From assembly GCA_944325195.1 (NCBI GenBank), contig CALUZB010000021.1:1-64000 (forward strand): a stretch of DNA of 64,000 nt, written 5' to 3'. The notes under the pieces are model-generated. The model had not been told where the DNA came from, did not search any database, and saw only the letters and a program-made list of their open reading frames with translations. How positions within the stretch are numbered: the stretch's first letter is position 1; every line of letters starts with the position of its first letter. This DNA is from an uncultured Desulfovibrionaceae bacterium. GTDB taxonomy: Bacteria; Desulfobacterota; Desulfovibrionia; Desulfovibrionales; Desulfovibrionaceae. A program made the translations under genes and the position numbers. This document shows, piece after piece, positions 1 through 64,000 of the stretch.

Positions 1-314
1 AAACACTAAACCAGAGCCGCATAGCCTATTCTCATAAACTACGCTAACTCAAATATCACTAACGTATTCCCGCTCTAAGCTCTATAACTTAAAACGTTCC
101 CCAACTCGCTATTTAATTGTCAAAAAATCCGCTCGAGCTGTTCATTCAAAGCTCCATGCGAACGAAGGTCCTCTTTATGCCTCAAGAAACAAAATTAGTC
201 AATATCTAAATTACAATTTTATGAAATATTTTTGAAGTGGAAAACAACAAACCCCAGATATACTCATTTACTTACATCAGACTATTACCCCTGACTGTCA
301 GAGGAGACTTGGAC
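1..314. other. AT-rich gap downstream of mutL
   Basis: This stretch lies beyond the 3' end of mutL, which is read on the minus strand. No open frame with a ribosome binding site, no strong hairpin followed by a T-run, and no RNA gene was seen on either strand. It is plain AT-rich intergenic sequence as far as can be read by eye. Confidence 0.4.
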
Positions 315-2273
315 TTACGACTTACGCTTAAACATTTTCTCCAGTTCTGCAACTCCTAGTTTAATACCGGTTGGCCTTCCATGCGGGCAATACCGGGCTG
401 CGGGGGTTAAAAGCCAGATTTTTATCAACTCAACGGCCTCATCCACAGTCAGGGGACAGTTCGCTTTCACCGCCGCCTTGCAGGCCATGCCCGCCCATAG
501 CTCATGCAAGCTCTCTTCCTGCCCTGAAAGAGCACTGACAACCAATTCTTTAGCTTGCCACGCACTGAGCATGGCCGGTATGCCCAGCAAGACCAGTTCG
601 CTTTTATGAGAATGTAATTCTATTTCATAGCCCAGTTCAGGCAGTTCCCGACCAATTCGTCCATAGGCTTCCAACTCACTTTGATGCAATGGCACAGTAA
701 TGGGCGACGCCAGATATTGGGTCTGGCCTTTTGATGCGCCCTGCTTGAGCTTGGAATATAAAATCGCCTCATGCACTGCATGCTGGTCTAAAATTATCAA
801 ATCTTCCTGGATGCGCACCAGCAGGTAGCACAACCCGACTTGCCCCAAATAGACAAACTCCGGCAGCTCTTCCGACTGATTATTCCTGGATTGATATTTC
901 CTATGGGTGCTGAATTGCTCGGTGGGCTCATGCAAATAAGGCGCTGAATTGATTCTGGAGTCGCCCCCCGTCCCTGGGAATGCAGGTGTAAAGTCAATCT
1001 GTGCCGCTTCAGTAATCTCATCATCAATGTCAAATAACTTTGAAGTTGCTGGCGGCATAACCGGCCTGGCAGCCATATTCTCTTCTTTGCCTACCCTTGT
1101 TTCTCCCCAAAAATCAGCCCTGGAAGTTGTCGCTCCGTACACAGGAAATTCAACTTCATCTGAAGGAGCACGGCCAGCCCCATTCCAAGGAAGTGATTCC
1201 CACGCAACGGCGTGAACCACAGGGCCGGGCTGTTGTCCACCCCCTGCCAATGGGTCAAAGCGTTCCAAAGCTTGAGCAACACCACGGCGCACCACACTGA
1301 AAATCAAACGCTCATCCAAAAAGCGCACTTCTGTTTTAGCCGGGTGCACATTCACGTCCACTTCTTCCGCCGGCAAATCAAGAAACAGAACAAGCTGGGG
1401 ATATTCACGGCCAAGCAACTTGCCTTTGTAGGCCTCTCGGGCCGCCGCAATCAACAACCTGTCCTGCACGGGACGGGCGTTGACATAAAACAACATTCGA
1501 TCTGAGCGCCCTTGGGCCACTTCCGGACTTGCAGCCATACCGCAGACCGTCAGGCCATCACTGGTAAAGCGAAACTCGCTTAAATTATCCGTTATACCGG
1601 GCGGCCAAAGTAAAGCCAGACGTTCCGCCAAAGTCTGCCCCGCTGGGAAATTGCTCAACTCCTTGCCGCCAGATCTCAAAGTGAAGCCCACATCAGTCCA
1701 GGCCAAAGCCAAACGGCTTAATATCTCCTGGCAGCGCTTGAGCTCCGTTGCCGGGGTTTTCAAAAACTTAAGCCTTGCCGGCACATTTGCAAAAAGTTCA
1801 CGCACTTCTACCAGAGTCCCGCGGGGCAAAGCGGCCGGGGCCCGGTTTTTAATCTCTCCATATTCAATTTCAATGCAGACCGCTTCCGCCCTCCCACTTT
1901 CCCCAGAGGAAGAAATCGAAGTCAGTTTAAACTGCGAAACTGATGCGATGCTGGGCAGAGCCTCACCCCGAAAACCCATGGAAGATATGGCCATAAGGTC
2001 GGCATAGGACTTCACCTTACTGGTGGCATGCCGGGTTACGGCCAGCTCCAGCTCGTCGGGTGCGATGCCGTGTCCGTTGTCAGCAACGCTGATAAGCCCG
2101 AAACCGCCTTGTTCAAGGCAAACGTCTATTTGGGTGGCTCCCGCGTCCAGGCTGTTCTCCACCAACTCCTTTACAACGCTGGAAGGGCGCTCCACAACTT
2201 CTCCGGCTGCAATTTGGTTCTGCAGCTCCGGAGAAAGCAATTCAATTCTGGCAGGAATATTTTTTTCGTCCAT
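315..2273 (-). CDS. mutL: DNA mismatch repair protein MutL
   Basis: MutL is the GHKL-family ATPase that links mismatch recognition by MutS to strand nicking and excision. The N-terminal ATPase motifs are all visible: ENSLDAGA, DNGHGI, ATSKV and GFRGEAL within the first 110 residues. A low-complexity linker (about 340-465) leads to the C-terminal dimerisation domain, which carries an endonuclease-type metal motif starting DQHA at residue 496 and a CPHGRP motif near the end. This is the nicking type of MutL, as in bacteria without MutH. The canonical motif DQHA-x2-E-x4-E has Ser instead of the last Glu here. The 652-aa length is normal. The gene starts 50 nt after cbiO on the same strand, so it may be co-transcribed with the metal transporter genes. 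An ATG preceded by GAG supports the start. Confidence 0.97.
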   Translation of the reverse strand: MDEKNIPARIELLSPELQNQIAAGEVVERPSSVVKELVENSLDAGATQIDVCLEQGGFGLISVADNGHGIAPDELELAVTRHATSKVKSYADLMAISSMGFRGEALPSIASVSQFKLTSISSSGESGRAEAVCIEIEYGEIKNRAPAALPRGTLVEVRELFANVPARLKFLKTPATELKRCQEILSRLALAWTDVGFTLRSGGKELSNFPAGQTLAERLALLWPPGITDNLSEFRFTSDGLTVCGMAASPEVAQGRSDRMLFYVNARPVQDRLLIAAAREAYKGKLLGREYPQLVLFLDLPAEEVDVNVHPAKTEVRFLDERLIFSVVRRGVAQALERFDPLAGGGQQPGPVVHAVAWESLPWNGAGRAPSDEVEFPVYGATTSRADFWGETRVGKEENMAARPVMPPATSKLFDIDDEITEAAQIDFTPAFPGTGGDSRINSAPYLHEPTEQFSTHRKYQSRNNQSEELPEFVYLGQVGLCYLLVRIQEDLIILDQHAVHEAILYSKLKQGASKGQTQYLASPITVPLHQSELEAYGRIGRELPELGYEIELHSHKSELVLLGIPAMLSAWQAKELVVSALSGQEESLHELWAGMACKAAVKANCPLTVDEAVELIKIWLLTPAARYCPHGRPTGIKLGVAELEKMFKRKS

Positions 2274-2323
2274 AGGCGTTTCTCATGCCTACGATACACC
2301 TAAATTTTCCAACTGTAAAATCC

Positions 2324-2995
2324 TCATCTGCCGGTCCGGCATTGAGTTAACTTATATATAGCTTCCAATTTAACTGTCCGTTCAGTTGTGCGGTCAATAA
2401 AATCAGGGTCATGCGACACTATCAGGAAAGGCAGGCCGCATTCATTCAAAATGGACTCAAGGCGTTGTTCCGCGAATTGATCGAGCCCTGCTGTCGGCTC
2501 ATCCAAAATAAGCAGTTCCGGGCGCATCGCCAGAGCGGTGCCCAACGAAATCAACTTTTTTTCCCCTCCGGAAAGATTAAAGGTAACGCGCTGCCCATAA
2601 TCAGGAAGACCTATCCTGGCCAGCACTTCCCGGGCGCGGCTGCGGGCCTGCTTTGGGCTGAGCCCAAGATTTAAGGGGCCAAAGGCAATATCTTCTTCCA
2701 CAGTGGGGCAAAACAACTGGTCATCCGCATCCTGGAACACATATCCAATGCGGCGACGCACTTCCGCGAAATCGGAGGCAAGTTTACGCTGTTTCCCGAA
2801 TATACGTATTTCTCCGGCGTGGGGGCGTTCCAGTCCCATAATCAGACGCAACAATGTAGTTTTGCCGGAGCCGTTTGCTCCAACAACAGCCACGCGCTCT
2901 CCGGCCCGAAGCCTGAAATCAAACTCCTTGAATATGGGGCGCTCTCCATTGCCGTCGTCACGGTAAGAGAAAGTGATGTTACTCAATTCAATCAT
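2324..2995 (-). CDS. cbiO: ECF transporter ATPase for Ni/Co uptake (CbiO/NikO)
   Basis: This is the ATP-binding subunit that energises an energy-coupling-factor type metal importer at the cytoplasmic face of the inner membrane. Walker A (GANGSGKTT) is at residues 39-47, the Q-loop region reads GYVFQDADDQLFCPTV, the ABC signature is LSGGEKK, and Walker B is LLILDEPTAGLD followed by the switch-His segment VSHDPDF. The 223-aa length is slightly short for CbiO (usually 230-280). It lies 24 nt after the permease gene cbiQ. Whether the substrate is nickel or cobalt cannot be decided from the ATPase. Confidence 0.93.
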   Translation of the reverse strand: MIELSNITFSYRDDGNGERPIFKEFDFRLRAGERVAVVGANGSGKTTLLRLIMGLERPHAGEIRIFGKQRKLASDFAEVRRRIGYVFQDADDQLFCPTVEEDIAFGPLNLGLSPKQARSRAREVLARIGLPDYGQRVTFNLSGGEKKLISLGTALAMRPELLILDEPTAGLDQFAEQRLESILNECGLPFLIVSHDPDFIDRTTERTVKLEAIYKLTQCRTGR

Positions 2996-3019
2996 AACTG
3001 GATATCTTAAGCCTATATG

Positions 3020-3781
3020 CTACTGGCCTTTACAGTAAAACTCCAGAGCCCAAAAAGCAATGGTTAGGGCTGTGCCGAAAAACAGGACCACTATATCTGA
3101 ATGTTTTATCTGAAATTGCCGCAAAGCAGGAAAATGTCCGGAGTATCCGCGGCAAAGCATCGCCTCATACACCCGTTGCCCCCGATTAAGGCTGCGCACC
3201 AGAAGCATACTGATCAAATAGCCATAAGTCTTAAAGGTGTGCAGATTTGTGCGCGGACTGAAAGCGCGCACGGTCATTGCCTCATACAGACGGTGATATT
3301 CAGAATGAATAACCTGAAAATAGCGCAGACTGAAAAAAAGGATCTGGCAGATTTTCCCGGGGAAGTGAAGAGCCTCCAGAACCCGTGCCAGGGTAATGAC
3401 CCGCATGGTGCAAACCAACGCCAGACTGGTCAAAATAATTGCATTGGACTTCACGGTGATTAATAATGTTAAACAAAAGCCTTGCCAGGTAGCGACAAAT
3501 GGCCCCAGCCGGAATAGGACCTCGCCGGGCACGGAAAACGGCAGTAACACCCAGACAATGAGCATAAAACCATTTAAAGCAGCCAGGCGTCCCACCACTT
3601 TGAACATCGGCAATGCAGCCATAATTGTTAAGATTGCGCCGAGAAACAGACCGGCTGCAGCCAACCAGAAATTTTGAATAAGGGCAAGGGTGAAGACTAA
3701 CAGCAGAGCGCAAACAAACCGAATGCGCGGGTCAATCCGATGAATGAAAGAATCGCCTAAGGCAAACGTTTCAAAGTGCAA
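3020..3781 (-). CDS. cbiQ: ECF transporter transmembrane subunit T (CbiQ/NikQ)
   Basis: This is the integral membrane T component that couples the CbiO ATPase to the substrate-binding CbiM component. Five or six hydrophobic helices are visible, and the C-terminal half has the family coupling region (AMTVRAFSPRT and EAMLCRGYSG, with the Ala-Arg-Gly-type motifs). The open frame runs up to 3796, but the best start is a TTG at 3781, which has GGAGG five bases upstream; the codons before it have no ribosome binding site. This gives about 253 residues, starting MHFETFALGDSFIHRIDPRI, which matches the family N-terminus well. It lies 114 nt after cbiM with no gene between them, so a small N subunit is missing here. 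Confidence 0.92.
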   Translation of the reverse strand: MHFETFALGDSFIHRIDPRIRFVCALLLVFTLALIQNFWLAAAGLFLGAILTIMAALPMFKVVGRLAALNGFMLIVWVLLPFSVPGEVLFRLGPFVATWQGFCLTLLITVKSNAIILTSLALVCTMRVITLARVLEALHFPGKICQILFFSLRYFQVIHSEYHRLYEAMTVRAFSPRTNLHTFKTYGYLISMLLVRSLNRGQRVYEAMLCRGYSGHFPALRQFQIKHSDIVVLFFGTALTIAFWALEFYCKGQ

Positions 3782-3895
3782 CTCTCCCTCCACCAAGTAA
3801 GTTCACTTTAAGAGTGCCCCTCAAGTAGGCCGCTAAGCCACACTCACTCTTTCTGCAAAACTTTCGAACAAGCGCGCTTTTACCCCCCCTTCGGC

Positions 3896-4516
3896 CTAGA
3901 CCTGAACGCGCTCTTTCGCATAAGGCAGCATACCAGGTTTAACTTTACGCAAAAAATAAACACAAGCCGCTGTAATCACCCCTTCAATCACGGCTATGGG
4001 CAAATGGGCAACTAACAAAGTTTGGGCTATGGTCAGAAAATGAGAGCCAGAAAGATATAATGAAACAGCGGTGAGCAAAGCAGCCAGCAACAAACTTCCG
4101 AAGCCGATACAAAAAGCGGCGGTGCTGGCAAGCACATGACTTTTCCCCGCAAGAAGCCGCCCCAGTAAAGCAGCGCATAAGACAGCGGGAGCGCCCATAT
4201 TAAAGGTATTGATTCCCAAAGTAGTCAGGCCGCCGAATTGAAAGAGTATTCCCTGCAATAAAAGGGCTACAAAAATACTGATGAATGCCCCCCAACCCAG
4301 AAGTGCGCCCATAAGCCCGCACAAAACCAAGTGGGCACTACCGGGGCCTAGCGGTACACGCAATAACGAGGCAAGGAAAAATACAGCGCAAAGCAAAGCT
4401 GTTTTGGGGATATCCTGCGATTGCAGCTTGCGTGTGGAAATAACCAGACATGTAGCGGTTAATGCCGCGCCGCCAACCAACACCGGGGCAGATAAAACCC
4501 CTTCGGAAATATGCAT
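3896..4516 (-). CDS. cbiM: Ni/Co ECF transporter substrate-binding subunit (CbiM/NikM)
   Basis: This is the membrane substrate-capture (S) component of a nickel or cobalt ECF importer. The N-terminus MHISEG carries the Met-His start known to take part in metal binding in this family, so the start is fixed by both function and a strong GAGGAG ribosome site. Six or seven hydrophobic helices follow, with the conserved segments PLGPGSAHLVLCGLMGALLG and INTFNMG. At 206 residues it is on the short side and has no fused CbiN or NikN tail. No cbiN gene follows. Direct GTRTTAC-type repeats 30-57 nt upstream may be a metal-regulator site. Substrate choice between Ni and Co is open. Confidence 0.93.
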   Translation of the reverse strand: MHISEGVLSAPVLVGGAALTATCLVISTRKLQSQDIPKTALLCAVFFLASLLRVPLGPGSAHLVLCGLMGALLGWGAFISIFVALLLQGILFQFGGLTTLGINTFNMGAPAVLCAALLGRLLAGKSHVLASTAAFCIGFGSLLLAALLTAVSLYLSGSHFLTIAQTLLVAHLPIAVIEGVITAACVYFLRKVKPGMLPYAKERVQV

Positions 4517-4848
4517 TGTGTCTCCTCAGCTTCAGCCTGTTTGTCGTGTTACTAATTACTGCATAGATGTTACTTTGCCGGACAGATTGTGTCAAGCCCC
4601 TGAGCTCTTTTCCTTAACGAGCCTAAGCCCGGACGAGGCTCAGCCAGGCAGAGTGCGGCTTGGAAAGCCATTAAGTATTTAGGCTATCTTCAGACTGAAA
4701 GTATAAAAGGGGAATGCAAAATGATTTCTCTCACCTTCCATTATTATACTCTCGCCTTACGCCCCTCATCAAACAGGGCATTTCAATGGGTAAAGGTCAA
4801 AGAGCGTGAAGAAATTACAGGTCCGCTATACACAACCAGAAATCAGAA
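4517..4848. other. Gap between comM and cbiM
   Basis: This gap of about 330 bp holds the cbiM promoter region and the 3' flank of comM. Apart from the direct repeats at 4546-4573 there is a spaced pair of AGTATAA and TTATACT near 4698-4750, too far apart to be convincing as one operator. No cobalamin riboswitch core was recognised and no gene is supported. Confidence 0.35.
4546..4573. promoter_or_regulatory. Direct repeat upstream of cbiM, possible metal-repressor site
   Basis: GTGTTAC at 4546-4552 and ATGTTAC at 4567-4573 are repeated with a 21-bp period, two helical turns, directly in front of the cbiM start. From memory, the NikR signal proposed for Desulfovibrio uses GTGTTAC-type half-sites, but as an inverted pair; here they are direct. 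A repressor site is therefore plausible but not established. Confidence 0.3.
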
Positions 4849-6408
4849 CTACCCTGTTACCCGGTCAAGAAAACGGCAATTTATTGCTTCAGCAATATGT
4901 TGGGTATGAATATCAGCCTGCTGCTCGAGATCAGCTATGGTTCTTGCAATACGGACTATTCTGGTGCAGGAGCGGGCCGAAAGCCCCAGCCTGGAAGCCG
5001 CTGTTTCCAGAAAATCGTGCTCTGCCCGCCCCAATGGGGCGAACTCTTCCAGGAGCTTACCGGAGAGCTCTGAGTTGGTGGTTGCACTGCAATGCTCATA
5101 GCGTTTTGTTTGGATATCGCGAACAGCCTGAATCCTAGCCCGCATTTCCGCTGAACTCATCCCCGGAGTGGATGAGCGTAAGTCTTTATAGGCAACTGCC
5201 GGCACTTCAACATGCAGGTCAATGCGATCAAGCAGAGGGCCTGACAAGCGGGCTCTATAGGCCTGAACCTGCTTTGGGGTACAGGTGCAGGTATGCGTTT
5301 CATCGGTAAGATAACCACATGGGCACGGGTTCATGGCAGCTACCAGCATAAATCTGGCCGGGTAACTCAGTGAATTGCCCGCCCTTGAAATATTGATCTC
5401 ACCGGATTCAAGCGGCTGGCGAAGCACTTCCAGCACGGCTCTGGGAAATTCCGGCAACTCATCTAAAAAGAGGACGCCGCAATGCGCCAATGAAATTTCT
5501 CCTGGTTTGGGAATTCCGCCCCCGCCGGCAAGGCCGGCATATGATATGGTATGATGAGGCGAACGGAAGGGGCGGGCGCGAATCAGTCCGCTTACCTGCC
5601 CGTCAACAGTGCGGGAAATTCCTTGAAACTCCCCACTTTCCGCGGCGATGCTGTAAATTTTACTTACTTCCAGGGCCTCTTCAAACAGCAGATCTGGTAA
5701 AACACCGGGAATGCGTTGGGCAAGCATACTCTTACCGCTTCCAGGCGGACCGGCAAATAAAATATTGTGGCCGCCCGCCGCGGCAATTTCAATGGCCCGC
5801 TTGGCATGCTCCTGACCTTTGACTTCGGAAAAATCAAAGGGGTATCCGACGGGAACTGCTGCATCCCACTCAGCAGGAGGAAGATATTCCGCCAAGTTCC
5901 CGGAAAGCGCACCAACTGCCTGATTGAGATCTTTTGCCGCAAAAACCTTCAGACCAGAAATAGCCGCGGCTTCCCCTGCATTATTCCAGGGAACAATAAT
6001 GGATTCGGCATTCAGCTTCTTGGCTAAAATAGCCATGGAAAGAACTCCCGGTACCGGCTTCAATTCCCCGGCAAGGGACAGTTCTCCACATGCAAAAACT
6101 CCGGCAAGTTGTGTCGGCTCGATATTCCCGCTGGCTGCAAGCAACCCCAGCGCAAGCGGCAGATCAAATGCCGCGCCCTGCTTTCTGCGGTCTGCCGGGG
6201 CGAGATTCACAGTAATTCTGGCTGGTGGCAGTTTATACCCACAGTTCTTCAGAGCGGAAAAAACCCGTTCCTTGGCTTCGCGCACCGAACCTTCGGCCAG
6301 GCCTACCATTGTAAATCCGGGCAGTCCCTTACGGGTCAGGTCCACTTCCAGATTCACCATAATCGCGTCCACCCCGTGCAATGTGGCGCAATTTACATTA
6401 ACGTACAT
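4849..6408 (-). CDS. comM: ComM/YifB family Mg-chelatase-like AAA+ protein
   Basis: ComM (YifB) is a hexameric AAA+ helicase that promotes branch migration during integration of transforming DNA in naturally competent bacteria, and it is widely conserved beyond them. The N-terminal ChlI-like S5 fold is at residues 1-170 (GLPGFTMVGLAEGSVREAKE). The AAA+ core has Walker A GPPGSGKS near residue 219 and Walker B-type FLDELPEF. A zinc-binding segment MNPCPCGYLTDETHTC follows, and the C-terminal Mg-chelatase domain ends in FLDR. The 519-aa length is normal. The gene is transcribed towards cbiM but 332 nt apart, probably as its own unit. Confidence 0.95.
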   Translation of the reverse strand: MYVNVNCATLHGVDAIMVNLEVDLTRKGLPGFTMVGLAEGSVREAKERVFSALKNCGYKLPPARITVNLAPADRRKQGAAFDLPLALGLLAASGNIEPTQLAGVFACGELSLAGELKPVPGVLSMAILAKKLNAESIIVPWNNAGEAAAISGLKVFAAKDLNQAVGALSGNLAEYLPPAEWDAAVPVGYPFDFSEVKGQEHAKRAIEIAAAGGHNILFAGPPGSGKSMLAQRIPGVLPDLLFEEALEVSKIYSIAAESGEFQGISRTVDGQVSGLIRARPFRSPHHTISYAGLAGGGGIPKPGEISLAHCGVLFLDELPEFPRAVLEVLRQPLESGEINISRAGNSLSYPARFMLVAAMNPCPCGYLTDETHTCTCTPKQVQAYRARLSGPLLDRIDLHVEVPAVAYKDLRSSTPGMSSAEMRARIQAVRDIQTKRYEHCSATTNSELSGKLLEEFAPLGRAEHDFLETAASRLGLSARSCTRIVRIARTIADLEQQADIHTQHIAEAINCRFLDRVTG

Positions 6409-6902
6409 GCTTTTCAGATGCTTTGTTAAAAGAAATACATATACTCAGTTTCCGGGATAATCACAGAAAACTTGTACTAAGTCAATTGAGAGGCAGCTGG
6501 AGTTCGTTTACCGATATAAAGATGATTACACCATAACCCAATTGACACAATTTCCAGTCCCATATTTGAGATAAAGCTTGCTTTATTTGAATAGAGTTAC
6601 ATAAGCAAAGGTGTAAGAACAATAATAAAAGGCTGCAAACCAATTATCAACAGCCGCATTTCATAATCTTACCAGCTCATTATAAAGTGTAAAAGCGCTC
6701 CGGCGGACCAAAACTTAGCGATAAGACCAACATAAAAGACTTCCAGGACTTGTATTTTAGCAGAAAATTGCATAACAATTCAATGTTCGTGGGGATATAG
6801 CTGGATTTAAGATAAAAATTCGATGTTTTATATCTATAAACACCTATCACATTTAAACTTTTTAACCTCCTTATTGGCAAAGCAAGGGAAATCGGGGTTT
6901 TT
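6409..6902. other. Intergenic region between comM and the FadL-family gene
   Basis: This AT-rich stretch of about 490 bp lies between two divergently transcribed genes, so promoters for both should be here. I see a weak stem GGCTG/CAGCC around 6630-6653 and nothing else structured. The one open frame over it (6680-6946, minus) has no ribosome site, overlaps the start of the FadL gene and is not supported. Confidence 0.35.
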
Positions 6903-7439
6903 ATGGACGGCTCAGGCCTCAGGTTGGGGTTGATCTGTTTTATCATGTGTCTTTTCGGGAATACAGCCTGGGCCGAGGGGTACGGCTTATATGAATATGG
7001 GGCCAGAGGAATGGCGTTGGGAGGAGCAATGGTGGCAAGAAAGCCAGACCCTTCCTGCGTGGCTTATAACCCGGCCTTGTTGACTCGCCTGCCGGGCACA
7101 CATATGATGTTGGGAGTTACATCTGTTACCCCGACCGGTTCAATGCACACGGAAATACTTGGGGACAACGCTGCGGAAACTTATCTGAAAGACAGCACCT
7201 GGTTTTTACCACACGTGTATTTCACCCATCAAATCAACAACCGGCTTACCTTCGGAATAGGAGAATTTACCCGTTTCGGCCTGGGTTTTGAATATCCGCA
7301 GGATTGGCCCGGACGCTATAATATTTACAGCGTCAGCCTGCTTTCAGCATCGTTGAATCCCAACCTGGCCGCTAAGCTTACCGATGAGTTATCGGTTGCA
7401 GCCGGAGTGGAAGCAATTTATGTAAATCTGGATTTGTAG
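6903..7439 (+). pseudogene. OmpP1/FadL-family outer membrane channel, N-terminal part up to an in-frame TAG
   Basis: FadL/OmpP1 proteins are outer-membrane beta-barrels that let hydrophobic molecules such as long-chain fatty acids or aromatics cross by lateral diffusion. A signal peptide (residues 1-24, cut after AWA) is followed by the family N-terminus with GARGMALGGA and the pattern YNPALLTRLPG. Beta strands run until a TAG codon at 7437-7439. The reading frame continues directly after that codon with family-like sequence up to 8195, so the natural protein would be about 430 residues, the usual FadL length. The likely original codon is CAG (Gln), one C-to-T change away. TAG ends many intact genes in this window, so general recoding is unlikely; this is most simply a nonsense mutation. 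Confidence 0.8.
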
Positions 7440-8195
7440 AAACGGGCGCCGATTTCGCTTGCTCCATACGGGATTGACGGAAGAATGGATGTGGACAGCA
7501 ACATTCAGGATGCCAATGATCTTGGGTTCGGATTTAATTTTGGAGCGCATTATCAGTTCAACGAACAATGGGCGCTCGGCATATCGTACCACAGTCAGAT
7601 TAAAGTCAAAGCATATGGTGACATCGAATTCACTAAACGTGAATACACAGGCCCGAGCGCAGGAAAACCCTTAGCAGATCTGGCATTTGAAAATTACTTT
7701 AAGAATGGCGAGGTGCACTCAACAGTTATTTTGCCTGAATCTGTGGCCATGGGGCTGGCTTATACCCCTATTCCTGAACTTTCTATTGAAATTGGTGCTG
7801 TTTGGACCCGCTGGAGTAGTTTTAAAAATTTGCGCATCCACATGCCGCCTGATATGGGGGTAAATGAAAGTCGAAAGGAATGGAAAAACTGCTGGCGCTT
7901 AAACGCCGGCATAGAATATCAGGCGATTGATTGGCTGAGTGTGCGCGGCGGATATATTTACGACCAGTCTCCCATGAGCGAGGCTTACGAAGACTATCTG
8001 GTTCCAACCGATGGACGCCATATTTACAGTGCCGGGTTGGGTTTCTCTTGGGGTGACTGGGGACTTGATCTGGGATATGCTTACATTGACGCCAACGGAC
8101 GCGATTACAGCTCAAATGCGGGGACAGGGGTAAACAATTCAAAATCCTACGGACATTCCAATCTATTTTCACTTTCCATAAGCTATGAATTTTAA
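7440..8195 (+). pseudogene. OmpP1/FadL-family channel, C-terminal part after the TAG
   Basis: This is the same-frame continuation of the gene starting at 6903. It begins KRAPISLAPYGIDGRMDVDS immediately after the TAG, then carries the barrel strands (GFGFNFGAHYQF, ALGISYHSQIKVKAYGDIEF) and the FadL C-terminal pattern GLGFSWGDWGLDLGYAYI, ending in the aromatic FSLSISYEF typical of the last barrel strand. An internal ATG at 7485 could start a fragment, but it would have no signal peptide and no plug domain, so an independent function is unlikely. Together the two parts look like a recently interrupted, otherwise intact gene. Confidence 0.75.
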
Positions 8196-8373
8196 ATCGC
8201 AGTCTGCTTAAAACAGATGTCATTTCAAAGCGGTCATTGATTTTGAATTGCTTGCTGGCCACGGATTGAATCATACCATGTGGAGCCCTCTGCCGGGCAT
8301 CAGAAGCTGCCACAGCCTTTATAGAATTTCCACAAAGGCTGTGAACGCAACCTGGACAGGAATAAAACAAAGT

Positions 8374-9459
8374 CTATTTGCAGTGCCCGCTGTTCACTGC
8401 CCAGTTATACCCCTCACACTCGCCCTTGCCGCAAGCTGTGCGGAAATCCTGACACATTGCAGGGAAATCCTCCCTCATCAGCAGAGCTGAAGCCCGGGCC
8501 ATATAATAAGCGGGATTATCTTTATTAAGAGTTATCGCCTGGTTGAAGTCAGCCAAGGCCAAGTCAATCAGATTGAGGCGCAGGTAAGCTGTACCGCGCC
8601 CGGATAAAGCTGGCAGGAAAGCATTGTTGAATTTTAAAGCCTGCGAATAAGACGCTACTGCTTGAGCGGTTCGTCCTGACTGAAGCTGATTGGCGCCCAG
8701 AATGCAGAAGACCAGCGGATTGCTGGGGTCCAACCTGGCCGCCTGGTTCATAGCCTGTTCTATCTGCTGAACTCTGTCTTCACTATTGGGCAATGCACTT
8801 TTAGGCGGCTCCAAATATCGACGACACAAATCCAGAGCAGAAAGCCGATTCAAATGTTTCTTTAACAGGCTGCCGTCAGACTCATCGTTGAGGACTTGGG
8901 GCAGAAGCCTTTCAACTTCCAATAAGCTGTCTTTTTCAAGGGCAAGAGCCTGGGCCTGCAAATATTGAAAATCCTGATCGGCTATTCCTGCTTTTATAGC
9001 AGTGGAAAGATCCGGATAAAGCGGCGTCAGCTCAACAACCAGCGCTATTTGATTCCCCGCTTCCCCGGAAGCAGGATCAGCTTGTTCCACAATCATGATC
9101 CTACTTAAACTTTGGGCAATGCTTCCGTAGTTCAACGGAGTGCTTTCAGTTTGCAGGGAACTTAACAGAGGGGAAATTTTAAGATTATAGACAGCTCCTT
9201 CCAGCAGACGGACACGACAGCGCGCTTCAGCAATAGCGGATGCAGCTTCCGGCGACAGGCGTCCGGAAAAAGCCTGGGTATCTGAACACAAGGTAGGATT
9301 TTGATTCAGAGTTCCGTCCGGGTTGAGCAAATCAACAGCCAATTCAGGAGCCTCCACATTAATGGAAACGGACTGGCCGGAACAGACACCGGGAAGTCCC
9401 TGGAAAATAAGAGCCGACAGCAGCAGTGTCCGGAAAAGCATCGTAAAGTTTCTGCCCAT
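8374..9459 (-). CDS. Secreted TPR-repeat protein of unknown function
   Basis: I do not recognise a named family. The 361-aa product has a signal peptide (residues 1 to about 29, ending VCSG). A middle region contains ALVVELTPLYPDLSTAIKAG. At least three tetratricopeptide repeats cover the C-terminal 140 residues, for example NPLVFCILGANQLQSGRTAQ and YSQALKFNNAFLPALSGRGT. The repeats suggest protein-protein contacts in the periplasm. The start has AGGT upstream. The gene lies 6 nt after a lipoprotein gene on the same strand, so the two are probably co-transcribed and may act together in the envelope. The last segment has several Cys residues (CQDFRTACGKGECEGYNW), perhaps forming disulfides. 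Confidence 0.75.
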   Translation of the reverse strand: MGRNFTMLFRTLLLSALIFQGLPGVCSGQSVSINVEAPELAVDLLNPDGTLNQNPTLCSDTQAFSGRLSPEAASAIAEARCRVRLLEGAVYNLKISPLLSSLQTESTPLNYGSIAQSLSRIMIVEQADPASGEAGNQIALVVELTPLYPDLSTAIKAGIADQDFQYLQAQALALEKDSLLEVERLLPQVLNDESDGSLLKKHLNRLSALDLCRRYLEPPKSALPNSEDRVQQIEQAMNQAARLDPSNPLVFCILGANQLQSGRTAQAVASYSQALKFNNAFLPALSGRGTAYLRLNLIDLALADFNQAITLNKDNPAYYMARASALLMREDFPAMCQDFRTACGKGECEGYNWAVNSGHCK

Positions 9460-9465
9460 TTCAAC

Positions 9466-10044
9466 CTACATCAGTTGCAGTTGATTTTTAATTTCCTGAG
9501 CCATGGGAACCAACAAGTCCCTTAATGTGGATTCAGCCAGTTCAGACAAATTCGCATCCGTTGGTACAATCACCGCACTCTGCTCGGCATTGTAACTTTT
9601 TTTGAAGGTCACCCCATTTTTATTTTCGGGTAATTGAATAGTAATTGCAATTTTGACTTTATATTGGGCCGTGCCGGTTTGCTCAATCCAGAGCTTATCC
9701 AGACTCCCTTTAATCACATAGCTTGAAGCCGTAGTATAAGGGCTGTAGCTTGCTCTCACACCAAGCCGTACCAGTTCGTCGGCCAACGCCTCACTGACCC
9801 AGGCCGTGGGGGAAGAAGTGGCGGTATATGGCTCGCCATCAGAATTTTCGCCAACAGATTGTTGAGGCATAGCGGACTGGAATTCTTCAATTATCACCGC
9901 AGGCAACTCATTTGCAGCGCCCATACTGGGGCCCACCGGATTATAAACAAGATTAACCTGCTGTCCTGTGCATGCGGAAACTGCAAACACAAAGATACTT
10001 AACACAGCCAACTTCAACCAATCATTAAATTTGATTGCTAACAT
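9466..10044 (-). CDS. Putative lipoprotein (YajG-like)
   Basis: The 192-aa product has a type II signal peptide with lipobox VSAC (Cys at residue 25), so it is predicted to be lipid-anchored in the envelope. The mature part reads QQVNLVYNPVGP near the start and has alternating strands such as SYVIKGSLDKLWIEQ and QYKVKIAITIQLPE, a pattern seen in YajG-type and related lipoproteins that bind other envelope components. The assignment to YajG is by pattern only. An ATG with AGGAG upstream fixes the start. It is followed after 6 nt by the TPR gene. Confidence 0.75.
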   Translation of the reverse strand: MLAIKFNDWLKLAVLSIFVFAVSACTGQQVNLVYNPVGPSMGAANELPAVIIEEFQSAMPQQSVGENSDGEPYTATSSPTAWVSEALADELVRLGVRASYSPYTTASSYVIKGSLDKLWIEQTGTAQYKVKIAITIQLPENKNGVTFKKSYNAEQSAVIVPTDANLSELAESTLRDLLVPMAQEIKNQLQLM

Positions 10045-10310
10045 GGTTTCTCCTGACTAATGCGTTTATCCTTAATGAACGATATTATCCTAACTGAAGC
10101 AAAGCCTTTAGGCAACACCCCCCCCCCGGGCAACACTGACCTTTGTATCTTTATGGTTCAATCAACAGCCGGCCCACTCTCCGAGCAACTGGGGCAACCG
10201 GCGGACAGAGGCTATGCAGGTTGCCCCGCCATGAGCAGAGACATCCCGGAATATTATTTGATTTTATCAATTTCACCCGCTACAGGTTCAAATCCATTCC
10301 GCGCTGGGGC
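10045..10310. repeat. Noncoding stretch with a C10 tract and GGCAAC repeats
   Basis: Between the permease terminator and the lipoprotein gene lies a run of ten C (10118-10127) flanked by the same octamer GGCAACAC on both sides, and a perfect 9-bp inverted repeat GGGGCAACC (10191-10199) / GGTTGCCCC (10219-10227). The C10 tract is about 75 bp upstream of the lipoprotein start, where a change in length could alter promoter spacing. No gene is supported here. Confidence 0.4.
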
Positions 10311-10332
10311 AAAAACTCTTTCCCTGAAAGAG
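10311..10332 (-). terminator. Terminator of the purine permease gene
   Basis: On the minus strand the sequence reads CTCTTTC, a 3-nt loop, GAAAGAG and then five T. It lies 56 nt past the stop codon of the permease gene, in the right orientation for a Rho-independent terminator. The 7-bp stem is only moderately GC-rich. Confidence 0.6.
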
Positions 10333-10387
10333 GGAATGCCGGATATGTGGGCATGCCCCCTCCGTGAACTCGGCAGTAGTGCATTTA

Positions 10388-11716
10388 CTAGGCAGGCCGC
10401 AAAGCAAAATTGACGGCAAAACAAATGGATATAATCCACATAATCGGACTGACTCCACGTATTTTGCCGCTGAGTGCGTAAAGCAGCACATAGCTGATAA
10501 ATCCAAACCCGAAACCAGAGGCGATGCTGAACGTAAACGGCATCGTCACTATGGTCAGGAAAGCGGGCAAAGCTATTCTGAAATCTTTAAAATTGATATG
10601 CACCACTTCCTGCATCATTAGAGCTCCAACAATTACCAACGCCGGGGCAGTGGCAAAGCCGGGCACCAGGGCAACCAGAGGAACAAAGAAAAGTGTAAGC
10701 AGAAAGAAAATGGCGACAAACACTGCGGTAAGTCCGGAACGCCCGCCGGCGGCAATGCCGGAAGCGCTTTCAATATAGGCTGTAACTGTAGGCATACCCA
10801 CACATGCGCTTGCAATGTCCCCGACGGAGTCGGTGACAAGGGCCTTGTCCATTCCGGGCGTATTGCCTTTGTCATCCATAATGTTGGCTTTGCGGGAAAG
10901 ACCGATCAATGTGCCGATATTGTCAAAAAGGTCAACCATAGTGATCGTAAAAATAATGGACACCAGGCCATATTGTAAAGCAGCTGCAATATCAAGCTGG
11001 CCGAACAACGGGGCGGGGCTGGGCACGGACAAAGTAACTATATCTGTAATGGAAGACGGGACCGTAACCTGTCCGGTCAACATCCCGATGACAGTGACAA
11101 TCAGGATTCCTAATGGAATGGCCACTCTTATCCCCCTGGCCATCATTGCGCTGATCAGGCACACTCCCAGTAAGGCCAGTAAAGCAGAAGGAGCGCCAAT
11201 GTTGCCCAATGTCACAAAATTTTGGGGGTGCGCCGCCACTATACCGCAGTTTTTCAGACCGATAAGAGCAATAAACGCCCCAATGCCAGCCACAATAGCA
11301 TACTTCAAATCCATGGGCACGGCATTGATGATCATTTGCCTCAGCCTGGTAATCGTAAGAATAAGAAATACCACTCCAGAGATGAAAACAGCCCCCAACG
11401 CCGTTTGCCAGGGCAGCCCCAAAGTTCCGCATACATAATAGGCGAAGAATGCGCTTATCCCAAGTCCGGGAGCAACCCCTACAGGAAAGTTGGCCCAAAG
11501 GCCCATAACAAGCGTAACCGCCGCTGTGATGCAGATCAACGCGGTAATTGCAGCTTCTCTCGGCATACCTGTATCTGCCAACATACCGGGCACCACAAAC
11601 ACAACATAGCACATGGCCATGAAGGTTGTGAGCCCCCCGTAAAGCTCACTTTTGATTGATGTATTTTTTTCTTTTAATCTGAAGAATGTGGATATCCAGG
11701 CACAGATCTGGTGCAT
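10388..11716 (-). CDS. AzgA-type guanine/hypoxanthine permease (NCS2 family)
   Basis: This is a purine base:cation symporter of the inner membrane. The 442-aa length and 12-14 hydrophobic segments fit the AzgA-like branch of NCS2 (relatives are E. coli GhxP/GhxQ and B. subtilis PbuG). Typical segments are IKSELYGGLTTFMAMCYVVF, VGVAPGLGISAFFAYYVCG and MVDLFDNIGTLIGLSRKA. A TESASGIAAGGRSGLTAV-like motif (YIESASGIAAGGRSGLTAVF) is also present. The precise base transported cannot be read from sequence. The start ATG has AAGGAG upstream. No purine riboswitch was recognised in front of it. Confidence 0.92.
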   Translation of the reverse strand: MHQICAWISTFFRLKEKNTSIKSELYGGLTTFMAMCYVVFVVPGMLADTGMPREAAITALICITAAVTLVMGLWANFPVGVAPGLGISAFFAYYVCGTLGLPWQTALGAVFISGVVFLILTITRLRQMIINAVPMDLKYAIVAGIGAFIALIGLKNCGIVAAHPQNFVTLGNIGAPSALLALLGVCLISAMMARGIRVAIPLGILIVTVIGMLTGQVTVPSSITDIVTLSVPSPAPLFGQLDIAAALQYGLVSIIFTITMVDLFDNIGTLIGLSRKANIMDDKGNTPGMDKALVTDSVGDIASACVGMPTVTAYIESASGIAAGGRSGLTAVFVAIFFLLTLFFVPLVALVPGFATAPALVIVGALMMQEVVHINFKDFRIALPAFLTIVTMPFTFSIASGFGFGFISYVLLYALSGKIRGVSPIMWIISICFAVNFALRPA

Positions 11717-11796
11717 ATTTACTCCTTATGATTATCCAGAAAATCAGCACTCAACTGTCGATACTCCTTAAACAACAAGGAAAACAACTTCGTCAT

Positions 11797-12696
11797 TTAT
11801 CGCATTGCCGATCTATTGCCTCTAAGCCGGGCAAGCCCGCAAAGAAATGATCCGAAGATAATCAGGCCAACCCCAACCCAGAAGCCTACAGGAGTTGGAG
11901 CGCCAAGCCAAGTAGATGCAAAAAACATTGAGAGTGCCGGGTTAAAGTAGGAAAGCATGGCAAGCATCATAAAGTTGCCGTGATACATTCCTTTCTCCCA
12001 CATGGAATAGGATATTCCAAAAATAAGACCTACGACAACCAGTTCGATGACCGGCACGACGCCAGGAAACGTAAGCTTACCGCCTCTTAAGAAAAAGCCT
12101 ACCCAGAGAGCGGCGGCAATAACGATGAAAAACACCGGAATGGCATTGTGCCCTTGCGAAAAGCGGGCACTTAAGTTGCAATACACACCCCAGGTGAGCG
12201 CCGCCAGCAAACCGCAAATGTAAGGGAGAGGAAAGCTTAAAAAATTCGCTACCAGTCCTGAGAAAGTCACGTCGCCGCCGGAGGCGATGCACCAGTATAA
12301 GCCTATAATTGCAACGCCTGTACCGGGCCAGACCAGCCACCCCATTTTCTGTTTATTAATCCAAATGGACATCACCACAATGGAGCAGGGCCACAAATAG
12401 TTCAACATGCCTACTTCCAATGCCTGACGCGCATCAGACGCCATGCCGATTGCTTGGGAAAACAGAATTTCATAAAAAATAAAAACGCTCCCAGCCCCAA
12501 ACAGGTATGCCTTCGGCATTTGCTTTATCTTGGGAAGGCCGTTTTTCAAACAAATAGAAAGCGCTCCCAAGGTATAAATTAACGCCGTGCCTTCTGCTAC
12601 GCCAAAGGTCTCTGTTACTGAACGCATCAGCCCTATAACGGTGCTCCACATTAAAAGAGCGGTCATTCCTAAAATATTTCCGGTTGTTCTGTTCAT
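11797..12696 (-). CDS. YddG-type EamA/DMT family aromatic amino acid exporter
   Basis: This is an inner-membrane drug/metabolite transporter with ten predicted helices in two EamA repeats. It resembles E. coli YddG, an exporter of aromatic amino acids, over its length: the N-terminal LLMWSTVIGLMRSVTE, the LEVGMLNYLWPCSIVVMSIW segment and TWGVYCNLSARF in the second half. The open frame extends to a TTG at 12741, but the ATG at 12696 has GAGG six bases upstream and gives 299 residues, close to the usual size, so I place the start there. It is separated from the downstream permease gene by 80 nt on the same strand and may be co-transcribed with it. Confidence 0.88.
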   Translation of the reverse strand: MNRTTGNILGMTALLMWSTVIGLMRSVTETFGVAEGTALIYTLGALSICLKNGLPKIKQMPKAYLFGAGSVFIFYEILFSQAIGMASDARQALEVGMLNYLWPCSIVVMSIWINKQKMGWLVWPGTGVAIIGLYWCIASGGDVTFSGLVANFLSFPLPYICGLLAALTWGVYCNLSARFSQGHNAIPVFFIVIAAALWVGFFLRGGKLTFPGVVPVIELVVVGLIFGISYSMWEKGMYHGNFMMLAMLSYFNPALSMFFASTWLGAPTPVGFWVGVGLIIFGSFLCGLARLRGNRSAMR

Positions 12697-12953
12697 AAGT
12701 AGCCTCAACTCAAACGCGAGCCGTATCAGAAGCCGCCTCAAAATGCAATAATAGCCTTAAAACCGGACGGAACCTGGACGCATAATGCGCCTGTTTCCTA
12801 CTTGCAGAATATCCACCACCCGTTCCAAGTGGGCGCTGATTAGACTAATTGATTTAACTTCTGAGGGAAGCGGACTGTCTTTACACTTTAAAAACGGCTG
12901 AAGCACTCACACCAGATACTTATAAAGCTATAGCATGCTACATATAATTAGGA

Positions 12954-12982
12954 TTGCACATAAAATCTGCCTGTGGTATTTT
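12954..12982 (+). promoter_or_regulatory. Predicted sigma-70 promoter of the HdeD-family gene
   Basis: TTGCAC (12954-12959) and TATTTT (12977-12982) are separated by 17 bp, 59 nt before the start codon. This is the best promoter-like match in the gap between 12697 and 13041, which otherwise holds nothing recognisable. Confidence 0.4.
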
Positions 12983-13041
12983 ATAAGATGTTTGTTATTC
13001 TTAAAGCTTTGGCAAAAGCTGACTAAAAGGAGGATTTCCTT

Positions 13042-13635
13042 ATGGCTCTTAGCGTAACAGAATGGCAGAAAAATTTGGCAAAGCAATGGGGCTGGATAGC
13101 CTTCCGCGGGGTGCTTGCAATCATCTTTGCAATAATAGCCATCGCTTCCCCCATAGCCACCGCGTGGGCTTTAGCCTTGGTTTGGGGCGTATTCGCTTTC
13201 CTGGAAGGCCTTGCCGCCCTTATTTCCGGCTGGCGCCTGCACAAACAGGGCGCAACCTGGTGGCCCTATTTACTGTTTGGCATTATCGGCATTTTGGCAG
13301 GTTTGCTGGCTATGGCCTGGCCGGGCCTGACCATGATTGTACTGGTTTATCTGATTGGAATCTGGGCCATTTTCGGCGGTATAAGCGAAATATTTATGGG
13401 CGCAAGTCTCCGCAAAACAGTTGATCGCTGGTGGATAATGCTGCTTGCAGGCATAATCAGCGTTCTGTTTGGGATGCTTGTTATCTATTCCCCCTTTGAA
13501 GGAATGTTGATGATGATTTGGTGTCTGGCCGGATTTATGCTGGTAATCGGCATCATCGGCCTGATTTTCGCATTCCGCTTGAAAAAAGGTAAAGTTGACT
13601 TCAGCAGTTTTGAAAATACAGACACTCAAATTTAG
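13042..13635 (+). CDS. HdeD-family membrane protein (DUF308)
   Basis: The 197-aa protein has six hydrophobic helices in a repeated pattern (FRGVLAIIFAIIAIASPIAT in the first third, LLAGIISVLFGMLVIYSPFE in the last), the hallmark of the HdeD/DUF308 family. In E. coli HdeD takes part in acid resistance at high cell density; in most other bacteria its role is unknown. The start follows a strong AAGGAGG ribosome site, a predicted promoter lies 59 nt upstream, and a good terminator follows 6 nt past the stop, so this is a single-gene transcript. Confidence 0.9.
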   Translation: MALSVTEWQKNLAKQWGWIAFRGVLAIIFAIIAIASPIATAWALALVWGVFAFLEGLAALISGWRLHKQGATWWPYLLFGIIGILAGLLAMAWPGLTMIVLVYLIGIWAIFGGISEIFMGASLRKTVDRWWIMLLAGIISVLFGMLVIYSPFEGMLMMIWCLAGFMLVIGIIGLIFAFRLKKGKVDFSSFENTDTQI

Positions 13636-13640
13636 ATTGG

Positions 13641-13664
13641 AAGGGCGCCATTCAGCGCCCTTTT
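13641..13664 (+). terminator. Rho-independent terminator of the HdeD-family gene
   Basis: AAGGGCGC (13641-13648) and GCGCCCTT (13655-13662) form an 8-bp stem with a 6-nt loop, and the transcript continues in T. It lies directly after the stop codon of the HdeD-family gene. Confidence 0.85.
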
Positions 13665-14574
13665 GCACCTTCAGTAAAAGGATTGCCGGCCGGATTTGCC
13701 GGTTATTCAGGGACCAATTCCTCAAAAAAGTCCGATCTTCCTTAGGACTATGAGTATAGACGTCTTACAGGCAATGCCGTAGAGAGATTGTTGCCTATTT
13801 ACTATTATAGATTGTGCTCATATTCAACTGCTGCGGTTATTTGTAGAGCTTTTTCCGGTTTGGGCGTGCAATTTGCAAAAGCCTTGCCGGGCAGGGAGCA
13901 AAAATTGCTTTAATTGCCCGGCGGACGGAACGTCTGGATTGTGTACGAAGCAATTATCCAGACTTTGCATCTGGGAATTCAGATTGCCCTGCTGGTTTGC
14001 AGGGAATATGTTTTTCATTCACATTCAATTTTCAGATCTGGAAGCACTGAAAGCTGCATTGGCACTGTAAAGTCAGGATCACCTTCTGAGCAGGCATTGA
14101 CAACCATAAATCCCTGCAGGAACAAATTCACAGGACAGCCTCAGCCGGTGTGCTGATATTGTGAATACTCCAAGGCTCGCATATAGCAGGAACTAAGAAT
14201 AAAATATGGGATAGGCACGGCTGGACGGTGGTGCTAAAACATGCCGGGCTAGGGGAGCAGAACAGCCAACAAGGAGGCGCGTTGACTATTAATTTATTTC
14301 CTGCTGTTTCTCGGCAGTATGTTGAATCCCCCACATGAGGGACTTATTATCTTGTTGAATTAAGCCGTCGCCTATCCCATCCGTTATCCGGGAAATCGAA
14401 TCAGGGGTTTTCGATTTGTATATTCCCGTAACGCTCTATATTTCACAAAACCCAAAAAAACATAAGTGTCATACTGTAGCTTACACGTTTCATTTGTGTT
14501 GTCTATTGATAACTCATAATAATCTTTAACTGTTTTAAACATAGTTAACAAATTGTATCCTGAGCGGGACGACT
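13665..14574. other. About 0.9 kb without recognisable genes
   Basis: All open frames here are short (at most 80 codons), overlap one another on both strands and have no clear ribosome sites. A small inverted repeat AAATCGAA/TTCGATTT occurs at 14393-14417. The stretch may be decayed coding sequence, but no protein family could be recognised in any frame. No tRNA or known structured RNA was seen. Confidence 0.45.
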
Positions 14575-14618
14575 TCATCAAAATAAATCTTGATGAACTA
14601 TCCTATATAGATTATTTT
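14575..14618 (+). promoter_or_regulatory. Predicted promoter and overlapping inverted repeat
   Basis: TTGATG (14590-14595) and TATTTT (14613-14618) with a 17-bp spacer lie 25 nt before the start codon of the next gene. The -35 box is one arm of a perfect inverted repeat TCATCAA-N8-TTGATGA (14575-14596), so a repressor bound there would block the promoter. Confidence 0.35.
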
Positions 14619-14642
14619 ATAAAAATCTGATAGGAGGTTATC

Positions 14643-15692
14643 ATGTTATCAGAACAACTTATATATACTTTCGGTTGGGCTTCCTGGAGCAGTGTGCTTG
14701 CTGGGGTTGTGACCGCTTTAGCTGTTTCGATTATTATGACGATAATCGGCGTGGCTCTGGGCTTTAAAGTGGTTGACCCGAAATCGGCTGATCCTACCTC
14801 TGGCTTGGGAATTACCTTTGGCATTTGGTCTGCTGTTTCAGTTATCATAAGTATGGCAGCCGGCGGGTTCGTAGCCGGGTTATTTGCCGCTCAACGCGGG
14901 CTTGAGCATGGATTTCTGGTTTGGGCCGCTGTATCAGTAGTTGCAGTATTTTTCGGCGGCTATACTGTTGGAGCGGCTGTGCGCAGCATGGGCAACACCG
15001 CGCGCACTTTGGGCAGTGGAGCCGCAGGAGTTGCCGGAGCCGTGGGGCAGCATGCTGTAGATGTGGCCGGGAATATTGCAGGGAAAGCTGTGGAGGGGCT
15101 GAAGGAACAATTGCAACAATTGGACTATGACCAGCTTAATGAACAGGTAATTTCCGTACTACGCGACACAGGTGTGGAGAATTTACAGCCTGAACATATC
15201 AAATCGGAACTTTGGGAAGTAAAAAATGACATTAAGTGTCTGGTACGTAGAATAGGCCTCAACCCTTCAAACTTTGATCAGATTGTTGCCGATTTTGCCG
15301 GTAAGGAAAAAGCTCGCCTCAACAACATAACTGAAGACTTTGATAAGAATGTTGCAATTGATACGCTGGCCGCCAACCGAAATATTCCGCGTGACGAAGC
15401 CGAGCAGATGGTAAATAATGCGTTATCTGCTTATTACAAAGCTGTTGACAAGGCAAAAGAGCTGATGAATGATGCCCGCGAGCAGGCGGAAGAAGCAAAA
15501 TTGCAATTAAAGCATTTTGCCGACCAGACCAGGGAAAAAGCAGATAAACTGCGGCGGGCTGCCGCAAAGGCTGCAGCGATAGCCGCTCTGGCTTTAATTA
15601 TTGCAGCATGTATCGCCACCTTTGCCGGGCTGATTGGGGCTAACTGCTCCACAGGCTGGTACACCATACAAAGCGCTTATCTGATTCCTTAA
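14643..15692 (+). CDS. Unrecognised membrane protein with a long helical middle region
   Basis: I do not recognise this 349-aa protein. Residues 1-125 hold three hydrophobic helices (ASWSSVLAGVVTALAVSIIM, IWSAVSVIISMAAGGFVAGL, WAAVSVVAVFFGGYTVGAAV) rich in Gly and Ala. Residues 130-310 are polar and mostly helical, with an alanine-rich charged stretch (AKELMNDAREQAEEAKLQLK) like a coiled coil. A fourth hydrophobic helix (AAIAALALIIAACIATFAGL) lies near the C-terminus. The protein is probably anchored at both ends with a cytoplasmic or periplasmic stalk between. GGAGG before the ATG and a terminator just after the stop support an independent gene. A role in membrane stress is a guess only. Confidence 0.75.
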   Translation: MLSEQLIYTFGWASWSSVLAGVVTALAVSIIMTIIGVALGFKVVDPKSADPTSGLGITFGIWSAVSVIISMAAGGFVAGLFAAQRGLEHGFLVWAAVSVVAVFFGGYTVGAAVRSMGNTARTLGSGAAGVAGAVGQHAVDVAGNIAGKAVEGLKEQLQQLDYDQLNEQVISVLRDTGVENLQPEHIKSELWEVKNDIKCLVRRIGLNPSNFDQIVADFAGKEKARLNNITEDFDKNVAIDTLAANRNIPRDEAEQMVNNALSAYYKAVDKAKELMNDAREQAEEAKLQLKHFADQTREKADKLRRAAAKAAAIAALALIIAACIATFAGLIGANCSTGWYTIQSAYLIP

Positions 15693-15701
15693 GCTGTAAA
15701 A

Positions 15702-15727
15702 AAGCCCCGACCAACGCCGGGGCTTTT
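15702..15727. terminator. Bidirectional terminator between convergent genes
   Basis: AAGCCCCG (15702-15709) and CGGGGCTT (15718-15725) form an 8-bp stem with an 8-nt loop, with A-runs on one side and T on the other, so it can stop transcription from both directions. It sits between the membrane protein gene and the protease gene, which converge here. Confidence 0.85.
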
Positions 15728-15728
15728 C

Positions 15729-17039
15729 TTATTTCACTTCCTTAAATCTGGGAAGTCCTTTGACCAACTGCAATGCAAGGCGCAATTGGTTATCCTGAGA
15801 CAGGAATTTTTCCGCCTCAGCATCCTTGGGCTTTGCCTTGGTTGCTGTGCCTTCCCCTTCCAGATGATGGGCTAAACTCTGCTCCCTTATCTGCCAATTG
15901 GGCGCGTTGGGGTCTTTTTCCACGCTTGGCTCAAAGGGAACTTCGATATCAGGCACAATCCCCTCTGCCTGAATGGACTTGCCGGAAGGAGTATAATAAC
16001 GGGCAACTGTCAGCTTTATTCCTGAACCGTCCGGCAAAGGAATTACGTCCTGAACAGAAGCCTTGCCAAAAGTGCGTTCCCCTACCAGCAACGCCCGGTT
16101 ATGGTCTTTCAAAGCGCCGGCAACTATTTCAGAAGCGGAAGCTGAACCGGAGTTAATCAACACTACCATTGGGGCAACAATATCTCCGGCCTGGGCAGAA
16201 GCGGAATAAGAGCGGTTGGATTTGTCGCTGCGGCCTTTCATGGAAACAATCACGCCATCGGATAGAAACATGTCTGACACATGCACCGACTGATCAAGCA
16301 AGCCACCCGGGTTATTGCGCATATCTAAAATCAAGCCTCTGATTTCCCCCTTTTTTACAACCTTACGCAGCTCTTCAGTCAGTTCCTGGGTTGTGCGCCC
16401 GATAAAACGGGTAATACGCACCCAGTAATAACCCTCTTCAAGCTCGCGCACTTTTACACTGGTCATGGGAATAGCGTCGCGCACTATACTTACAGTGCGC
16501 GGAGAAGCCGAACTTTTATCAAGAATCAACAATTCCACCGTAGTGCCTTTAGGCCCCCGGATAGCAGCAACAGTTTCATTACTGGTCATTTCCTGAGTGG
16601 GGCGACCATCCACAGCAAGGATCATATCACCGCTTTTCAGACCGGCCCTGTCCGCAGGGGTGTCTTCAATAGGGGACACAATTGTCACCTGCCCATTCTC
16701 CACAGAAATTTCAATTCCAATCCCGAAGAATTCCCCGGAATTATTCTCACTCATTTCTTTGTATTCATCGGGAGTAAGATATACGGAATGGGGATCGAGT
16801 GATTGCAACATACCGCGGACAGCCCCTTCAATAATCTCCTTACGACTCTTTTCATCCACATACTCCTGCTCAACCAGATCAAGCACATGGCTGAATTGAC
16901 GCAGCGGCTGTGTTTTATCGTTTTCAAGGTTTATTTCCGGCGCGGCTAACCCGGTATTTGGCGCGGCAACCAATAGAACAAAAAAGGCCAGACCCAAAAA
17001 GGGCTTGAAGTTTGACAAATTATTTAAAGTGGCGGACAT
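15729..17039 (-). CDS. ctpA: Carboxy-terminal processing protease (peptidase S41)
   Basis: This periplasmic serine protease of the CtpA/Prc family trims or degrades envelope proteins from their C-termini. A signal peptide covers residues 1-32. A PDZ domain (about 95-180, FGIGIEISVENGQ to MILAVDGRP) precedes the S41 catalytic core, where the nucleophile Ser is in NSGSASASEIVAGAL and the general-base Lys is in GERTFGKASVQ. The length of 436 aa is typical. The start ATG has GGAGGAA about ten bases upstream. In other bacteria CtpA works with a TPR lipoprotein adaptor; none is adjacent, although an unlinked TPR protein lies at 8.4-9.5 kb. Confidence 0.96.
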   Translation of the reverse strand: MSATLNNLSNFKPFLGLAFFVLLVAAPNTGLAAPEINLENDKTQPLRQFSHVLDLVEQEYVDEKSRKEIIEGAVRGMLQSLDPHSVYLTPDEYKEMSENNSGEFFGIGIEISVENGQVTIVSPIEDTPADRAGLKSGDMILAVDGRPTQEMTSNETVAAIRGPKGTTVELLILDKSSASPRTVSIVRDAIPMTSVKVRELEEGYYWVRITRFIGRTTQELTEELRKVVKKGEIRGLILDMRNNPGGLLDQSVHVSDMFLSDGVIVSMKGRSDKSNRSYSASAQAGDIVAPMVVLINSGSASASEIVAGALKDHNRALLVGERTFGKASVQDVIPLPDGSGIKLTVARYYTPSGKSIQAEGIVPDIEVPFEPSVEKDPNAPNWQIREQSLAHHLEGEGTATKAKPKDAEAEKFLSQDNQLRLALQLVKGLPRFKEVK

Positions 17040-17132
17040 GAGTTAAGCTTCCTCCAGCTCAGTATTATCTTTCGCATAACATCTTTTGAAAAAATTGGCA
17101 AAAATGTTGTTAGTCCATTAAAACAAGGGAGA

Positions 17133-19370
17133 CTATTCTTCCACAGGCCTGGAATACCGGCAAGTCTTTTCCGGGCAGGCAATGCGTTTAGCTCCACGGC
17201 TGTTTTTCAGACATAACACCTTAGAGCCGCAAGCCGGACAGGTTTCATCTACCGGCCAGTCCCACATTGCATAGTCACAATTGGGGTATTGGTCACAGCC
17301 GTAAAAAATCTTACCGCGCTTTGAACTTTTTTCCACCAGAAAACCATTCTCGCATTTAGGGCAATGCACACCTGTGGAAAAGGGCCTGGCATAAGTGCAG
17401 TCGGGATAATTATTGCAAGCGATGAACCGACTGCCCGTGCGGGCGGTTTTCAAAACCAGATCACCGGAGCATTGCGGGCAAGTCCCCACCTTTTCTCTTT
17501 CCACTTGTTCCTTTTCCTTTAAAATAATCTGACCGTTTTCTCCGCGCTCGAAATTACTGCTGAAAGTACAGGCGGGGTAACCGGAACAGGCCACAAACGC
17601 ACCGGCTTTTCCAAATTTAATTATCAGGTCCTTTCCGCAATCCGGGCAGGAAAGTCCTGTGGGCACTCCTGCTTTTACCGCCTGCATGGCGGTGCTGGCC
17701 TCAGATAAAGTCTGGTTGAACCCTTTGGAAAAATCCCCAAGCAACTGTTTCCAGTTTTCATTGCCAACGGCGATTTTATCCAGGTCATCTTCCATTTTAG
17801 CCGTAAAGCTCACATCCATCAGATTCACAAAATGTTCTTTAAGCAATTCACAAACCACAGTACCGAGATCGGTAGGCACAAAGGCCTTATCCTGCAATAC
17901 GGCATATTCTCTGTCCAGCAAGGTGGAAATGATGCTGGCATATGTGGAAGGCCGCCCTATCCCTTTATCTTCCAGTTCCTTAACCAACGATGCTTCGTTG
18001 TAGCGCGCCGGCGGCTGAGTGAACTTCTGCTCTTTGGTCATTTTTTCCAGGCTCAGCTCTTCTCCCTGCTTCAGATCGGGCAACAGAATACTTTCATCTT
18101 TGGCGCTGAATACTGTTAAATAGCCGGGGAACAGAATTCGCTCTCCCTTTACCCGCCATTCAGCCGGTCCGTTTTCAATCAGCACAACGGTATCGTGGAA
18201 GCGGGCAGCAGCCATTTGCGACGCCACAAACCTGGTCCAGATCAGTTTATATAATTGGTACTGTTCCGGGGTAAGCAGACTTCTGATCTCATCCGGCAGA
18301 ATATTCACATCAACCGGACGGATAGCTTCGTGCGCATCCTGAGCCCCGCCTTTGCTGCGGAAAACCCGTTTGCCGCCGGGGGCGCCATACTCGTTCCCAT
18401 AAGTATTGACGATAAATTTTTGAGCAGCATCCAACGCCTCCGCCGCAATACGCACAGAGTCGGTACGCATATAGGTAATCAAGGCCACTGTACCCTGACT
18501 GCCCAGCTCCACCCCCTCGTAAAGGCGCTGTGCAATACTCATAGTCCGTTTAGACGTATAGCCCAGGCGCTGGTTTGCAGTTTGTTGCAGGGTAGAAGTA
18601 ATAAACGGCGGTTTCGGGTCTTTTTTCCGCTCCTTCTCCTGCACATCAGAAACGACAAACGGTTTACCTTTAATACGGCCTTCCATCTCCAAAGCTTTTT
18701 CCGCACTGTCTATTACCGGTTTTTTGCCGTCAACTTTGTTCAAATCACACTTGAAAGGCTCTGCTTTGGCTTCATGCTTTTTCAGCCAGACGTTGAACAG
18801 CCAGTATTCTTCCGGCACAAAAGCATGGCGTTCATGTTCGCGGTCAACAATCAAACGCAAAGCCACAGACTGCACCCGTCCCGCTGAAATGCCCCGTTTA
18901 ACCTTTTTCCAGAGCAGGGGCGAAATCTTATAGCCCACCAGCCTGTCCAGCACCCGACGCGCCTGCTGCGCGTCAAACAGATTCGGGTCAAGCTCACGGG
19001 GATGTTCAATAGCCTCTCTTACTGCCCGGGAAGTAATTTCATTAAACTGGATACGTTTGATATTATTGTTTTTGGGCCGGATCAGCTCAGCCACATGCCA
19101 GGCAATGGCCTCACCTTCGCGGTCCGGGTCCGGGGCCAGATATACGGTATCAGCTTTGGCCGCTGCCGCTTCAAGCCCGGCCACGACTTTTTCCTTACCC
19201 GGGATAATTTCGTATTGAGGCGCAAAATCAGCCTCATCCACCCCTAAAGAATTGGCGGGCAAATCGCGCACATGCCCCACACTGGCTTTGACCGTAAAAT
19301 CTTTACCGAGGAACTTACTGATGGTTTTGACTTTGGCTGGAGACTCAACAATGATTAGTGATTTGGACAT
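17133..19370 (-). CDS. topA: DNA topoisomerase I
   Basis: TopA is the type IA enzyme that relaxes negative supercoils via a covalent tyrosine intermediate. The Toprim domain starts LIIVESPAKVKTI with the metal motif PDPDREGEAIAWH. The catalytic Tyr is residue 300 in ITYMRTDS. The core is followed by four C-terminal zinc-ribbon repeats beginning CPDCGKD, CPQCSGD, CPKCENG and CPACGSK, giving 745 residues in all. AAGGA precedes the ATG. It is a housekeeping gene, transcribed on the opposite strand to the polysaccharide locus and separated from it by about 530 bp. Confidence 0.98.
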   Translation of the reverse strand: MSKSLIIVESPAKVKTISKFLGKDFTVKASVGHVRDLPANSLGVDEADFAPQYEIIPGKEKVVAGLEAAAAKADTVYLAPDPDREGEAIAWHVAELIRPKNNNIKRIQFNEITSRAVREAIEHPRELDPNLFDAQQARRVLDRLVGYKISPLLWKKVKRGISAGRVQSVALRLIVDREHERHAFVPEEYWLFNVWLKKHEAKAEPFKCDLNKVDGKKPVIDSAEKALEMEGRIKGKPFVVSDVQEKERKKDPKPPFITSTLQQTANQRLGYTSKRTMSIAQRLYEGVELGSQGTVALITYMRTDSVRIAAEALDAAQKFIVNTYGNEYGAPGGKRVFRSKGGAQDAHEAIRPVDVNILPDEIRSLLTPEQYQLYKLIWTRFVASQMAAARFHDTVVLIENGPAEWRVKGERILFPGYLTVFSAKDESILLPDLKQGEELSLEKMTKEQKFTQPPARYNEASLVKELEDKGIGRPSTYASIISTLLDREYAVLQDKAFVPTDLGTVVCELLKEHFVNLMDVSFTAKMEDDLDKIAVGNENWKQLLGDFSKGFNQTLSEASTAMQAVKAGVPTGLSCPDCGKDLIIKFGKAGAFVACSGYPACTFSSNFERGENGQIILKEKEQVEREKVGTCPQCSGDLVLKTARTGSRFIACNNYPDCTYARPFSTGVHCPKCENGFLVEKSSKRGKIFYGCDQYPNCDYAMWDWPVDETCPACGSKVLCLKNSRGAKRIACPEKTCRYSRPVEE

Positions 19371-19673
19371 TGCGTATCCTTCAAATAATCTGCATATTTG
19401 GGTTATTAAATAAGCTCTTCCAGGTAAGATGGCAAGGGTTTAGGGGAAATACACCGTCTGGAATCACGAAAAGAGTATAGCGCTTAATAAAAAATGGGTC
19501 GAATGCACCGCAAACACAGGACTGATGCGACCTGAAAGAACTAGTGATGGGCTGAATATGCTGAACAAACTCCCGACAAACTGATCTATAAACTGACATT
19601 TCTGCTGAAAAAGTTCCACTTGACTATATAAAAACTTTTCTGAGCAGTTAAGAGAAGTGATGTGAGGAGCCTT
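19371..19673. other. Gap upstream of topA
   Basis: This holds the topA upstream region. A TTGACT (19619-19624) on the plus strand is promoter-like but has no convincing -10 box. No gene is supported; the open frame on the minus strand lacks a ribosome site. Confidence 0.35.
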
Positions 19674-19699
19674 AAAGAAAGCTCGTTGAGCTTTCTTTT
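19674..19699 (+). terminator. Strong hairpin with T-run upstream of the polysaccharide locus
   Basis: AAAGAAAGCTC (19674-19684), loop GTT, and GAGCTTTCTTT (19688-19698) form an 11-bp perfect stem followed by T. No plus-strand gene lies upstream within 4 kb, so it either ends a small RNA, insulates the polysaccharide promoter, or acts as a leader attenuator for the downstream operon. Confidence 0.6.
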
Positions 19700-19784
19700 A
19701 GGTTGCCGGTATAAAGATAAGTTATTTTATTGAAATCAGGCATATTGAGAATATCAGAACATAGCCTGGACAATTTTACTTTAA

Positions 19785-19795
19785 AGCCGTAGCGT
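19785..19795 (+). promoter_or_regulatory. ops-like element in the polysaccharide operon leader
   Basis: AGCCGTAGCGT matches nine of eleven bases of the E. coli ops element GGCGGTAGCGT, including the whole GTAGCGT half. It lies about 100 nt before the first gene of a 20-kb surface-glycan operon, the usual place for ops. In enterobacteria ops recruits the NusG paralogue RfaH for antitermination. No RfaH-like gene is in this window. Confidence 0.35.
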
Positions 19796-19896
19796 CACTA
19801 ACGCCAGCGGATATTTCCAGTCTTAAACAATAAAAGCCTTGCTGAAGGGAACACATACCTTAAACAGTTAAATTGCGTAAAAGAAAAGGAGCAAAG

Positions 19897-20547
19897 ATGA
19901 ACGATTATTTTGTACATGAGTCGTCATATATTGATGACAATGTGCTGATTGGGGCCGGAACAAAAATCTGGCACTTCTGCCATGTCCAACAGGGAGCCCG
20001 AATAGGAACGCATTGTGTTCTCGGACAGAATGTTAACATTGCCAATGATGTGCTCATTGGCAATAATGTCAAAATTCAGAATAATGTCGCCGTTTATGCC
20101 GGCACTACATTGGAAGATGATGTCTTTCTCGGCCCAAGCTGTGTTCTGACCAATGTGACCAATCCGCGCAGCCAAGTCAATCGCCATTCTCTCTATGAAA
20201 AAATCGTGATCCGGCGTGGCGCGACTGTTGGGGCAAACGCAACTATTGTTTGCGGCATCAGCATCGGTCGCTATGCTTTTATTGCAGCCGGGGCCGTTGT
20301 AACCAGAGATGTTCCAGATTACGCCATGATTGTCGGCGTTCCCGGCAGGCAAACAGCCTGGATCAGTCGGCATGGCCATATTCTTAAAAACCCTGACACC
20401 ACCGGGATTATGCTTTGCCCGGAGAGCGGTTACCGATATAAGGAAATGGAGCCGGGTATTATCCGCTGCCTGGATCTGGATGAGGAGGCTCCCTTGCCCC
20501 CGGAATTGAGTTTAGGTAAGTTTTATTATGATGAACTGAAAAGGTAA
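19897..20547 (+). CDS. wbpD: UDP-2-acetamido-3-amino-2,3-dideoxyglucuronate N-acetyltransferase (WbpD type)
   Basis: This left-handed beta-helix acetyltransferase is predicted to acetylate the 3-amino group of UDP-GlcNAc3NA, the fourth step towards UDP-ManNAc3NAcA. Hexapeptide repeats fill most of the protein: VLIGAGTKIWHFCHVQQGAR, IGTHCVLGQNVNIANDVLIG and the later IGRYAFIAAGAVVTRDVPDY. The ending GHILKNP then CPESGYRYK is typical of WbpD/WlbB. The open frame starts at a TTG (19873), but the ATG at 19897 has AAAGGAG in ideal position, giving 216 aa. It is the first gene of the locus; the other four pathway enzymes follow after a 414-bp gap. Confidence 0.9.
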   Translation: MNDYFVHESSYIDDNVLIGAGTKIWHFCHVQQGARIGTHCVLGQNVNIANDVLIGNNVKIQNNVAVYAGTTLEDDVFLGPSCVLTNVTNPRSQVNRHSLYEKIVIRRGATVGANATIVCGISIGRYAFIAAGAVVTRDVPDYAMIVGVPGRQTAWISRHGHILKNPDTTGIMLCPESGYRYKEMEPGIIRCLDLDEEAPLPPELSLGKFYYDELKR

Positions 20548-20653
20548 AGGGGACAACTGAAGATAAACACCAACCAGCTCAAAGAGTATTTTTTAAGCTT
20601 AAGGCAAACTGGAATTTTCTGACTTAGTTACCCAAATATAAAGCTCATCATAC

Positions 20654-20679
20654 CGGCGGAAAAGTACACTTTTCCGCCG
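20654..20679. repeat. Near-palindrome, copy 1
   Basis: CGGCGGAAAAGT, two bases AC, then ACTTTTCCGCCG: 12-bp perfect arms. The 24-bp core is the reverse complement of the core of the second copy, so the two copies face each other across 86 bp. Confidence 0.7.
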
Positions 20680-20765
20680 CAGTCTAATTCATGACTTCCG
20701 TTCTTTAATAACCAATAATTTTCCAGATTTCAAGTCAAAATCAGATATTTCCTGGCCCAGCCCTC

Positions 20766-20797
20766 CACCGGCGGAAAAGTGTACTTTTCCGCCGGTG
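20766..20797. repeat. Near-palindrome, copy 2
   Basis: CACCGGCGGAAAAGT, two bases GT, then ACTTTTCCGCCGGTG: 15-bp perfect arms. It could form a very stable hairpin in RNA but has no T-run after it, so it is not a standard terminator. It is the inverted partner of the copy at 20654-20679. Confidence 0.7.
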
Positions 20798-20961
20798 CCG
20801 GTTTACTTTACTAAATAATAAAAACATACGTTTAAAATGCTTGTAGCCACTATAAGAATGTTTAGTGGCACAGATTGAAAAACGTACGTTATTAAGGGCG
20901 ACATCGTTTCCCGGCTGAACAAATTGAAATATCCAAAATTAGTACTCTAAAAAGCTAAAAA

Positions 20962-22248
20962 ATGTTGCGAAAAATAAAAAACAGAGAAGTCAAAATTGCT
21001 GTCATTGGAATTGGTTATGTTGGGCTTCCCCTGGCGGTGGAATTCGGGAAAAAATTTGACACCATTGGATTTGATGTCAACGAAAAGCGCTTGAATGAGC
21101 TTAGAAATAATATAGATACAACCCTGGAAACTTCTTCAAATGATCTCAAATCCGCTACGCATCTGCGGTACTCCTGCTGTCCAAATGACCTGAAGGAACG
21201 GGATATTTTCATTATAACCGTTCCCACGCCAGTTGATAAATACAGTCGGCCTGATCTTACGCCTTTATACAAAGCAAGCGAGACGGTCGCCCGAGTAATG
21301 AAATCCGGGGCAATTGTTATTTACGAATCAACCGTATACCCCGGCTGCACAGAAGAGGAGTGCGTCCCGATTCTGGAAAAATTCAGCGGTTTCAAATTCA
21401 ATCGGGACTTCTTCTGCGGTTATTCCCCGGAGCGCATCAATCCGGGGGACAAAGAGCACACTCTGACCAAAATTCTAAAAATCACCTCCGGTTCCACCCC
21501 TGAAACGGCGGAAATTGTGGACCTGCTTTATAACAGCATTCTGGAGAACGGGACGCATAAGGTAAGCTCAATCAAAGTAGCAGAGGCCGCGAAAGTGATT
21601 GAGAACAGCCAACGCGATCTCAATATCGCTTTTGTCAATGAGCTGGCGAAAATCTTCCATCTGATCGGTATCGATACCCATGAGGTGCTGGACGCGGCAA
21701 GTACAAAATGGAACTTTCTCAAATTCAGGCCTGGCCTTGTAGGCGGGCACTGTATCGGCGTTGATCCCTATTATCTGGCGCACAAAGCGCAGTCTCTCGG
21801 GTATATGCCGGAAGTCATTCTGGCCGGACGCCGCATCAATGAAAGTATGGGAAACTACGCGGCGGAACAGATTGTCAAGATGATGATCCGGAAAGGCAAA
21901 AGAATATTGGGGGCGCGAGTACTTCAACTAGGTATAACCTTTAAGGAAAACTGCCCCGACATCAGGAACAGTCGCGCCGTGGATGTGGCGCACAGACTGG
22001 ATGAATTCGGATGCAACGTGGAAATCCTGGACCCTTTGGCAGACCCTGACGAAGTAAAGGCCGTTTACGGCATAAGCTCGGTAAAGGATTTTAAAGAGCT
22101 GAAATCCAGCTTTTATGATGCAGTGGTAGTCACGGTAGCCCACAAAAAGTTTTCCAGTCTGGACCTTGGCTCACTGTATCGGGATGTTGCGATTATTTAC
22201 GATATCAAAGGCATTTTGCCCAAAGAACAGGCAGACGGAAGGCTGTAG
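20962..22248 (+). CDS. wbpA: UDP-N-acetylhexosamine 6-dehydrogenase (WbpA/WbpO/TviB type)
   Basis: This NAD-dependent dehydrogenase oxidises C6 of a UDP-HexNAc to the uronic acid; in this context the expected reaction is UDP-GlcNAc to UDP-GlcNAcA, the first step of the ManNAc3NAcA route. The Rossmann motif is IGIGYVGLPLAVEFG at residues 16-30. The catalytic Cys is residue 264 in VGGHCIGVDPYYL, the form typical of N-acetylhexosamine dehydrogenases rather than UDP-glucose dehydrogenase. GITFKENCPDIRNS marks the C-terminal UDP-binding domain. The length of 428 aa is normal. There is no obvious ribosome site in front of the ATG. UDP-GalNAc cannot be excluded as substrate. Confidence 0.92.
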   Translation: MLRKIKNREVKIAVIGIGYVGLPLAVEFGKKFDTIGFDVNEKRLNELRNNIDTTLETSSNDLKSATHLRYSCCPNDLKERDIFIITVPTPVDKYSRPDLTPLYKASETVARVMKSGAIVIYESTVYPGCTEEECVPILEKFSGFKFNRDFFCGYSPERINPGDKEHTLTKILKITSGSTPETAEIVDLLYNSILENGTHKVSSIKVAEAAKVIENSQRDLNIAFVNELAKIFHLIGIDTHEVLDAASTKWNFLKFRPGLVGGHCIGVDPYYLAHKAQSLGYMPEVILAGRRINESMGNYAAEQIVKMMIRKGKRILGARVLQLGITFKENCPDIRNSRAVDVAHRLDEFGCNVEILDPLADPDEVKAVYGISSVKDFKELKSSFYDAVVVTVAHKKFSSLDLGSLYRDVAIIYDIKGILPKEQADGRL

Positions 22249-22377
22249 GCTCCGGCGGGCGACAGTCCGCCCGGAAAAGGGCCTGAACGAGGCGTCCCCT
22301 GCTTTTTAAGAATGAGATTTATCAGACAAAAAATCATCAAGCATGGGCTGCTGTAAATGCGTATACCGGAGAAAGTG

Positions 22378-23502
22378 ATGGAATTCAGAGATTTAAAAAC
22401 ACAATACCAAAACCTGAAAGATGAGATTGATGCCGGAATTGCTGAGGTAATTCGCTCTGCCGATTTTATTTCCGGTAAAAAAGTCAGAGAACTGGAAACG
22501 GAACTTGCCGCAGCGGTGGGCAGAAAGTTCTGTATAAGCTGCGCCAATGGCACAGACGCGCTTGAGCTGGTTCTACGCGTCTGGGGTATCGGGAAAGGGG
22601 ACGCCGTCTTTGTGCCCTCGTTTACTTTTATGTCCACAGCGGAAGTGGTCAGCCTGCTTGAGGCCAGGCCGTTTTTTGTGGATATTAATCTGAAAACTTT
22701 CAACATTGACCCAAACTGTCTGAAAAAAGCGATCGCGGAAGTCCAGGCTGAGGGGAAATACACCCCGAAGGCGATCATTCCGGTGGATTTGTTCGGGCAA
22801 CCTGCTGATTTTGACGCGATTCTCCCAATTGCAGCTGAACATGAGTTGAAAATTCTGGAAGACGCCGCCCAGGGGTTCGGCGGTTTAATTCGCGAACAGG
22901 CGGCCTGTTCTTTCGGAGATGCCTCCATAACCTCATTTTTCCCGGCAAAACCACTTGGCTGTTATGGGGACGGCGGCGCGATCTTTACCGATAATGAAGA
23001 AGAAATGCGGCTGCTCCGCTCTCTCTGCGTACACGGTAAGGGCCGGGAAAAGTACGAGAATATCCGGATCGGGCGCAATTCGCGTCTGGACAGCATTCAG
23101 GCCGCTGTTTTACTGCCCAAGCTGCGCGCGTTTTTTCAGTATGAGCTCGACGCCGTGAATCATGTTGCTGAACTCTACACCAGCCAGTTGAAGGACGTGG
23201 TGCGTACTCCGTCGGTTCAGAAAAGTTACCGCTCCAGTTGGGCCCAATATACGATTCTGTGTAACGACCGGGGCCAGCGTGACAATTTACAAAAAAAACT
23301 GAAGGGAGACGGCATCCCCAGCGTGGTTTACTATCCGTGCGGCCTGCATCACCAAAGGGCATTCGCTTATTGCGGCTATGGGGAAAACAGCCTTCCTGCA
23401 ACTGAAGCCGCGTGTGAACGAGTGCTCAGTCTACCGATACATCCCTATCTGACTGATGATGAAGTCTGCTCTATTGCCGCCAAAATTAAGGGATATTTAT
23501 AA
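22378..23502 (+). CDS. wbpE: PLP-dependent sugar aminotransferase (WbpE type, DegT/DnrJ/EryC1/StrS)
   Basis: This is predicted to transaminate UDP-3-keto-GlcNAcA at C3, using glutamate, in tandem with the WbpB-type oxidoreductase. DegT/DnrJ family features are clear: the N-terminal MEFRDLKTQYQNLKDEIDAG, the cofactor region CANGTDALELVLR, EDAAQGFGG, and the Schiff-base Lys at residue 191 in FFPAKPLGCYGDGGA. The frame could start at 22357, but the ATG at 22378 has GGAG six bases upstream and gives 374 aa with the family N-terminus. A short GC-rich hairpin (GGGCG/CGCCC near 22257-22272) lies in the 129-nt gap before it. The next gene follows after 11 nt. Confidence 0.93.
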   Translation: MEFRDLKTQYQNLKDEIDAGIAEVIRSADFISGKKVRELETELAAAVGRKFCISCANGTDALELVLRVWGIGKGDAVFVPSFTFMSTAEVVSLLEARPFFVDINLKTFNIDPNCLKKAIAEVQAEGKYTPKAIIPVDLFGQPADFDAILPIAAEHELKILEDAAQGFGGLIREQAACSFGDASITSFFPAKPLGCYGDGGAIFTDNEEEMRLLRSLCVHGKGREKYENIRIGRNSRLDSIQAAVLLPKLRAFFQYELDAVNHVAELYTSQLKDVVRTPSVQKSYRSSWAQYTILCNDRGQRDNLQKKLKGDGIPSVVYYPCGLHHQRAFAYCGYGENSLPATEAACERVLSLPIHPYLTDDEVCSIAAKIKGYL

Positions 23503-23513
23503 AGGAGGCAGAA

Positions 23514-24469
23514 ATGAAAAAAGTTGCACTGGTTGGATGCGGCAGAATTTCCAAACGCCATATTGAAGCGATTCGTGATACTGACGGCCTGGAGATTGCT
23601 TATGTCTGCGACAAAAATGCGGAAATGGCAAAAGCGACTGCCGAAGAACTCGGCGTACCGTATGTTACCGACTATCGGGAGCTGAACGGCAAGGGGCTGG
23701 ATATTGTCAGCGTTCTGACCCCATCCGGCCTGCACCCCCGCCACGTCTCCAATATCGCAGAGCTGACAGATATCCCCTATATTGTTTGTGAAAAGCCGAT
23801 TTCCTTAACCTTACGCGAAGCGTTCGAGGTATACCGTCGGGTGGAGAAAGCCGGGAAAACGCTTTTACCGGTATTCCAGAACCGCTACAACCCCCTGGTC
23901 AGACTGATCAAAGAGCTGCTTGACAGCGGCCGGCTCGGCAAAATCCATCAATTTATCTGTAACGTCCTCTGGAATCGTAACGATGAATATTTCGCGATTG
24001 ACTGGCACGGTACCCCGGAATTTGACGGTGGAGTTCTCTATACCCAGGCCAGCCATTATGTCGATATGCTCCACTATTTCTTTGGTGAGGTGGAATCATA
24101 CAAAGGGCTTGGCTCTGACTTACGGGGCTTTGACGTGTATGACAGCATATCTGCGGTGTTGCGCTTCAAGTCAGGGACTATCGGGAGCATCAACGCCACA
24201 GTTGACGTTTATCAGACAAACTTCCTGACCGAATTTACGCTGATTGCCCAAAATGGAACAATCCGCCTCTCCGGTACGAACCTGAACCAGATTGACTTCT
24301 GGAATGTGGAAGGCATGGAAAAGCCGGATCTGAATATCAAGCTCGATCACCAGTACGGCAAAGGCCATAACACTATGTATGAATACATCGCAAAAAACAG
24401 TTCAATATGTTCCCAAGCAAGGCGGACGTAATTTCCGGCATCCGGCTGATGGAGAGGATTTCTTACTGA
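23514..24469 (+). CDS. wbpB: UDP-GlcNAcA 3-dehydrogenase (WbpB type, Gfo/Idh/MocA) with a -1 frameshift near its end
   Basis: This Gfo/Idh/MocA oxidoreductase is predicted to oxidise C3 of UDP-GlcNAcA before transamination by the WbpE-type partner, with 2-oxoglutarate recycling of NADH known for WbpB. The Rossmann start is VALVGCGRISKRHIEAI, the EKP motif is CEKPISLT, and YTQASHYVDMLHYFFG lies in the catalytic domain. In the zero frame it stops at 24431 after an unrelated tail. The -1 frame continues with QFNMFPSKADVISGIRLMER, the expected family C-terminus, and ends in a TGA at 24467-24469 that overlaps the wbpI ATG by one base. The switch occurs at GC-A-AAA-AAC (24389-24397), a classic slippery heptamer. 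AAGGAGG precedes the start. Confidence 0.88.
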
Positions 24470-25548
24470 TGAAGAAGATTGTAACCGTTATCGGAGCGCG
24501 CCCGCAATTTATCAAGGCGGCGGTCCTTTCCCGGATTCTTCAGGGACGGTTTCAGGAAATCCTGCTCCATACGGGTCAGCACTTTGACTCCGACATGTCT
24601 GAGATCTTTTTTACGGAACTGAATATCCCCGCCCCCAAATATAATCTCGGCATTTCCGGCGGTTCCCATGCGGAAATGACCGGGGCCATGCTGGTTGGCA
24701 TTGAAAAGGTCTTACTGGAAGAAAAGCCGGATGCCCTGCTGCTTTATGGGGATACCAACTCCACTCTGGCCGGGGCGCTGGCCGCAGTCAAACTGCATAT
24801 TCCGGTTATCCATGTGGAAGCAGGCAACCGGCTTGGCGCCATGAGTAACCCGGAGGAAGTGAACCGGATTACGGCGGATCATCTTTCCACATTACTTTTT
24901 TGCGCTTCAAAATCCGCCCTTGAATTTCTGAAGCGGGAAAATCTGGGAGAACGCGCCTGTTTTGTCGGCAATGTGATGTATGACGCCTTTCTACATTTTT
25001 CCTCAAATTCCAGGCAGGCGTTAAGCGAGCTCAGGGGGTATGACAATGCCCTGATCCGGGTTCCTGAAAAATATTGTTATATGACCTGCCACCGGGCGGA
25101 AAATACGGCTGAAGACTCAACCCTGCTGGAAATTTTCCGGGCTGTTGACTCACTTGATTATCCCACAATCTACCCCGTACACCCCCGCAATCGGGAACGG
25201 GCCCAACGCCTGCACCGGGAATATGGTTTTAAGCGGATTTTATTGCTTCCTCCGGTAGGATATCTCGATTCCATCACCCTGACTAAACATGCCGCCTGTG
25301 TGGTGACGGATTCCGGCGGCCTGCAATGCGAAGCGTTTTACGCGGGCGTGCAGTGCGTTACAGTATTTGAGCATGTGGTCTGGCCGGAAACTCTGGTTGA
25401 CAACCGGAACCAGATGTGTGCGCCCCGCGCTGCTGAAATATTGCAAAAACTCTCCGCCAAACAGGTGATTGATCCAAATTATCAGCCTTTTGGAGACGGA
25501 CACGCCTGCGAAAAAATTGTGGATAGGCTGGAACGCTGGTTTGGCTAG
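24469..25548 (+). CDS. wbpI: UDP-GlcNAc3NAcA 2-epimerase (WbpI type, non-hydrolysing)
   Basis: This enzyme of the WecB fold converts UDP-2,3-diacetamido-2,3-dideoxyglucuronate to the mannuronate isomer, the last step of the nucleotide-sugar route. The N-terminus KKIVTVIGARPQFIKAAVLS is diagnostic; further family motifs are LLHTGQHFDSDMS, HVEAGNRLG, and the nucleotide-binding VTDSGGLQCEAFYAG. The frame opens at 24379, but only the ATG at 24469 gives the family N-terminus, and it overlaps the shifted wbpB stop (TGATG), so the two are translationally coupled. That leaves 359 aa, the normal length. Assignment to WbpI rather than WecB rests on the neighbouring genes. Confidence 0.92.
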   Translation: MKKIVTVIGARPQFIKAAVLSRILQGRFQEILLHTGQHFDSDMSEIFFTELNIPAPKYNLGISGGSHAEMTGAMLVGIEKVLLEEKPDALLLYGDTNSTLAGALAAVKLHIPVIHVEAGNRLGAMSNPEEVNRITADHLSTLLFCASKSALEFLKRENLGERACFVGNVMYDAFLHFSSNSRQALSELRGYDNALIRVPEKYCYMTCHRAENTAEDSTLLEIFRAVDSLDYPTIYPVHPRNRERAQRLHREYGFKRILLLPPVGYLDSITLTKHAACVVTDSGGLQCEAFYAGVQCVTVFEHVVWPETLVDNRNQMCAPRAAEILQKLSAKQVIDPNYQPFGDGHACEKIVDRLERWFG

Positions 25549-25707
25549 AGCGATCTTCCCATACGGAGAACGCTTAAACCGGTACGGTTCAAGCCTGAAA
25601 CGCTCTGCGCACATTTTCATAAAAGTAGCGCCGGGTAATTGTCACAAGACAAACTGTGCCATTAAGCGATAATTTCAAACATAAAATGCGCTGACGGAAG
25701 GGATAAG

Positions 25708-26817
25708 TTGAAGATTGTATTTTTATCAAATCATGCCTGGGGAACGCCGAATAAGGCGGGCTTTCACCAGCTTGCCTACGCGTTCTGGAAAATGGGTAAC
25801 GAGGTAACCTTCATTACTACCGGATTATCTTTATTTTCCGTTCTGCGTAAAGATGCCCGTCTGAAAACCGGGCGGCCCTTGCGCAAATTGTGGGAAGAGG
25901 GACCGGGGCTGTATTCTTTTCTGCATTTTACCCTTTTGCACCCCCATACCCTGATTATTCCTGTTCTGGATCGTCTGTCCGGGGGTATGGTAAGAAAATA
26001 CGCTGATTGTTCTTTGGGTCAGGCGGAGGCAAAGCTTAAGGAAGCGGAGCTGATTGTGTATGAAAGTTGCTCCGCAGTCTGTCTTTTACCCCGGATGAGG
26101 CAGATTGCCCCCCAGGCAAAACACATCTATCGCGCTTCAGATATTCTTTCCGCCATGCGTTCTCTGCATCCTGAAGTTAAACAGATTGAGCGGGAAATTA
26201 TCCCTCTTTTTGATCTGATCAGTGTGCCGAAAGAATCCATGATGAAATGCTTTGCCGGGCATCCCCGCGTCTTTACCCATGCCCACGGCATTGATACCGC
26301 CGCCTATGATGCCCAGACAGTTAACCCCTATCCGCCGGAGCCGGGGCGCAAACATTGTGTTTTTGTCGGCATGTCCCATCTTGATTACGAATTTCTGCAA
26401 ACAGCGGCCCGGGCCTTTCCGGAAGTTCTGTTTCATATAATCGGACCGCTTGCTCAAAACGCTCTCGGGGAAAATATCATTTATTATGGGCGCATGGAGT
26501 ATCACGACACACTGAAATATATCAAGTTTGCGGATGTGGGTCTGTATACCCGCATGGCCGATCCGGACCTGCTCAGTACCCTGGGCTGTTCACTGAAAAT
26601 GCAGCAATACCGCTACTGTCAGTTGCCTGTGGTTGTGTCGGATAAAATCGACACCCCGCCCCCTGATGATCAGTTTTTCCGCTATCAGTACGGCAACCCG
26701 GAGAGCATGAAGAGGGCATTGCAGGACGCCCTTGCGGCTAACCATAATCCCGCCTGGAAAGACGGGTGTCATGACTGGCAGAAAACAGCTTCCGCCATTC
26801 TGGATGATCTGCAATGA
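25708..26817 (+). CDS. Glycosyltransferase resembling GumK (GT70)
   Basis: The 369-aa protein resembles GumK, the xanthan glucuronosyltransferase of Xanthomonas, in size and pattern: a GT-B fold starting MKIVFLSNHAWGTPNKAGFH, a central IYRASDILSAMRSLHPEV, HAHGIDTAAYD at the domain junction, and a donor-site segment KMQQYRYCQLPVVVSDK. It would be membrane-associated on the cytoplasmic side and add one sugar, perhaps glucuronic acid or a diacetamido uronic acid, to a lipid-linked glycan. The start is a TTG with GGAAGGG upstream. A 159-nt gap separates it from wbpI; its stop overlaps the next start (ATGA). Confidence 0.75.
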   Translation: MKIVFLSNHAWGTPNKAGFHQLAYAFWKMGNEVTFITTGLSLFSVLRKDARLKTGRPLRKLWEEGPGLYSFLHFTLLHPHTLIIPVLDRLSGGMVRKYADCSLGQAEAKLKEAELIVYESCSAVCLLPRMRQIAPQAKHIYRASDILSAMRSLHPEVKQIEREIIPLFDLISVPKESMMKCFAGHPRVFTHAHGIDTAAYDAQTVNPYPPEPGRKHCVFVGMSHLDYEFLQTAARAFPEVLFHIIGPLAQNALGENIIYYGRMEYHDTLKYIKFADVGLYTRMADPDLLSTLGCSLKMQQYRYCQLPVVVSDKIDTPPPDDQFFRYQYGNPESMKRALQDALAANHNPAWKDGCHDWQKTASAILDDLQ

Positions 26818-28022
26818 ATATCCTGCATCTGTCCAGACATGGGGAGATGGACCGCCGCATCAGCGGTGAAATGAATTACCTCGCCCGGCAAGGACATCAG
26901 GTCTTTTTCCTTTCCACCCCGGTCAGCTTGGAAGGGGCGGGACTTAAACCGGAAATCCGTTGCCTGATGGAATATGCCCCCCGGCAACCTGGGCCCCCAG
27001 CGCAGGGTAGAAGTCTGAATGCCCGGATTCGCCGGGCTGTACTCACTCTGCCCGTCTCTCTGGCCTTGCCCTGCTATGCCTTTTTGATCGGACTTATGGA
27101 TCGCAGGCTTTATGCCCGGCTGGAGGCGCTGCGCAAAAGCGGAATGCCTGGAATAACGCCGGATTTTATTCATATTCATGACCTGCGTCTGGCGGAATAC
27201 GCCCTTTTTCTGAAACAGCGTTTCCCGGCGGTGAAGCTGATCTATGACTCTCACGAGCTAACCCCATTTCAGAACTCCAACCTGAAAGTCAGTCGCTATA
27301 TTCTGGAGAGAGAGCGATGGATTATCCACAGCATGGACGCCGTGATTACGGTGAATCAATCCATTGCCGGGCGGATGCGGGAACTGTATGGGCTGAACAG
27401 GGTCCATGTGCTTTACAACAGTGCCGAGCCGATCGCGGAGGAAGGCGGTCAGAAGATACAGGACTTATTTCATTGTCCAGAACTGCCCGCAAATACGGTT
27501 AAGGTGTTGTTTCAGGGCTCGCTTACGGAGAACCGCAATCTGGAAAATCTGGTACGGGCTTTCTCCCTGCTTCCAAAACAGTTTCACCTGTTCATTCTGG
27601 GTAACGGCCCGCTGAAAAAGGAACTACGAGCACTTGCGGGGAGCAATGTGCATTTCGCGGACAGCGTGAAGCAAGCGGCATTACTGCCCATGACCAGACA
27701 GGCGGACTTCGGAATCATTCCCTACCTGGGTGATGCCTGCGAAAACAACTGCCTCTGCACGCCGAACAAATTTTTTGAGTTTCTGGAAGCAAGGCTGCCG
27801 ATCTGTTCTTCCCGGCTGCTTGAGCTGAACCGGATTCTGGAGCTTTATCAGAACGGGGCCTGTTTTACCATGCGTTCGCCGGAGGAAATCGCCGTGGCCA
27901 TAATGGAAATGCAGAAACGCATTGAGCGGGGAGAATTCACCAAAAGCGCTCTGGAGGCCGCCGCCCGGGATTATTCCTTTGAGCGTCAGATCCGGGTTCT
28001 GGACGAGGTATATCAGATCTGA
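26814..28022 (+). CDS. GT4-family glycosyltransferase
   Basis: This 402-aa retaining glycosyltransferase (GT-B fold) is predicted to extend the surface glycan in the cytoplasm. Seen motifs: the N-terminal MNILHLSRHGEMDRRISGEM, the acceptor-domain IYDSHELTPFQNSN, KVLFQGSLTENRNLENLV at the start of the donor domain, and the nucleotide-sugar site GIIPYLGD...CTPNKFFEFLEAR. It resembles the GT half of the fusion protein at 30.6-33.2 kb, suggesting duplication. It overlaps its upstream neighbour by ATGA and its stop overlaps the wzm start by one base, so translation is coupled. The sugar transferred is unknown. Confidence 0.87.
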   Translation: MNILHLSRHGEMDRRISGEMNYLARQGHQVFFLSTPVSLEGAGLKPEIRCLMEYAPRQPGPPAQGRSLNARIRRAVLTLPVSLALPCYAFLIGLMDRRLYARLEALRKSGMPGITPDFIHIHDLRLAEYALFLKQRFPAVKLIYDSHELTPFQNSNLKVSRYILERERWIIHSMDAVITVNQSIAGRMRELYGLNRVHVLYNSAEPIAEEGGQKIQDLFHCPELPANTVKVLFQGSLTENRNLENLVRAFSLLPKQFHLFILGNGPLKKELRALAGSNVHFADSVKQAALLPMTRQADFGIIPYLGDACENNCLCTPNKFFEFLEARLPICSSRLLELNRILELYQNGACFTMRSPEEIAVAIMEMQKRIERGEFTKSALEAAARDYSFERQIRVLDEVYQI

Positions 28023-28816
28023 TGAAATTCTTTACCGAACCCTTTTCTTTATTCTGGCGTTATCGCTACCTGCTGCGCCGCACAACGGTTTCAGATATTA
28101 AAGGCCGTTATGCCGGCACTTGCATGGGTATGGCCTGGCTGACCGTTTATCCACTCCTCTTCCTGGCCCTCTACGCGGTAGTGTATGTGGCCATTTTCAA
28201 GGTGCGTTTTAATGAGCTGCATTCCTTTGACTATGTGCTGCTGATCTTTGCCGGCTTGATTCCCTTCCTGAACTTCACTGACACGCTGGGCCAGGGCGTA
28301 ACTTCCGTCATCGCCAACAGCACCCTGATCAAGAATACCCTCTTCCCGGTTGAGCTGATTCCAGTTAAAGCGGTGCTTTCCTCTCTCCCGACTCTGCTGA
28401 TCAGCCTGTTTCTCCTCGAGGGGGCGCTACTATATACCGGTCAGGCTTCCATGTTTAATTTCCTGGTTCTACCGCTGATCCTGCTCCAGATTTTTTTCTG
28501 CTTCGGACTTATCTGGCTGCTTTCCGCGCTCAATGTATTTATTAAGGATATCGGGCAGATCATCCCGGTAATTTCCCTGTTTCTGATGTTGATCTCTCCC
28601 ATTGCTTACACCGTTGATATGGTTCCCCCGGATCTGATGCCCTTCATGTATTTCAACCCGCTGTTTTATCTGATCTCCCTTTATCGGGTTGTGCTTCTGG
28701 GCGGAGTTTTCCCCTGGCAGGAATTCTGGATCTTTCTCGGTATAACCATTGGACTGTTTTACCTTGGCTTTTTTGTCTTTAAGAGCCTGAAAGGACTGTT
28801 TTCCGATGAATGCTGA
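28022..28816 (+). CDS. wzm: Polysaccharide ABC exporter permease (Wzm)
   Basis: Wzm is the inner-membrane channel that, with the Wzt ATPase, exports a finished lipid-linked O-antigen or capsule chain to the periplasm. The 264-aa product has six hydrophobic helices and the family start RRTTVSDIKGRYAGTCMGMAW, an amphipathic interface helix, and LKNTLFPVELIPV-like sequence (IKNTLFPVELIPVKAVLSSL). It overlaps the preceding glycosyltransferase gene by one base and the following wzt by 11. Absence of wzx and wzy in the locus fits an ABC-dependent pathway. Confidence 0.93.
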   Translation: MKFFTEPFSLFWRYRYLLRRTTVSDIKGRYAGTCMGMAWLTVYPLLFLALYAVVYVAIFKVRFNELHSFDYVLLIFAGLIPFLNFTDTLGQGVTSVIANSTLIKNTLFPVELIPVKAVLSSLPTLLISLFLLEGALLYTGQASMFNFLVLPLILLQIFFCFGLIWLLSALNVFIKDIGQIIPVISLFLMLISPIAYTVDMVPPDLMPFMYFNPLFYLISLYRVVLLGGVFPWQEFWIFLGITIGLFYLGFFVFKSLKGLFSDEC

Positions 28817-30593
28817 CTCTGCTTCCATTGCTGTACAGACTTCCAACCTGGGAAAAATGTATAAGCTCTATAATTCCCGGCGGGAAAAAATTCTGGACTC
28901 CCTGGGCCTGAACCGGCTCTGTTTCTGGCAAAAAAAGCAGTATCAGGAATTCTGGGCCCTGCGGGGAATTAACCTGAGCATACGGAAAGGAGAACGTGTC
29001 GGGATTATCGGCCATAATGGCGCGGGCAAAAGTACCTTGCTGAAAACGCTGATCGGCTCCCAGCTCCCGACAGAAGGAACCATGCGGCTTGATGGTCGGA
29101 TTCAGGCGTTAATGCAGCTTGGCATCGGCTTTCACCCCGATTTTTCCGGACGTGAAAATATCCGCGCCTCGCTTGGTTATAATAATCTATCCACCCGGGA
29201 AATCGCCGTCTGTGAAGAAGAAATCATTGATTTTACTGAACTGGAAGATTTTATCGATCAGCCGGTCAAAAATTATTCAGCAGGCATGTATGCCCGTCTG
29301 GCCTTTGCCACCGCTACGGCCATTAAGCCGGAAATCCTGATTATCGATGAGGTGCTGGGGGCGGGAGACGCTTACTTCGCGGGAAAATGCGTTGAGCGGA
29401 TGAAACATCTGTCCATTGAAAGCGGGGCCACTGTGCTTTTTGTCAGTCACGATCTGGCCAGTGTTCAGAATATGTGTGAACGCTGTATCTGGATAGACCG
29501 CGGCTTGCTGCGCGCCGACGGCCCAGCCCTGGACGTGATTAAAGCCTATTCTGCCCATGTGCGGGAACGGGAAGAACTGCGCCTGAAAATCCGTAATGAA
29601 AAGAGACTGGAAACCCGCAAATCCGTTGATGTGGATTATTCCGTTTGCTGGAACTTCCGACTCAGCGTTGCAGAGGGGGCGGCAATCAGCTTTCCGATGC
29701 GGAAACTTTCCTTCTATTATCGGGGGGACCTATTAGCCGAACTATCTCCGGGGATGCCGCAGGACCTCGACTCTTCTCAGGCAGCCTTCCTTTACCTGAA
29801 TAAAAACAGCAAAGGCTGGAGCGCTATTCTGGGCGACGGTCCCGCGAGCTGGCATCGCCGCGTTGATTTGTCCGCAAGCCGAAACGCGATGGGGGCGTTT
29901 ATCGTCCAAGCTGATTACAGGCCTGAGGAACTTTCCGTAAGCCTGGAATATCTGGATACAGCTGTTGGGGAAGCCTTGTTTGAATATTACAACCCGACTG
30001 AAGACTGCTATCACCTCGCGCATACGCTGAAACTTTCCGGAAGCGAGCAGATGGTCAGAGCAACTTTTACTTTAAAAGCAAAGGAAACAGAGCAAGCTGG
30101 TCAGTCAAAAGCCCCTGTTTCCCAAAAAGCGGACGATGAATACGGAAGTGGGGAATGCCGCATTAAAAAGGTGCGTTTCCATTCCGGCGGCAAAGATGTT
30201 TTCACCCTTGAGATGAAGTCCGCTGTAGAGATCATTTTTGAATATGAGACGCGGGTTCAGCTTACAAACCCGATCTTCGTGTTCGCGGCCTATTTGCCCT
30301 CCGGGCAGGTCGCCATGCAAATCTGGCGGGAACTTAAAGAGCTGAACGGAACAGGGCTTCTGGAAGCAGGAAGGGGGAGTTTTCATTTTAAACTTGCCCC
30401 CCTGCGGCTTGGGGCCGGCTATTATATCGCTTCAGCGGCAATTTTTAAACGCTATCCGAAAAATGGCGTTGAGCCGGAGGCATACCATCTGCTTGATCGC
30501 AAAATTGAGTTTCAGGTTATATCCCAAGAAAAAGAACCGATTTTTTCCGGAGTTTGCGTTCAGGAACATACCGACGCGCTGATCCCTTTGTAA
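28806..30593 (+). CDS. wzt: Polysaccharide ABC exporter ATPase with extended C-terminus (Wzt)
   Basis: Wzt powers export through Wzm and, by its C-terminal domain, may recognise the finished polymer end. Walker A GHNGAGKST is at residues 69-77, the signature is NYSAGMYARLAFA, Walker B is ILIIDEVLG and the switch His is in FVSHDL. At 595 aa it is some 150 longer than common Wzt proteins. The normal Ig-like carbohydrate-binding domain appears to be the last 150 residues (IKKVRFHSGGKDVFTLEMKS to AAIFKRYP). The additional beta-rich stretch at about 265-430 (ISFPMRKLSFYYRGDLLAEL, SLEYLDTAVGEALFEYYNPT) lies between it and the ATPase. This suggests a second sugar-recognition module. Confidence 0.93.
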   Translation: MNADSASIAVQTSNLGKMYKLYNSRREKILDSLGLNRLCFWQKKQYQEFWALRGINLSIRKGERVGIIGHNGAGKSTLLKTLIGSQLPTEGTMRLDGRIQALMQLGIGFHPDFSGRENIRASLGYNNLSTREIAVCEEEIIDFTELEDFIDQPVKNYSAGMYARLAFATATAIKPEILIIDEVLGAGDAYFAGKCVERMKHLSIESGATVLFVSHDLASVQNMCERCIWIDRGLLRADGPALDVIKAYSAHVREREELRLKIRNEKRLETRKSVDVDYSVCWNFRLSVAEGAAISFPMRKLSFYYRGDLLAELSPGMPQDLDSSQAAFLYLNKNSKGWSAILGDGPASWHRRVDLSASRNAMGAFIVQADYRPEELSVSLEYLDTAVGEALFEYYNPTEDCYHLAHTLKLSGSEQMVRATFTLKAKETEQAGQSKAPVSQKADDEYGSGECRIKKVRFHSGGKDVFTLEMKSAVEIIFEYETRVQLTNPIFVFAAYLPSGQVAMQIWRELKELNGTGLLEAGRGSFHFKLAPLRLGAGYYIASAAIFKRYPKNGVEPEAYHLLDRKIEFQVISQEKEPIFSGVCVQEHTDALIPL

Positions 30594-30648
30594 AAGAACT
30601 TATCTCTCGCCACCGTTTATAAATTAACCCAAATCATACAGAGCAGAC

Positions 30649-33177
30649 ATGAACTATAAAGAAGGACAAAACTATTATAATCAGCCCGCGCTCTGGGCTG
30701 ATGTCGCTGAATATCAGAAAAATGTTCTGAACGACATCCTTCACTTTATTCCGGATGACGTAACGTCCATTCTGGATGTGGGTTGCGGCAACGGTTTTGT
30801 GATTAACGCCCTTGCCGGGAATTATGCCTGCGCCGGGGTGGATATCAGCCGCACGGCACTGGAGAGCGTGCGGGTTGAAAAGAAGTTGGGTACGGCGGAC
30901 GCGATCCCCTTCCCGGACGCGTCTTTTGACCTGCTGATGATTAATGACGTTCTGGAACACCTGCCGGATGCAACGCTGCGAAAGGCGCTCGCTGAGTTGC
31001 AGCGGGTATCCGGAAAATATATTCTGGTCACAGTTCCTTTTCTGGAAAACCTGCGGGCCGGGATGACCTGCTGTGCCCATTGCGGCACAGTTTACCACAT
31101 TACCCGGCATGTCCGCTCCTTTGGGGTAAAAGAGTTACTCGGTCTGTTCGGTGAGGCGCTTCCGCCGGAACGCCTGATCTATTCCGGGTCTGAGCATGAC
31201 ATTCGCGATCTTTATCAATATGAAATCCGGGCTAAACTCCATCTGCACACGTCCTGGGATAAAGCCGCCTGCCCGGTCTGCGGGGAAAAGGCTTCTGTTA
31301 ACCCCTCCGCTACCCTCGACACAACCCCATATTATACGGGGATCGCGGAACTGGCAAAAGACCCGCTTTTTCTGCCGCCGCTGCGGAATGAGTGCATTGC
31401 CCTGTTCAGAAAGGAAGGACGCCCTGCCGATTTACCGGACAGCGCAATCACGCTCGTTGTTGATGGGCAGAAAACAAAGGCCCACTTCGCCCTGGAAAAC
31501 GGAAACAGCTTTCTCCTTACCGGAGCAAACGGGGAATATTGCTATCTGGAATTTACAGCCAATGGAGTAATCCATACTTACCCCCGCCCAACTCCCCTGC
31601 CTGGTCGCGGCTTCAGAATCCCGGCCTGGTTTAATAACGCCATCACGGGCTATGACTCCAAAGTGCTCCATGAAGCTATCCTGGATCAATATCTGCTGCT
31701 GCGTCATAGCCTGACAGAAACTGAAAATACCCGGATGCAGGGGAAGTTTTTAAATTTAACGGAAGAACTGCAAGAGCAGAAGGAATACCTTGCTCCGATT
31801 ATAAATAACTTTAAACGTTCCTGGCCCGGCTGGCGCAACGATATTGAAAATCTGGCCGCGCCCAATCTCAAAGGCCGACCGGCTGATGACGGGAAACCAC
31901 ATTTCCTGGTAATCACGCACGATCAAAAGCTGGACCGGCGCATTGTGCAGCAAGTCGAGACCCTGATCCGTGTCGGGTGGAGCGGGGTTGTTGTTGCCCT
32001 TTCTTTTGATTCAGAAGACCATCTGGAAGAAAAAACAGGCTATTTTATTCACAGAGTGGGCCAGAAACACATTGTTCCGGACTGCAGATGTTACTGGCTC
32101 TATCAGCGTGGGTTATATCTAAGCCGGCGCTGGTTTAAGTTCCTGCCGCAGTCAATTTCCGCTACACTGTGCAACCTGGCTTACCACGCGCTCTGCCGCC
32201 TGCATTATCGCTGCCCCAGCATCAAGTACCCTCTGCCCTTTAATCTGGCCTTTTTCTTAGCGGGCCGGAATTACCCGGCGGAGCTGATTATTGCGGAGGA
32301 TCTGCCGGCCCTGAAAGCCGCCGCTCTGTTAAAGCGGCAGTGGGGCTGCCGTCTGCTTTTTGATTCGCATGAGTTTTATCCGGAACAGCGTATTTTCAGC
32401 TCCACCCAGAAACGTATCATGCACCAGATCACCAGGAATTACATCCATGATTGCGATCAGGTCAGCACCGTCAGCCACGGCATTGCCGCCCTGTTTCAAC
32501 AATATTACGACATCAAAAAACCGATAGTGTTGCATAACGTAACCAAGGTGGAGAATATCGAGCGGGGACATAAATTCCACCAACTTCTGAATCTGGACGC
32601 CGGCCGGAAAGTAATCCTCTATCAGGGCGGTATTATCCCGGACCGTAATATTGAAAACCTGCTGGCCGGGTTTGTCAGACTCAACCCGGTAAACACGCAT
32701 CTGGTCTTTTTAGGCCCAACTGCCCCAAAGTTTCAGGAAGAACTTAAACAGATGGCCGGGGCCCTGCTCAACCGCAAAGTACATTTTCTGGAAGAGGTTC
32801 CGCAGGCGGAGCTGCTTGGCTATACAGCCTCCGCGGATTTCGGGGTGATCCCCTATCGGGTAATCGACCTGAACACTAAATTCTGTATGCCGAATAAATT
32901 CTTTGAATTTATTCAGGCCGGGCTGCCCATTCTCTCCAATGAGCTGATTGAGGTGGAAAAGATCCTCCGGCAAATCGGCGGGGGCGGAATGATCGCCAAT
33001 CTGAACTCACCGAAACAGGTAGCGGAGGCTCTGCGTAACATGCTGTCCAGAGATCTTGAACAGGATCACCGTATTCTCTGCCAGGCCAGAGCCCTGCTCA
33101 GTTGGGACCATGAAGCAAAACATTTTCTAGAGCTTATCCGGAAAATAACCCCCGAAAATAACTCTGATGGGAAATAG
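30649..33177 (+). CDS. Fusion of SAM-dependent methyltransferase and GT4 glycosyltransferase
   Basis: The 842-aa product joins two enzymes. Residues 1-200 are a class I methyltransferase with motif I ILDVGCGNGF and LLMINDVLEHLPDA, followed by Cys pairs (CCAHCGTVYH, CPVCGEK) that may bind zinc. Residues about 230-340 look beta-rich, 345-390 may be a coiled coil (MQGKFLNLTEELQEQKEYLA), and about 405-842 are a GT4 glycosyltransferase with FDSHEFYPEQ, ILYQGGIIPDRNIENLLAGF and the donor site CMPNKFFEFIQAG. Methylation together with transfer fits addition or capping of a methylated sugar, which in other ABC-dependent O-antigens sets chain length. The sugar and position are unknown. The next gene starts 3 nt later. 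Confidence 0.88.
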   Translation: MNYKEGQNYYNQPALWADVAEYQKNVLNDILHFIPDDVTSILDVGCGNGFVINALAGNYACAGVDISRTALESVRVEKKLGTADAIPFPDASFDLLMINDVLEHLPDATLRKALAELQRVSGKYILVTVPFLENLRAGMTCCAHCGTVYHITRHVRSFGVKELLGLFGEALPPERLIYSGSEHDIRDLYQYEIRAKLHLHTSWDKAACPVCGEKASVNPSATLDTTPYYTGIAELAKDPLFLPPLRNECIALFRKEGRPADLPDSAITLVVDGQKTKAHFALENGNSFLLTGANGEYCYLEFTANGVIHTYPRPTPLPGRGFRIPAWFNNAITGYDSKVLHEAILDQYLLLRHSLTETENTRMQGKFLNLTEELQEQKEYLAPIINNFKRSWPGWRNDIENLAAPNLKGRPADDGKPHFLVITHDQKLDRRIVQQVETLIRVGWSGVVVALSFDSEDHLEEKTGYFIHRVGQKHIVPDCRCYWLYQRGLYLSRRWFKFLPQSISATLCNLAYHALCRLHYRCPSIKYPLPFNLAFFLAGRNYPAELIIAEDLPALKAAALLKRQWGCRLLFDSHEFYPEQRIFSSTQKRIMHQITRNYIHDCDQVSTVSHGIAALFQQYYDIKKPIVLHNVTKVENIERGHKFHQLLNLDAGRKVILYQGGIIPDRNIENLLAGFVRLNPVNTHLVFLGPTAPKFQEELKQMAGALLNRKVHFLEEVPQAELLGYTASADFGVIPYRVIDLNTKFCMPNKFFEFIQAGLPILSNELIEVEKILRQIGGGGMIANLNSPKQVAEALRNMLSRDLEQDHRILCQARALLSWDHEAKHFLELIRKITPENNSDGK

Positions 33178-33180
33178 GTT

Positions 33181-36100
33181 ATGAGAATAAGAAATAAAGT
33201 TTTTCTGTATGTTGCCATGCTTTTTTTGTTTACCGCAAGCTCTGAACCGCTATTCGCGCTTCCAGCGCAAACTGACGTGCAGAACGCAATTCATCATGTT
33301 GATGAAAAAGGTATCCCCGTTATGGAAATCAAGAAAGTGGGAAAAACCTGTCACCCGGCAATGATCGCCATATATGCCCTGGCCTATGCCGGGACAGAGG
33401 ATTATTATAATTTAGAAATCAAACCGGACTCGGAAAAACTGCGTAATACCTGCGATTGGCTGACCACAATGCTCAAACCCGCTCCCGGTGGGTTCTCCGT
33501 CTGGTATTACAATTTTGATTCCACCTATAATGACGTTACAATCAAGGCGCCCTGGTTCAGCGCGTTCGGTCAGGCCGTGGGAATTGAAGCACTTTGCGCG
33601 GGCTATGAACAACTTAAGGAGCAAAAATATCTGGATGCCGCCAAACAGGCAGCGCAAGCCCTGCTGACTCCACTGGACAAAGGCGGCCTGCTCTTTACCC
33701 GTGACGGGCATTATTTCTTTGAGGAAATCCCGTCTTCAACGGAAAATCCTTCCCATATTCTGAACGGGCATATGCGGGCCATGCTCGCGCTGAATAAGCT
33801 GTACACTCTGACCAAAGAAGCCGCTTATCTGGAAGCGTTTCAGAGCGGCGCGGCCTCTCTGAAACGCCTGCTTCCTCTTTATGATACCGGCTATGCCCTG
33901 CGCTATGACCTGAACCCCAAAAAAGAAGAGCTGCTCTTCCGGTTTAATGACCCTTATAATCTGCTGCTTCCGCCCCTGCCCATTGCGGCTATCCGCCTTT
34001 ATGACCCGGAAAGCAAAAAGGAAGTGCGGCTGGATGTGGGAGCCGGACAGGACGCAACCGGAAAACTGCGCATTGCCGGTAACGACTGGGGGCAGGCTGT
34101 GGAAAAGGAAAAAAGCTTCCGTCCATTACTGGAACGGGAGAATCTGCCCAATCCCCTGACCGCCGCGGACTTCGGCATGGATGCGCCCGGCACCTACTTT
34201 TATCTGCATCTGCCTTCAGACTGGGCGGACAATACCCGCGCAACTCCTCTCGAACTGATCGTGGAATATCAGGATATCTGTCAGGGGAATATGGTGGTGG
34301 AAATGCGCTCCATGGCCCCCGGCCCGGCCTTCCGCCCATTGCGCGACGGTGACCTGCTCCTCACCGGCAACGGGGAATGGCGGGAATGGCGCGTTCCCCT
34401 GCGCCCCTCCGATCTCGGCTTCTGGTGCGGAGAACTTTACGCGGAAAAACACCTGCTTTATCTGGACGCTCTCAGCCTTCTTGAACCGGATTTCGCTCCT
34501 TGGGCCGAAAAAGCCCGCGGCTACTTCAACCTGGCCGCCAATCAGAAAACAGAGAACTATGTTACACCGCAAAAGCAGATATTGCCGACACAGACGCCTG
34601 TATTACCCTATCTTGATACAGATGATGCCGGAGTAATCATGCAAGGTTATCCGGACGAAAATTCACGTTTTATAAATGGATTGTGGGATCCGGATTCATC
34701 TAAGGGGGTTTTGCGCTACCAACCTTTTTTGATTGCGCAGCAGGCCCTTGGATATGATTTCGTAAAAATGTTGAACATGTATGTGAAGCCGGATGACGCC
34801 TATCCCTGGTTTCAGAAACACGCCGTTATAAAAAACGGGGCCGCGATCTGGAATTTTGAGTTCGATAATGCCTATAATGACATTGTCACAAAGGCCCCCT
34901 GGACCAGCTCCTTTTCCCATATTTATATTCTGAAAGCCTTAAAAAAAGCCCTGGATGAAAAGAAGAAACTTCCCGGCGTCAGCTTGCCAGAGCTTTATAA
35001 TCAGGCCCTGAACGCGCTCCAACTCCCCCTGGCGGAGGGCGGCTTTGTTTCCGGAAGTGGTTACGGCATCTTTCTGGAAGAAGTTCCCAATGCCACCCAT
35101 GTGCTGAACGCGCACCTGGCCACTGCGGCGGAACTGGCCAAACACCCGCAGGCCGAAGCGGTCCGCGCTGAAACGCTTAATACCTTGCGGAACACCCTTT
35201 TTCTGTTTGATGCCGGCTACTGGCTGCGCTATGACCAGAACCCGAAAAAGGAATTTCTGCTGCAAATCGACTGGCTTTCCGGCGAACGTTCGCCCCTGTT
35301 CGCCTCATTTACCCTTGAAGACCCGCAGCATGAGGCGGCGGTCAGACTTACGCCGGATAATGAGCTTGCGGAAAACGCCTGGGTCGGCATATCCGGCGCG
35401 GAATGGGAACTGGAGGGTGATTTCTGGGCCTTCAGCAACGGATACGCCAAGCATCCGAACCCTCTGCCCGGCGGCTCCCGGCATAATGCCTACCTTAAGC
35501 TTGCCCTGCCGGTCTGGGCCGTCTCTGAATGGTTTGATTTTCCCGAACTCGTGTTGCGCGTGCGCTACAAGGACGTGGCCGCGGGACGCTTTGCTCTCAA
35601 AACTCAAGCGATCCACAACGGTAATGAACTGCAGTTTATCCATTTACGCAACGGCGTTCTGGAGTGTGTGGGCGATGGACAGTGGAAAGAAGCCGCCTTC
35701 CGGGTTCGCCCTCAGGATCTGGGCTGGTTTGTGGGGCCGGATTATCAGAAATATGTGGTGGAGCAACTGGAAAGCCTGGGGCAGAACGATTGGTTTTTCC
35801 GCCAATATGCCCAGCGCCATAAATTCTTTCTGAACCGGCATCTCCTGAATACGGCGGCAAAGCCGGGAAATTTCCAGCCCGTGCCGCTTAAGAAGAGCCT
35901 GAACTCCGCAACCGAAGCCGCGCGAACGCCAATCACAGTTAAGGCCGTTGCTTCCGGTGAGACTTATCCCGGCTTTGGGGTGGAAAACGCCCTGGACGGC
36001 AATCCTGACAACGATTATACCGCATTTTATGAACAATCCCGGCAGTCGTTTACGGCAGAGCTGAACCCGGCGGTAAAAAATTTAGGGGGAACACTGACTT

Positions 36101-37647
36101 TTCTTGACGCCGCCAATTACGCTTCTGTATGGAAAGTGGAAGCCCTGAATGAGAATAAACAGGTTTGCGCCGCTTCTCAGCAAACAGCGGACGCCACCCG
36201 AAAACAGGAGTTCCTGCTCTTCTCCGAACAACCGATCAGATACCTGCGTTTCAGCTTTACCGAATTCGCAGGCCAGCAGCGTCTGCTTTTGCGGGAACTG
36301 CAGGTGTTCAGTCTGCCGGAAGACTGGGAAAAGAATACGCTGGAGCTGCTTTATTCCGTTGGGGCGGAGCTGAACTGTGAATATATACGGCTGGATTTTT
36401 CCAACTGCCCGTATATCCCGCAGACTATCCACGCCTGGTCCACAGACAGCGCGGGAAAACGCAAATATCAAGACATTTTCCGCCTTACCGCAAGCAGAGA
36501 AAGCAAGCTCATAATCCCGGTAGATAAAAGCTTTGCCTTTATCCGGCTGGACGCCTCTTCCTTTCGGAAGAATCCGCAAGCCCCTGATAGCCCGACAGTT
36601 TACCCGGAAATATCCTTCAACCTTGACGCAGCCCAATTGACCCGGTTTAAGGGCGACCGGCAACTTCAGGAAAAGGCGCTGCTCTCCGCCGCAGACCCGG
36701 CCAATCCCTTACGGATTATCCGCAGCCCGATTACGGAGTTTTGCCGGGAACTGGCTTCCCATTTATTGGGGGGAGAGAACCTGACTGACTTTGAAAAAAT
36801 CATGGTTTTCATGGAGCACATTACCGGTTTTAAAGTGGGCGTCCCATCTAGTGGAAGGCCTGACGCTGTGCTTCTGGAAAGAATCGGCTCCTGCGGCAGC
36901 TATTCCAATGCTCTGCTCGCTCTGACTACAACCTGCGGGCTTGAAGGGCGTCTCCTGTCCCTGGCAAACTATCCGGAAAATAGTGGGCATGCCGTAACCG
37001 AGATATTTGTTGACGGTAAATGGCGAGTCTTTGACCCGACCTATGGCCTTTATTTTAAAGACGCTGCAAGCGGAGAAATCATGTCCTTTGAGGAACTGCG
37101 CAACCCGGCCAATAAAGCGGTTCCGGTTTATCTGAACCAGGAGCGCTATGCGTTCAGCGGAGAACGAACAGGCTGGGGCACGCAGGCGGTGTACCTGCAT
37201 GCCAACCCGGCCGGGGTAATCGGCCCGGACAGACCGATGTTTTATCCCCTAAAATTTGACCTGAACGGACGCACCAGTCTGGAACCGCCGGATCTTGGCT
37301 GGCAGGGCTCCGCCTATATCGGAGCGGCAATGATCAACAATAACTGGGAATGGACTTTATCCGGTCTGATCCAAGGAAGGGAATATGAATTTATTCTGCT
37401 CCCTTCCTCAATCGGCGGGGACCTTGGCGCGGATGAATTTGAGTTTAAGTGTCGCATCCTTGAGGACGGGGAAAAGCAAGGAAAAAGCCTGGATTTTAAA
37501 GTAAACAGGGCAGAGCTGAATCCAATCAAGATCAGCTTTACGGCTTCCGCACCGGAAATGAGGTTGGAGTTTACCCACCCATACCGGGGGCCGGAGTTCC
37601 ATTATCTTACAATCAGACGGTTTGAGTTAAAGCAAATCAAAAGCTGA
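33181..37647 (+). CDS. Exported multidomain protein: two glucuronyl C5-epimerase-like units, discoidin-like and transglutaminase-like domains
   Basis: This 1488-aa protein begins with a signal peptide (1 to about 27), so it acts outside the cytoplasm. Two units follow, each an alpha-helical C5-epimerase-like domain plus a beta domain: unit 1 at about 55-430 (WFSAFGQAVGIEALCAGYEQ, FFEEIPSS, SHILNGHM, LPLYDTGYALRYDLNP) and unit 2 at about 515-890 (NFEFDNAYNDIV, FLEEVPNATHVLNAH, LFLFDAGYWLRYDQNP). These match the C-terminal domain of heparan-type D-glucuronyl C5-epimerases. Unit 1 keeps the active-site-like Tyr (234); unit 2 has Phe. The YHxxHI segment of animal enzymes was not found. Residues about 915-1046 look like an F5/8C (discoidin) domain, and about 1195-1295 a transglutaminase-like fold with Cys1238, His1270 and Asp1285. 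A beta-rich tail ends the protein. Confidence 0.8.
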   Translation: MRIRNKVFLYVAMLFLFTASSEPLFALPAQTDVQNAIHHVDEKGIPVMEIKKVGKTCHPAMIAIYALAYAGTEDYYNLEIKPDSEKLRNTCDWLTTMLKPAPGGFSVWYYNFDSTYNDVTIKAPWFSAFGQAVGIEALCAGYEQLKEQKYLDAAKQAAQALLTPLDKGGLLFTRDGHYFFEEIPSSTENPSHILNGHMRAMLALNKLYTLTKEAAYLEAFQSGAASLKRLLPLYDTGYALRYDLNPKKEELLFRFNDPYNLLLPPLPIAAIRLYDPESKKEVRLDVGAGQDATGKLRIAGNDWGQAVEKEKSFRPLLERENLPNPLTAADFGMDAPGTYFYLHLPSDWADNTRATPLELIVEYQDICQGNMVVEMRSMAPGPAFRPLRDGDLLLTGNGEWREWRVPLRPSDLGFWCGELYAEKHLLYLDALSLLEPDFAPWAEKARGYFNLAANQKTENYVTPQKQILPTQTPVLPYLDTDDAGVIMQGYPDENSRFINGLWDPDSSKGVLRYQPFLIAQQALGYDFVKMLNMYVKPDDAYPWFQKHAVIKNGAAIWNFEFDNAYNDIVTKAPWTSSFSHIYILKALKKALDEKKKLPGVSLPELYNQALNALQLPLAEGGFVSGSGYGIFLEEVPNATHVLNAHLATAAELAKHPQAEAVRAETLNTLRNTLFLFDAGYWLRYDQNPKKEFLLQIDWLSGERSPLFASFTLEDPQHEAAVRLTPDNELAENAWVGISGAEWELEGDFWAFSNGYAKHPNPLPGGSRHNAYLKLALPVWAVSEWFDFPELVLRVRYKDVAAGRFALKTQAIHNGNELQFIHLRNGVLECVGDGQWKEAAFRVRPQDLGWFVGPDYQKYVVEQLESLGQNDWFFRQYAQRHKFFLNRHLLNTAAKPGNFQPVPLKKSLNSATEAARTPITVKAVASGETYPGFGVENALDGNPDNDYTAFYEQSRQSFTAELNPAVKNLGGTLTFLDAANYASVWKVEALNENKQVCAASQQTADATRKQEFLLFSEQPIRYLRFSFTEFAGQQRLLLRELQVFSLPEDWEKNTLELLYSVGAELNCEYIRLDFSNCPYIPQTIHAWSTDSAGKRKYQDIFRLTASRESKLIIPVDKSFAFIRLDASSFRKNPQAPDSPTVYPEISFNLDAAQLTRFKGDRQLQEKALLSAADPANPLRIIRSPITEFCRELASHLLGGENLTDFEKIMVFMEHITGFKVGVPSSGRPDAVLLERIGSCGSYSNALLALTTTCGLEGRLLSLANYPENSGHAVTEIFVDGKWRVFDPTYGLYFKDAASGEIMSFEELRNPANKAVPVYLNQERYAFSGERTGWGTQAVYLHANPAGVIGPDRPMFYPLKFDLNGRTSLEPPDLGWQGSAYIGAAMINNNWEWTLSGLIQGREYEFILLPSSIGGDLGADEFEFKCRILEDGEKQGKSLDFKVNRAELNPIKISFTASAPEMRLEFTHPYRGPEFHYLTIRRFELKQIKS

Positions 37648-37672
37648 TTTGCTCTGAAATGGAGAAATAATC

Positions 37673-39607
37673 ATGTGCGGAATAACAGGACTTTTCAGAA
37701 TCGATAAGAACTTTTATCCCAACGCGAAACGGCATCTGGAGGTGATGAACCATTTGCAGAAGCACCGCGGCCCGGATGGAGAAGGGATCTGGGTCCACCC
37801 GCGAAGCTTTATTGGTTTCGGTCATGTCCGCTTAAGCATTATCGATCTGGGCACAGGGGCTCAGCCGATGCTGGCCCCAAATGGCGACTGCATCAGCTAT
37901 AACGGAGAAATATACAACTATCTTGAATTGCGGGAAGAGCTGCGTAATTTTTACCAGTTCCGGACCAGCAGTGATACAGAGGTAATCCTGGCCGCCTGGC
38001 AGAAATGGGGGCCAGACTGCGTGAAGCATCTGCGCGGTATGTTTGCCTTTGCCATCTGGAATGAGGCGGAAGGTACGCTGTTCTGCGCCCGGGATCGTTT
38101 CGGAATCAAGCCGCTTTATTACACACGGCAAAACGGAGTGTTCTATTTTGCTTCCGAGGCAAAAGCCCTGCTCCCTTTTCTGCCGGACATCAGCATGAAT
38201 GAGGATGCCTTCCAGAGTTATCTGACCTTTCAGCTCTCGCTGGACGAAACAACCCTGTTTAAGGGAATCGAAAAACTGCTTCCCGGACACTGCCTTGAGT
38301 TTTGCCGCGATGGTTCATATAAAATCAGTAAATACTGGGAAGTTTACTATAATCTGGACTGGGACCACAGCGAGCACTATTTTATTGAACGCTGCAAGGC
38401 CCTGCTCGAGGATTCCGTGCGTCTACACCTGAGGGCTGATGTTCCGGTGGGGGCCTATGTATCCGGCGGCCTTGACTCAGGCATTATCAGTGCTCTGGCC
38501 ACCAGACATACCGGGGGCGGGAGCAGCGGGGAAAACGGCGGGTTTAAGACATTTATCGGTAAGTTTACCTGTTGCGATGGCTTTGATGAAAGCATGTACG
38601 CCCGTGATCTGGCCCAAAAATATGGTATGGCGCTTTATGAAGAAGATATCACCTGTCAGGACTTCATCAATGATATTCGGAAAGTGATTTATCATCTGGA
38701 TGAACCAGTGGCCGGGCCGGGTTCCTTTCCGCAATACTGCGTATCGCGGATGGCGGCCAGACACCGGAAAGTAGTGCTTGGCGGGCAGGGGGGCGATGAA
38801 ATTTTCGGGGGATACACCCGCTATTTGCTGGCCTATTTCGAGCAATGCATTAAGGGTGCCATTGAGGGCACCTTGAACAACGGTAACTTCATTGTCACCT
38901 ATGAATCGATTATTCCTAATCTGCGCAACCTGCACAATTATAAACCGCTGATGCAAAGCTTTTGGAAAGAAGGATTGTTTGACGACATTTCTTCCCGCTA
39001 TTTCCGCCTGATCAACCGCGCCCCGAATCTGGAAGCGGAAATTAATATAGAGGCTGTCAGCTCTAAACGCGATATTCAGGCGATTTTCAATAATATATTT
39101 CTGGGCGACAATGTCGGGCACACCGCCTATTTTGACCTGATGACCCACTTTGACTTCAAAACCCTGCTACCGGCCCTGCTTCAAGTGGAAGACCGGATGA
39201 GCATGGCCCACGGGCTGGAATCACGGGTTCCGTTTCTAGATCATCCCTTAATTGAATTTATGGCCACAATTCCGCCGAATGTAAAATTCAAAAATGGCGA
39301 ACTGAAACGGATGCTCCTGAAAAGCTTCGGGGACATTCTGCCGGCAAGCATTACCGCGCGCAAAGATAAAATGGGCTTTCCTGTACCGCTTAATCAGTGG
39401 ATGAAAACCGATTTGCGGGAATTTGTCCTGGATATTTTTCTCACTCAGGAAAAAATAGGCCGCCCTTATTTCAATACCCAAAAGATCATTGAGGCCATTG
39501 AAAAGGAAGGAAAGTTCAGCCGCAAGGTCTGGGGGCTGCTGTCTTTGGAGCTCTGGCATCAGGAGTTTATTGATAAAGCGGGAAGCTATCGCAAGATGGC
39601 ATGTTAG
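37673..39607 (+). CDS. AsnB-type glutamine amidotransferase, probably glycan-modifying
   Basis: By sequence this is a class II glutamine-hydrolysing asparagine synthase. The N-terminal nucleophile is Cys2 (MCGITGLFRI), with the glutaminase motifs HRGPDGEG and YNGEIYNYLELREEL; the synthetase domain has the ATP pyrophosphatase loop VSGGLDSGIISAL and LEDRMSMAHGLESRVPFLDH-like sequence near the end. The length of 644 aa is typical. As the last gene of a uronic-acid polysaccharide locus it more likely amidates a sugar carboxylate, as proposed for Bordetella WbmE and Pseudomonas WbpS, than makes asparagine. GGAG precedes the ATG, 25 nt after the epimerase-like gene. True asparagine synthase activity cannot be excluded. 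Confidence 0.9.
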   Translation: MCGITGLFRIDKNFYPNAKRHLEVMNHLQKHRGPDGEGIWVHPRSFIGFGHVRLSIIDLGTGAQPMLAPNGDCISYNGEIYNYLELREELRNFYQFRTSSDTEVILAAWQKWGPDCVKHLRGMFAFAIWNEAEGTLFCARDRFGIKPLYYTRQNGVFYFASEAKALLPFLPDISMNEDAFQSYLTFQLSLDETTLFKGIEKLLPGHCLEFCRDGSYKISKYWEVYYNLDWDHSEHYFIERCKALLEDSVRLHLRADVPVGAYVSGGLDSGIISALATRHTGGGSSGENGGFKTFIGKFTCCDGFDESMYARDLAQKYGMALYEEDITCQDFINDIRKVIYHLDEPVAGPGSFPQYCVSRMAARHRKVVLGGQGGDEIFGGYTRYLLAYFEQCIKGAIEGTLNNGNFIVTYESIIPNLRNLHNYKPLMQSFWKEGLFDDISSRYFRLINRAPNLEAEINIEAVSSKRDIQAIFNNIFLGDNVGHTAYFDLMTHFDFKTLLPALLQVEDRMSMAHGLESRVPFLDHPLIEFMATIPPNVKFKNGELKRMLLKSFGDILPASITARKDKMGFPVPLNQWMKTDLREFVLDIFLTQEKIGRPYFNTQKIIEAIEKEGKFSRKVWGLLSLELWHQEFIDKAGSYRKMAC

Positions 39608-40026
39608 CATTGGAATCAGACAAATGACCGTCCAGCTAAATGCTTGACTAAGGCGACTAAGCGTTTTTTGACAAGTAGTTCACTCACACATATGGCGACG
39701 ATTTATGAGCTTAATTGATAATATTTCAATGGCTATTCTCTAAGCCGGCCTGAAGCTTTCGGAAAAATCACTGCTCACCTAGGCATCGAAAAAACCGCTA
39801 AGATCAGTCTGGCGTTCTCATTTTACATAAAAAGTGTATTTGGTTCTCAATATGACTGGGTCAGCATGGTGATGATGCCGCTATTTAAAATTGTTCCAAC
39901 ACCAACAACAATAGCTGACAGGAGACTGCAGAGCTGGACCTTGCTGCAACCGGATAAAAACACGGAATAGAGTAACGAATAGTGTGAACCTCAAAATATC
40001 GCAGCGCTTCTTCCAAATTATCTGCT
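39608..40026. other. Gap between the polysaccharide locus and the RNase J gene
   Basis: This 419-bp gap separates two convergent genes. A plus-strand frame stays open for 82 codons (39722-39967; it includes FGSQYDWVSMVMMPLFKIVP) but has no early start codon or ribosome site and matches nothing I recognise. It could be a decayed gene end. No clear terminator was found for either neighbour. Confidence 0.35.
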
Positions 40027-41691
40027 CTAAACAGATACGATAATTGGAAGCACTACCGGGTTGCGCCCGACCACGCTGCGAAAAAATCGACGCAAAGGTA
40101 CCCGCACTTTTTCATAAAGCTGCTCATCTGTTGCCTCTGCATTGCTTTCCACAATCTCAACGGCGATATCCCCGGCATCGTCCAGGATATGACTGAACTG
40201 TTGTTCAAAGATAAAGCCCCGTGAGACCAGTTCCGGACCATGTAGCAACCTGCCGGAAGCGGCATCGCGCACCAGCGATACAATCACCAGCCCCTCTTCG
40301 CCCATGGTGCGACGTTCGCGCAGAATTTGCCGCCCGACATCTCCCACCACTTTGCCGTCAACCAGCAACGACTCGGCCGGTATGCGCGTCTCGCGGCGAA
40401 AGCCCTCTGCAGAAAAACTCACAGGTTCGCCGTCTTCCAGGATAATGGTATTTTCCGGAAGAACTCCGCATTCCCTGGCCAATCTTGCATGTTTAACCAG
40501 ATGTCGGTATTCTCCATGCACAGGGATAAAATACTTGGGTCTGGTGGCTTTAAGCAGAAGTTTTAGTTCTTCTTTATGAGCATGGCCGGAGGCATGCACA
40601 TCCGCCAAGTCGTCATAAACCACCTCAGCGCCCTGACGGTAGAGTTTGTCTATCAATTTGGTAACATTCCGCCCGTTTCCCGGGATTGAACGTGACGACA
40701 TAATTACAGTGTCGCCTTCATGGACAATCAGTTGTTTATGCTCCCCAGCCGCAATTCTTGCCAGCGCCGACATCGGCTCACCTTGTGAACCTGTAACCAG
40801 TAATATCACCTCGCTGTCCGCAAACTGAGGCGCTTCGGCAAGCTCCAGATAAATGCTTTTGGGCGGGCGCAATATGCCCAGATCAATAGCTATTTGAATA
40901 TTATTTACCAGACTTCTGCCTTCCACCAACACACTACGTCCGGTAACAGCAGCAATATTGAATACACTTTGGATACGTTGGATATTGCTGGAAAACAAAG
41001 TTATAATCACCCGCCCTTTCGCATGGGCGCACAAATTTTCCAAAGCACCGGCCACCATAGCTTCGGAAACAGAGAAACCTTCCTTTTCTACGTTAGTGGA
41101 ATCGCTCATCAGCAAGGTAATTCCATCGACACTGAAATTGCGGTAAGCTTCCACATCGGTGCTCCAACCTTTGGAATCAGAAGGGTCAAGCTTAAAATCA
41201 CCGGTGTGGAGCATTCGCCCCGCAGGCGTATCCATACCCAAAGCCATGCCCTGGATAATGGAATGTGATACCGGGAAAAAATAAAAAACAATATCGCCAA
41301 GAGTTTTGCGCTGTCCCGGCTCTACCGGCATCAGGCGCACACGATCGAGCAGTTCATGCTCGCGCAGACGGTGCTCAACCAGAGCCAGGGTGAATGCAGA
41401 GCCATATATCGGAGTGCCCGGGGCCAGATTAGGCACGAGCCAAGGCAAACCGCCGATATGATCCTCATGTCCGTGAGTGAGCATAATTCCCAAAAGCTTG
41501 TCGGCGTTATCCAGAATCATATCAAAACGGGGAATGACCACGTCAACCCCTAAGTGGTAATCTTCCGGGAACATCAGTCCACAATCAATCAGAACACAAC
41601 CACGCGCTGTTTCCAACAGGGTACAGTTCATTCCGATTTCGCCATACCCGCCCAAAGGGTAAATCGTTAACAGAGCAGGCTCTTCCGGCAT
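40027..41691 (-). CDS. rnj: Ribonuclease J
   Basis: RNase J is a metallo-beta-lactamase/beta-CASP ribonuclease with 5'-to-3' exonuclease and endonuclease activity in RNA maturation and decay. The zinc site HGHEDHIGG has His73, His75, Asp77 and His78, and the second ligand region is LHTGDFKLD. The beta-CASP part contains FSSNIQRIQSV and VTGSQGEPMSALARIA, and the C-terminal domain ends in RNPVVLPIIVSV. The frame opens at a TTG (41694); the adjacent ATG at 41691 has GGAG at the right distance, so 554 aa. It follows a DUF2802-type gene by 18 nt and a further small gene, making a three-gene operon. Confidence 0.96.
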   Translation of the reverse strand: MPEEPALLTIYPLGGYGEIGMNCTLLETARGCVLIDCGLMFPEDYHLGVDVVIPRFDMILDNADKLLGIMLTHGHEDHIGGLPWLVPNLAPGTPIYGSAFTLALVEHRLREHELLDRVRLMPVEPGQRKTLGDIVFYFFPVSHSIIQGMALGMDTPAGRMLHTGDFKLDPSDSKGWSTDVEAYRNFSVDGITLLMSDSTNVEKEGFSVSEAMVAGALENLCAHAKGRVIITLFSSNIQRIQSVFNIAAVTGRSVLVEGRSLVNNIQIAIDLGILRPPKSIYLELAEAPQFADSEVILLVTGSQGEPMSALARIAAGEHKQLIVHEGDTVIMSSRSIPGNGRNVTKLIDKLYRQGAEVVYDDLADVHASGHAHKEELKLLLKATRPKYFIPVHGEYRHLVKHARLARECGVLPENTIILEDGEPVSFSAEGFRRETRIPAESLLVDGKVVGDVGRQILRERRTMGEEGLVIVSLVRDAASGRLLHGPELVSRGFIFEQQFSHILDDAGDIAVEIVESNAEATDEQLYEKVRVPLRRFFRSVVGRNPVVLPIIVSV

Positions 41692-41709
41692 CAATGCTCC
41701 TTAAAATGA

Positions 41710-42132
41710 CTAATATAAATTGTTTTTGCTTAGAATAAGCGAAACTTCATCAATGGACAGGTTGGTTGACTTTGCCAGTTCTGTTTTACTGCGCCCGGCT
41801 TTAAATCCTGAGGTAATTATCTCACGCAACAAACCAGGGGAACGCGTTACTCCTTTGGCTTCTGAAAGCAAACGCTTCAATTCCTGAATGCGCTCTTCCA
41901 GTTGACTGTCAAGCTGCATCAACTCATGCTGGCGATCATCAAATGACTCCATCAATTCCTGCTCCAACTGAGAGTTGATGTCAAGTTTAGCCAGCAGCCT
42001 CTCCTGATTGGCCTGCAATTCATTCAATAAACTTTCCGAACGTTTGAGCCGCGAAAAAAACCAAAATAAAATCAAGAGGAAGATAAGCTCAACAGCGCTG
42101 GCTCCAATCAAAATCCATGATATAATTTCCAT
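41710..42132 (-). CDS. DUF2802-type membrane-anchored protein with helix-turn-helix
   Basis: The 140-aa protein has one N-terminal membrane helix (IISWILIGASAVELIFLLIL), a coiled-coil middle (residues about 30-90, SLLNELQANQERLLAKLDIN) and a C-terminal helix-turn-helix-like segment (GRSKTELAKSTNLSIDEVSL) characteristic of DUF2802 proteins. The function of the family is not known. Being directly upstream of RNase J on the same strand, it could tether RNA-processing activity to the membrane, but that is inference from position only. It starts with an ATG at 42132. Confidence 0.8.
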   Translation of the reverse strand: MEIISWILIGASAVELIFLLILFWFFSRLKRSESLLNELQANQERLLAKLDINSQLEQELMESFDDRQHELMQLDSQLEERIQELKRLLSEAKGVTRSPGLLREIITSGFKAGRSKTELAKSTNLSIDEVSLILSKNNLY

Positions 42133-42159
42133 AAAGACTATATTTCAAAAATACGGCAG

Positions 42160-42477
42160 TTAAATTTTAACATCTAACAAATGTCCGGCCCAAGGGCGAC
42201 TTGGCGCATCAGGCTTTTCCTCCGGGGCATCTTCCCCTTCACGTTGAGCGGCCTGGCGTTTTTGCTTGCGCTTTTCCTCCGGCTCATCCCCAACTTTAAA
42301 GACCGTATCGCCTTTTTCCGGCTTTTGAACCTGTTTCTGCTCACGGCGCAATTCTTCCACGGCCTGCTGCTGAACGGCAGCTTGCTGGCTGGCGGGTATA
42401 ACCTGCGCGTCATGGGCGACTTTTTCAATAAGGCCCAACGGCGCAATGGATATAGGGACGATATTTCCACCGCTCAT
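42160..42477 (-). CDS. Small hydrophilic protein of unknown function
   Basis: This product of about 105 aa begins MSGGNIVPISIAPLGLIEKV and continues into a strongly charged Gln/Glu/Lys-rich stretch (KGDTVFKVGDEPEEKRKQKR) that is probably disordered, ending in GHLLDVKI. I do not recognise a family. The frame opens at 42492, but the ATG at 42477 has GAGG nine bases upstream and is the best start. It lies 27 nt before the DUF2802-type gene and is probably the first gene of the RNase J operon. Confidence 0.65.
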   Translation of the reverse strand: MSGGNIVPISIAPLGLIEKVAHDAQVIPASQQAAVQQQAVEELRREQKQVQKPEKGDTVFKVGDEPEEKRKQKRQAAQREGEDAPEEKPDAPSRPWAGHLLDVKI

Positions 42478-42710
42478 GACTGCCATCCTCAAGGCTTAAT
42501 TAAAGGCCACCGCTATAAAAAATGCGGTTGCAGCCGCCAGATATAAGGCGACGAGGTCGCGACGCGCCGGGACTATATTATTACTGCAACTTGCTTGAAC
42601 CTGTCTAATCTTTTAAATACCATACTTAGCTGACAGTACCAAGTTCCATGTATGATAATGTATCAAACCCGTATTTGGCAAGGGATAAGCCTGTATTTAT
42701 CAGCAATCAA

Positions 42711-42920
42711 GGCCCGCTTAACTCCTTTAAGCGGGGAAGACATCTTGAGCTGACATTGCAATTACTGGTTCCGCTTTGCAGGATTTGTCGGCGAAGCGGA
42801 ACCAGAACCGGGGGAGCAGGGCTCATGCCCTGTCTGGGGGTAGGGGGAAACAACTCCCCCGAAAATTGGGACTTTAGCTTAAGATATTCTGGAAACTGCA
42901 AGGTCAGCTCCCCCCCATAC
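42711..42920. ncRNA. Highly structured intergenic region, candidate RNA or repeat element
   Basis: Four consecutive hairpins can be drawn: CCCGCTTAA/TTAAGCGGG (42713-42735), a 12-bp stem CTGGTTCCGCTT/AAGCGGAACCAG with a 17-nt loop (42765-42805), CAGGGC/GCCCTG (42817-42832) and GGGGGA/TCCCCC (42843-42860), with a further C7 run near 42909 that could compete for the G-runs. No reading frame of note crosses it. I do not recognise RNase P, SRP, tmRNA or 6S RNA. It could be a noncoding RNA on either strand, or a MITE-like repeat. Confidence 0.35.
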
Positions 42921-43073
42921 TACATTTTCCCACGTTTTTGCCGAAACTTGAGAGCAGAGCAAATTTCAAACAGTTTCAATCTCGAAGTCAATCCGCTCTA
43001 CAGGTCTCATCTGTTAATTCCGGCCTAAAACCTGTCCAAAATATGAACCGATATATCTGTAAATTCGACAATC
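42921..43073. other. Remaining gap before the small membrane protein gene
   Basis: I see no gene, repeat or promoter that I can support in this stretch. Confidence 0.3.
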
Positions 43074-43076
43074 TAA

Positions 43077-43107
43077 AGAAAAGGCGCAGCCTGCAACAGC
43101 TGCGCCT
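43077..43107 (-). terminator. Terminator of the 29-aa protein gene
   Basis: On the minus strand AGGCGCAGC, an 8-nt loop and GCTGCGCCT form a 9-bp stem (43082-43107) followed by TTTCTTT. It lies 66 nt past the stop codon of the small gene at 43173-43262, which supports a real short transcript on that strand. Confidence 0.75.
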
Positions 43108-43172
43108 GTCTGTTCACTTATTCGGCAAGACCCTCAGGTGCTGTACTCAGCGGTCTTCCCGGGTTTAAGTTT

Positions 43173-43262
43173 TTAGCGGGCACCGATTTTTGCGATATGA
43201 GCGATAACCACACCTGCAAGCATCACACCGGCCGCAATGATAAGCTGAAATACGAAACTCAT
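43173..43262 (-). CDS. Small membrane protein of 29 residues
   Basis: MSFVFQLIIAAGVMLAGVVI followed by AHIAKIGAR: one transmembrane helix with a short basic tail. Only the ATG at 43262 has a ribosome site (AAAGGAG, six bases upstream), and a strong terminator follows the stop, so I treat it as a real gene and not as the end of the longer open frame reaching 43445. I do not recognise the family. Proteins of this kind often act as small subunits or regulators of membrane complexes; no partner gene is adjacent. Confidence 0.6.
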   Translation of the reverse strand: MSFVFQLIIAAGVMLAGVVIAHIAKIGAR

Positions 43263-43757
43263 AATGTACTCCTTTATTCTGAAAAAACTGGTTATTATTA
43301 TGTTCATCTGTGCCCTACTGCACAACGAACTCTGTTTGATGGGCTCTGTATACACACAAAAACAGAACCAGCTTCGGTTTATTAAAAAATAAACTTTCGC
43401 ATAATGCGTTTTTTCTATCTTCCAGGGTACGCTAGAGCTATACAAGCGGGGAGGGGTTCCTTACACGAACTACCAACACCACGACCAATTAAGCCCGCAG
43501 TCTTGAGGTCCGAGCGTAGAATCATCTGGAGATGCCGAAGCACCACTGAAGAGAAATATATACATAATGGAAAAAAAGTAAAGATGCTTTTTAATATTTT
43601 TTTAATCCCTCTTCCTGTCACCTTGCAACACATAGAAAATACTGGATAATTTTAATACCATATATTATGCTTCCGTCGGTTCTTTTGCTGTGCTGGTTGC
43701 TGCCGGCAGCCGTTGCAATAAATTATCCGCCCATAGAAGGTAAAAAGAGAATTTCTG
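43263..43757. other. Gap between two divergent genes
   Basis: This region of about 500 bp should hold promoters for the small membrane protein (minus) and the amidohydrolase (plus). Open frames here are short, lie on both strands and have no ribosome sites. Nothing structured was noticed. Confidence 0.35.
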
Positions 43758-44945
43758 ATGACAATCCAAACTTTTTTAAAAAATGCAGTAGCAGATGCTA
43801 TCCCTTACCTGATTGAACTCAGAAGGCATTTGCATACGATTCCTGAACTTGGATTCAAACTGTATAAAACTTCCGCCTTCATTAAAAGCGAGCTTGAAAA
43901 ATATGGCTACAACCCGCTTACCGGCATTGCTGAAACCGGTATTATAGCTGACTTGAAATTTCCACAACCAGGTCGATGCCTGTTAATCAGGGCAGATATG
44001 GACGGACTGCCGGTACAGGAAGCCACAGGGCTTGCTTTCGCCTCAATTCATCCCGGCTGTATGCATGCTTGCGGGCATGATGGTCACTCTGCAATGGTCC
44101 TGGCAACAGCCAAGATTATGGCTGAGCTTGCGGCGTCTCCCTTGGGGCGCGGGCTAAAAGGCTCCATACGGTTTTTGTTCCAGCCGGCGGAAGAAGCACC
44201 CGGCGGTGCCTTACCCATGATTGATGCCGGGGTACTAACCGGCGTGCACTATTGTTTGGCTACCCATATCTGGCCGCAAGTGCCGGAAGGAAGCATAGGC
44301 ATAAAGGCCGGGCCGTTAATGGCTGCTACCGATCGGTTTAAAATCACCCTTACCGGCAAAGGCGGGCACAGCTCGCAGCCGCATTTATGCAATGATGTGC
44401 TGAGCGCACTAGCAGAGCTTGCACTTATTTTACCCCGCGAAGCCGGCAGGAATATGAACCCGGCCTTACCCGGCGTGCTTTCGATTTGTCATGTACAAGC
44501 CGGGCACACTTATAATGTTATGCCGCAAGCAGGAGAACTTTCCGGTTGCACCAGAGGATTTCACCCGGAAGTGTACCGGAACTGGGAACGTGAAATATCG
44601 CGTATTACTGCCGGCATAGCCGCCGCCTACGGTGTTGAATATAAAATTAATTATATGCCCGGCCATGGTGCTGTAAATAATGACCCGGCAATCACTGCGT
44701 TGGTGGCTGAGGCAGCTGCTTTGGTCGTGCCCCCGGAACATATTATTGAGCCCCAACTTTCTCTGGCCGGGGAAGATTTCGCCTGCTTCCAGGAAAAAGT
44801 TCCCGGCTGCCTGTTTTTTCTGGGTGCAGGCAGTGAGCACTCACAGGCTCTTCACTCGCCTTGCTTTTCTTTCAATGAAAGCATATTAGGGAAAGGATGC
44901 CAGATTTTTTGTCAGGCTGTGCTCAAAATTCTGGCGGCGGGGTAA
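43758..44945 (+). CDS. M20-family amidohydrolase (N-acyl amino acid or hippurate hydrolase type)
   Basis: This is a metal-dependent cytoplasmic amidohydrolase of the M20D group, which removes acyl groups from N-acyl amino acids, aminoacyl-indole conjugates or N-acetyl-diaminopimelate. The metal site reads CMHACGHDGHSAM (Cys105, His107), the catalytic Glu pair is in FQPAEEAPGGA, the lid domain has GKGGHSSQPH, and a late His is in LHSPCFSFNE. The length of 395 aa is normal. The substrate cannot be told from sequence. It has 215 bp to the next gene, which runs towards it, and appears to be transcribed alone. Confidence 0.92.
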   Translation: MTIQTFLKNAVADAIPYLIELRRHLHTIPELGFKLYKTSAFIKSELEKYGYNPLTGIAETGIIADLKFPQPGRCLLIRADMDGLPVQEATGLAFASIHPGCMHACGHDGHSAMVLATAKIMAELAASPLGRGLKGSIRFLFQPAEEAPGGALPMIDAGVLTGVHYCLATHIWPQVPEGSIGIKAGPLMAATDRFKITLTGKGGHSSQPHLCNDVLSALAELALILPREAGRNMNPALPGVLSICHVQAGHTYNVMPQAGELSGCTRGFHPEVYRNWEREISRITAGIAAAYGVEYKINYMPGHGAVNNDPAITALVAEAAALVVPPEHIIEPQLSLAGEDFACFQEKVPGCLFFLGAGSEHSQALHSPCFSFNESILGKGCQIFCQAVLKILAAG

Positions 44946-45164
44946 TCATACTGACGCTGTGACTTCGGTATCAATAATCGCGGGCTTGAATTATTTACAA
45001 AGCCCCGGCAAACATAAATTCCGAAAACAGGATTTTTAAACGCTCCGGCAGTCGGGGGCTAAAAACTGAACACAGCAAATGAAATAACCACTCACAGGGC
45101 AGCAGTTACTACATATCGAACTTGCGGGGCTAACCCGTAATTCGCCAGGCAGATTTCTGCCCGT

Positions 45165-45914
45165 TTATAACACGAGCCCTCCCCTCTTTAAGCCTTCCAT
45201 AATTTTGTCAACCGTCTCAGCCTGGTAAAAGAACCTTGGCAGAATGGTAGAAAGCTTTTCCCGAAAAGTGGGATACAGATTCAGAGTTTGCATAACTTCT
45301 TTTTCGGCTTCCGTGAGTTTGCCTAGCTGCCCGTAAGCAGCAGTGCGGAGCACATACCCCCATAAATTGACGCTGTGTGTGATACACTTCGCACGGTTCA
45401 GAGCGTATTCGTAATTTCCGGCAAGATAATGGACTACGGACGGAGCAATATGATACCAGCATGGGATATAGGGATTCAAATGGAGAGCAGTATTGATTAT
45501 CACCATGCCCCTGTCCGTTTCACCTGCCAAGACCGTATGCAGCCCTATGACGGTAAGTATATTGGTATCATGCGGATTCAACTGCATGGCATATTGAGAA
45601 AACTCCATAAAGCCTTCTCTGTCTCTTCTTAAGAAACAGTTATAGGCCTTGGCCCAATGAGCATAGCGGCATCTGTTGTCAAGATCTAGCGCCTCATTGG
45701 CCAGTTTCAACGAAAGCTCCAGATCATCATCAATAAATTCAAGGCCCCATTGATAATGCATTCCAAATAAATCGGAAAGCATGGATTTGAGCATGGCATG
45801 ACGGCTATTTTGCTTCAAAGACCGTTCAAGCACCCCCTTAACTGTCAGAAAAAATTGAGGATTCAGAGAAGCAGCCCAATTGTGGTAGTAAAGCATGCTT
45901 TCTGAACTGTCCAA
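45165..45914 (-). pseudogene. C-terminal TPR half of a TolB/TPR protein, out of frame with its N-terminal half
   Basis: This frame holds tetratricopeptide repeats (ALDLDNRCRYAHWAKAYNCF, AMQLNPHDTNILTVIGLHTV, ALHLNPYIPCWYHIAPSVVH). It opens with TTG at 45914 and has no ribosome site. Read back through the upstream junction in this frame, the sequence gives KAPDKLDSSESMLYYHNWAA, the linker typical of family proteins in which a TolB-like domain precedes TPRs. The two halves are therefore one gene whose frame shifts by one base at the run of seven A (T at 45927-45933 on the plus strand). Skipping one A restores the fusion, about 563 aa in all. Confidence 0.75.
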
Positions 45915-45915
45915 T

Positions 45916-46857
45916 TTATCCGGCGCTTTTTTTCAACTGCTCCTCGAATAACGTGCGGTTTATCGAACCGAAACTATCCGCGACTCTGGCCACAATCTGG
46001 CTGGCGAGAGTATCCTGGGTATGAAAAGCGGAGTCGTGAAGCTTGCCGTCAAATTTATCCGCCCACACATATTCGCGGCTTTGCGCATCAATAAGGGCTA
46101 TATGCAAGCGCAAAGCATCAACATCCAGATGTACGCTGCCGCTGAGGATAAATCTGCTGCCGACCTTCTCTGCTTCTTTCCAGATGTCCAGGTGCCCGAT
46201 TGAATCTGTTTTTACCGTAAAAACTTTTAGTTCTTCAAAACGGTTAAGCTCCATAATCAAGGTCTTAGTCAGTCCCTGGATGAAAGAGCCCAGTGATTTT
46301 TCATCATAGATATTGGAAAGAGGTAAAACCAGAACAGAAGACGGGTGATAAACAGAACAGGGACGGCAAGCGACGGAACCGCTGAAATAGGATTTTTGTT
46401 CAAGCTCAGGCGCGGCCGGCTCGTCTGTGGAAACTTCATTTGCAGCCGCCAAAGGTATAGCTTGCAGATTTTGCCCCTTGGCGACAGTTGGAGGGTCAGT
46501 CAAGTCAGCTTGAGAAATATAGCTAAACCGTGGCCGGTAGCTGCCTTTAGGGATAGTAATCAGCACTCTGCCCGGATTTCCGGAAAACCGGTAATAGCTT
46601 TCGAGCTTTATGCGGAGCCTTCCGGCATGTACCCTCACCGCCGGATTCACATACGGACCAAAATTTTTGCCCAGATGAAAAACTTCCACTCCGATATTAT
46701 AGGACTTGATCCGCTCTCCTCGCCCGGCCAAGTCTTCATTGACTATATATGTCAAGAAGTCCTTCAAACGTCCTGAAGAAAAAAATTCCGGGCTGTTCAA
46801 AACCAACTCCAGCTGCTCTTGTATGTCATTTACCGACGGGAAAGAGTTTTCAATCAT
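45916..46857 (-). pseudogene. N-terminal half of a TolB/TPR protein: winged-helix-like and FlgO/TolB-like domains
   Basis: Residues 1-110 are the conserved N-terminal domain found at the front of proteins often mislabelled adenylate cyclase: LKDFLTYIVNEDLAGRGERI, YNIGVEVFHLG and VHAGRLRIKLESYYR. Residues about 165-290 are a TolB/FlgO-like alpha-beta domain (SSVLVLPLSNIYDEKSLGSF, LIMELNRFEELKVFTVKTDS, ILSGSVHLDVDALRLHIALI). The frame stops at 45916 right after the A7 run, where the family would continue into TPRs. The role of the family is not settled; a DNA-binding or regulatory role is likely for the N-terminal domain. It is divergent from the symporter/amidinotransferase pair and could regulate it. 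Confidence 0.75.
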
Positions 46858-47151
46858 ACCTGTAATATCCCCAGTATGCCTTGTCCGGTCAAACTGCCCG
46901 AACAGAAAAAATAGGCTGCCCCAACCTTATACTCAAAGCCCGGATTGCTCTACATTGGTACAGGACTGATAAAAATAGCCTCTGCGCCTGAAACAACTGC
47001 ATTTTACGGTAAAAAATACTGTATGTTACTTCAGATATTATGTCTTTATCCCTTAGCCTGGCTATAAATATGAAATAACTCCGAATATCTCCAAATAGTT
47101 TCGTTCATATATACTCGGGGTTTTTTAAAATTGCAAAGGGGAAGAAGGTTT
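46858..47151. other. Divergent promoter region
   Basis: AT-rich sequence between the TolB/TPR gene (minus) and the symporter gene (plus). Promoters for both should be here. No operator or riboswitch was recognised. Confidence 0.3.
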
Positions 47152-48678
47152 ATGGAGCAGAACATGATTGCTGTGTATATTGGAGTGGGGATGTATTTCG
47201 CCTGTATGATTTGCATCGGGTATCTGGTCAAATCAAAGGTAAAAACTGCGGAAGGATATCTCGTAGGTGGGCGTTCGTTTGGGTTTATTCAGAATTCAAT
47301 GGCGTTGACAGCCTGCTTTCTTGGGGGATCTCTGATACTTTCTGTGCCTGGTCTCACTCTTAAATTCGGCATCTGGAATGATGACGCCATGTGGGGGGCG
47401 ATGGCCGTTCTGGGTGGCATTCTTTGCCTTTTAATAGCAGGTATTTTTTACATGCCCAAATTGTGGCGTCTAAAATTGCTTTCCCTCGGTGATTATTTCT
47501 ATCTGCGTTTCGGTAAAACTACAGGAGTGTTAGTGACCTTAGTGATGGCCGGAACCTTTGTCTTTTATATTGGAGTACAGATATTGGTTTTCGCCAAAGT
47601 CTGTTCAGCATTTCTGGGCTGGCCCGTGTTCACTTCCGCAGTCATCGGCATCGGTGTAATCTCTGTCTATACAGTTCTGGGCGGGCTGTGGGCAATCATG
47701 GCTACAGACATGATTCAGGTATTCATTGTTTCCATAGGTATTTTAATACTTGTCCCAATCGCAATTTCTCTGACCGGCGGTTGGGAAAGCTTCACCACCA
47801 ATCTGGATTACAGCAAAATTCAGATAATTCCCCATTCTTCATCCGGGCATGTCTGGCTGGCCTGGCTTGCTTCAATTTCTCTTATCGGCATAGGCGGGGT
47901 AGTTGGCCCCGACCTTATGCAGCGGGCGTTTGCAGCTAGAACTCCCGGCATTGCCAGAAATTCCGCCCTGTTCGGAATGACAGTAAAGACCTTCCTCAGC
48001 GCCCTGATGATCCTGCTTGCCCTGACCGGCGGGATTATGCTTTCTGACGGCACTCTTGACACCGCATCTCTAAATGGGGACCCGGAATTCATTATTCCGG
48101 TAATGGTAAAGGAGCTGTTGCCCTTGCCTCTGATCATTCTCTTTCTTGGAGCCAGCCTGTCCGCTGTGATGGGTGCCGCTTCCTCCGCATTACTGGCCAT
48201 GGCTGGAATGGTATCCAAAAATATCTGGAAAGACTTTCTGAAACCCCAAACTACAGATAAACAATTAGTTGTGGTCACAAGACTATGTGTTGTGCTTTTC
48301 GCGATAATTTCTCTATATTTGGCCTTAAATCTGAAATATGTCTATCTGCTTATGGCTTTTGGTTTTGATCTGATTATGGCCAGTCTGTTCGCCTGCATGA
48401 CCCTCGGCATGTTCTGGAAAAAAACGAATAAAACCGGAGCGATTTCCGGAATCATCGCGGGCCTTACAGTGCGCATCTTGGGTTCCGGTATTGAAAACGG
48501 CTTTACCCTGGAAGGAATATGTTCGTCTTCAGATAACTGGTATATTTATACTCTTGCCGCTCCAATAGTCAGCTTTGCAGTAATCTGGATCGTATCGCTC
48601 GCCACTCAGAAAAACAACCCCTCAAATGAATATGGTTTTCATTTCGATGAAAACGGCGACGTTATCGAAAAAATATAA
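47152..48678 (+). CDS. Sodium:solute symporter (SSS family)
   Basis: This 508-aa inner-membrane protein has 12-13 predicted helices and the SSS pattern GYLVKSKVKTAEGYLVGGRS near the start, GGLWAIMATDMIQVFIVSIG in the middle and GPDLMQRAFAARTPGIARNS at the sodium-site region. It imports a solute with Na+; relatives carry proline, pantothenate, sugars or other organic solutes. The frame opens at a TTG (47131), but the ATG at 47152 with GAAGG upstream is the better start. The amidinotransferase gene follows after 23 nt, so the solute may be that enzyme's substrate or product. Confidence 0.92.
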   Translation: MEQNMIAVYIGVGMYFACMICIGYLVKSKVKTAEGYLVGGRSFGFIQNSMALTACFLGGSLILSVPGLTLKFGIWNDDAMWGAMAVLGGILCLLIAGIFYMPKLWRLKLLSLGDYFYLRFGKTTGVLVTLVMAGTFVFYIGVQILVFAKVCSAFLGWPVFTSAVIGIGVISVYTVLGGLWAIMATDMIQVFIVSIGILILVPIAISLTGGWESFTTNLDYSKIQIIPHSSSGHVWLAWLASISLIGIGGVVGPDLMQRAFAARTPGIARNSALFGMTVKTFLSALMILLALTGGIMLSDGTLDTASLNGDPEFIIPVMVKELLPLPLIILFLGASLSAVMGAASSALLAMAGMVSKNIWKDFLKPQTTDKQLVVVTRLCVVLFAIISLYLALNLKYVYLLMAFGFDLIMASLFACMTLGMFWKKTNKTGAISGIIAGLTVRILGSGIENGFTLEGICSSSDNWYIYTLAAPIVSFAVIWIVSLATQKNNPSNEYGFHFDENGDVIEKI

Positions 48679-48701
48679 AACAAGGAAATAGGAGATTAAA
48701 T

Positions 48702-49829
48702 ATGGCCAAAATAGTAAATTCCTGGAATGATTTTGACCCGTTGAAACATGTAATTCTCGGAAGGGCCGACAATTGTTGCATCCCGGCACCGGAACCGGCC
48801 ACTGAAACCAAAATTCCAACAGACAGTGACATGCGAAAAGTGCCGTGGGGACCGCGCTCCCAAGAAAGTGTGGACAGAGCAAATGAACAGCTCGACAATT
48901 TTGCTGCCTTGCTTACCAAACGTGGCATAAAGGTCGACCGGCCCACCCCGCTGGACTTCAACCAGGAAATCGGGACTCCAGACTGGAAAGCCGGCTGCAT
49001 GTTCGGCTGTATGCCGCCACGCGATGTCCTGCTTACCGTCGGCTCAGAAATTCTTGAAGCTACTATGTCATATCGTTCCCGTTGGTTTGAATATCTGTGT
49101 TATCGCCCTCTGCTTCAGAGCTACTTTGATAATGATCCGGAAATGCGTTGGGAAGCGGCACCAAAACCACGTCTGACTGATAAAAGCTATTACAAAGACT
49201 ATTTGCATCAGGGAATTACAATGGAAGAACGGCTTAAAATGGTTGCCGACCTTCACTTTGTCACTACTGAATACGAGCCCCTTTTTGATGCCGCCGATAT
49301 TATGCGGCTGGGGGAAGATTTATTCTGCTACCATGGGTTCACCACAAACAGGAAGGCCATGCTCTGGCTCAAGCGCCACTTTCCTTACCACAGGGTGCAT
49401 GCGTTAAATTTCCCAACTGACGCATCTCCTACCCATATTGACGCAACCCTGGTTCCACTGAATCCCGGATTATTCATCAACAACCCAAACCGGCACCTTG
49501 CTCCCGGCCTGGATGAAATTTTCAGGGCGAATGATTGGGAAATTGTTATTGCTGCTCCCGCCGCGCACAAGACTCCACCCCCACTTTGCTTCTCCAGCGT
49601 CTGGCTATCAATGAACTGTCTGGTTCTGGATCACAAGACTGTTTGTGTCGAGGCAAGTGAAGTCTATCAGTTGGAACAAATGGATAAGCTGGGCAAGGAA
49701 GTAATCCCGGTACCATTTCGGGATGTCTATCCGTTTGGTGGCGGCCTGCATTGTTCCACTGCGGATATTTATCGGGAAGGTGTATGTGAAAACTATTTCC
49801 CGAAGCAAGTAGGGACAACAAGAGTTTAG
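48702..49829 (+). CDS. Arginine amidinotransferase (glycine amidinotransferase family)
   Basis: The 375-aa protein belongs to the AGAT/StrB1 family, which moves the amidino group of arginine to an amine acceptor through a Cys intermediate, giving ornithine plus a guanidino compound (guanidinoacetate when the acceptor is glycine). The triad is Asp196 in EPLFDAADIMRLGEDLF, His245 in PTHIDATLVPLNPGL and Cys351 in GGGLHCSTADI. The residue before the His is Thr, where I recall Met in animal AGAT, so the acceptor may not be glycine. It follows the symporter gene by 23 nt. An arginine deiminase is unlikely because the AGAT-specific segments are present throughout. Confidence 0.9.
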   Translation: MAKIVNSWNDFDPLKHVILGRADNCCIPAPEPATETKIPTDSDMRKVPWGPRSQESVDRANEQLDNFAALLTKRGIKVDRPTPLDFNQEIGTPDWKAGCMFGCMPPRDVLLTVGSEILEATMSYRSRWFEYLCYRPLLQSYFDNDPEMRWEAAPKPRLTDKSYYKDYLHQGITMEERLKMVADLHFVTTEYEPLFDAADIMRLGEDLFCYHGFTTNRKAMLWLKRHFPYHRVHALNFPTDASPTHIDATLVPLNPGLFINNPNRHLAPGLDEIFRANDWEIVIAAPAAHKTPPPLCFSSVWLSMNCLVLDHKTVCVEASEVYQLEQMDKLGKEVIPVPFRDVYPFGGGLHCSTADIYREGVCENYFPKQVGTTRV

Positions 49830-50390
49830 AGCATTCTTGTCTTAAAGCTCAGGTGTCTGATTTGCATCAAGAATAGGGCTGATACGCTGGTTTTCACAAG
49901 AGCATGAGTCAAGGGACAGACGTTCGGACTATTGCTCCATAGCTATTCCACACTATCCCGTCTTCCCCTCGTCCGCAGTTGACCCGGGTGGCGTGCAGCC
50001 GCTACCATAACAGGACTAACCAGCCATTCTTGTTTGCCCCAGCTCCGCTCCCTGAGCGTAAACGATACCGCACCAAAAACGTTTCACCATAGGGCCGCAC
50101 GTCTAAAGCACATAGATCTTCGCTTTTATCGCGGCCCTGACAAACATCTGTTCAGAAAAAGCTCACAACTTCAAAATAATCTGTTCCAACCTTTAACCCA
50201 TTTACATACTCCACCTTTAAAAAATTCGGACGCCGAACAACGGATTATGTCTGCCCTTTACAATAACTGTATTTACAATTTATCAAAAATTCTGTATTTT
50301 TAATAAGCTATCGAAACAACAGACAAACGACCAGATTATACTAACTTATTCCTCCGGCCTTTGTATAAAATTTAAAATCCAGAGGTAGAA
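49830..50390. other. Intergenic region before the cyclic glucan synthase gene
   Basis: About 560 bp without a supported gene. The promoter and leader of the following long gene must lie here, but no sequence stands out. A single open frame (50034-50303) has no ribosome site and no family resemblance. Confidence 0.35.
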
Positions 50391-53300
50391 ATGCTCCATG
50401 AATTCAGAACCCGTGCGGGAAACCTTATCGGCAAATTGCGTTCCTATGTTTTCCCCCGACGGACCGAGTCGCCGGCGTCGGATATTATTTTGCAATCGGA
50501 GCTGTTCAGCTCTGAGCAGATGGAAATGTATGGCCGGACTTTGGCTGAGGAGCACCGCATTTCGGGTTTGGGCCGACCGGATCGCCTGTTGCGACGTTTA
50601 GCCGCTAATGAACAGATTCTGATGGAGTGCCGCAAACGTTTTTCTGCTGTTTCCGGCTCTCGCTCCGGGCCGCAAATTGAAACGGCCGCGGAATGGCTGC
50701 TTGATAATTACTGGTTGGTGGAAGAGCAAATTGTCTCCATCAAAAGAAACATGCCGCGGAAATATATTGAAGAATTGCCGCAGCTTGCCTGCGGCCCCTC
50801 AAAAGGACTTCCCAGAGTATATGATATTGTGCTTGAGCATATTTCGCATAATGACGGACGACTGGACATTGGTGTGCTCAACCGATTTGTAAAATCTTAT
50901 CAAACTAAGGTGCCGTTGAGCTTAGGAGAACTTTGGGCAATTCCCCTGGTGCTGCGCCTAGCCTTGATCGAGAATTTACGCAGGGTTTCAAGCCGGGTGA
51001 TGAACGCGTGGCAAGACCAGCATCTGGCCGTAAAATGGGCGGACCGGTTGATTGAATCTGTTGGCAAAGAGGGCAAGGGGGTAGTGCTGGTTATTGCGGA
51101 AATGGCCGCCTCAAACCCGCCCATGACCAGTGCTTTTGTGGCTGAACTGGCCCGCTGTATGCAGGGGCAAAACGCCGCCTTTACTCTGCCGCTTACCTGG
51201 ATAGAAGAATTGCTTGCTCCCTTTGGCCTTAACGCTGACAAGCTGATTCAGCAGGATACACGGCAACAGGCCGCCGAACAGGTCAGTATGTCCAACACCC
51301 TGAATTCATTGCGGACAATCTCTGCTCAAAACTGGCGGGAATTCGTTGAAGATGTAAGCCTGGTAGAGCAAACATTGCGGGGCGATCCGGCAGGGACCTA
51401 TGCAGCAATGGACTTTGCCACCCGCGATCATTACCGCCATTCCGTAGAAAAGTTTGCCCGGCGTTACCGGCTTTCAGAGCTGGATATCGCCCGGTTGGCC
51501 GTACGCTTGGCCGGGGATAAAGCTTTGTCGGGAGATGTTCTGTCTCAGGGCATCAGGCATCCCTTTGCGGACAAAGTGACCTGGCATGTAGGTTATTACC
51601 TGATTGACGAAGGGCAGCAAGCGCTTAAAGCCGTGCTAAGCGAAAACAAAGCATTAAAAAGGCCGAGAAAAGAAGTTTTGTCTATTAACCCGAAAGGCGC
51701 GCGCGCCTTCCTGTTTTATATCGGTCTGACTATCGGGCTTACCATCCTTTTTGCCTGGCCGTTTTTCCATGTTTTACGATTTAATCATTGGCCGGAAGGC
51801 CTGATGCTTTTAGCTGCTATCCCTGCACTGCTCGTCACCAGTCAACTTGGCATAAAGCTGGTGAACTGGCTTATCTCCGGTCTGGTAAAACCTGACTTCA
51901 TGCCCCGCATGGATTATAAGCAGGGTCTGCCCCCGGAAATGCGTACCCTGGTGGTCATACCCACTATACTGAGCGACAAATCAGATATTGAAAAGCTGGC
52001 CAACTCTCTGGAAGTGCACTTTCTGGCCAATCAAGACGAAAATATTCAGTTCGGCTTGTTAACCGACTTTAAAGACGCCGCTCAAGAAAAAATGCCTGGC
52101 GATCAGAATATTTTATACCTGGCCCGACAAGCAATTGAACATTTAAACAATAAATACCCACATCGCGCTGTAGATTATTTCTTCTTGTGCCATCGCCCCC
52201 GGGTTTATAACCCTAAGGAGGGGGTATGGATGGGTTGGGAGCGGAAACGGGGTAAACTTGCGGATTTCAACAGCTTACTGCTCGGTAAGGCAGATCCTGA
52301 AAAATTCATGCTGATTCAGGGAAATACCCTTAATCAGCCGGAACAGTTGCAAGGCGACAATGTTGTTTATCCGGTTCGCTACATCATCACCCTAGATACG
52401 GATACCCAGTTGCCGCGGGACACAGCCCGGAAACTGGTTGGGGCCATGGCTCATCCCTTAAACCGCCCGATAAGAGATGCCAAAAGCGGACGCGTGGTTT
52501 TCGGATATGCCTTGATGCAGCCCAGAGTAGCCACCACCTTGGTCAGTGCCATGAAAACGGAATATGCTTCCCTGCTTTCACATGATCCCGGCATCGACCC
52601 ATACACCAATGCCGCATCCGATATTTACCAAGATCTGTTCAATCAGGGCTCATATGTGGGCAAGGGTATTTATGACCTTGTTGCATTCGAAGAGGCGGTA
52701 GAGAAGCGCTTCCCCGACAACCATATCTTAAGCCACGATTTGATAGAGGGTTGCTTTGCCCGCTCCGGGCTGATTGCCGATTTACTGCTGTTTGAAGACA
52801 GTCCCAGCAGTTATACGGCCGATGTCGCCCGACGCCACCGCTGGATTCGCGGAGATTGGCAGCTTCTGCCCTGGCTTTTACCCTGGGTGCCTACGAAATC
52901 AGGCAAAAAAACGATGAATGTTCTTTCTGTGCTGTCTTTATGGAAAATCGGCGATAACCTCCGTCGCAGTTTAGTGCCCTCAGCCTTGCTGACAATGTTC
53001 CTTATCGGCTGGTTCGGCACTAATCAACCTGTGTTCTGGACCATGGCCTTGCTCAGCCTGGTGGGCGCCTTGCCGCTGTTTGACTTCTTTATAGGGCTAC
53101 TCCATAAGCCTGCGGATATCCCGTTGATTCGCCATGTGGAAGCCGCATTCAGTCATCTGGGACTACAATTGCTCCGCACCTTTTTAACTCTGGTCTGGCT
53201 GGCGCATGAGGCTGTGTTCACTCTGGACGCAATATCGCGTACCCTGTGGCGGGTGACAATCAGCAAAAAACACCTGTTGCAGTGGAGCCCTTCCGCCGAC

Positions 53301-56300
53301 ACCGAGCGTAACAGCCCTAAAACATTGCAAGACAACTTCCGGGCAATGAAAGGTGCGGTTCTCATCGGCGTTGTCTGCGGGGCGCTGTTATGGAAACACC
53401 CACAATCAGCCATTCCTGCTCTGCCTTTTGTATTGATGTGGCTCAGCTCTCCTTTGCTGGCCTGGCAACTGTCCAGGCCCCGGGTAAAAAAAGAGTTCAA
53501 GCCAAGTATAGAGGAAAAACAATTTCTGCGCCGCACTAATCGCCGTATCTGGGCCTTCTTTGACTATTATGTGAACGCAGAAAACAACTGGTTGCCGCCC
53601 GACAACGTGCAGGAACAACCGGATTTGGTGGTGGCCCACCGCACCTCTCCCACCAATATAGGTCTTTCCATGCTGGCGCACCTGGCCGCCCACGACTTCC
53701 GTTATCTAAGCACTAACCGCCTGCTGGAGCGACTTGACAATACTATTGCCACCTTATTCCGCATGGAGCGTTACCGAAAACATTTATACAACTGGTATGA
53801 CACCCGAACGCTGCGTCCTCTTGCGCCCCAATATATTTCTTCTGTAGATTCCGGGAACTTTGCCGGGCATATCCTGACCTTGCGTCAAGGCCTGATTGAA
53901 CTTCCCGATCAGCCGGTTTATGACAGGCAATACTTGAGCGGACTGTATGACACAGTTCAAGTTCTTACAGAATCTCTGAGCAGTGAAGAGCAAACCCGTA
54001 AAAGTTGGCAGACTTTTAAAACGACTTTGCTTGAAATGCTTAACAGGCCTGTAACCTCACTTAATCAGGGAAGCGCAGATCTTTGGACGTTGCTGAACCT
54101 GGCGAATGAGCTTGCTTCCGACATCAATGTGGAGTTTTGTCCGGAGGCGGCTTTCTGGCTGGATATGCTGCTTGCCCAGTGCAAAGACCTGTGTTTATTC
54201 GTTGACTCCATGACCCTGCCTATGGGCGCATTTGCCCCGGATTCGCCCATGCAACTTCCCACTTTGCGCGCCCTGGCTGAAATGGATATCGGAAATCTTC
54301 CGGTAAGCATACGAAATAATGTTTGCGTGGTAAAGCAAAACGCCGCAGTCCTGCTGGAACAGTCTGAACAGCTTGCTAAAAGTCTGCTTGATTTGGCAGT
54401 AATGGACTTCTCATTCTTATACGATAAGGAACGAGGCCTCCTGTCCATTGGTTATAATGTTCAGGAAAGCCGTTTGGACAAAAGCTACTATGACCTGCTG
54501 GCCTCAGAGGCAAGGCTCGCCTACTATGTAGCCATCGCTCAAAATCAGCTCCCCCAGGAAAGTTGGTTTCAATTGGGTCGGATGATGAATGCCCGGGGGC
54601 GCCGGCCGGTACTGATGTCCTGGTCGGGCTCGATGTTTGAGTATTTGATGCCGGAATTGATAATGCCCGGTTTTGACGGCACAATTCTGAACGAGACATG
54701 CTTTAACGCAATACAACGCCAAATCAGCTACGGCCTTAAACGTGGCCTGCCCTGGGGCATATCAGAATCTGCCTATAATCTGCGCGATGCCGCCTACAAC
54801 TACCAGTACCAGGCGTTTGGAGCGCCCGGGCTTGGTCTTAAACGCGGGTTGGCGGATGACTATGTGGCAGCTCCATACGCTACAGCAATGGCCCTGATGT
54901 TCATGCCGGCCGAGGCCTGCAAAAATTTGCAGGTGCTGGCCTCAAAGGGAGCCTGCGGCCGTTTCGGATTTTATGAAGCAGTGGACTACACAGCTTTACG
55001 CTTGCCGCGCGGCAGTGATCAGGCGGTTATCTACAGCTTTATGGCTCATCACCAGGCAATGAGTTTTCTGGCTTTAACCAGTCTGTTGCAGGATAACCCC
55101 ATGCAAAAACGTTTCATGGCCGACCCTCATTTCAAGGCTGCTTCCCTGCTTTTAGAAGAAAAAATGCCACGCCTCGCCCCTGACCATTTACAGACTATTT
55201 CCTATCTGTCTGCATATAATGCCGACACTCCCGCCCTGAAATCGGAAGACAGATTGCGGATATTCAAACACATCAACAGCGCTGAACCGGCTGTTCAGCT
55301 TTTGTCAAACAGCAATTATCATGTAATGATCAGCAGCAGTGGAACCGGGTACAGCCGTTACCGAAAAATGGCAGTTACCCGTTGGCACGCTGATCCGGTA
55401 TCCGACTCCGACGGCATGTTCGTATATATTCGTGACTTGCAAACCGGTGAATTCTGGTCAGCGGCCCCTCAACCTGTACTGGCCTCACCCGATAGCTATG
55501 AAACAATTTTCAGTGCCGCCCGGGCTGAGTTCAAAGTGCGCCGGAACAATTTGGACGTATATACTGAAATTGTGGTTTCTCCGGAAGAAGATGTGGAGCT
55601 GAGAAGAATTCATGTAAGCAATCGCTCCAGAATGCGGCGCAGTGTTGAATTGACAAGCTACGCCGAGGTGGTGCTTTCAGAAGCCATGGCCGATGCTCAA
55701 CATCCGGCTTTTAATAAATTGTTTGTACAAAGCGAGGTACTGCCAGAGCTTCAGGCAATTATCTGCAGTCGCAGGCCGCGTTCACGCCATGAGGGAAGTC
55801 CGCACATGTTCCATATGATGGCTGCACATGGCTGCAATGCTGCAGGATTTTCTTACGAGACAGATCGCAGCAGGTTCATTGGGCGGGGACGCAGCCTGAA
55901 ACGTCCTGCAGCCCTGGATGAATACGGCCCGTTATCCGGCAGCCAGGGCGCGGTATTAGACCCTGTAGTTGCTATTCGTTGCAATATTGCATTAAACCCG
56001 GGCGAAGTTTGTACTGTTGACCTGGTAACCGGAGTTGGACTTGAACGCGAAGGCTGTGTCAGACTTATTGAAAAGTTTCGCGACAACCATTTAGCAGATC
56101 GGGTGTTTAATCTGGCCTGGACCCACAACCAGATGCAACTCCACCAGTTCAATGTCGACATCAAAGATGCGCTGCTTTACGAGCAAATGACCGCCGCAAT
56201 CATTTATCCCGATATCAGCAATCGGGCCGAGCGAGCTGTACTTGAAGCCAATCAGTGTGACCAGTCCAGGCTTTGGAGCCAGTCGATTTCCGGAGACTTA

Positions 56301-59174
56301 CCGATAGTTCTGGTCAGGATATCTGATACTTCAAACATCAGGTTAGTAGCGCAAATGGTAAAGGCCCATGCCTATTGGCGGTTAAAAGGTCTGAGCGTGG
56401 ATTTGGTAATCTGGAATGAAGATGATTACAGTTATCGGCAAAATCTGCATGACATGATCATCAATTTAATTCCTTCCAGCTCAGACGCTAATATCATGGA
56501 CGCTCCCGGCGGTATTTTCGTCAGATCCGCTCAGATGCTGTCCCGGGAAGACCGACTCATGATCCAATCCGCAGCACGCCTTACCGTAAGCGATTCCGGC
56601 GGAAGTCTGGAAGAACAAGTCTATCGTCGTAAAGCCCGGGCAAATCTACCGGGTAAACTGTTCAGTCGACACGGTTTAAATCAGATTGAAGAACGGCCGG
56701 AACAGGCGCCCCGCGAGAAACTGCTGTTTGCCAATCCGCATGGCGGGTTCAGCCAAGACGGCAAAGAATATGTCATCCGGCTGGGAACACACGCCGCTAC
56801 CCCGGCTCCCTGGATTAATGTACTGGCAAACAAAAATTTCGGCTGCATTATCTCTGAACGGGGCAGTTCGTACACCTGGAAAGAAAATGCCCATGAGTTT
56901 CGAATTACGCCGTGGTTTAACGATCCGGTCTGTGACATTTCCGGTGAAGCCCTGTATATCAGAGACGACGATTCCGGCAGTTTCTGGTCGCCCACGCCCG
57001 GGCCGGCCGGGAGTCGTGGAGAATATACTGTTCGACATGGATTCGGCTATTCAATATTCGAACATCTCTTCCAGGGCATTGAAAGTCGGCTTTGGGTATA
57101 TGTAGCTCAGACCGCTCCGGTCAAATTTTATCGATTAAACCTTAAAAATAAATCCGGGCGACGGCGCAGTTTATCTGTAACCGGTTATGTAGAGTGGGTG
57201 TTGGGCGACCTGCGCACCAAACATGCGTTGCACATCTCCACAGAATCAGACCGGCTGACCGGAGCGCTTTTCGCCCGCAATCCTTATATAATGGATTTCC
57301 CCGGTCGGGTTGCGTTCTTTGATGTGGATGTGCCAAACCGCACCATTACCGGCGACCGGCTCGAATTTCTGGGACGGAACCGCAGTCTGGCAAACCCCGC
57401 CGCTATGGAACGAACCAATTTATCCGGCCGCACCGGACCGGGATTTGATCCGTGCGGCGCCATTCAGACCCCCATTGAGCTGGACAGTGGGAAAGAACGC
57501 GAGTTGGTTTTCATCCTGGGCGGAGCAAACGACGCTGCGGAAGCGCAAAGGTTAATCAATCAATTCTCCGATGTGCGCAAAGCCCGGACAGAGCTGGATA
57601 AAATAAAGCTTTATTGGGAAGAGACCCTGGGACGCATTCAGATCAACACTCCCAGTCAAAGCACCAACCTTCTGGCCAACGGCTGGTTGATGTATCAAAT
57701 TATGTCTTCGCGCTTTTTTGCCCGCAGCGGGTTTTATCAGTCCGGCGGTGCATTCGGGTTCAGAGATCAATTGCAGGATTGCATGGCCATGGTTTATGCT
57801 GCACCTGAACTGGTACGGGAGCATCTTTTGCGCAGTGCAGCTCATCAATTTCCGGAAGGAGATGTAATGCACTGGTGGCATCCGCCAACAGATCGGGGAG
57901 TGCGCACCCGTTGCTCTGACGATTATCTCTGGCTGCCCGCGGCTGTTGAACGGTATGTGCGGATTACCGGAGATTTCAGCGTGCTGCTGGAAATGGTCGG
58001 ATACCTCGAGGGACGTCCGCTTAACCCGGGGGAAGAGTCATATTATGACCTTCCTGCCGCTTCCGGCATAAAAGAAAAGCTTTATCAGCACTGCGTCAGA
58101 GCAATCAAACACAGCTTTCAATGGGGTGAACACGGTCTCCCCCTGATCGGCTCCGGTGATTGGAATGACGGAATGAACCTGGTCGGTATTGAAGGCAAAG
58201 GGGAAAGCGTATGGCTTGGCTTCTTCTGCTGCCATACTCTGCGCCGATTTGCGCACTTGGCCGCCAAGTTGCGCGATACGGAATTCGCGGAATTTTGTCT
58301 GAAGCAAGCGGAATCATTACGTGACAGCCTGGAAGAGCATGGCTGGGACGGCGCATGGTACTTGCGGGCCTATTTTGATGACGGCACTCCGCTGGGCTCT
58401 TCAAAAAATACAGAATGCAGCATTGATTCCATCAGCCAGAGCTGGGCGGTGTTATCCGGCTCCACAGCGGAATGGCGGCAAGAAAAGGCGATGCAGTCGC
58501 TTGAGGAGCATCTGCTGCGCCGCGATATCGGCATCATTCAACTGCTTGATCCGCCTTTTGACAAAAGTTATCTGGAACCAGGTTATATCAAAGGATATGT
58601 GCCTGGTGTGCGCGAAAACGGCGGACAATACACTCACGCGGCGGTCTGGGCGGTTATGGCATTTGCCGCGCTGGGAATAAGAAAGAAGGCATGGGAGTTA
58701 TTGGATATGATTAACCCCATTAATCATGCCCGCACTGAAGAAGAGACAGATACTTACAAAGTAGAGCCATATGTGCTTTCAGCTGATGTTTACGCAAAGC
58801 TCCCCCATTCAGGACGGGGCGGCTGGAGTTGGATGACCGGTGCGGCCGCCTGGATGTATCGGTTAATAATTGAAAGTTTAATGGGCGTACGCAAAGAGGG
58901 CAACAAACTGTTTTTACGTCCCCTGCTCCCGGACGACTGGAAAGAAGCTGAACTTATTTATACCTATATGGAGACGGTATATCGAATCAGAATCATTCAG
59001 AAACACATCAACACTACAGACAATGGCGAAATTCCGCCACGAGAACAGCTGTTTTTAGACGGAGCAAAACAAGGTGCAGGATTTATTGTTTTAGAAAACG
59101 ACAGCATCAGGCACGAAGTCGAGCTGCACCTTACTTTGCTGGAGCTTAAGGAGGTGCCTTTGGGTCTGGACTGA
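50391..59174 (+). CDS. ndvB: Cyclic beta-1,2-glucan synthase (NdvB/ChvB type)
   Basis: This 2927-aa membrane enzyme starts, elongates and cyclises beta-1,2-glucan, a periplasmic osmolyte and host-interaction glycan. Membrane helices are visible at about 440-505, 860-905 and 985-1025. The GT84 domain between them has the DxD-type TLDTDTQLP (Asp669), SHDLIEG and RRHRWIRGDWQ (about 814-824). Next come a glycoamylase-like region (WGISESAYNLRDAAYNYQYQ) and beta-sandwich repeats (SRYRKMAVTRWHAD, FRITPWFNDPVCDISGEALY). The C-terminal GH94 phosphorylase-like domain, which sets ring size, carries the acidic motif GSGDWNDGMN (Asp2590 and Asp2593). Length and order match ChvB/NdvB. AGAGG precedes the ATG. 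No ChvA/NdvA exporter gene is adjacent. Confidence 0.97.
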   Translation: MLHEFRTRAGNLIGKLRSYVFPRRTESPASDIILQSELFSSEQMEMYGRTLAEEHRISGLGRPDRLLRRLAANEQILMECRKRFSAVSGSRSGPQIETAAEWLLDNYWLVEEQIVSIKRNMPRKYIEELPQLACGPSKGLPRVYDIVLEHISHNDGRLDIGVLNRFVKSYQTKVPLSLGELWAIPLVLRLALIENLRRVSSRVMNAWQDQHLAVKWADRLIESVGKEGKGVVLVIAEMAASNPPMTSAFVAELARCMQGQNAAFTLPLTWIEELLAPFGLNADKLIQQDTRQQAAEQVSMSNTLNSLRTISAQNWREFVEDVSLVEQTLRGDPAGTYAAMDFATRDHYRHSVEKFARRYRLSELDIARLAVRLAGDKALSGDVLSQGIRHPFADKVTWHVGYYLIDEGQQALKAVLSENKALKRPRKEVLSINPKGARAFLFYIGLTIGLTILFAWPFFHVLRFNHWPEGLMLLAAIPALLVTSQLGIKLVNWLISGLVKPDFMPRMDYKQGLPPEMRTLVVIPTILSDKSDIEKLANSLEVHFLANQDENIQFGLLTDFKDAAQEKMPGDQNILYLARQAIEHLNNKYPHRAVDYFFLCHRPRVYNPKEGVWMGWERKRGKLADFNSLLLGKADPEKFMLIQGNTLNQPEQLQGDNVVYPVRYIITLDTDTQLPRDTARKLVGAMAHPLNRPIRDAKSGRVVFGYALMQPRVATTLVSAMKTEYASLLSHDPGIDPYTNAASDIYQDLFNQGSYVGKGIYDLVAFEEAVEKRFPDNHILSHDLIEGCFARSGLIADLLLFEDSPSSYTADVARRHRWIRGDWQLLPWLLPWVPTKSGKKTMNVLSVLSLWKIGDNLRRSLVPSALLTMFLIGWFGTNQPVFWTMALLSLVGALPLFDFFIGLLHKPADIPLIRHVEAAFSHLGLQLLRTFLTLVWLAHEAVFTLDAISRTLWRVTISKKHLLQWSPSADTERNSPKTLQDNFRAMKGAVLIGVVCGALLWKHPQSAIPALPFVLMWLSSPLLAWQLSRPRVKKEFKPSIEEKQFLRRTNRRIWAFFDYYVNAENNWLPPDNVQEQPDLVVAHRTSPTNIGLSMLAHLAAHDFRYLSTNRLLERLDNTIATLFRMERYRKHLYNWYDTRTLRPLAPQYISSVDSGNFAGHILTLRQGLIELPDQPVYDRQYLSGLYDTVQVLTESLSSEEQTRKSWQTFKTTLLEMLNRPVTSLNQGSADLWTLLNLANELASDINVEFCPEAAFWLDMLLAQCKDLCLFVDSMTLPMGAFAPDSPMQLPTLRALAEMDIGNLPVSIRNNVCVVKQNAAVLLEQSEQLAKSLLDLAVMDFSFLYDKERGLLSIGYNVQESRLDKSYYDLLASEARLAYYVAIAQNQLPQESWFQLGRMMNARGRRPVLMSWSGSMFEYLMPELIMPGFDGTILNETCFNAIQRQISYGLKRGLPWGISESAYNLRDAAYNYQYQAFGAPGLGLKRGLADDYVAAPYATAMALMFMPAEACKNLQVLASKGACGRFGFYEAVDYTALRLPRGSDQAVIYSFMAHHQAMSFLALTSLLQDNPMQKRFMADPHFKAASLLLEEKMPRLAPDHLQTISYLSAYNADTPALKSEDRLRIFKHINSAEPAVQLLSNSNYHVMISSSGTGYSRYRKMAVTRWHADPVSDSDGMFVYIRDLQTGEFWSAAPQPVLASPDSYETIFSAARAEFKVRRNNLDVYTEIVVSPEEDVELRRIHVSNRSRMRRSVELTSYAEVVLSEAMADAQHPAFNKLFVQSEVLPELQAIICSRRPRSRHEGSPHMFHMMAAHGCNAAGFSYETDRSRFIGRGRSLKRPAALDEYGPLSGSQGAVLDPVVAIRCNIALNPGEVCTVDLVTGVGLEREGCVRLIEKFRDNHLADRVFNLAWTHNQMQLHQFNVDIKDALLYEQMTAAIIYPDISNRAERAVLEANQCDQSRLWSQSISGDLPIVLVRISDTSNIRLVAQMVKAHAYWRLKGLSVDLVIWNEDDYSYRQNLHDMIINLIPSSSDANIMDAPGGIFVRSAQMLSREDRLMIQSAARLTVSDSGGSLEEQVYRRKARANLPGKLFSRHGLNQIEERPEQAPREKLLFANPHGGFSQDGKEYVIRLGTHAATPAPWINVLANKNFGCIISERGSSYTWKENAHEFRITPWFNDPVCDISGEALYIRDDDSGSFWSPTPGPAGSRGEYTVRHGFGYSIFEHLFQGIESRLWVYVAQTAPVKFYRLNLKNKSGRRRSLSVTGYVEWVLGDLRTKHALHISTESDRLTGALFARNPYIMDFPGRVAFFDVDVPNRTITGDRLEFLGRNRSLANPAAMERTNLSGRTGPGFDPCGAIQTPIELDSGKERELVFILGGANDAAEAQRLINQFSDVRKARTELDKIKLYWEETLGRIQINTPSQSTNLLANGWLMYQIMSSRFFARSGFYQSGGAFGFRDQLQDCMAMVYAAPELVREHLLRSAAHQFPEGDVMHWWHPPTDRGVRTRCSDDYLWLPAAVERYVRITGDFSVLLEMVGYLEGRPLNPGEESYYDLPAASGIKEKLYQHCVRAIKHSFQWGEHGLPLIGSGDWNDGMNLVGIEGKGESVWLGFFCCHTLRRFAHLAAKLRDTEFAEFCLKQAESLRDSLEEHGWDGAWYLRAYFDDGTPLGSSKNTECSIDSISQSWAVLSGSTAEWRQEKAMQSLEEHLLRRDIGIIQLLDPPFDKSYLEPGYIKGYVPGVRENGGQYTHAAVWAVMAFAALGIRKKAWELLDMINPINHARTEEETDTYKVEPYVLSADVYAKLPHSGRGGWSWMTGAAAWMYRLIIESLMGVRKEGNKLFLRPLLPDDWKEAELIYTYMETVYRIRIIQKHINTTDNGEIPPREQLFLDGAKQGAGFIVLENDSIRHEVELHLTLLELKEVPLGLD

Positions 59175-59299
59175 TCTCATTCAGCTAAGAACTCTCTCTT
59201 AGCTGGCCCAACCTTGAAATTATGCTCAGCCCAAGTCAACTTTACTCCCAAGCCAGGGCAGATCTGATTATACTTTCTCCAGCCAGACTCCGACAATGC

Positions 59300-62200
59300 T
59301 TACATACTGGCGCCTTGCGGCAAAAAGCTGTTGATATCATTGCTTAACTGAGAGCCGCGCAGTTCGGATGCCGCCATGCGCCCATACAATGAATTGGGAT
59401 CCCGCTCAACTAATTCCTGCATCACCAAAGCCCAGCGGGCCCTGTCTCCATTCTGACGGTACAGTTGTCCTAAGCGATAACGCATGGCCAAATAATCCGG
59501 GCTGTCTTCACTTACATACTTTGCATATTGCTGCTGCCAATCCAGAGCTTCAGTAATTCTCCCCGCTCCTTCGGTAATGTTCATCAGCATAGCAAGCAGA
59601 TCTTTGATTTTGGGAATATCGGCACTGTCAGGGTTTTCTTCCGCCATTCCGGTCAGGCCCTGCAAAGCATCCCGGCCAAGATAATAGGCTTGTTCCATAT
59701 CCTTATTGCGCTCGGCCGCTTTAGCCAGAAAATAGAACATGTAAACTTTCTGTTCCGGCGGCATGTTGGTTTGGTTGCGCAAACTATCCCACAACACTGT
59801 TGCCTGATCGTAATTTCTCAGATTCTCGGCAGCAAGCGCCATGGAGTAGTCAAGCTGACGTTGAGTATCCGGAGTAAGTTCCCACATTTCCACCTTACGA
59901 TATAAATCGGCCACAGCCTGCCATTGCCCGCTGTCAACCAGTATGGTTAAGGCAAGATTGAGGGCCGGTTCACCATACGAGAAGTCTTTTGTACCGCGGA
60001 AAAACGGCTCAAGGGTTTTCAGTGCATCGGCGCTGCGCTGGTTACTCCATTCGCTGTATGCCAGAGCCAGGCGGCTTTCTCCACCGATAACCTCCTCCTG
60101 CCCCTGGATTATCGGGAACTGGTCCCAAGCATGAAGAATGCGGTCATATTCCTTATCTGTAACTGAATCAGCGGTTAAAGAGCTGAAAGCAGCCAACGCC
60201 ACTTCATGGGCCTTGGGCAAGAGGGTGTGCTCGGGATACTTTTCCGCAAATGTGGTGGCCTCGGTCAACGCCTCGGTATAGCGTTTATTCCACAAATACC
60301 AGATAGCCAATTTCAACTGAGCCAGTGGGGCCAGCTTGCTGTCAGGGTGTTCCCTGACTATGCGGGAATATGTTTCATACGGCAACTCGGAATAGGGCCG
60401 ATCGAACACGCTGAACATGTCGCCAATGCTTGGAGCATCGTATATTCCCTCCTCGGCAAGCCGCATTTGTGCTATCAGTCCGGCATCATGATTGGGGAAG
60501 CGGCGAACGGCTTCTTCATAAACCTCGCGGGCGGCCGCAGTACTTTTTTCCTGGAGATAGATATCGCCTATACGGGTGAGCATATCCGGAGCGTCCGGAC
60601 CGGAAGGATCAAGGTTATAATACAGCCAATAACGATTGCGGGCGTCTTCCAGCTTTCCCATATTCAGGGCGGCATCCCCAATCATTTCGAGAATAGGCGG
60701 GTATTCCATGTAGAAACGCGGCCAACGGCGTTCTATATAATCAACAATCTGGAAGGCCTGATCAAAGTACCCCAACTTATACAAAGAACGGGCCAAGCCA
60801 ACTGACGCTTCCCGCACGAACTTGGAGTCGGGGTAGTTTTGCACAATGTACTGGAACTGATCTGCAGCCTGCTGATAATTTTCTTTCTCAAAAAAGTAAT
60901 CGCCCCAGTAGTAATAAATCAACGGGATATTCTCATCATTGGGATGATTGCGCTTAAGCAGATTGAAATAAGCTTCCGCTTCCTGAATATTGCCCATCTT
61001 AAGGTTGACATAACCCAACCGTAACAGCATTGAAGGAGCCCGAGCAGATTTTAAATTTGCATTGAGCGCTTCTTCCGACACGCCTAAAATTTTATCGCCA
61101 TAAGCGGCTATATCGTCAATTCCAAGCCCGAAAGTCGCATCACTGATTAAGTAAAGCACATCCTCCAGTTCTTGAGTGGTGATTTCCGGGCGCAACTTGG
61201 CCTCGCTCAGCAGATCCAGGGCATCTTCATAATGCTCTGCACTAATGCTGGTCTGGGCTTCAGCAATAAGTTCCGCCACGCTCGGCGGCGGCTCAATAGG
61301 ATTGCCGTCCTCGTCATATTGCACAGGCGGTTCCTGCGCGTCAGGTTCAACAGGACCAGGAAGGCGCATAACCAAGTCTTTATTTTCCTCAAGAGGGATA
61401 AGTTTCCCCTCTTGAAAATTAGGGCTGCCTGCAGCCGGCGGAACACCGGGAGTTTCTCCCCGGGCAGGCACATTTTCGCCTTGGTCCTGTCCCGCAAAGG
61501 GGGCAACAGGGCTGATCGGCGCAACCAAATAACCATCTCCTTCCTCAGCTTGCGTATGCCGCGGGCGCTGGCGTATCGGCTGACTGGTTTGAGCAGACCC
61601 ACTCTGAACGGGCCGCACAACCTGCTGCTGGACAGAAGATTGACCATTGGCGGCTTGAGACGTCGCTCCGGCAGTTGAGGGTTGGTTTAGCGCCTGACGC
61701 TGCTGTACAGAAGATTGTTCCACAGACAAAGGAGTCTGCACCTGAATACCGGCTTGCCCGCGCGCCCCCTGCTCATCGGCAGGCTGGACAGCACGGCTCC
61801 CTGTCGGATTTCCGGGGGCAGATTCTTGACCGGCTTGCGCGTAACCGCCGGGTTGCTGAGTTGGCCCGTTAGGAGCAGATGCTTGTCCAGGACGGTTAAC
61901 CTGCTGCAACGAACCCGCTATATTTGCTTCAGTAAAACTCCCGGCTGGTACCTGCTCTGCCGGCGGAGCAAGCGGAGTATCCGCCGAGGCCTGCCTCGCC
62001 GGGAGGCCAGGTTCAGGCATGGCAGGCTGGCTCATTTGTTGTTGAGCCTGAATGATTGCGTCAATCTGGGTGCGCGGGGCCTGGGGAGCAGCATTCACAG
62101 AGTTCTCCCTCCCGTTGTCAAGCCCGGCCGGAGAGTCCGCCTGTCCCGGCATATTCAGGCCGACAGGATTTTCAGGGGCTCCGGCCGGCGGCTGCCAGCG

Positions 62201-62569
62201 CGCGCCAATAGGATCGTTAAACAGATCAATCCGAACCCGGTTATCCCCGTCGCGAGAAACCATATAACCGAATTCATTAGTATTGGTGAGCAGATACAAA
62301 CCCTCAGGGGCCGTTTGCATTGTGCGGAAAATAGCGTCGTTTCCGCCATTTTGTCCGGGCTGCAAATCGGTATTGTTTCCTTCCAGTCGCAACATTAAAG
62401 TTGTAGTGCCAACCCTGCTGACACTCCATCTGTCCGGCGCGTCAAGCTGAACCACAACGCGTTCCCGGCCGGGCAAACTTGACCATTCCCAACCGGCAGC
62501 CTGAGCAATGCCGGGAAAAATTGATGAACCAATCGACAAAATACTGAGTATCAGAACTAACCTGGCCAT
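59300..62569 (-). CDS. Exported AMIN-like and TPR-repeat protein with a Q/P-rich linker
   Basis: The mature protein (about 1089 aa) has a signal peptide (residues 1-25, ending AQA). An AMIN-like beta domain (about 30-120, GRERVVVQLDAPDRWSVSRV, VRIDLFNDP) precedes a 250-residue Gln/Pro/Ala-rich linker, likely extended across the periplasm. From about residue 400 on are many TPR-like repeats (LLRLGYVNLKMGNIQEAEAY, AADQFQYIVQNYPDSKFVRE). AMIN domains bind peptidoglycan or polar envelope machinery, so this is probably a scaffold for motility, secretion or division. The frame extends to a GTG at 62740, but the signal peptide starts at the ATG 62569. The downstream gene of this unit is unknown. It follows the sigma-54 activator by 230 nt. 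Confidence 0.85.
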   Translation of the reverse strand: MARLVLILSILSIGSSIFPGIAQAAGWEWSSLPGRERVVVQLDAPDRWSVSRVGTTTLMLRLEGNNTDLQPGQNGGNDAIFRTMQTAPEGLYLLTNTNEFGYMVSRDGDNRVRIDLFNDPIGARWQPPAGAPENPVGLNMPGQADSPAGLDNGRENSVNAAPQAPRTQIDAIIQAQQQMSQPAMPEPGLPARQASADTPLAPPAEQVPAGSFTEANIAGSLQQVNRPGQASAPNGPTQQPGGYAQAGQESAPGNPTGSRAVQPADEQGARGQAGIQVQTPLSVEQSSVQQRQALNQPSTAGATSQAANGQSSVQQQVVRPVQSGSAQTSQPIRQRPRHTQAEEGDGYLVAPISPVAPFAGQDQGENVPARGETPGVPPAAGSPNFQEGKLIPLEENKDLVMRLPGPVEPDAQEPPVQYDEDGNPIEPPPSVAELIAEAQTSISAEHYEDALDLLSEAKLRPEITTQELEDVLYLISDATFGLGIDDIAAYGDKILGVSEEALNANLKSARAPSMLLRLGYVNLKMGNIQEAEAYFNLLKRNHPNDENIPLIYYYWGDYFFEKENYQQAADQFQYIVQNYPDSKFVREASVGLARSLYKLGYFDQAFQIVDYIERRWPRFYMEYPPILEMIGDAALNMGKLEDARNRYWLYYNLDPSGPDAPDMLTRIGDIYLQEKSTAAAREVYEEAVRRFPNHDAGLIAQMRLAEEGIYDAPSIGDMFSVFDRPYSELPYETYSRIVREHPDSKLAPLAQLKLAIWYLWNKRYTEALTEATTFAEKYPEHTLLPKAHEVALAAFSSLTADSVTDKEYDRILHAWDQFPIIQGQEEVIGGESRLALAYSEWSNQRSADALKTLEPFFRGTKDFSYGEPALNLALTILVDSGQWQAVADLYRKVEMWELTPDTQRQLDYSMALAAENLRNYDQATVLWDSLRNQTNMPPEQKVYMFYFLAKAAERNKDMEQAYYLGRDALQGLTGMAEENPDSADIPKIKDLLAMLMNITEGAGRITEALDWQQQYAKYVSEDSPDYLAMRYRLGQLYRQNGDRARWALVMQELVERDPNSLYGRMAASELRGSQLSNDINSFLPQGASM

Positions 62570-62798
62570 TTGCCTGTTGCCTCTGGCTTCAGCCGTGGAA
62601 TTGTTCCAAGCAGGAATTTTCACATAAGACAGGACTCGACTCAATCGACTGAGAATCGGCCTAAGACGCGACAAATCTGTAAAAACCAACCCCAGCTCCT
62701 TCAAGTAAGCTGTATTTCCTGCTTTACTTATCACAAACACACCAAACGATTTGTTATTCCGTCCACAATCCTATGCAAAATAAAGGCCACTGTCTGGG

Positions 62799-63923
62799 CT
62801 AACAATCAATGGATAATTTTTTCAATTTCTCAATCAAGGTTGTTCGTTTAATTCCAAGCAATTCCGCCGCCTGGTTGCGCACGCCGTTGCAGGAACCAAG
62901 CGCTTCGGTCAAAAGCTTTGCTTCTATACTTTCCAAAAAATCTTTCAGATTTTGACTTTCCGCCTGCATGTCAGAAATACGCGGCCATCGGAATAAGGCC
63001 GGATCTGTACTGACAGCCTGAACCATGCTTTCCGGGCGCCCTTGAGCAGGAATTTCCTGGCCCTTCGGTAAACGAGTACCGTCAACTGCATGCGTGATCA
63101 GACTTTTTTGCTCTATGGCTGCTTCGACCGGCGGCAACAGGCTTACATCTCCAACTTCATCCAGAATTTTTCTGGGGAGATCTTCAAGCCCCACCGTATC
63201 GCCGTCAACCAGAATGCTGAGGCGCTCCATAAAATTTTCCAACTGGCGCACGTTACCCGGCCACGAATAGGCGGCCATGGCCCGCATTGCCAGGTCGTCA
63301 ACCTTCAAGTTCCCCCGGTTTTTCTGTTTGCAGAATTTACTTAAAAAATGACTTACCAGAACCAGAATATCCCCACCGCGTTCCCGCAATGGGGGCAAAT
63401 GCATAGGAATGACATTGAGACGATAATACAAATCTTCCCGGAACCGGCCCGCAAGCACTTCTTTTTCCAGATCTCTGTTGGTAGCGGCAACCAGACGCAC
63501 GTCAACCTTGCGCGCCCCACTGCCGCCAACCCTCTCTATTTCCTTTTCCTGCAATACGCGTAGAATTTTAACCTGGAGAGAAAGGTCCATTTCGCCGATT
63601 TCGTCCAGAAACACCGTACCGCCGTCTCCCATCTCAAAACGGCCCGGCCTGGTGCGGATGGCATGGGTAAATGCCCCTTTCTCGTGCCCGAACAATTCGC
63701 TTTCCAGCAGTTCTTTTGGAATGGCCCCACAATTTATAGGCACAAACGGTTTGTCCCGGCGCAATGAATTGGCGTGGAGAGCACGGACTATCAACTCTTT
63801 GCCCGTGCCCGATTCCCCGGTAACCAGCACAGTGCTATCCGTTGGGGCCACTTTTCTCAAAACCCTGAAGACTTCCTGTAATGACGTGCTTTGACCGATT
63901 ATGCCGTCTGTTTTTATCGCCAT
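62799..63923 (-). CDS. Sigma-54-dependent transcriptional activator (AAA+ and Fis-type HTH)
   Basis: This bacterial enhancer-binding protein remodels sigma-54 RNA polymerase by ATP hydrolysis. Walker A GESGTGKE is at residues 36-43, Walker B is [14 protein letters not shown], the arginine-finger region is [11 protein letters not shown], and a Fis-type helix-turn-helix is at the C-terminus ([20 protein letters not shown]). The sigma-54-contacting loop reads GAFTHA (83-88) instead of GAFTGA. The ATG at 63923 has GGGGGAG upstream and gives 374 aa without an N-terminal sensor domain, like PspF. The frame stays open to the window end (ATG at 63992 also possible), so a longer form with an N-terminal extension beyond the window cannot be ruled out. 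Confidence 0.9.
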
Positions 63924-64000
63924 CTCTCCCCCGGACTCCTTCTTGCGATCGTAAGTTATGGAGAGCCCGTCCGCTGACTTAAGCAACGGCATCAGGGCTG

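Follow-up and report, generated by a model that had tools for sequence, protein, structure and literature searches.

A predicted exported double C5-epimerase with CBM32-like and transglutaminase-like modules, encoded in a recurring bacterial polysaccharide export cluster

The window analysed here is the whole 64,000-nucleotide stretch at the start of contig CALUZB010000021.1, from an uncultured Desulfovibrionaceae bacterium, and all coordinates are window positions unless a relative is named. The genes from 19873 to 39607 are organized head to tail, with overlaps or gaps of fewer than 60 bases for most, and the double C5-epimerase gene lies between the last two genes of this list:

19873..20547, + strand, WbpD/WlbB-like 3-N-acetyltransferase (3mqg, E 2.3e-62)
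20962..22248, + strand, TviB/WbpA-like UDP-GlcNAc 6-dehydrogenase (NF011729, 592.2 bits, barely above the cut-off of 592)
22357..23502, + strand, WbpE-like aminotransferase (WbpE 3nyu, E 2.5e-97)
23514..24431, + strand, Gfo/Idh/MocA dehydrogenase, candidate WbpB/WlbA (3e-50)
24379..25548, + strand, WbpI-like UDP-GlcNAc3NAcA 2-epimerase (8sxv, E 4e-95, versus 2e-39 for WecB 1f6d)
25708..26817, + strand, GumK-like glycosyltransferase (Pfam)
26814..28022, + strand, GT4-type glycosyltransferase
28022..28816, + strand, Wzm-like ABC permease
28806..30593, + strand, Wzt-like ATPase with a Wzt_C polysaccharide-binding domain
30649..33177, + strand, methyltransferase-glycosyltransferase fusion
37673..39607, + strand, AsnB/WbpS-like amidotransferase

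All five of the WbpA, B, D, E and I-type steps are encoded in the window, with the WbpB gene being a candidate whose PDB matches are unnamed oxidoreductase entries; five Wbp-type enzymes make UDP-ManNAc3NAcA (PMC10622841). The set for ABC-dependent polysaccharide export is also present, consisting of the Wzm permease and a Wzt protein with the C-terminal binding domain. For the ABC-dependent O-antigen of E. coli O9a, a kinase-methyltransferase, WbdD, is reported to modify the chain end and so set its length (PMC3482155), and by analogy the methyltransferase of the cluster may have the same role. Elsewhere in the window, a 2927-aa ORF (50391-59174) combines a GH94 domain with glycosyltransferase-like and glycoamylase-like ones and looks like a cyclic beta-1,2-glucan synthase of the NdvB type, and a 349-aa ORF (14643-15692) has no Pfam match, with conjugal transfer protein TraM as a weak NCBIfam match below threshold.

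The double epimerase gene itself has an ATG start and no internal stops, and its predicted features are as follows:

33181..37647, + strand, whole gene: exported double C5-epimerase with C-terminal CBM32-like and transglutaminase-like modules, 1488 aa
33181..33258, + strand, N-terminus resembling a signal peptide, residues 1-26 (assigned by eye)
33301..34536, + strand, epimerase unit 1, residues 41-452
33724..33726, + strand, Glu182, equivalent to GLCE Glu499
33763..33765, + strand, Asn195, equivalent to GLCE Asn510
33904..33906, + strand, Tyr242, equivalent to GLCE Tyr560
33922..34425, + strand, beta-rich insert of unit 1, residues ~248-415, lying after RYDLNPKKE and before the final helices of the barrel
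34438..34452, + strand, Y420-A-E-K-H424, displaced YHxxH segment; Tyr420 equivalent to GLCE Tyr578
34615..35838, + strand, epimerase unit 2, residues 479-886, with Glu634, Asn643, Tyr684 and Tyr855 kept
35248..35730, + strand, beta-rich insert of unit 2, residues ~690-850, homologous to the unit 1 insert
35932..36318, + strand, discoidin/CBM32-like domain, residues 918-1046
36382..36570, + strand, extra beta segment between the CBM32-like and transglutaminase-like domains, low confidence
36628..37062, + strand, transglutaminase-like (TGc) core, residues ~1150-1294, with Cys1238, His1270 and Asp1285
37345..37641, + strand, C-terminal beta domain, residues 1389-1487, which follows the TGc core and is conserved alongside it in relatives

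The residue equivalents are drawn from alignment and conservation, with the predicted model also used for the displaced segment. The initial annotation had proposed export from a signal peptide and two tandem C5-epimerase-like units, and both proposals are borne out; the motifs it quoted and the residues Cys1238, His1270 and Asp1285 are all in place. Lipoprotein-type N-termini are found in several relatives. Pfam C5-epim_C (PF06662, cut-off 23.3 bits) matches the 1488-aa protein in two stretches at E 1.7e-42 and 145.5 bits, and scores above its cut-off in each unit separately (109.2 and 46.5 bits). An AF2 model of the two-unit region, built from ten sequences, covers 883 residues with a pLDDT of 82.9 and a pTM of 0.80; its first eight Foldseek matches are chains of the animal heparan sulfate D-glucuronyl C5-epimerase, GLCE (PF06662; 6hzz, 4pw2), and VIA-align superposes it on human GLCE 6hzz with Z 28.0 over 245 residues at 2.5 A, such that the anticipated alpha/alpha-barrel fold is indeed predicted. 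The best unrelated fold gives Z 17.2. Model residues 7-424 cover residues 185-611 of GLCE 6i02, so the displaced helices occupy the place of the last ones of GLCE, and from these aligned ranges we infer that the catalytic residues would cluster in space.

Each unit carries one of the beta-rich inserts, about 165 residues long, which pushes the last catalytic segment downstream and, with no matches among Pfam and PDB sequences, is an unclassified domain. The catalytic residues listed for human GLCE are E499, Y500, N510, Y560 and Y578 (PMC13308652). Residues were mapped with an HMM profile built from 10 two-unit proteins, which matches human GLCE 6hzz at E 1.3e-17 and, in unit 1, places E499 at E182, Y500 at I183, N510 at N195 and Y560 at Y242. 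In the same profile alignment the unit 2 segment DYQKYEVEQL (Y855) aligns with DYHTTHINQL, the Tyr578 segment of GLCE, in a second stretch that is weak alone, and Y420 of unit 1 is mapped to Y578 by homology with Y855. The Y578-equivalent segments (Y420-AEKH424 in unit 1, Y855-QKYV in unit 2) lie about 170 residues further downstream than usual, and in two relatives the displaced segment gives a match of its own to Pfam profile positions 149-187 (E 2e-4 and 5e-4). Unit 2 of one relative (L042) reads YHKYH at this segment, the same as ordinary enzymes. The YHxxHI segment, which the initial annotation reported as absent from both units, is displaced by the inserted beta domain and retained in both, and its loss is ruled out.

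The equivalents of Glu499, Asn510, Tyr560 and Tyr578 are kept in all 13 known copies of unit 2 and in 12 of 13 copies of unit 1, that is, in 25 of 26 units. The exception is unit 1 of L031 (8332-11604), where all four are lost jointly (E to S, N to R, Y to A, Y to E) and unit 2 is intact; this joint loss supports the residue mapping. The Tyr560 equivalent lies within an RYD motif in both units (Y242 and Y684). Both units keep equivalents of four of the five catalytic residues of GLCE, which argues against the suggestions that one unit catalyses and the other binds, or that the whole is a glycan-binding protein without catalysis, and a dead unit 2 is ruled out because its residues are the more constrained. 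The Tyr/Phe difference once read as an active-site distinction between the units (LPLYDTG in unit 1, LFLFDAG in unit 2) is at a position outside the GLCE catalytic list, where Y and F vary among relatives. As aligned, the active site differs from that of GLCE at Tyr500, which is replaced by Ile183 in unit 1 and Val635 in unit 2. Two single-domain C5-epimerases from the window's own family (L020, L021) have Ala at this position (EEAP) and retain YHQVH, showing that Tyr500 is not invariant in the wider family.

Downstream of the units, F5_F8_type_C (PF00754) matches residues 923-1038 at E 0.007 and 16.9 bits, under its cut-off of 28.2, and the discoidin jelly-roll is predicted with Z 15.8 to the CBM32 domain 4lqr over 136 residues at 2.6 A; the F5/8C-like domain of the initial annotation is therefore sub-threshold in Pfam and stands as a discoidin/CBM32 assignment made from the predicted fold, which is clear. 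The extra beta segment that follows is not seen in the relatives aligned. Transglut_core (PF01841) matches residues 1221-1286 at E 3.1e-6 and 27.9 bits (cut-off 23), and 3isr matches at E 3.5e-5. Its Cys, His and Asp are kept in all 8 sequences aligned, and the proposed transglutaminase-like core with its triad thus holds. The C-terminal model (pLDDT 77.9) includes the discoidin/CBM32 fold as well as a TGc core whose Cys begins a helix and whose His and Asp are on adjacent strands; this core is similar to 3isr and 3kd4.

Nine further two-unit proteins were found in a scan of 84,980 species genomes, in Lutispora, a Bacillota MAG, Allopusillimonas, Hyphomicrobium zavarzinii, the Rickettsia endosymbiont of Bradysia, Fournierella, Pseudomonas, Thauera and a gammaproteobacterium; a tenth match (L032) is a single-domain enzyme and was set aside. 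Searches around four hosts, with 0 or 1 others in each set of ~195-200 genomes, added three more, giving 12 other genomes in at least two phyla; the 13 two-unit proteins are a lower bound, as the search patterns were narrow. None of 287 other genomes of the window's own family encodes a two-unit protein, and there are no relatives in the plasmids scanned or in the viral contigs scanned with the single protein and the unit pair. Mean likeness is 48% among unit 1 copies, 44% among unit 2 copies and 31% between units 1 and 2, indicating that the duplication predates the spread. In the tree, the window's protein forms a pair with that of the Rickettsia symbiont (96/93), near Bacillota, and this position and the patchy spread fit horizontal transfer and suggest that the cluster is mobile.

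The domain order of the window, with units followed by CBM32 and TGc, is shared by four relatives, those of Pseudomonas and Thauera and of a neighbour genome for each; in the remaining relatives TGc is encoded by its own gene downstream, sits at the N-terminus (L042) or is missing (L027). The literature searched for the double-epimerase/CBM32/TGc architecture yielded nothing, in agreement with the initial annotation, which knew of no such enzyme, but the protein is not a singleton. One relative (L025) has two ORFs in place of one, with a 7-base overlap following an A7 run, and the second lacks its own signal peptide; either gene fission or a sequencing indel could account for the split. In Lutispora (L023, 13147-16305) a gene directly downstream of the double epimerase encodes a TGc domain, an NHL propeller and a third C5-epim domain, and the genome recorded as that of a Rickettsia endosymbiont of Bradysia coprophila (L027) has the whole ABC-exported polysaccharide cluster without TGc.

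Wzm, Wzt, methyltransferase, glycosyltransferase, WbpI-like 2-epimerase and AsnB genes are present in all 13 neighbourhoods (the Wzm match of L027 is weak, at 48 bits), TGc and WbpE-like genes each in 12, and the full Wbp set in seven, some neighbourhoods being truncated by the end of a contig or of the region retrieved. Around seven ordinary single-domain C5-epimerase loci there is no Wzm, Wzt or TGc gene, in regions of 8-24 kb as against 38-61 kb for the two-unit loci, the core from Wzm to AsnB being about 12 kb. An AsnB-like gene is near five of seven ordinary bacterial C5-epimerase loci (L063-L073), a pairing wider than the double-epimerase cluster. The intact units and the conserved cluster in 12 other genomes rule out an ORF artefact, and the architecture and its cluster are real, recurring and apparently undescribed.

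From the homology, fold, catalytic-residue retention and cluster membership computed here we infer an activity, a substrate and a timing, and consider it somewhat probable that the protein is a tandem GLCE-type C5-epimerase acting at the polymer level on exported chains, most likely converting D-ManNAc3NAcA-type residues to L-gulo residues. The Wzm/Wzt transporter would first export the finished polysaccharide from the cytoplasm; each unit would then remove the proton from C5 of a uronic acid within the chain through one residue of the Glu499/Tyr578-equivalent pair, and the proton would be returned from the opposite face to give the L-sugar. The two units may act on two different residues of the repeat or processively, with the CBM32-like domain holding the glycan. 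Action outside the cytoplasm on finished chains is suggested by the ABC exporter and by the export signals on the double epimerases and most separate TGc proteins. The uronic acid pathway common to the clusters is that for ManNAc3NAcA, making D-ManNAc3NAcA to L-GulNAc3NAcA the first choice of conversion and GlcA to IdoA the second; given epimerase activity, the chances of the D-manno to L-gulo conversion are about even.

To our knowledge, every activity demonstrated for a GLCE-type enzyme is on GlcA/IdoA, so that epimerisation of a 2,3-diacetamido mannuronic residue would have no precedent. This precedent favours in-chain D-GlcA to L-IdoA conversion by the tandem enzyme, as in heparosan-type glycans, and the GumK-like glucuronosyltransferase of the window could possibly make such a substrate. 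We nonetheless regard it as unlikely, since a GumK gene is in none of the other clusters, the 6-dehydrogenase is of the TviB type for UDP-GlcNAc, all 13 clusters have the WbpI-like enzyme, and Tyr500 is replaced; one may speculate that Ile or Val there reflects the bulkier diacetamido sugar.

Within the preferred reading of polymer-level epimerisation, the transglutaminase-like domain would probably form or break an amide on the glycan, anchoring or crosslinking it, and such a step on a uronamide-bearing glycan would explain its constant company. The PF01841 superfamily includes proteases, and the closest solved sequences and folds (3isr, 3kd4) are annotated as putative cysteine proteases, so this module might instead mature cell-surface proteins and be joined to the epimerase only for co-location. 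That is possible but doubtful, as in 12 of 13 clusters TGc either is fused to the epimerase, at one end or the other, or has its gene beside it, and the Lutispora TGc is joined to a third C5-epim domain, which together point to a glycan role. That the units bind or cleave the glycan, as a lyase or chain-trimming enzyme, is improbable: epimerases and lyases are mechanistically akin in their common proton-abstraction step, Tyr500 is lost and one relative has a dead unit 1, but both acid/base residues and the Asn510 and Tyr560 equivalents are kept in nearly every unit, and we know of no lyase with a GLCE-type C5-epimerase domain.

The protein shares with animal GLCE, the enzyme that forms the iduronic acid of heparan sulfate, the barrel and four catalytic equivalents, and differs in its tandem units, the beta insert in each, the replaced Tyr500, the CBM32-like and TGc modules and the bacterial export cluster; a bacterial polymer-level C5-epimerase related to GLCE is also known. 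The alginate mannuronan C5-epimerases AlgG/AlgE have a beta-helix fold unrelated to the GLCE type; if the substrate proposed here is right, the D-manno to L-gulo conversion that they perform on an exported polymer would be common to both. For the Bordetella O-antigen, C5 (and C3) epimerisation of ManNAc3NAcA by WbmF/G/H is proposed (PMC2279256), although these are SDR enzymes at the UDP-sugar level. The Wbp/Vim system of Porphyromonas gingivalis uses Wbp enzymes and the WbpS amidotransferase to make a 2,3-diacylamino uronamide, with protein anchoring through a cysteine transpeptidase (PMC7468200); the window's cluster instead has a transglutaminase-like enzyme and an added C5-epimerase, and the genes annotated in it include neither PorU nor any for type IX secretion. 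As a long shot, a 2,3-diacetamido uronic polysaccharide, partly converted to uronamides by AsnB/WbpS, would be flipped from D-manno to L-gulo on the exported chain, and the exported transglutaminase would take the uronamide as its acyl donor, in the manner of glutamine, and thereby crosslink the glycan or attach it to protein or the cell wall. If true, this would be an alginate-like change by a heparan-type epimerase of unrelated fold.

The protein is of interest because its catalytic segment is displaced, its units stand in tandem and it is linked to a definite sugar pathway. A recurring and apparently transferred cluster, present in 13 genomes or more, with Lutispora, Thauera, Pseudomonas, Hyphomicrobium and Allopusillimonas among the named hosts, ties a GLCE-type enzyme to that pathway, an exporter, an amidotransferase and a transglutaminase. 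The cluster could supply enzymes for the production of L-uronic polymers, and its composition suggests that these bacteria make a surface polysaccharide, so far undescribed, in which acid sugars are flipped once the chain has been exported.
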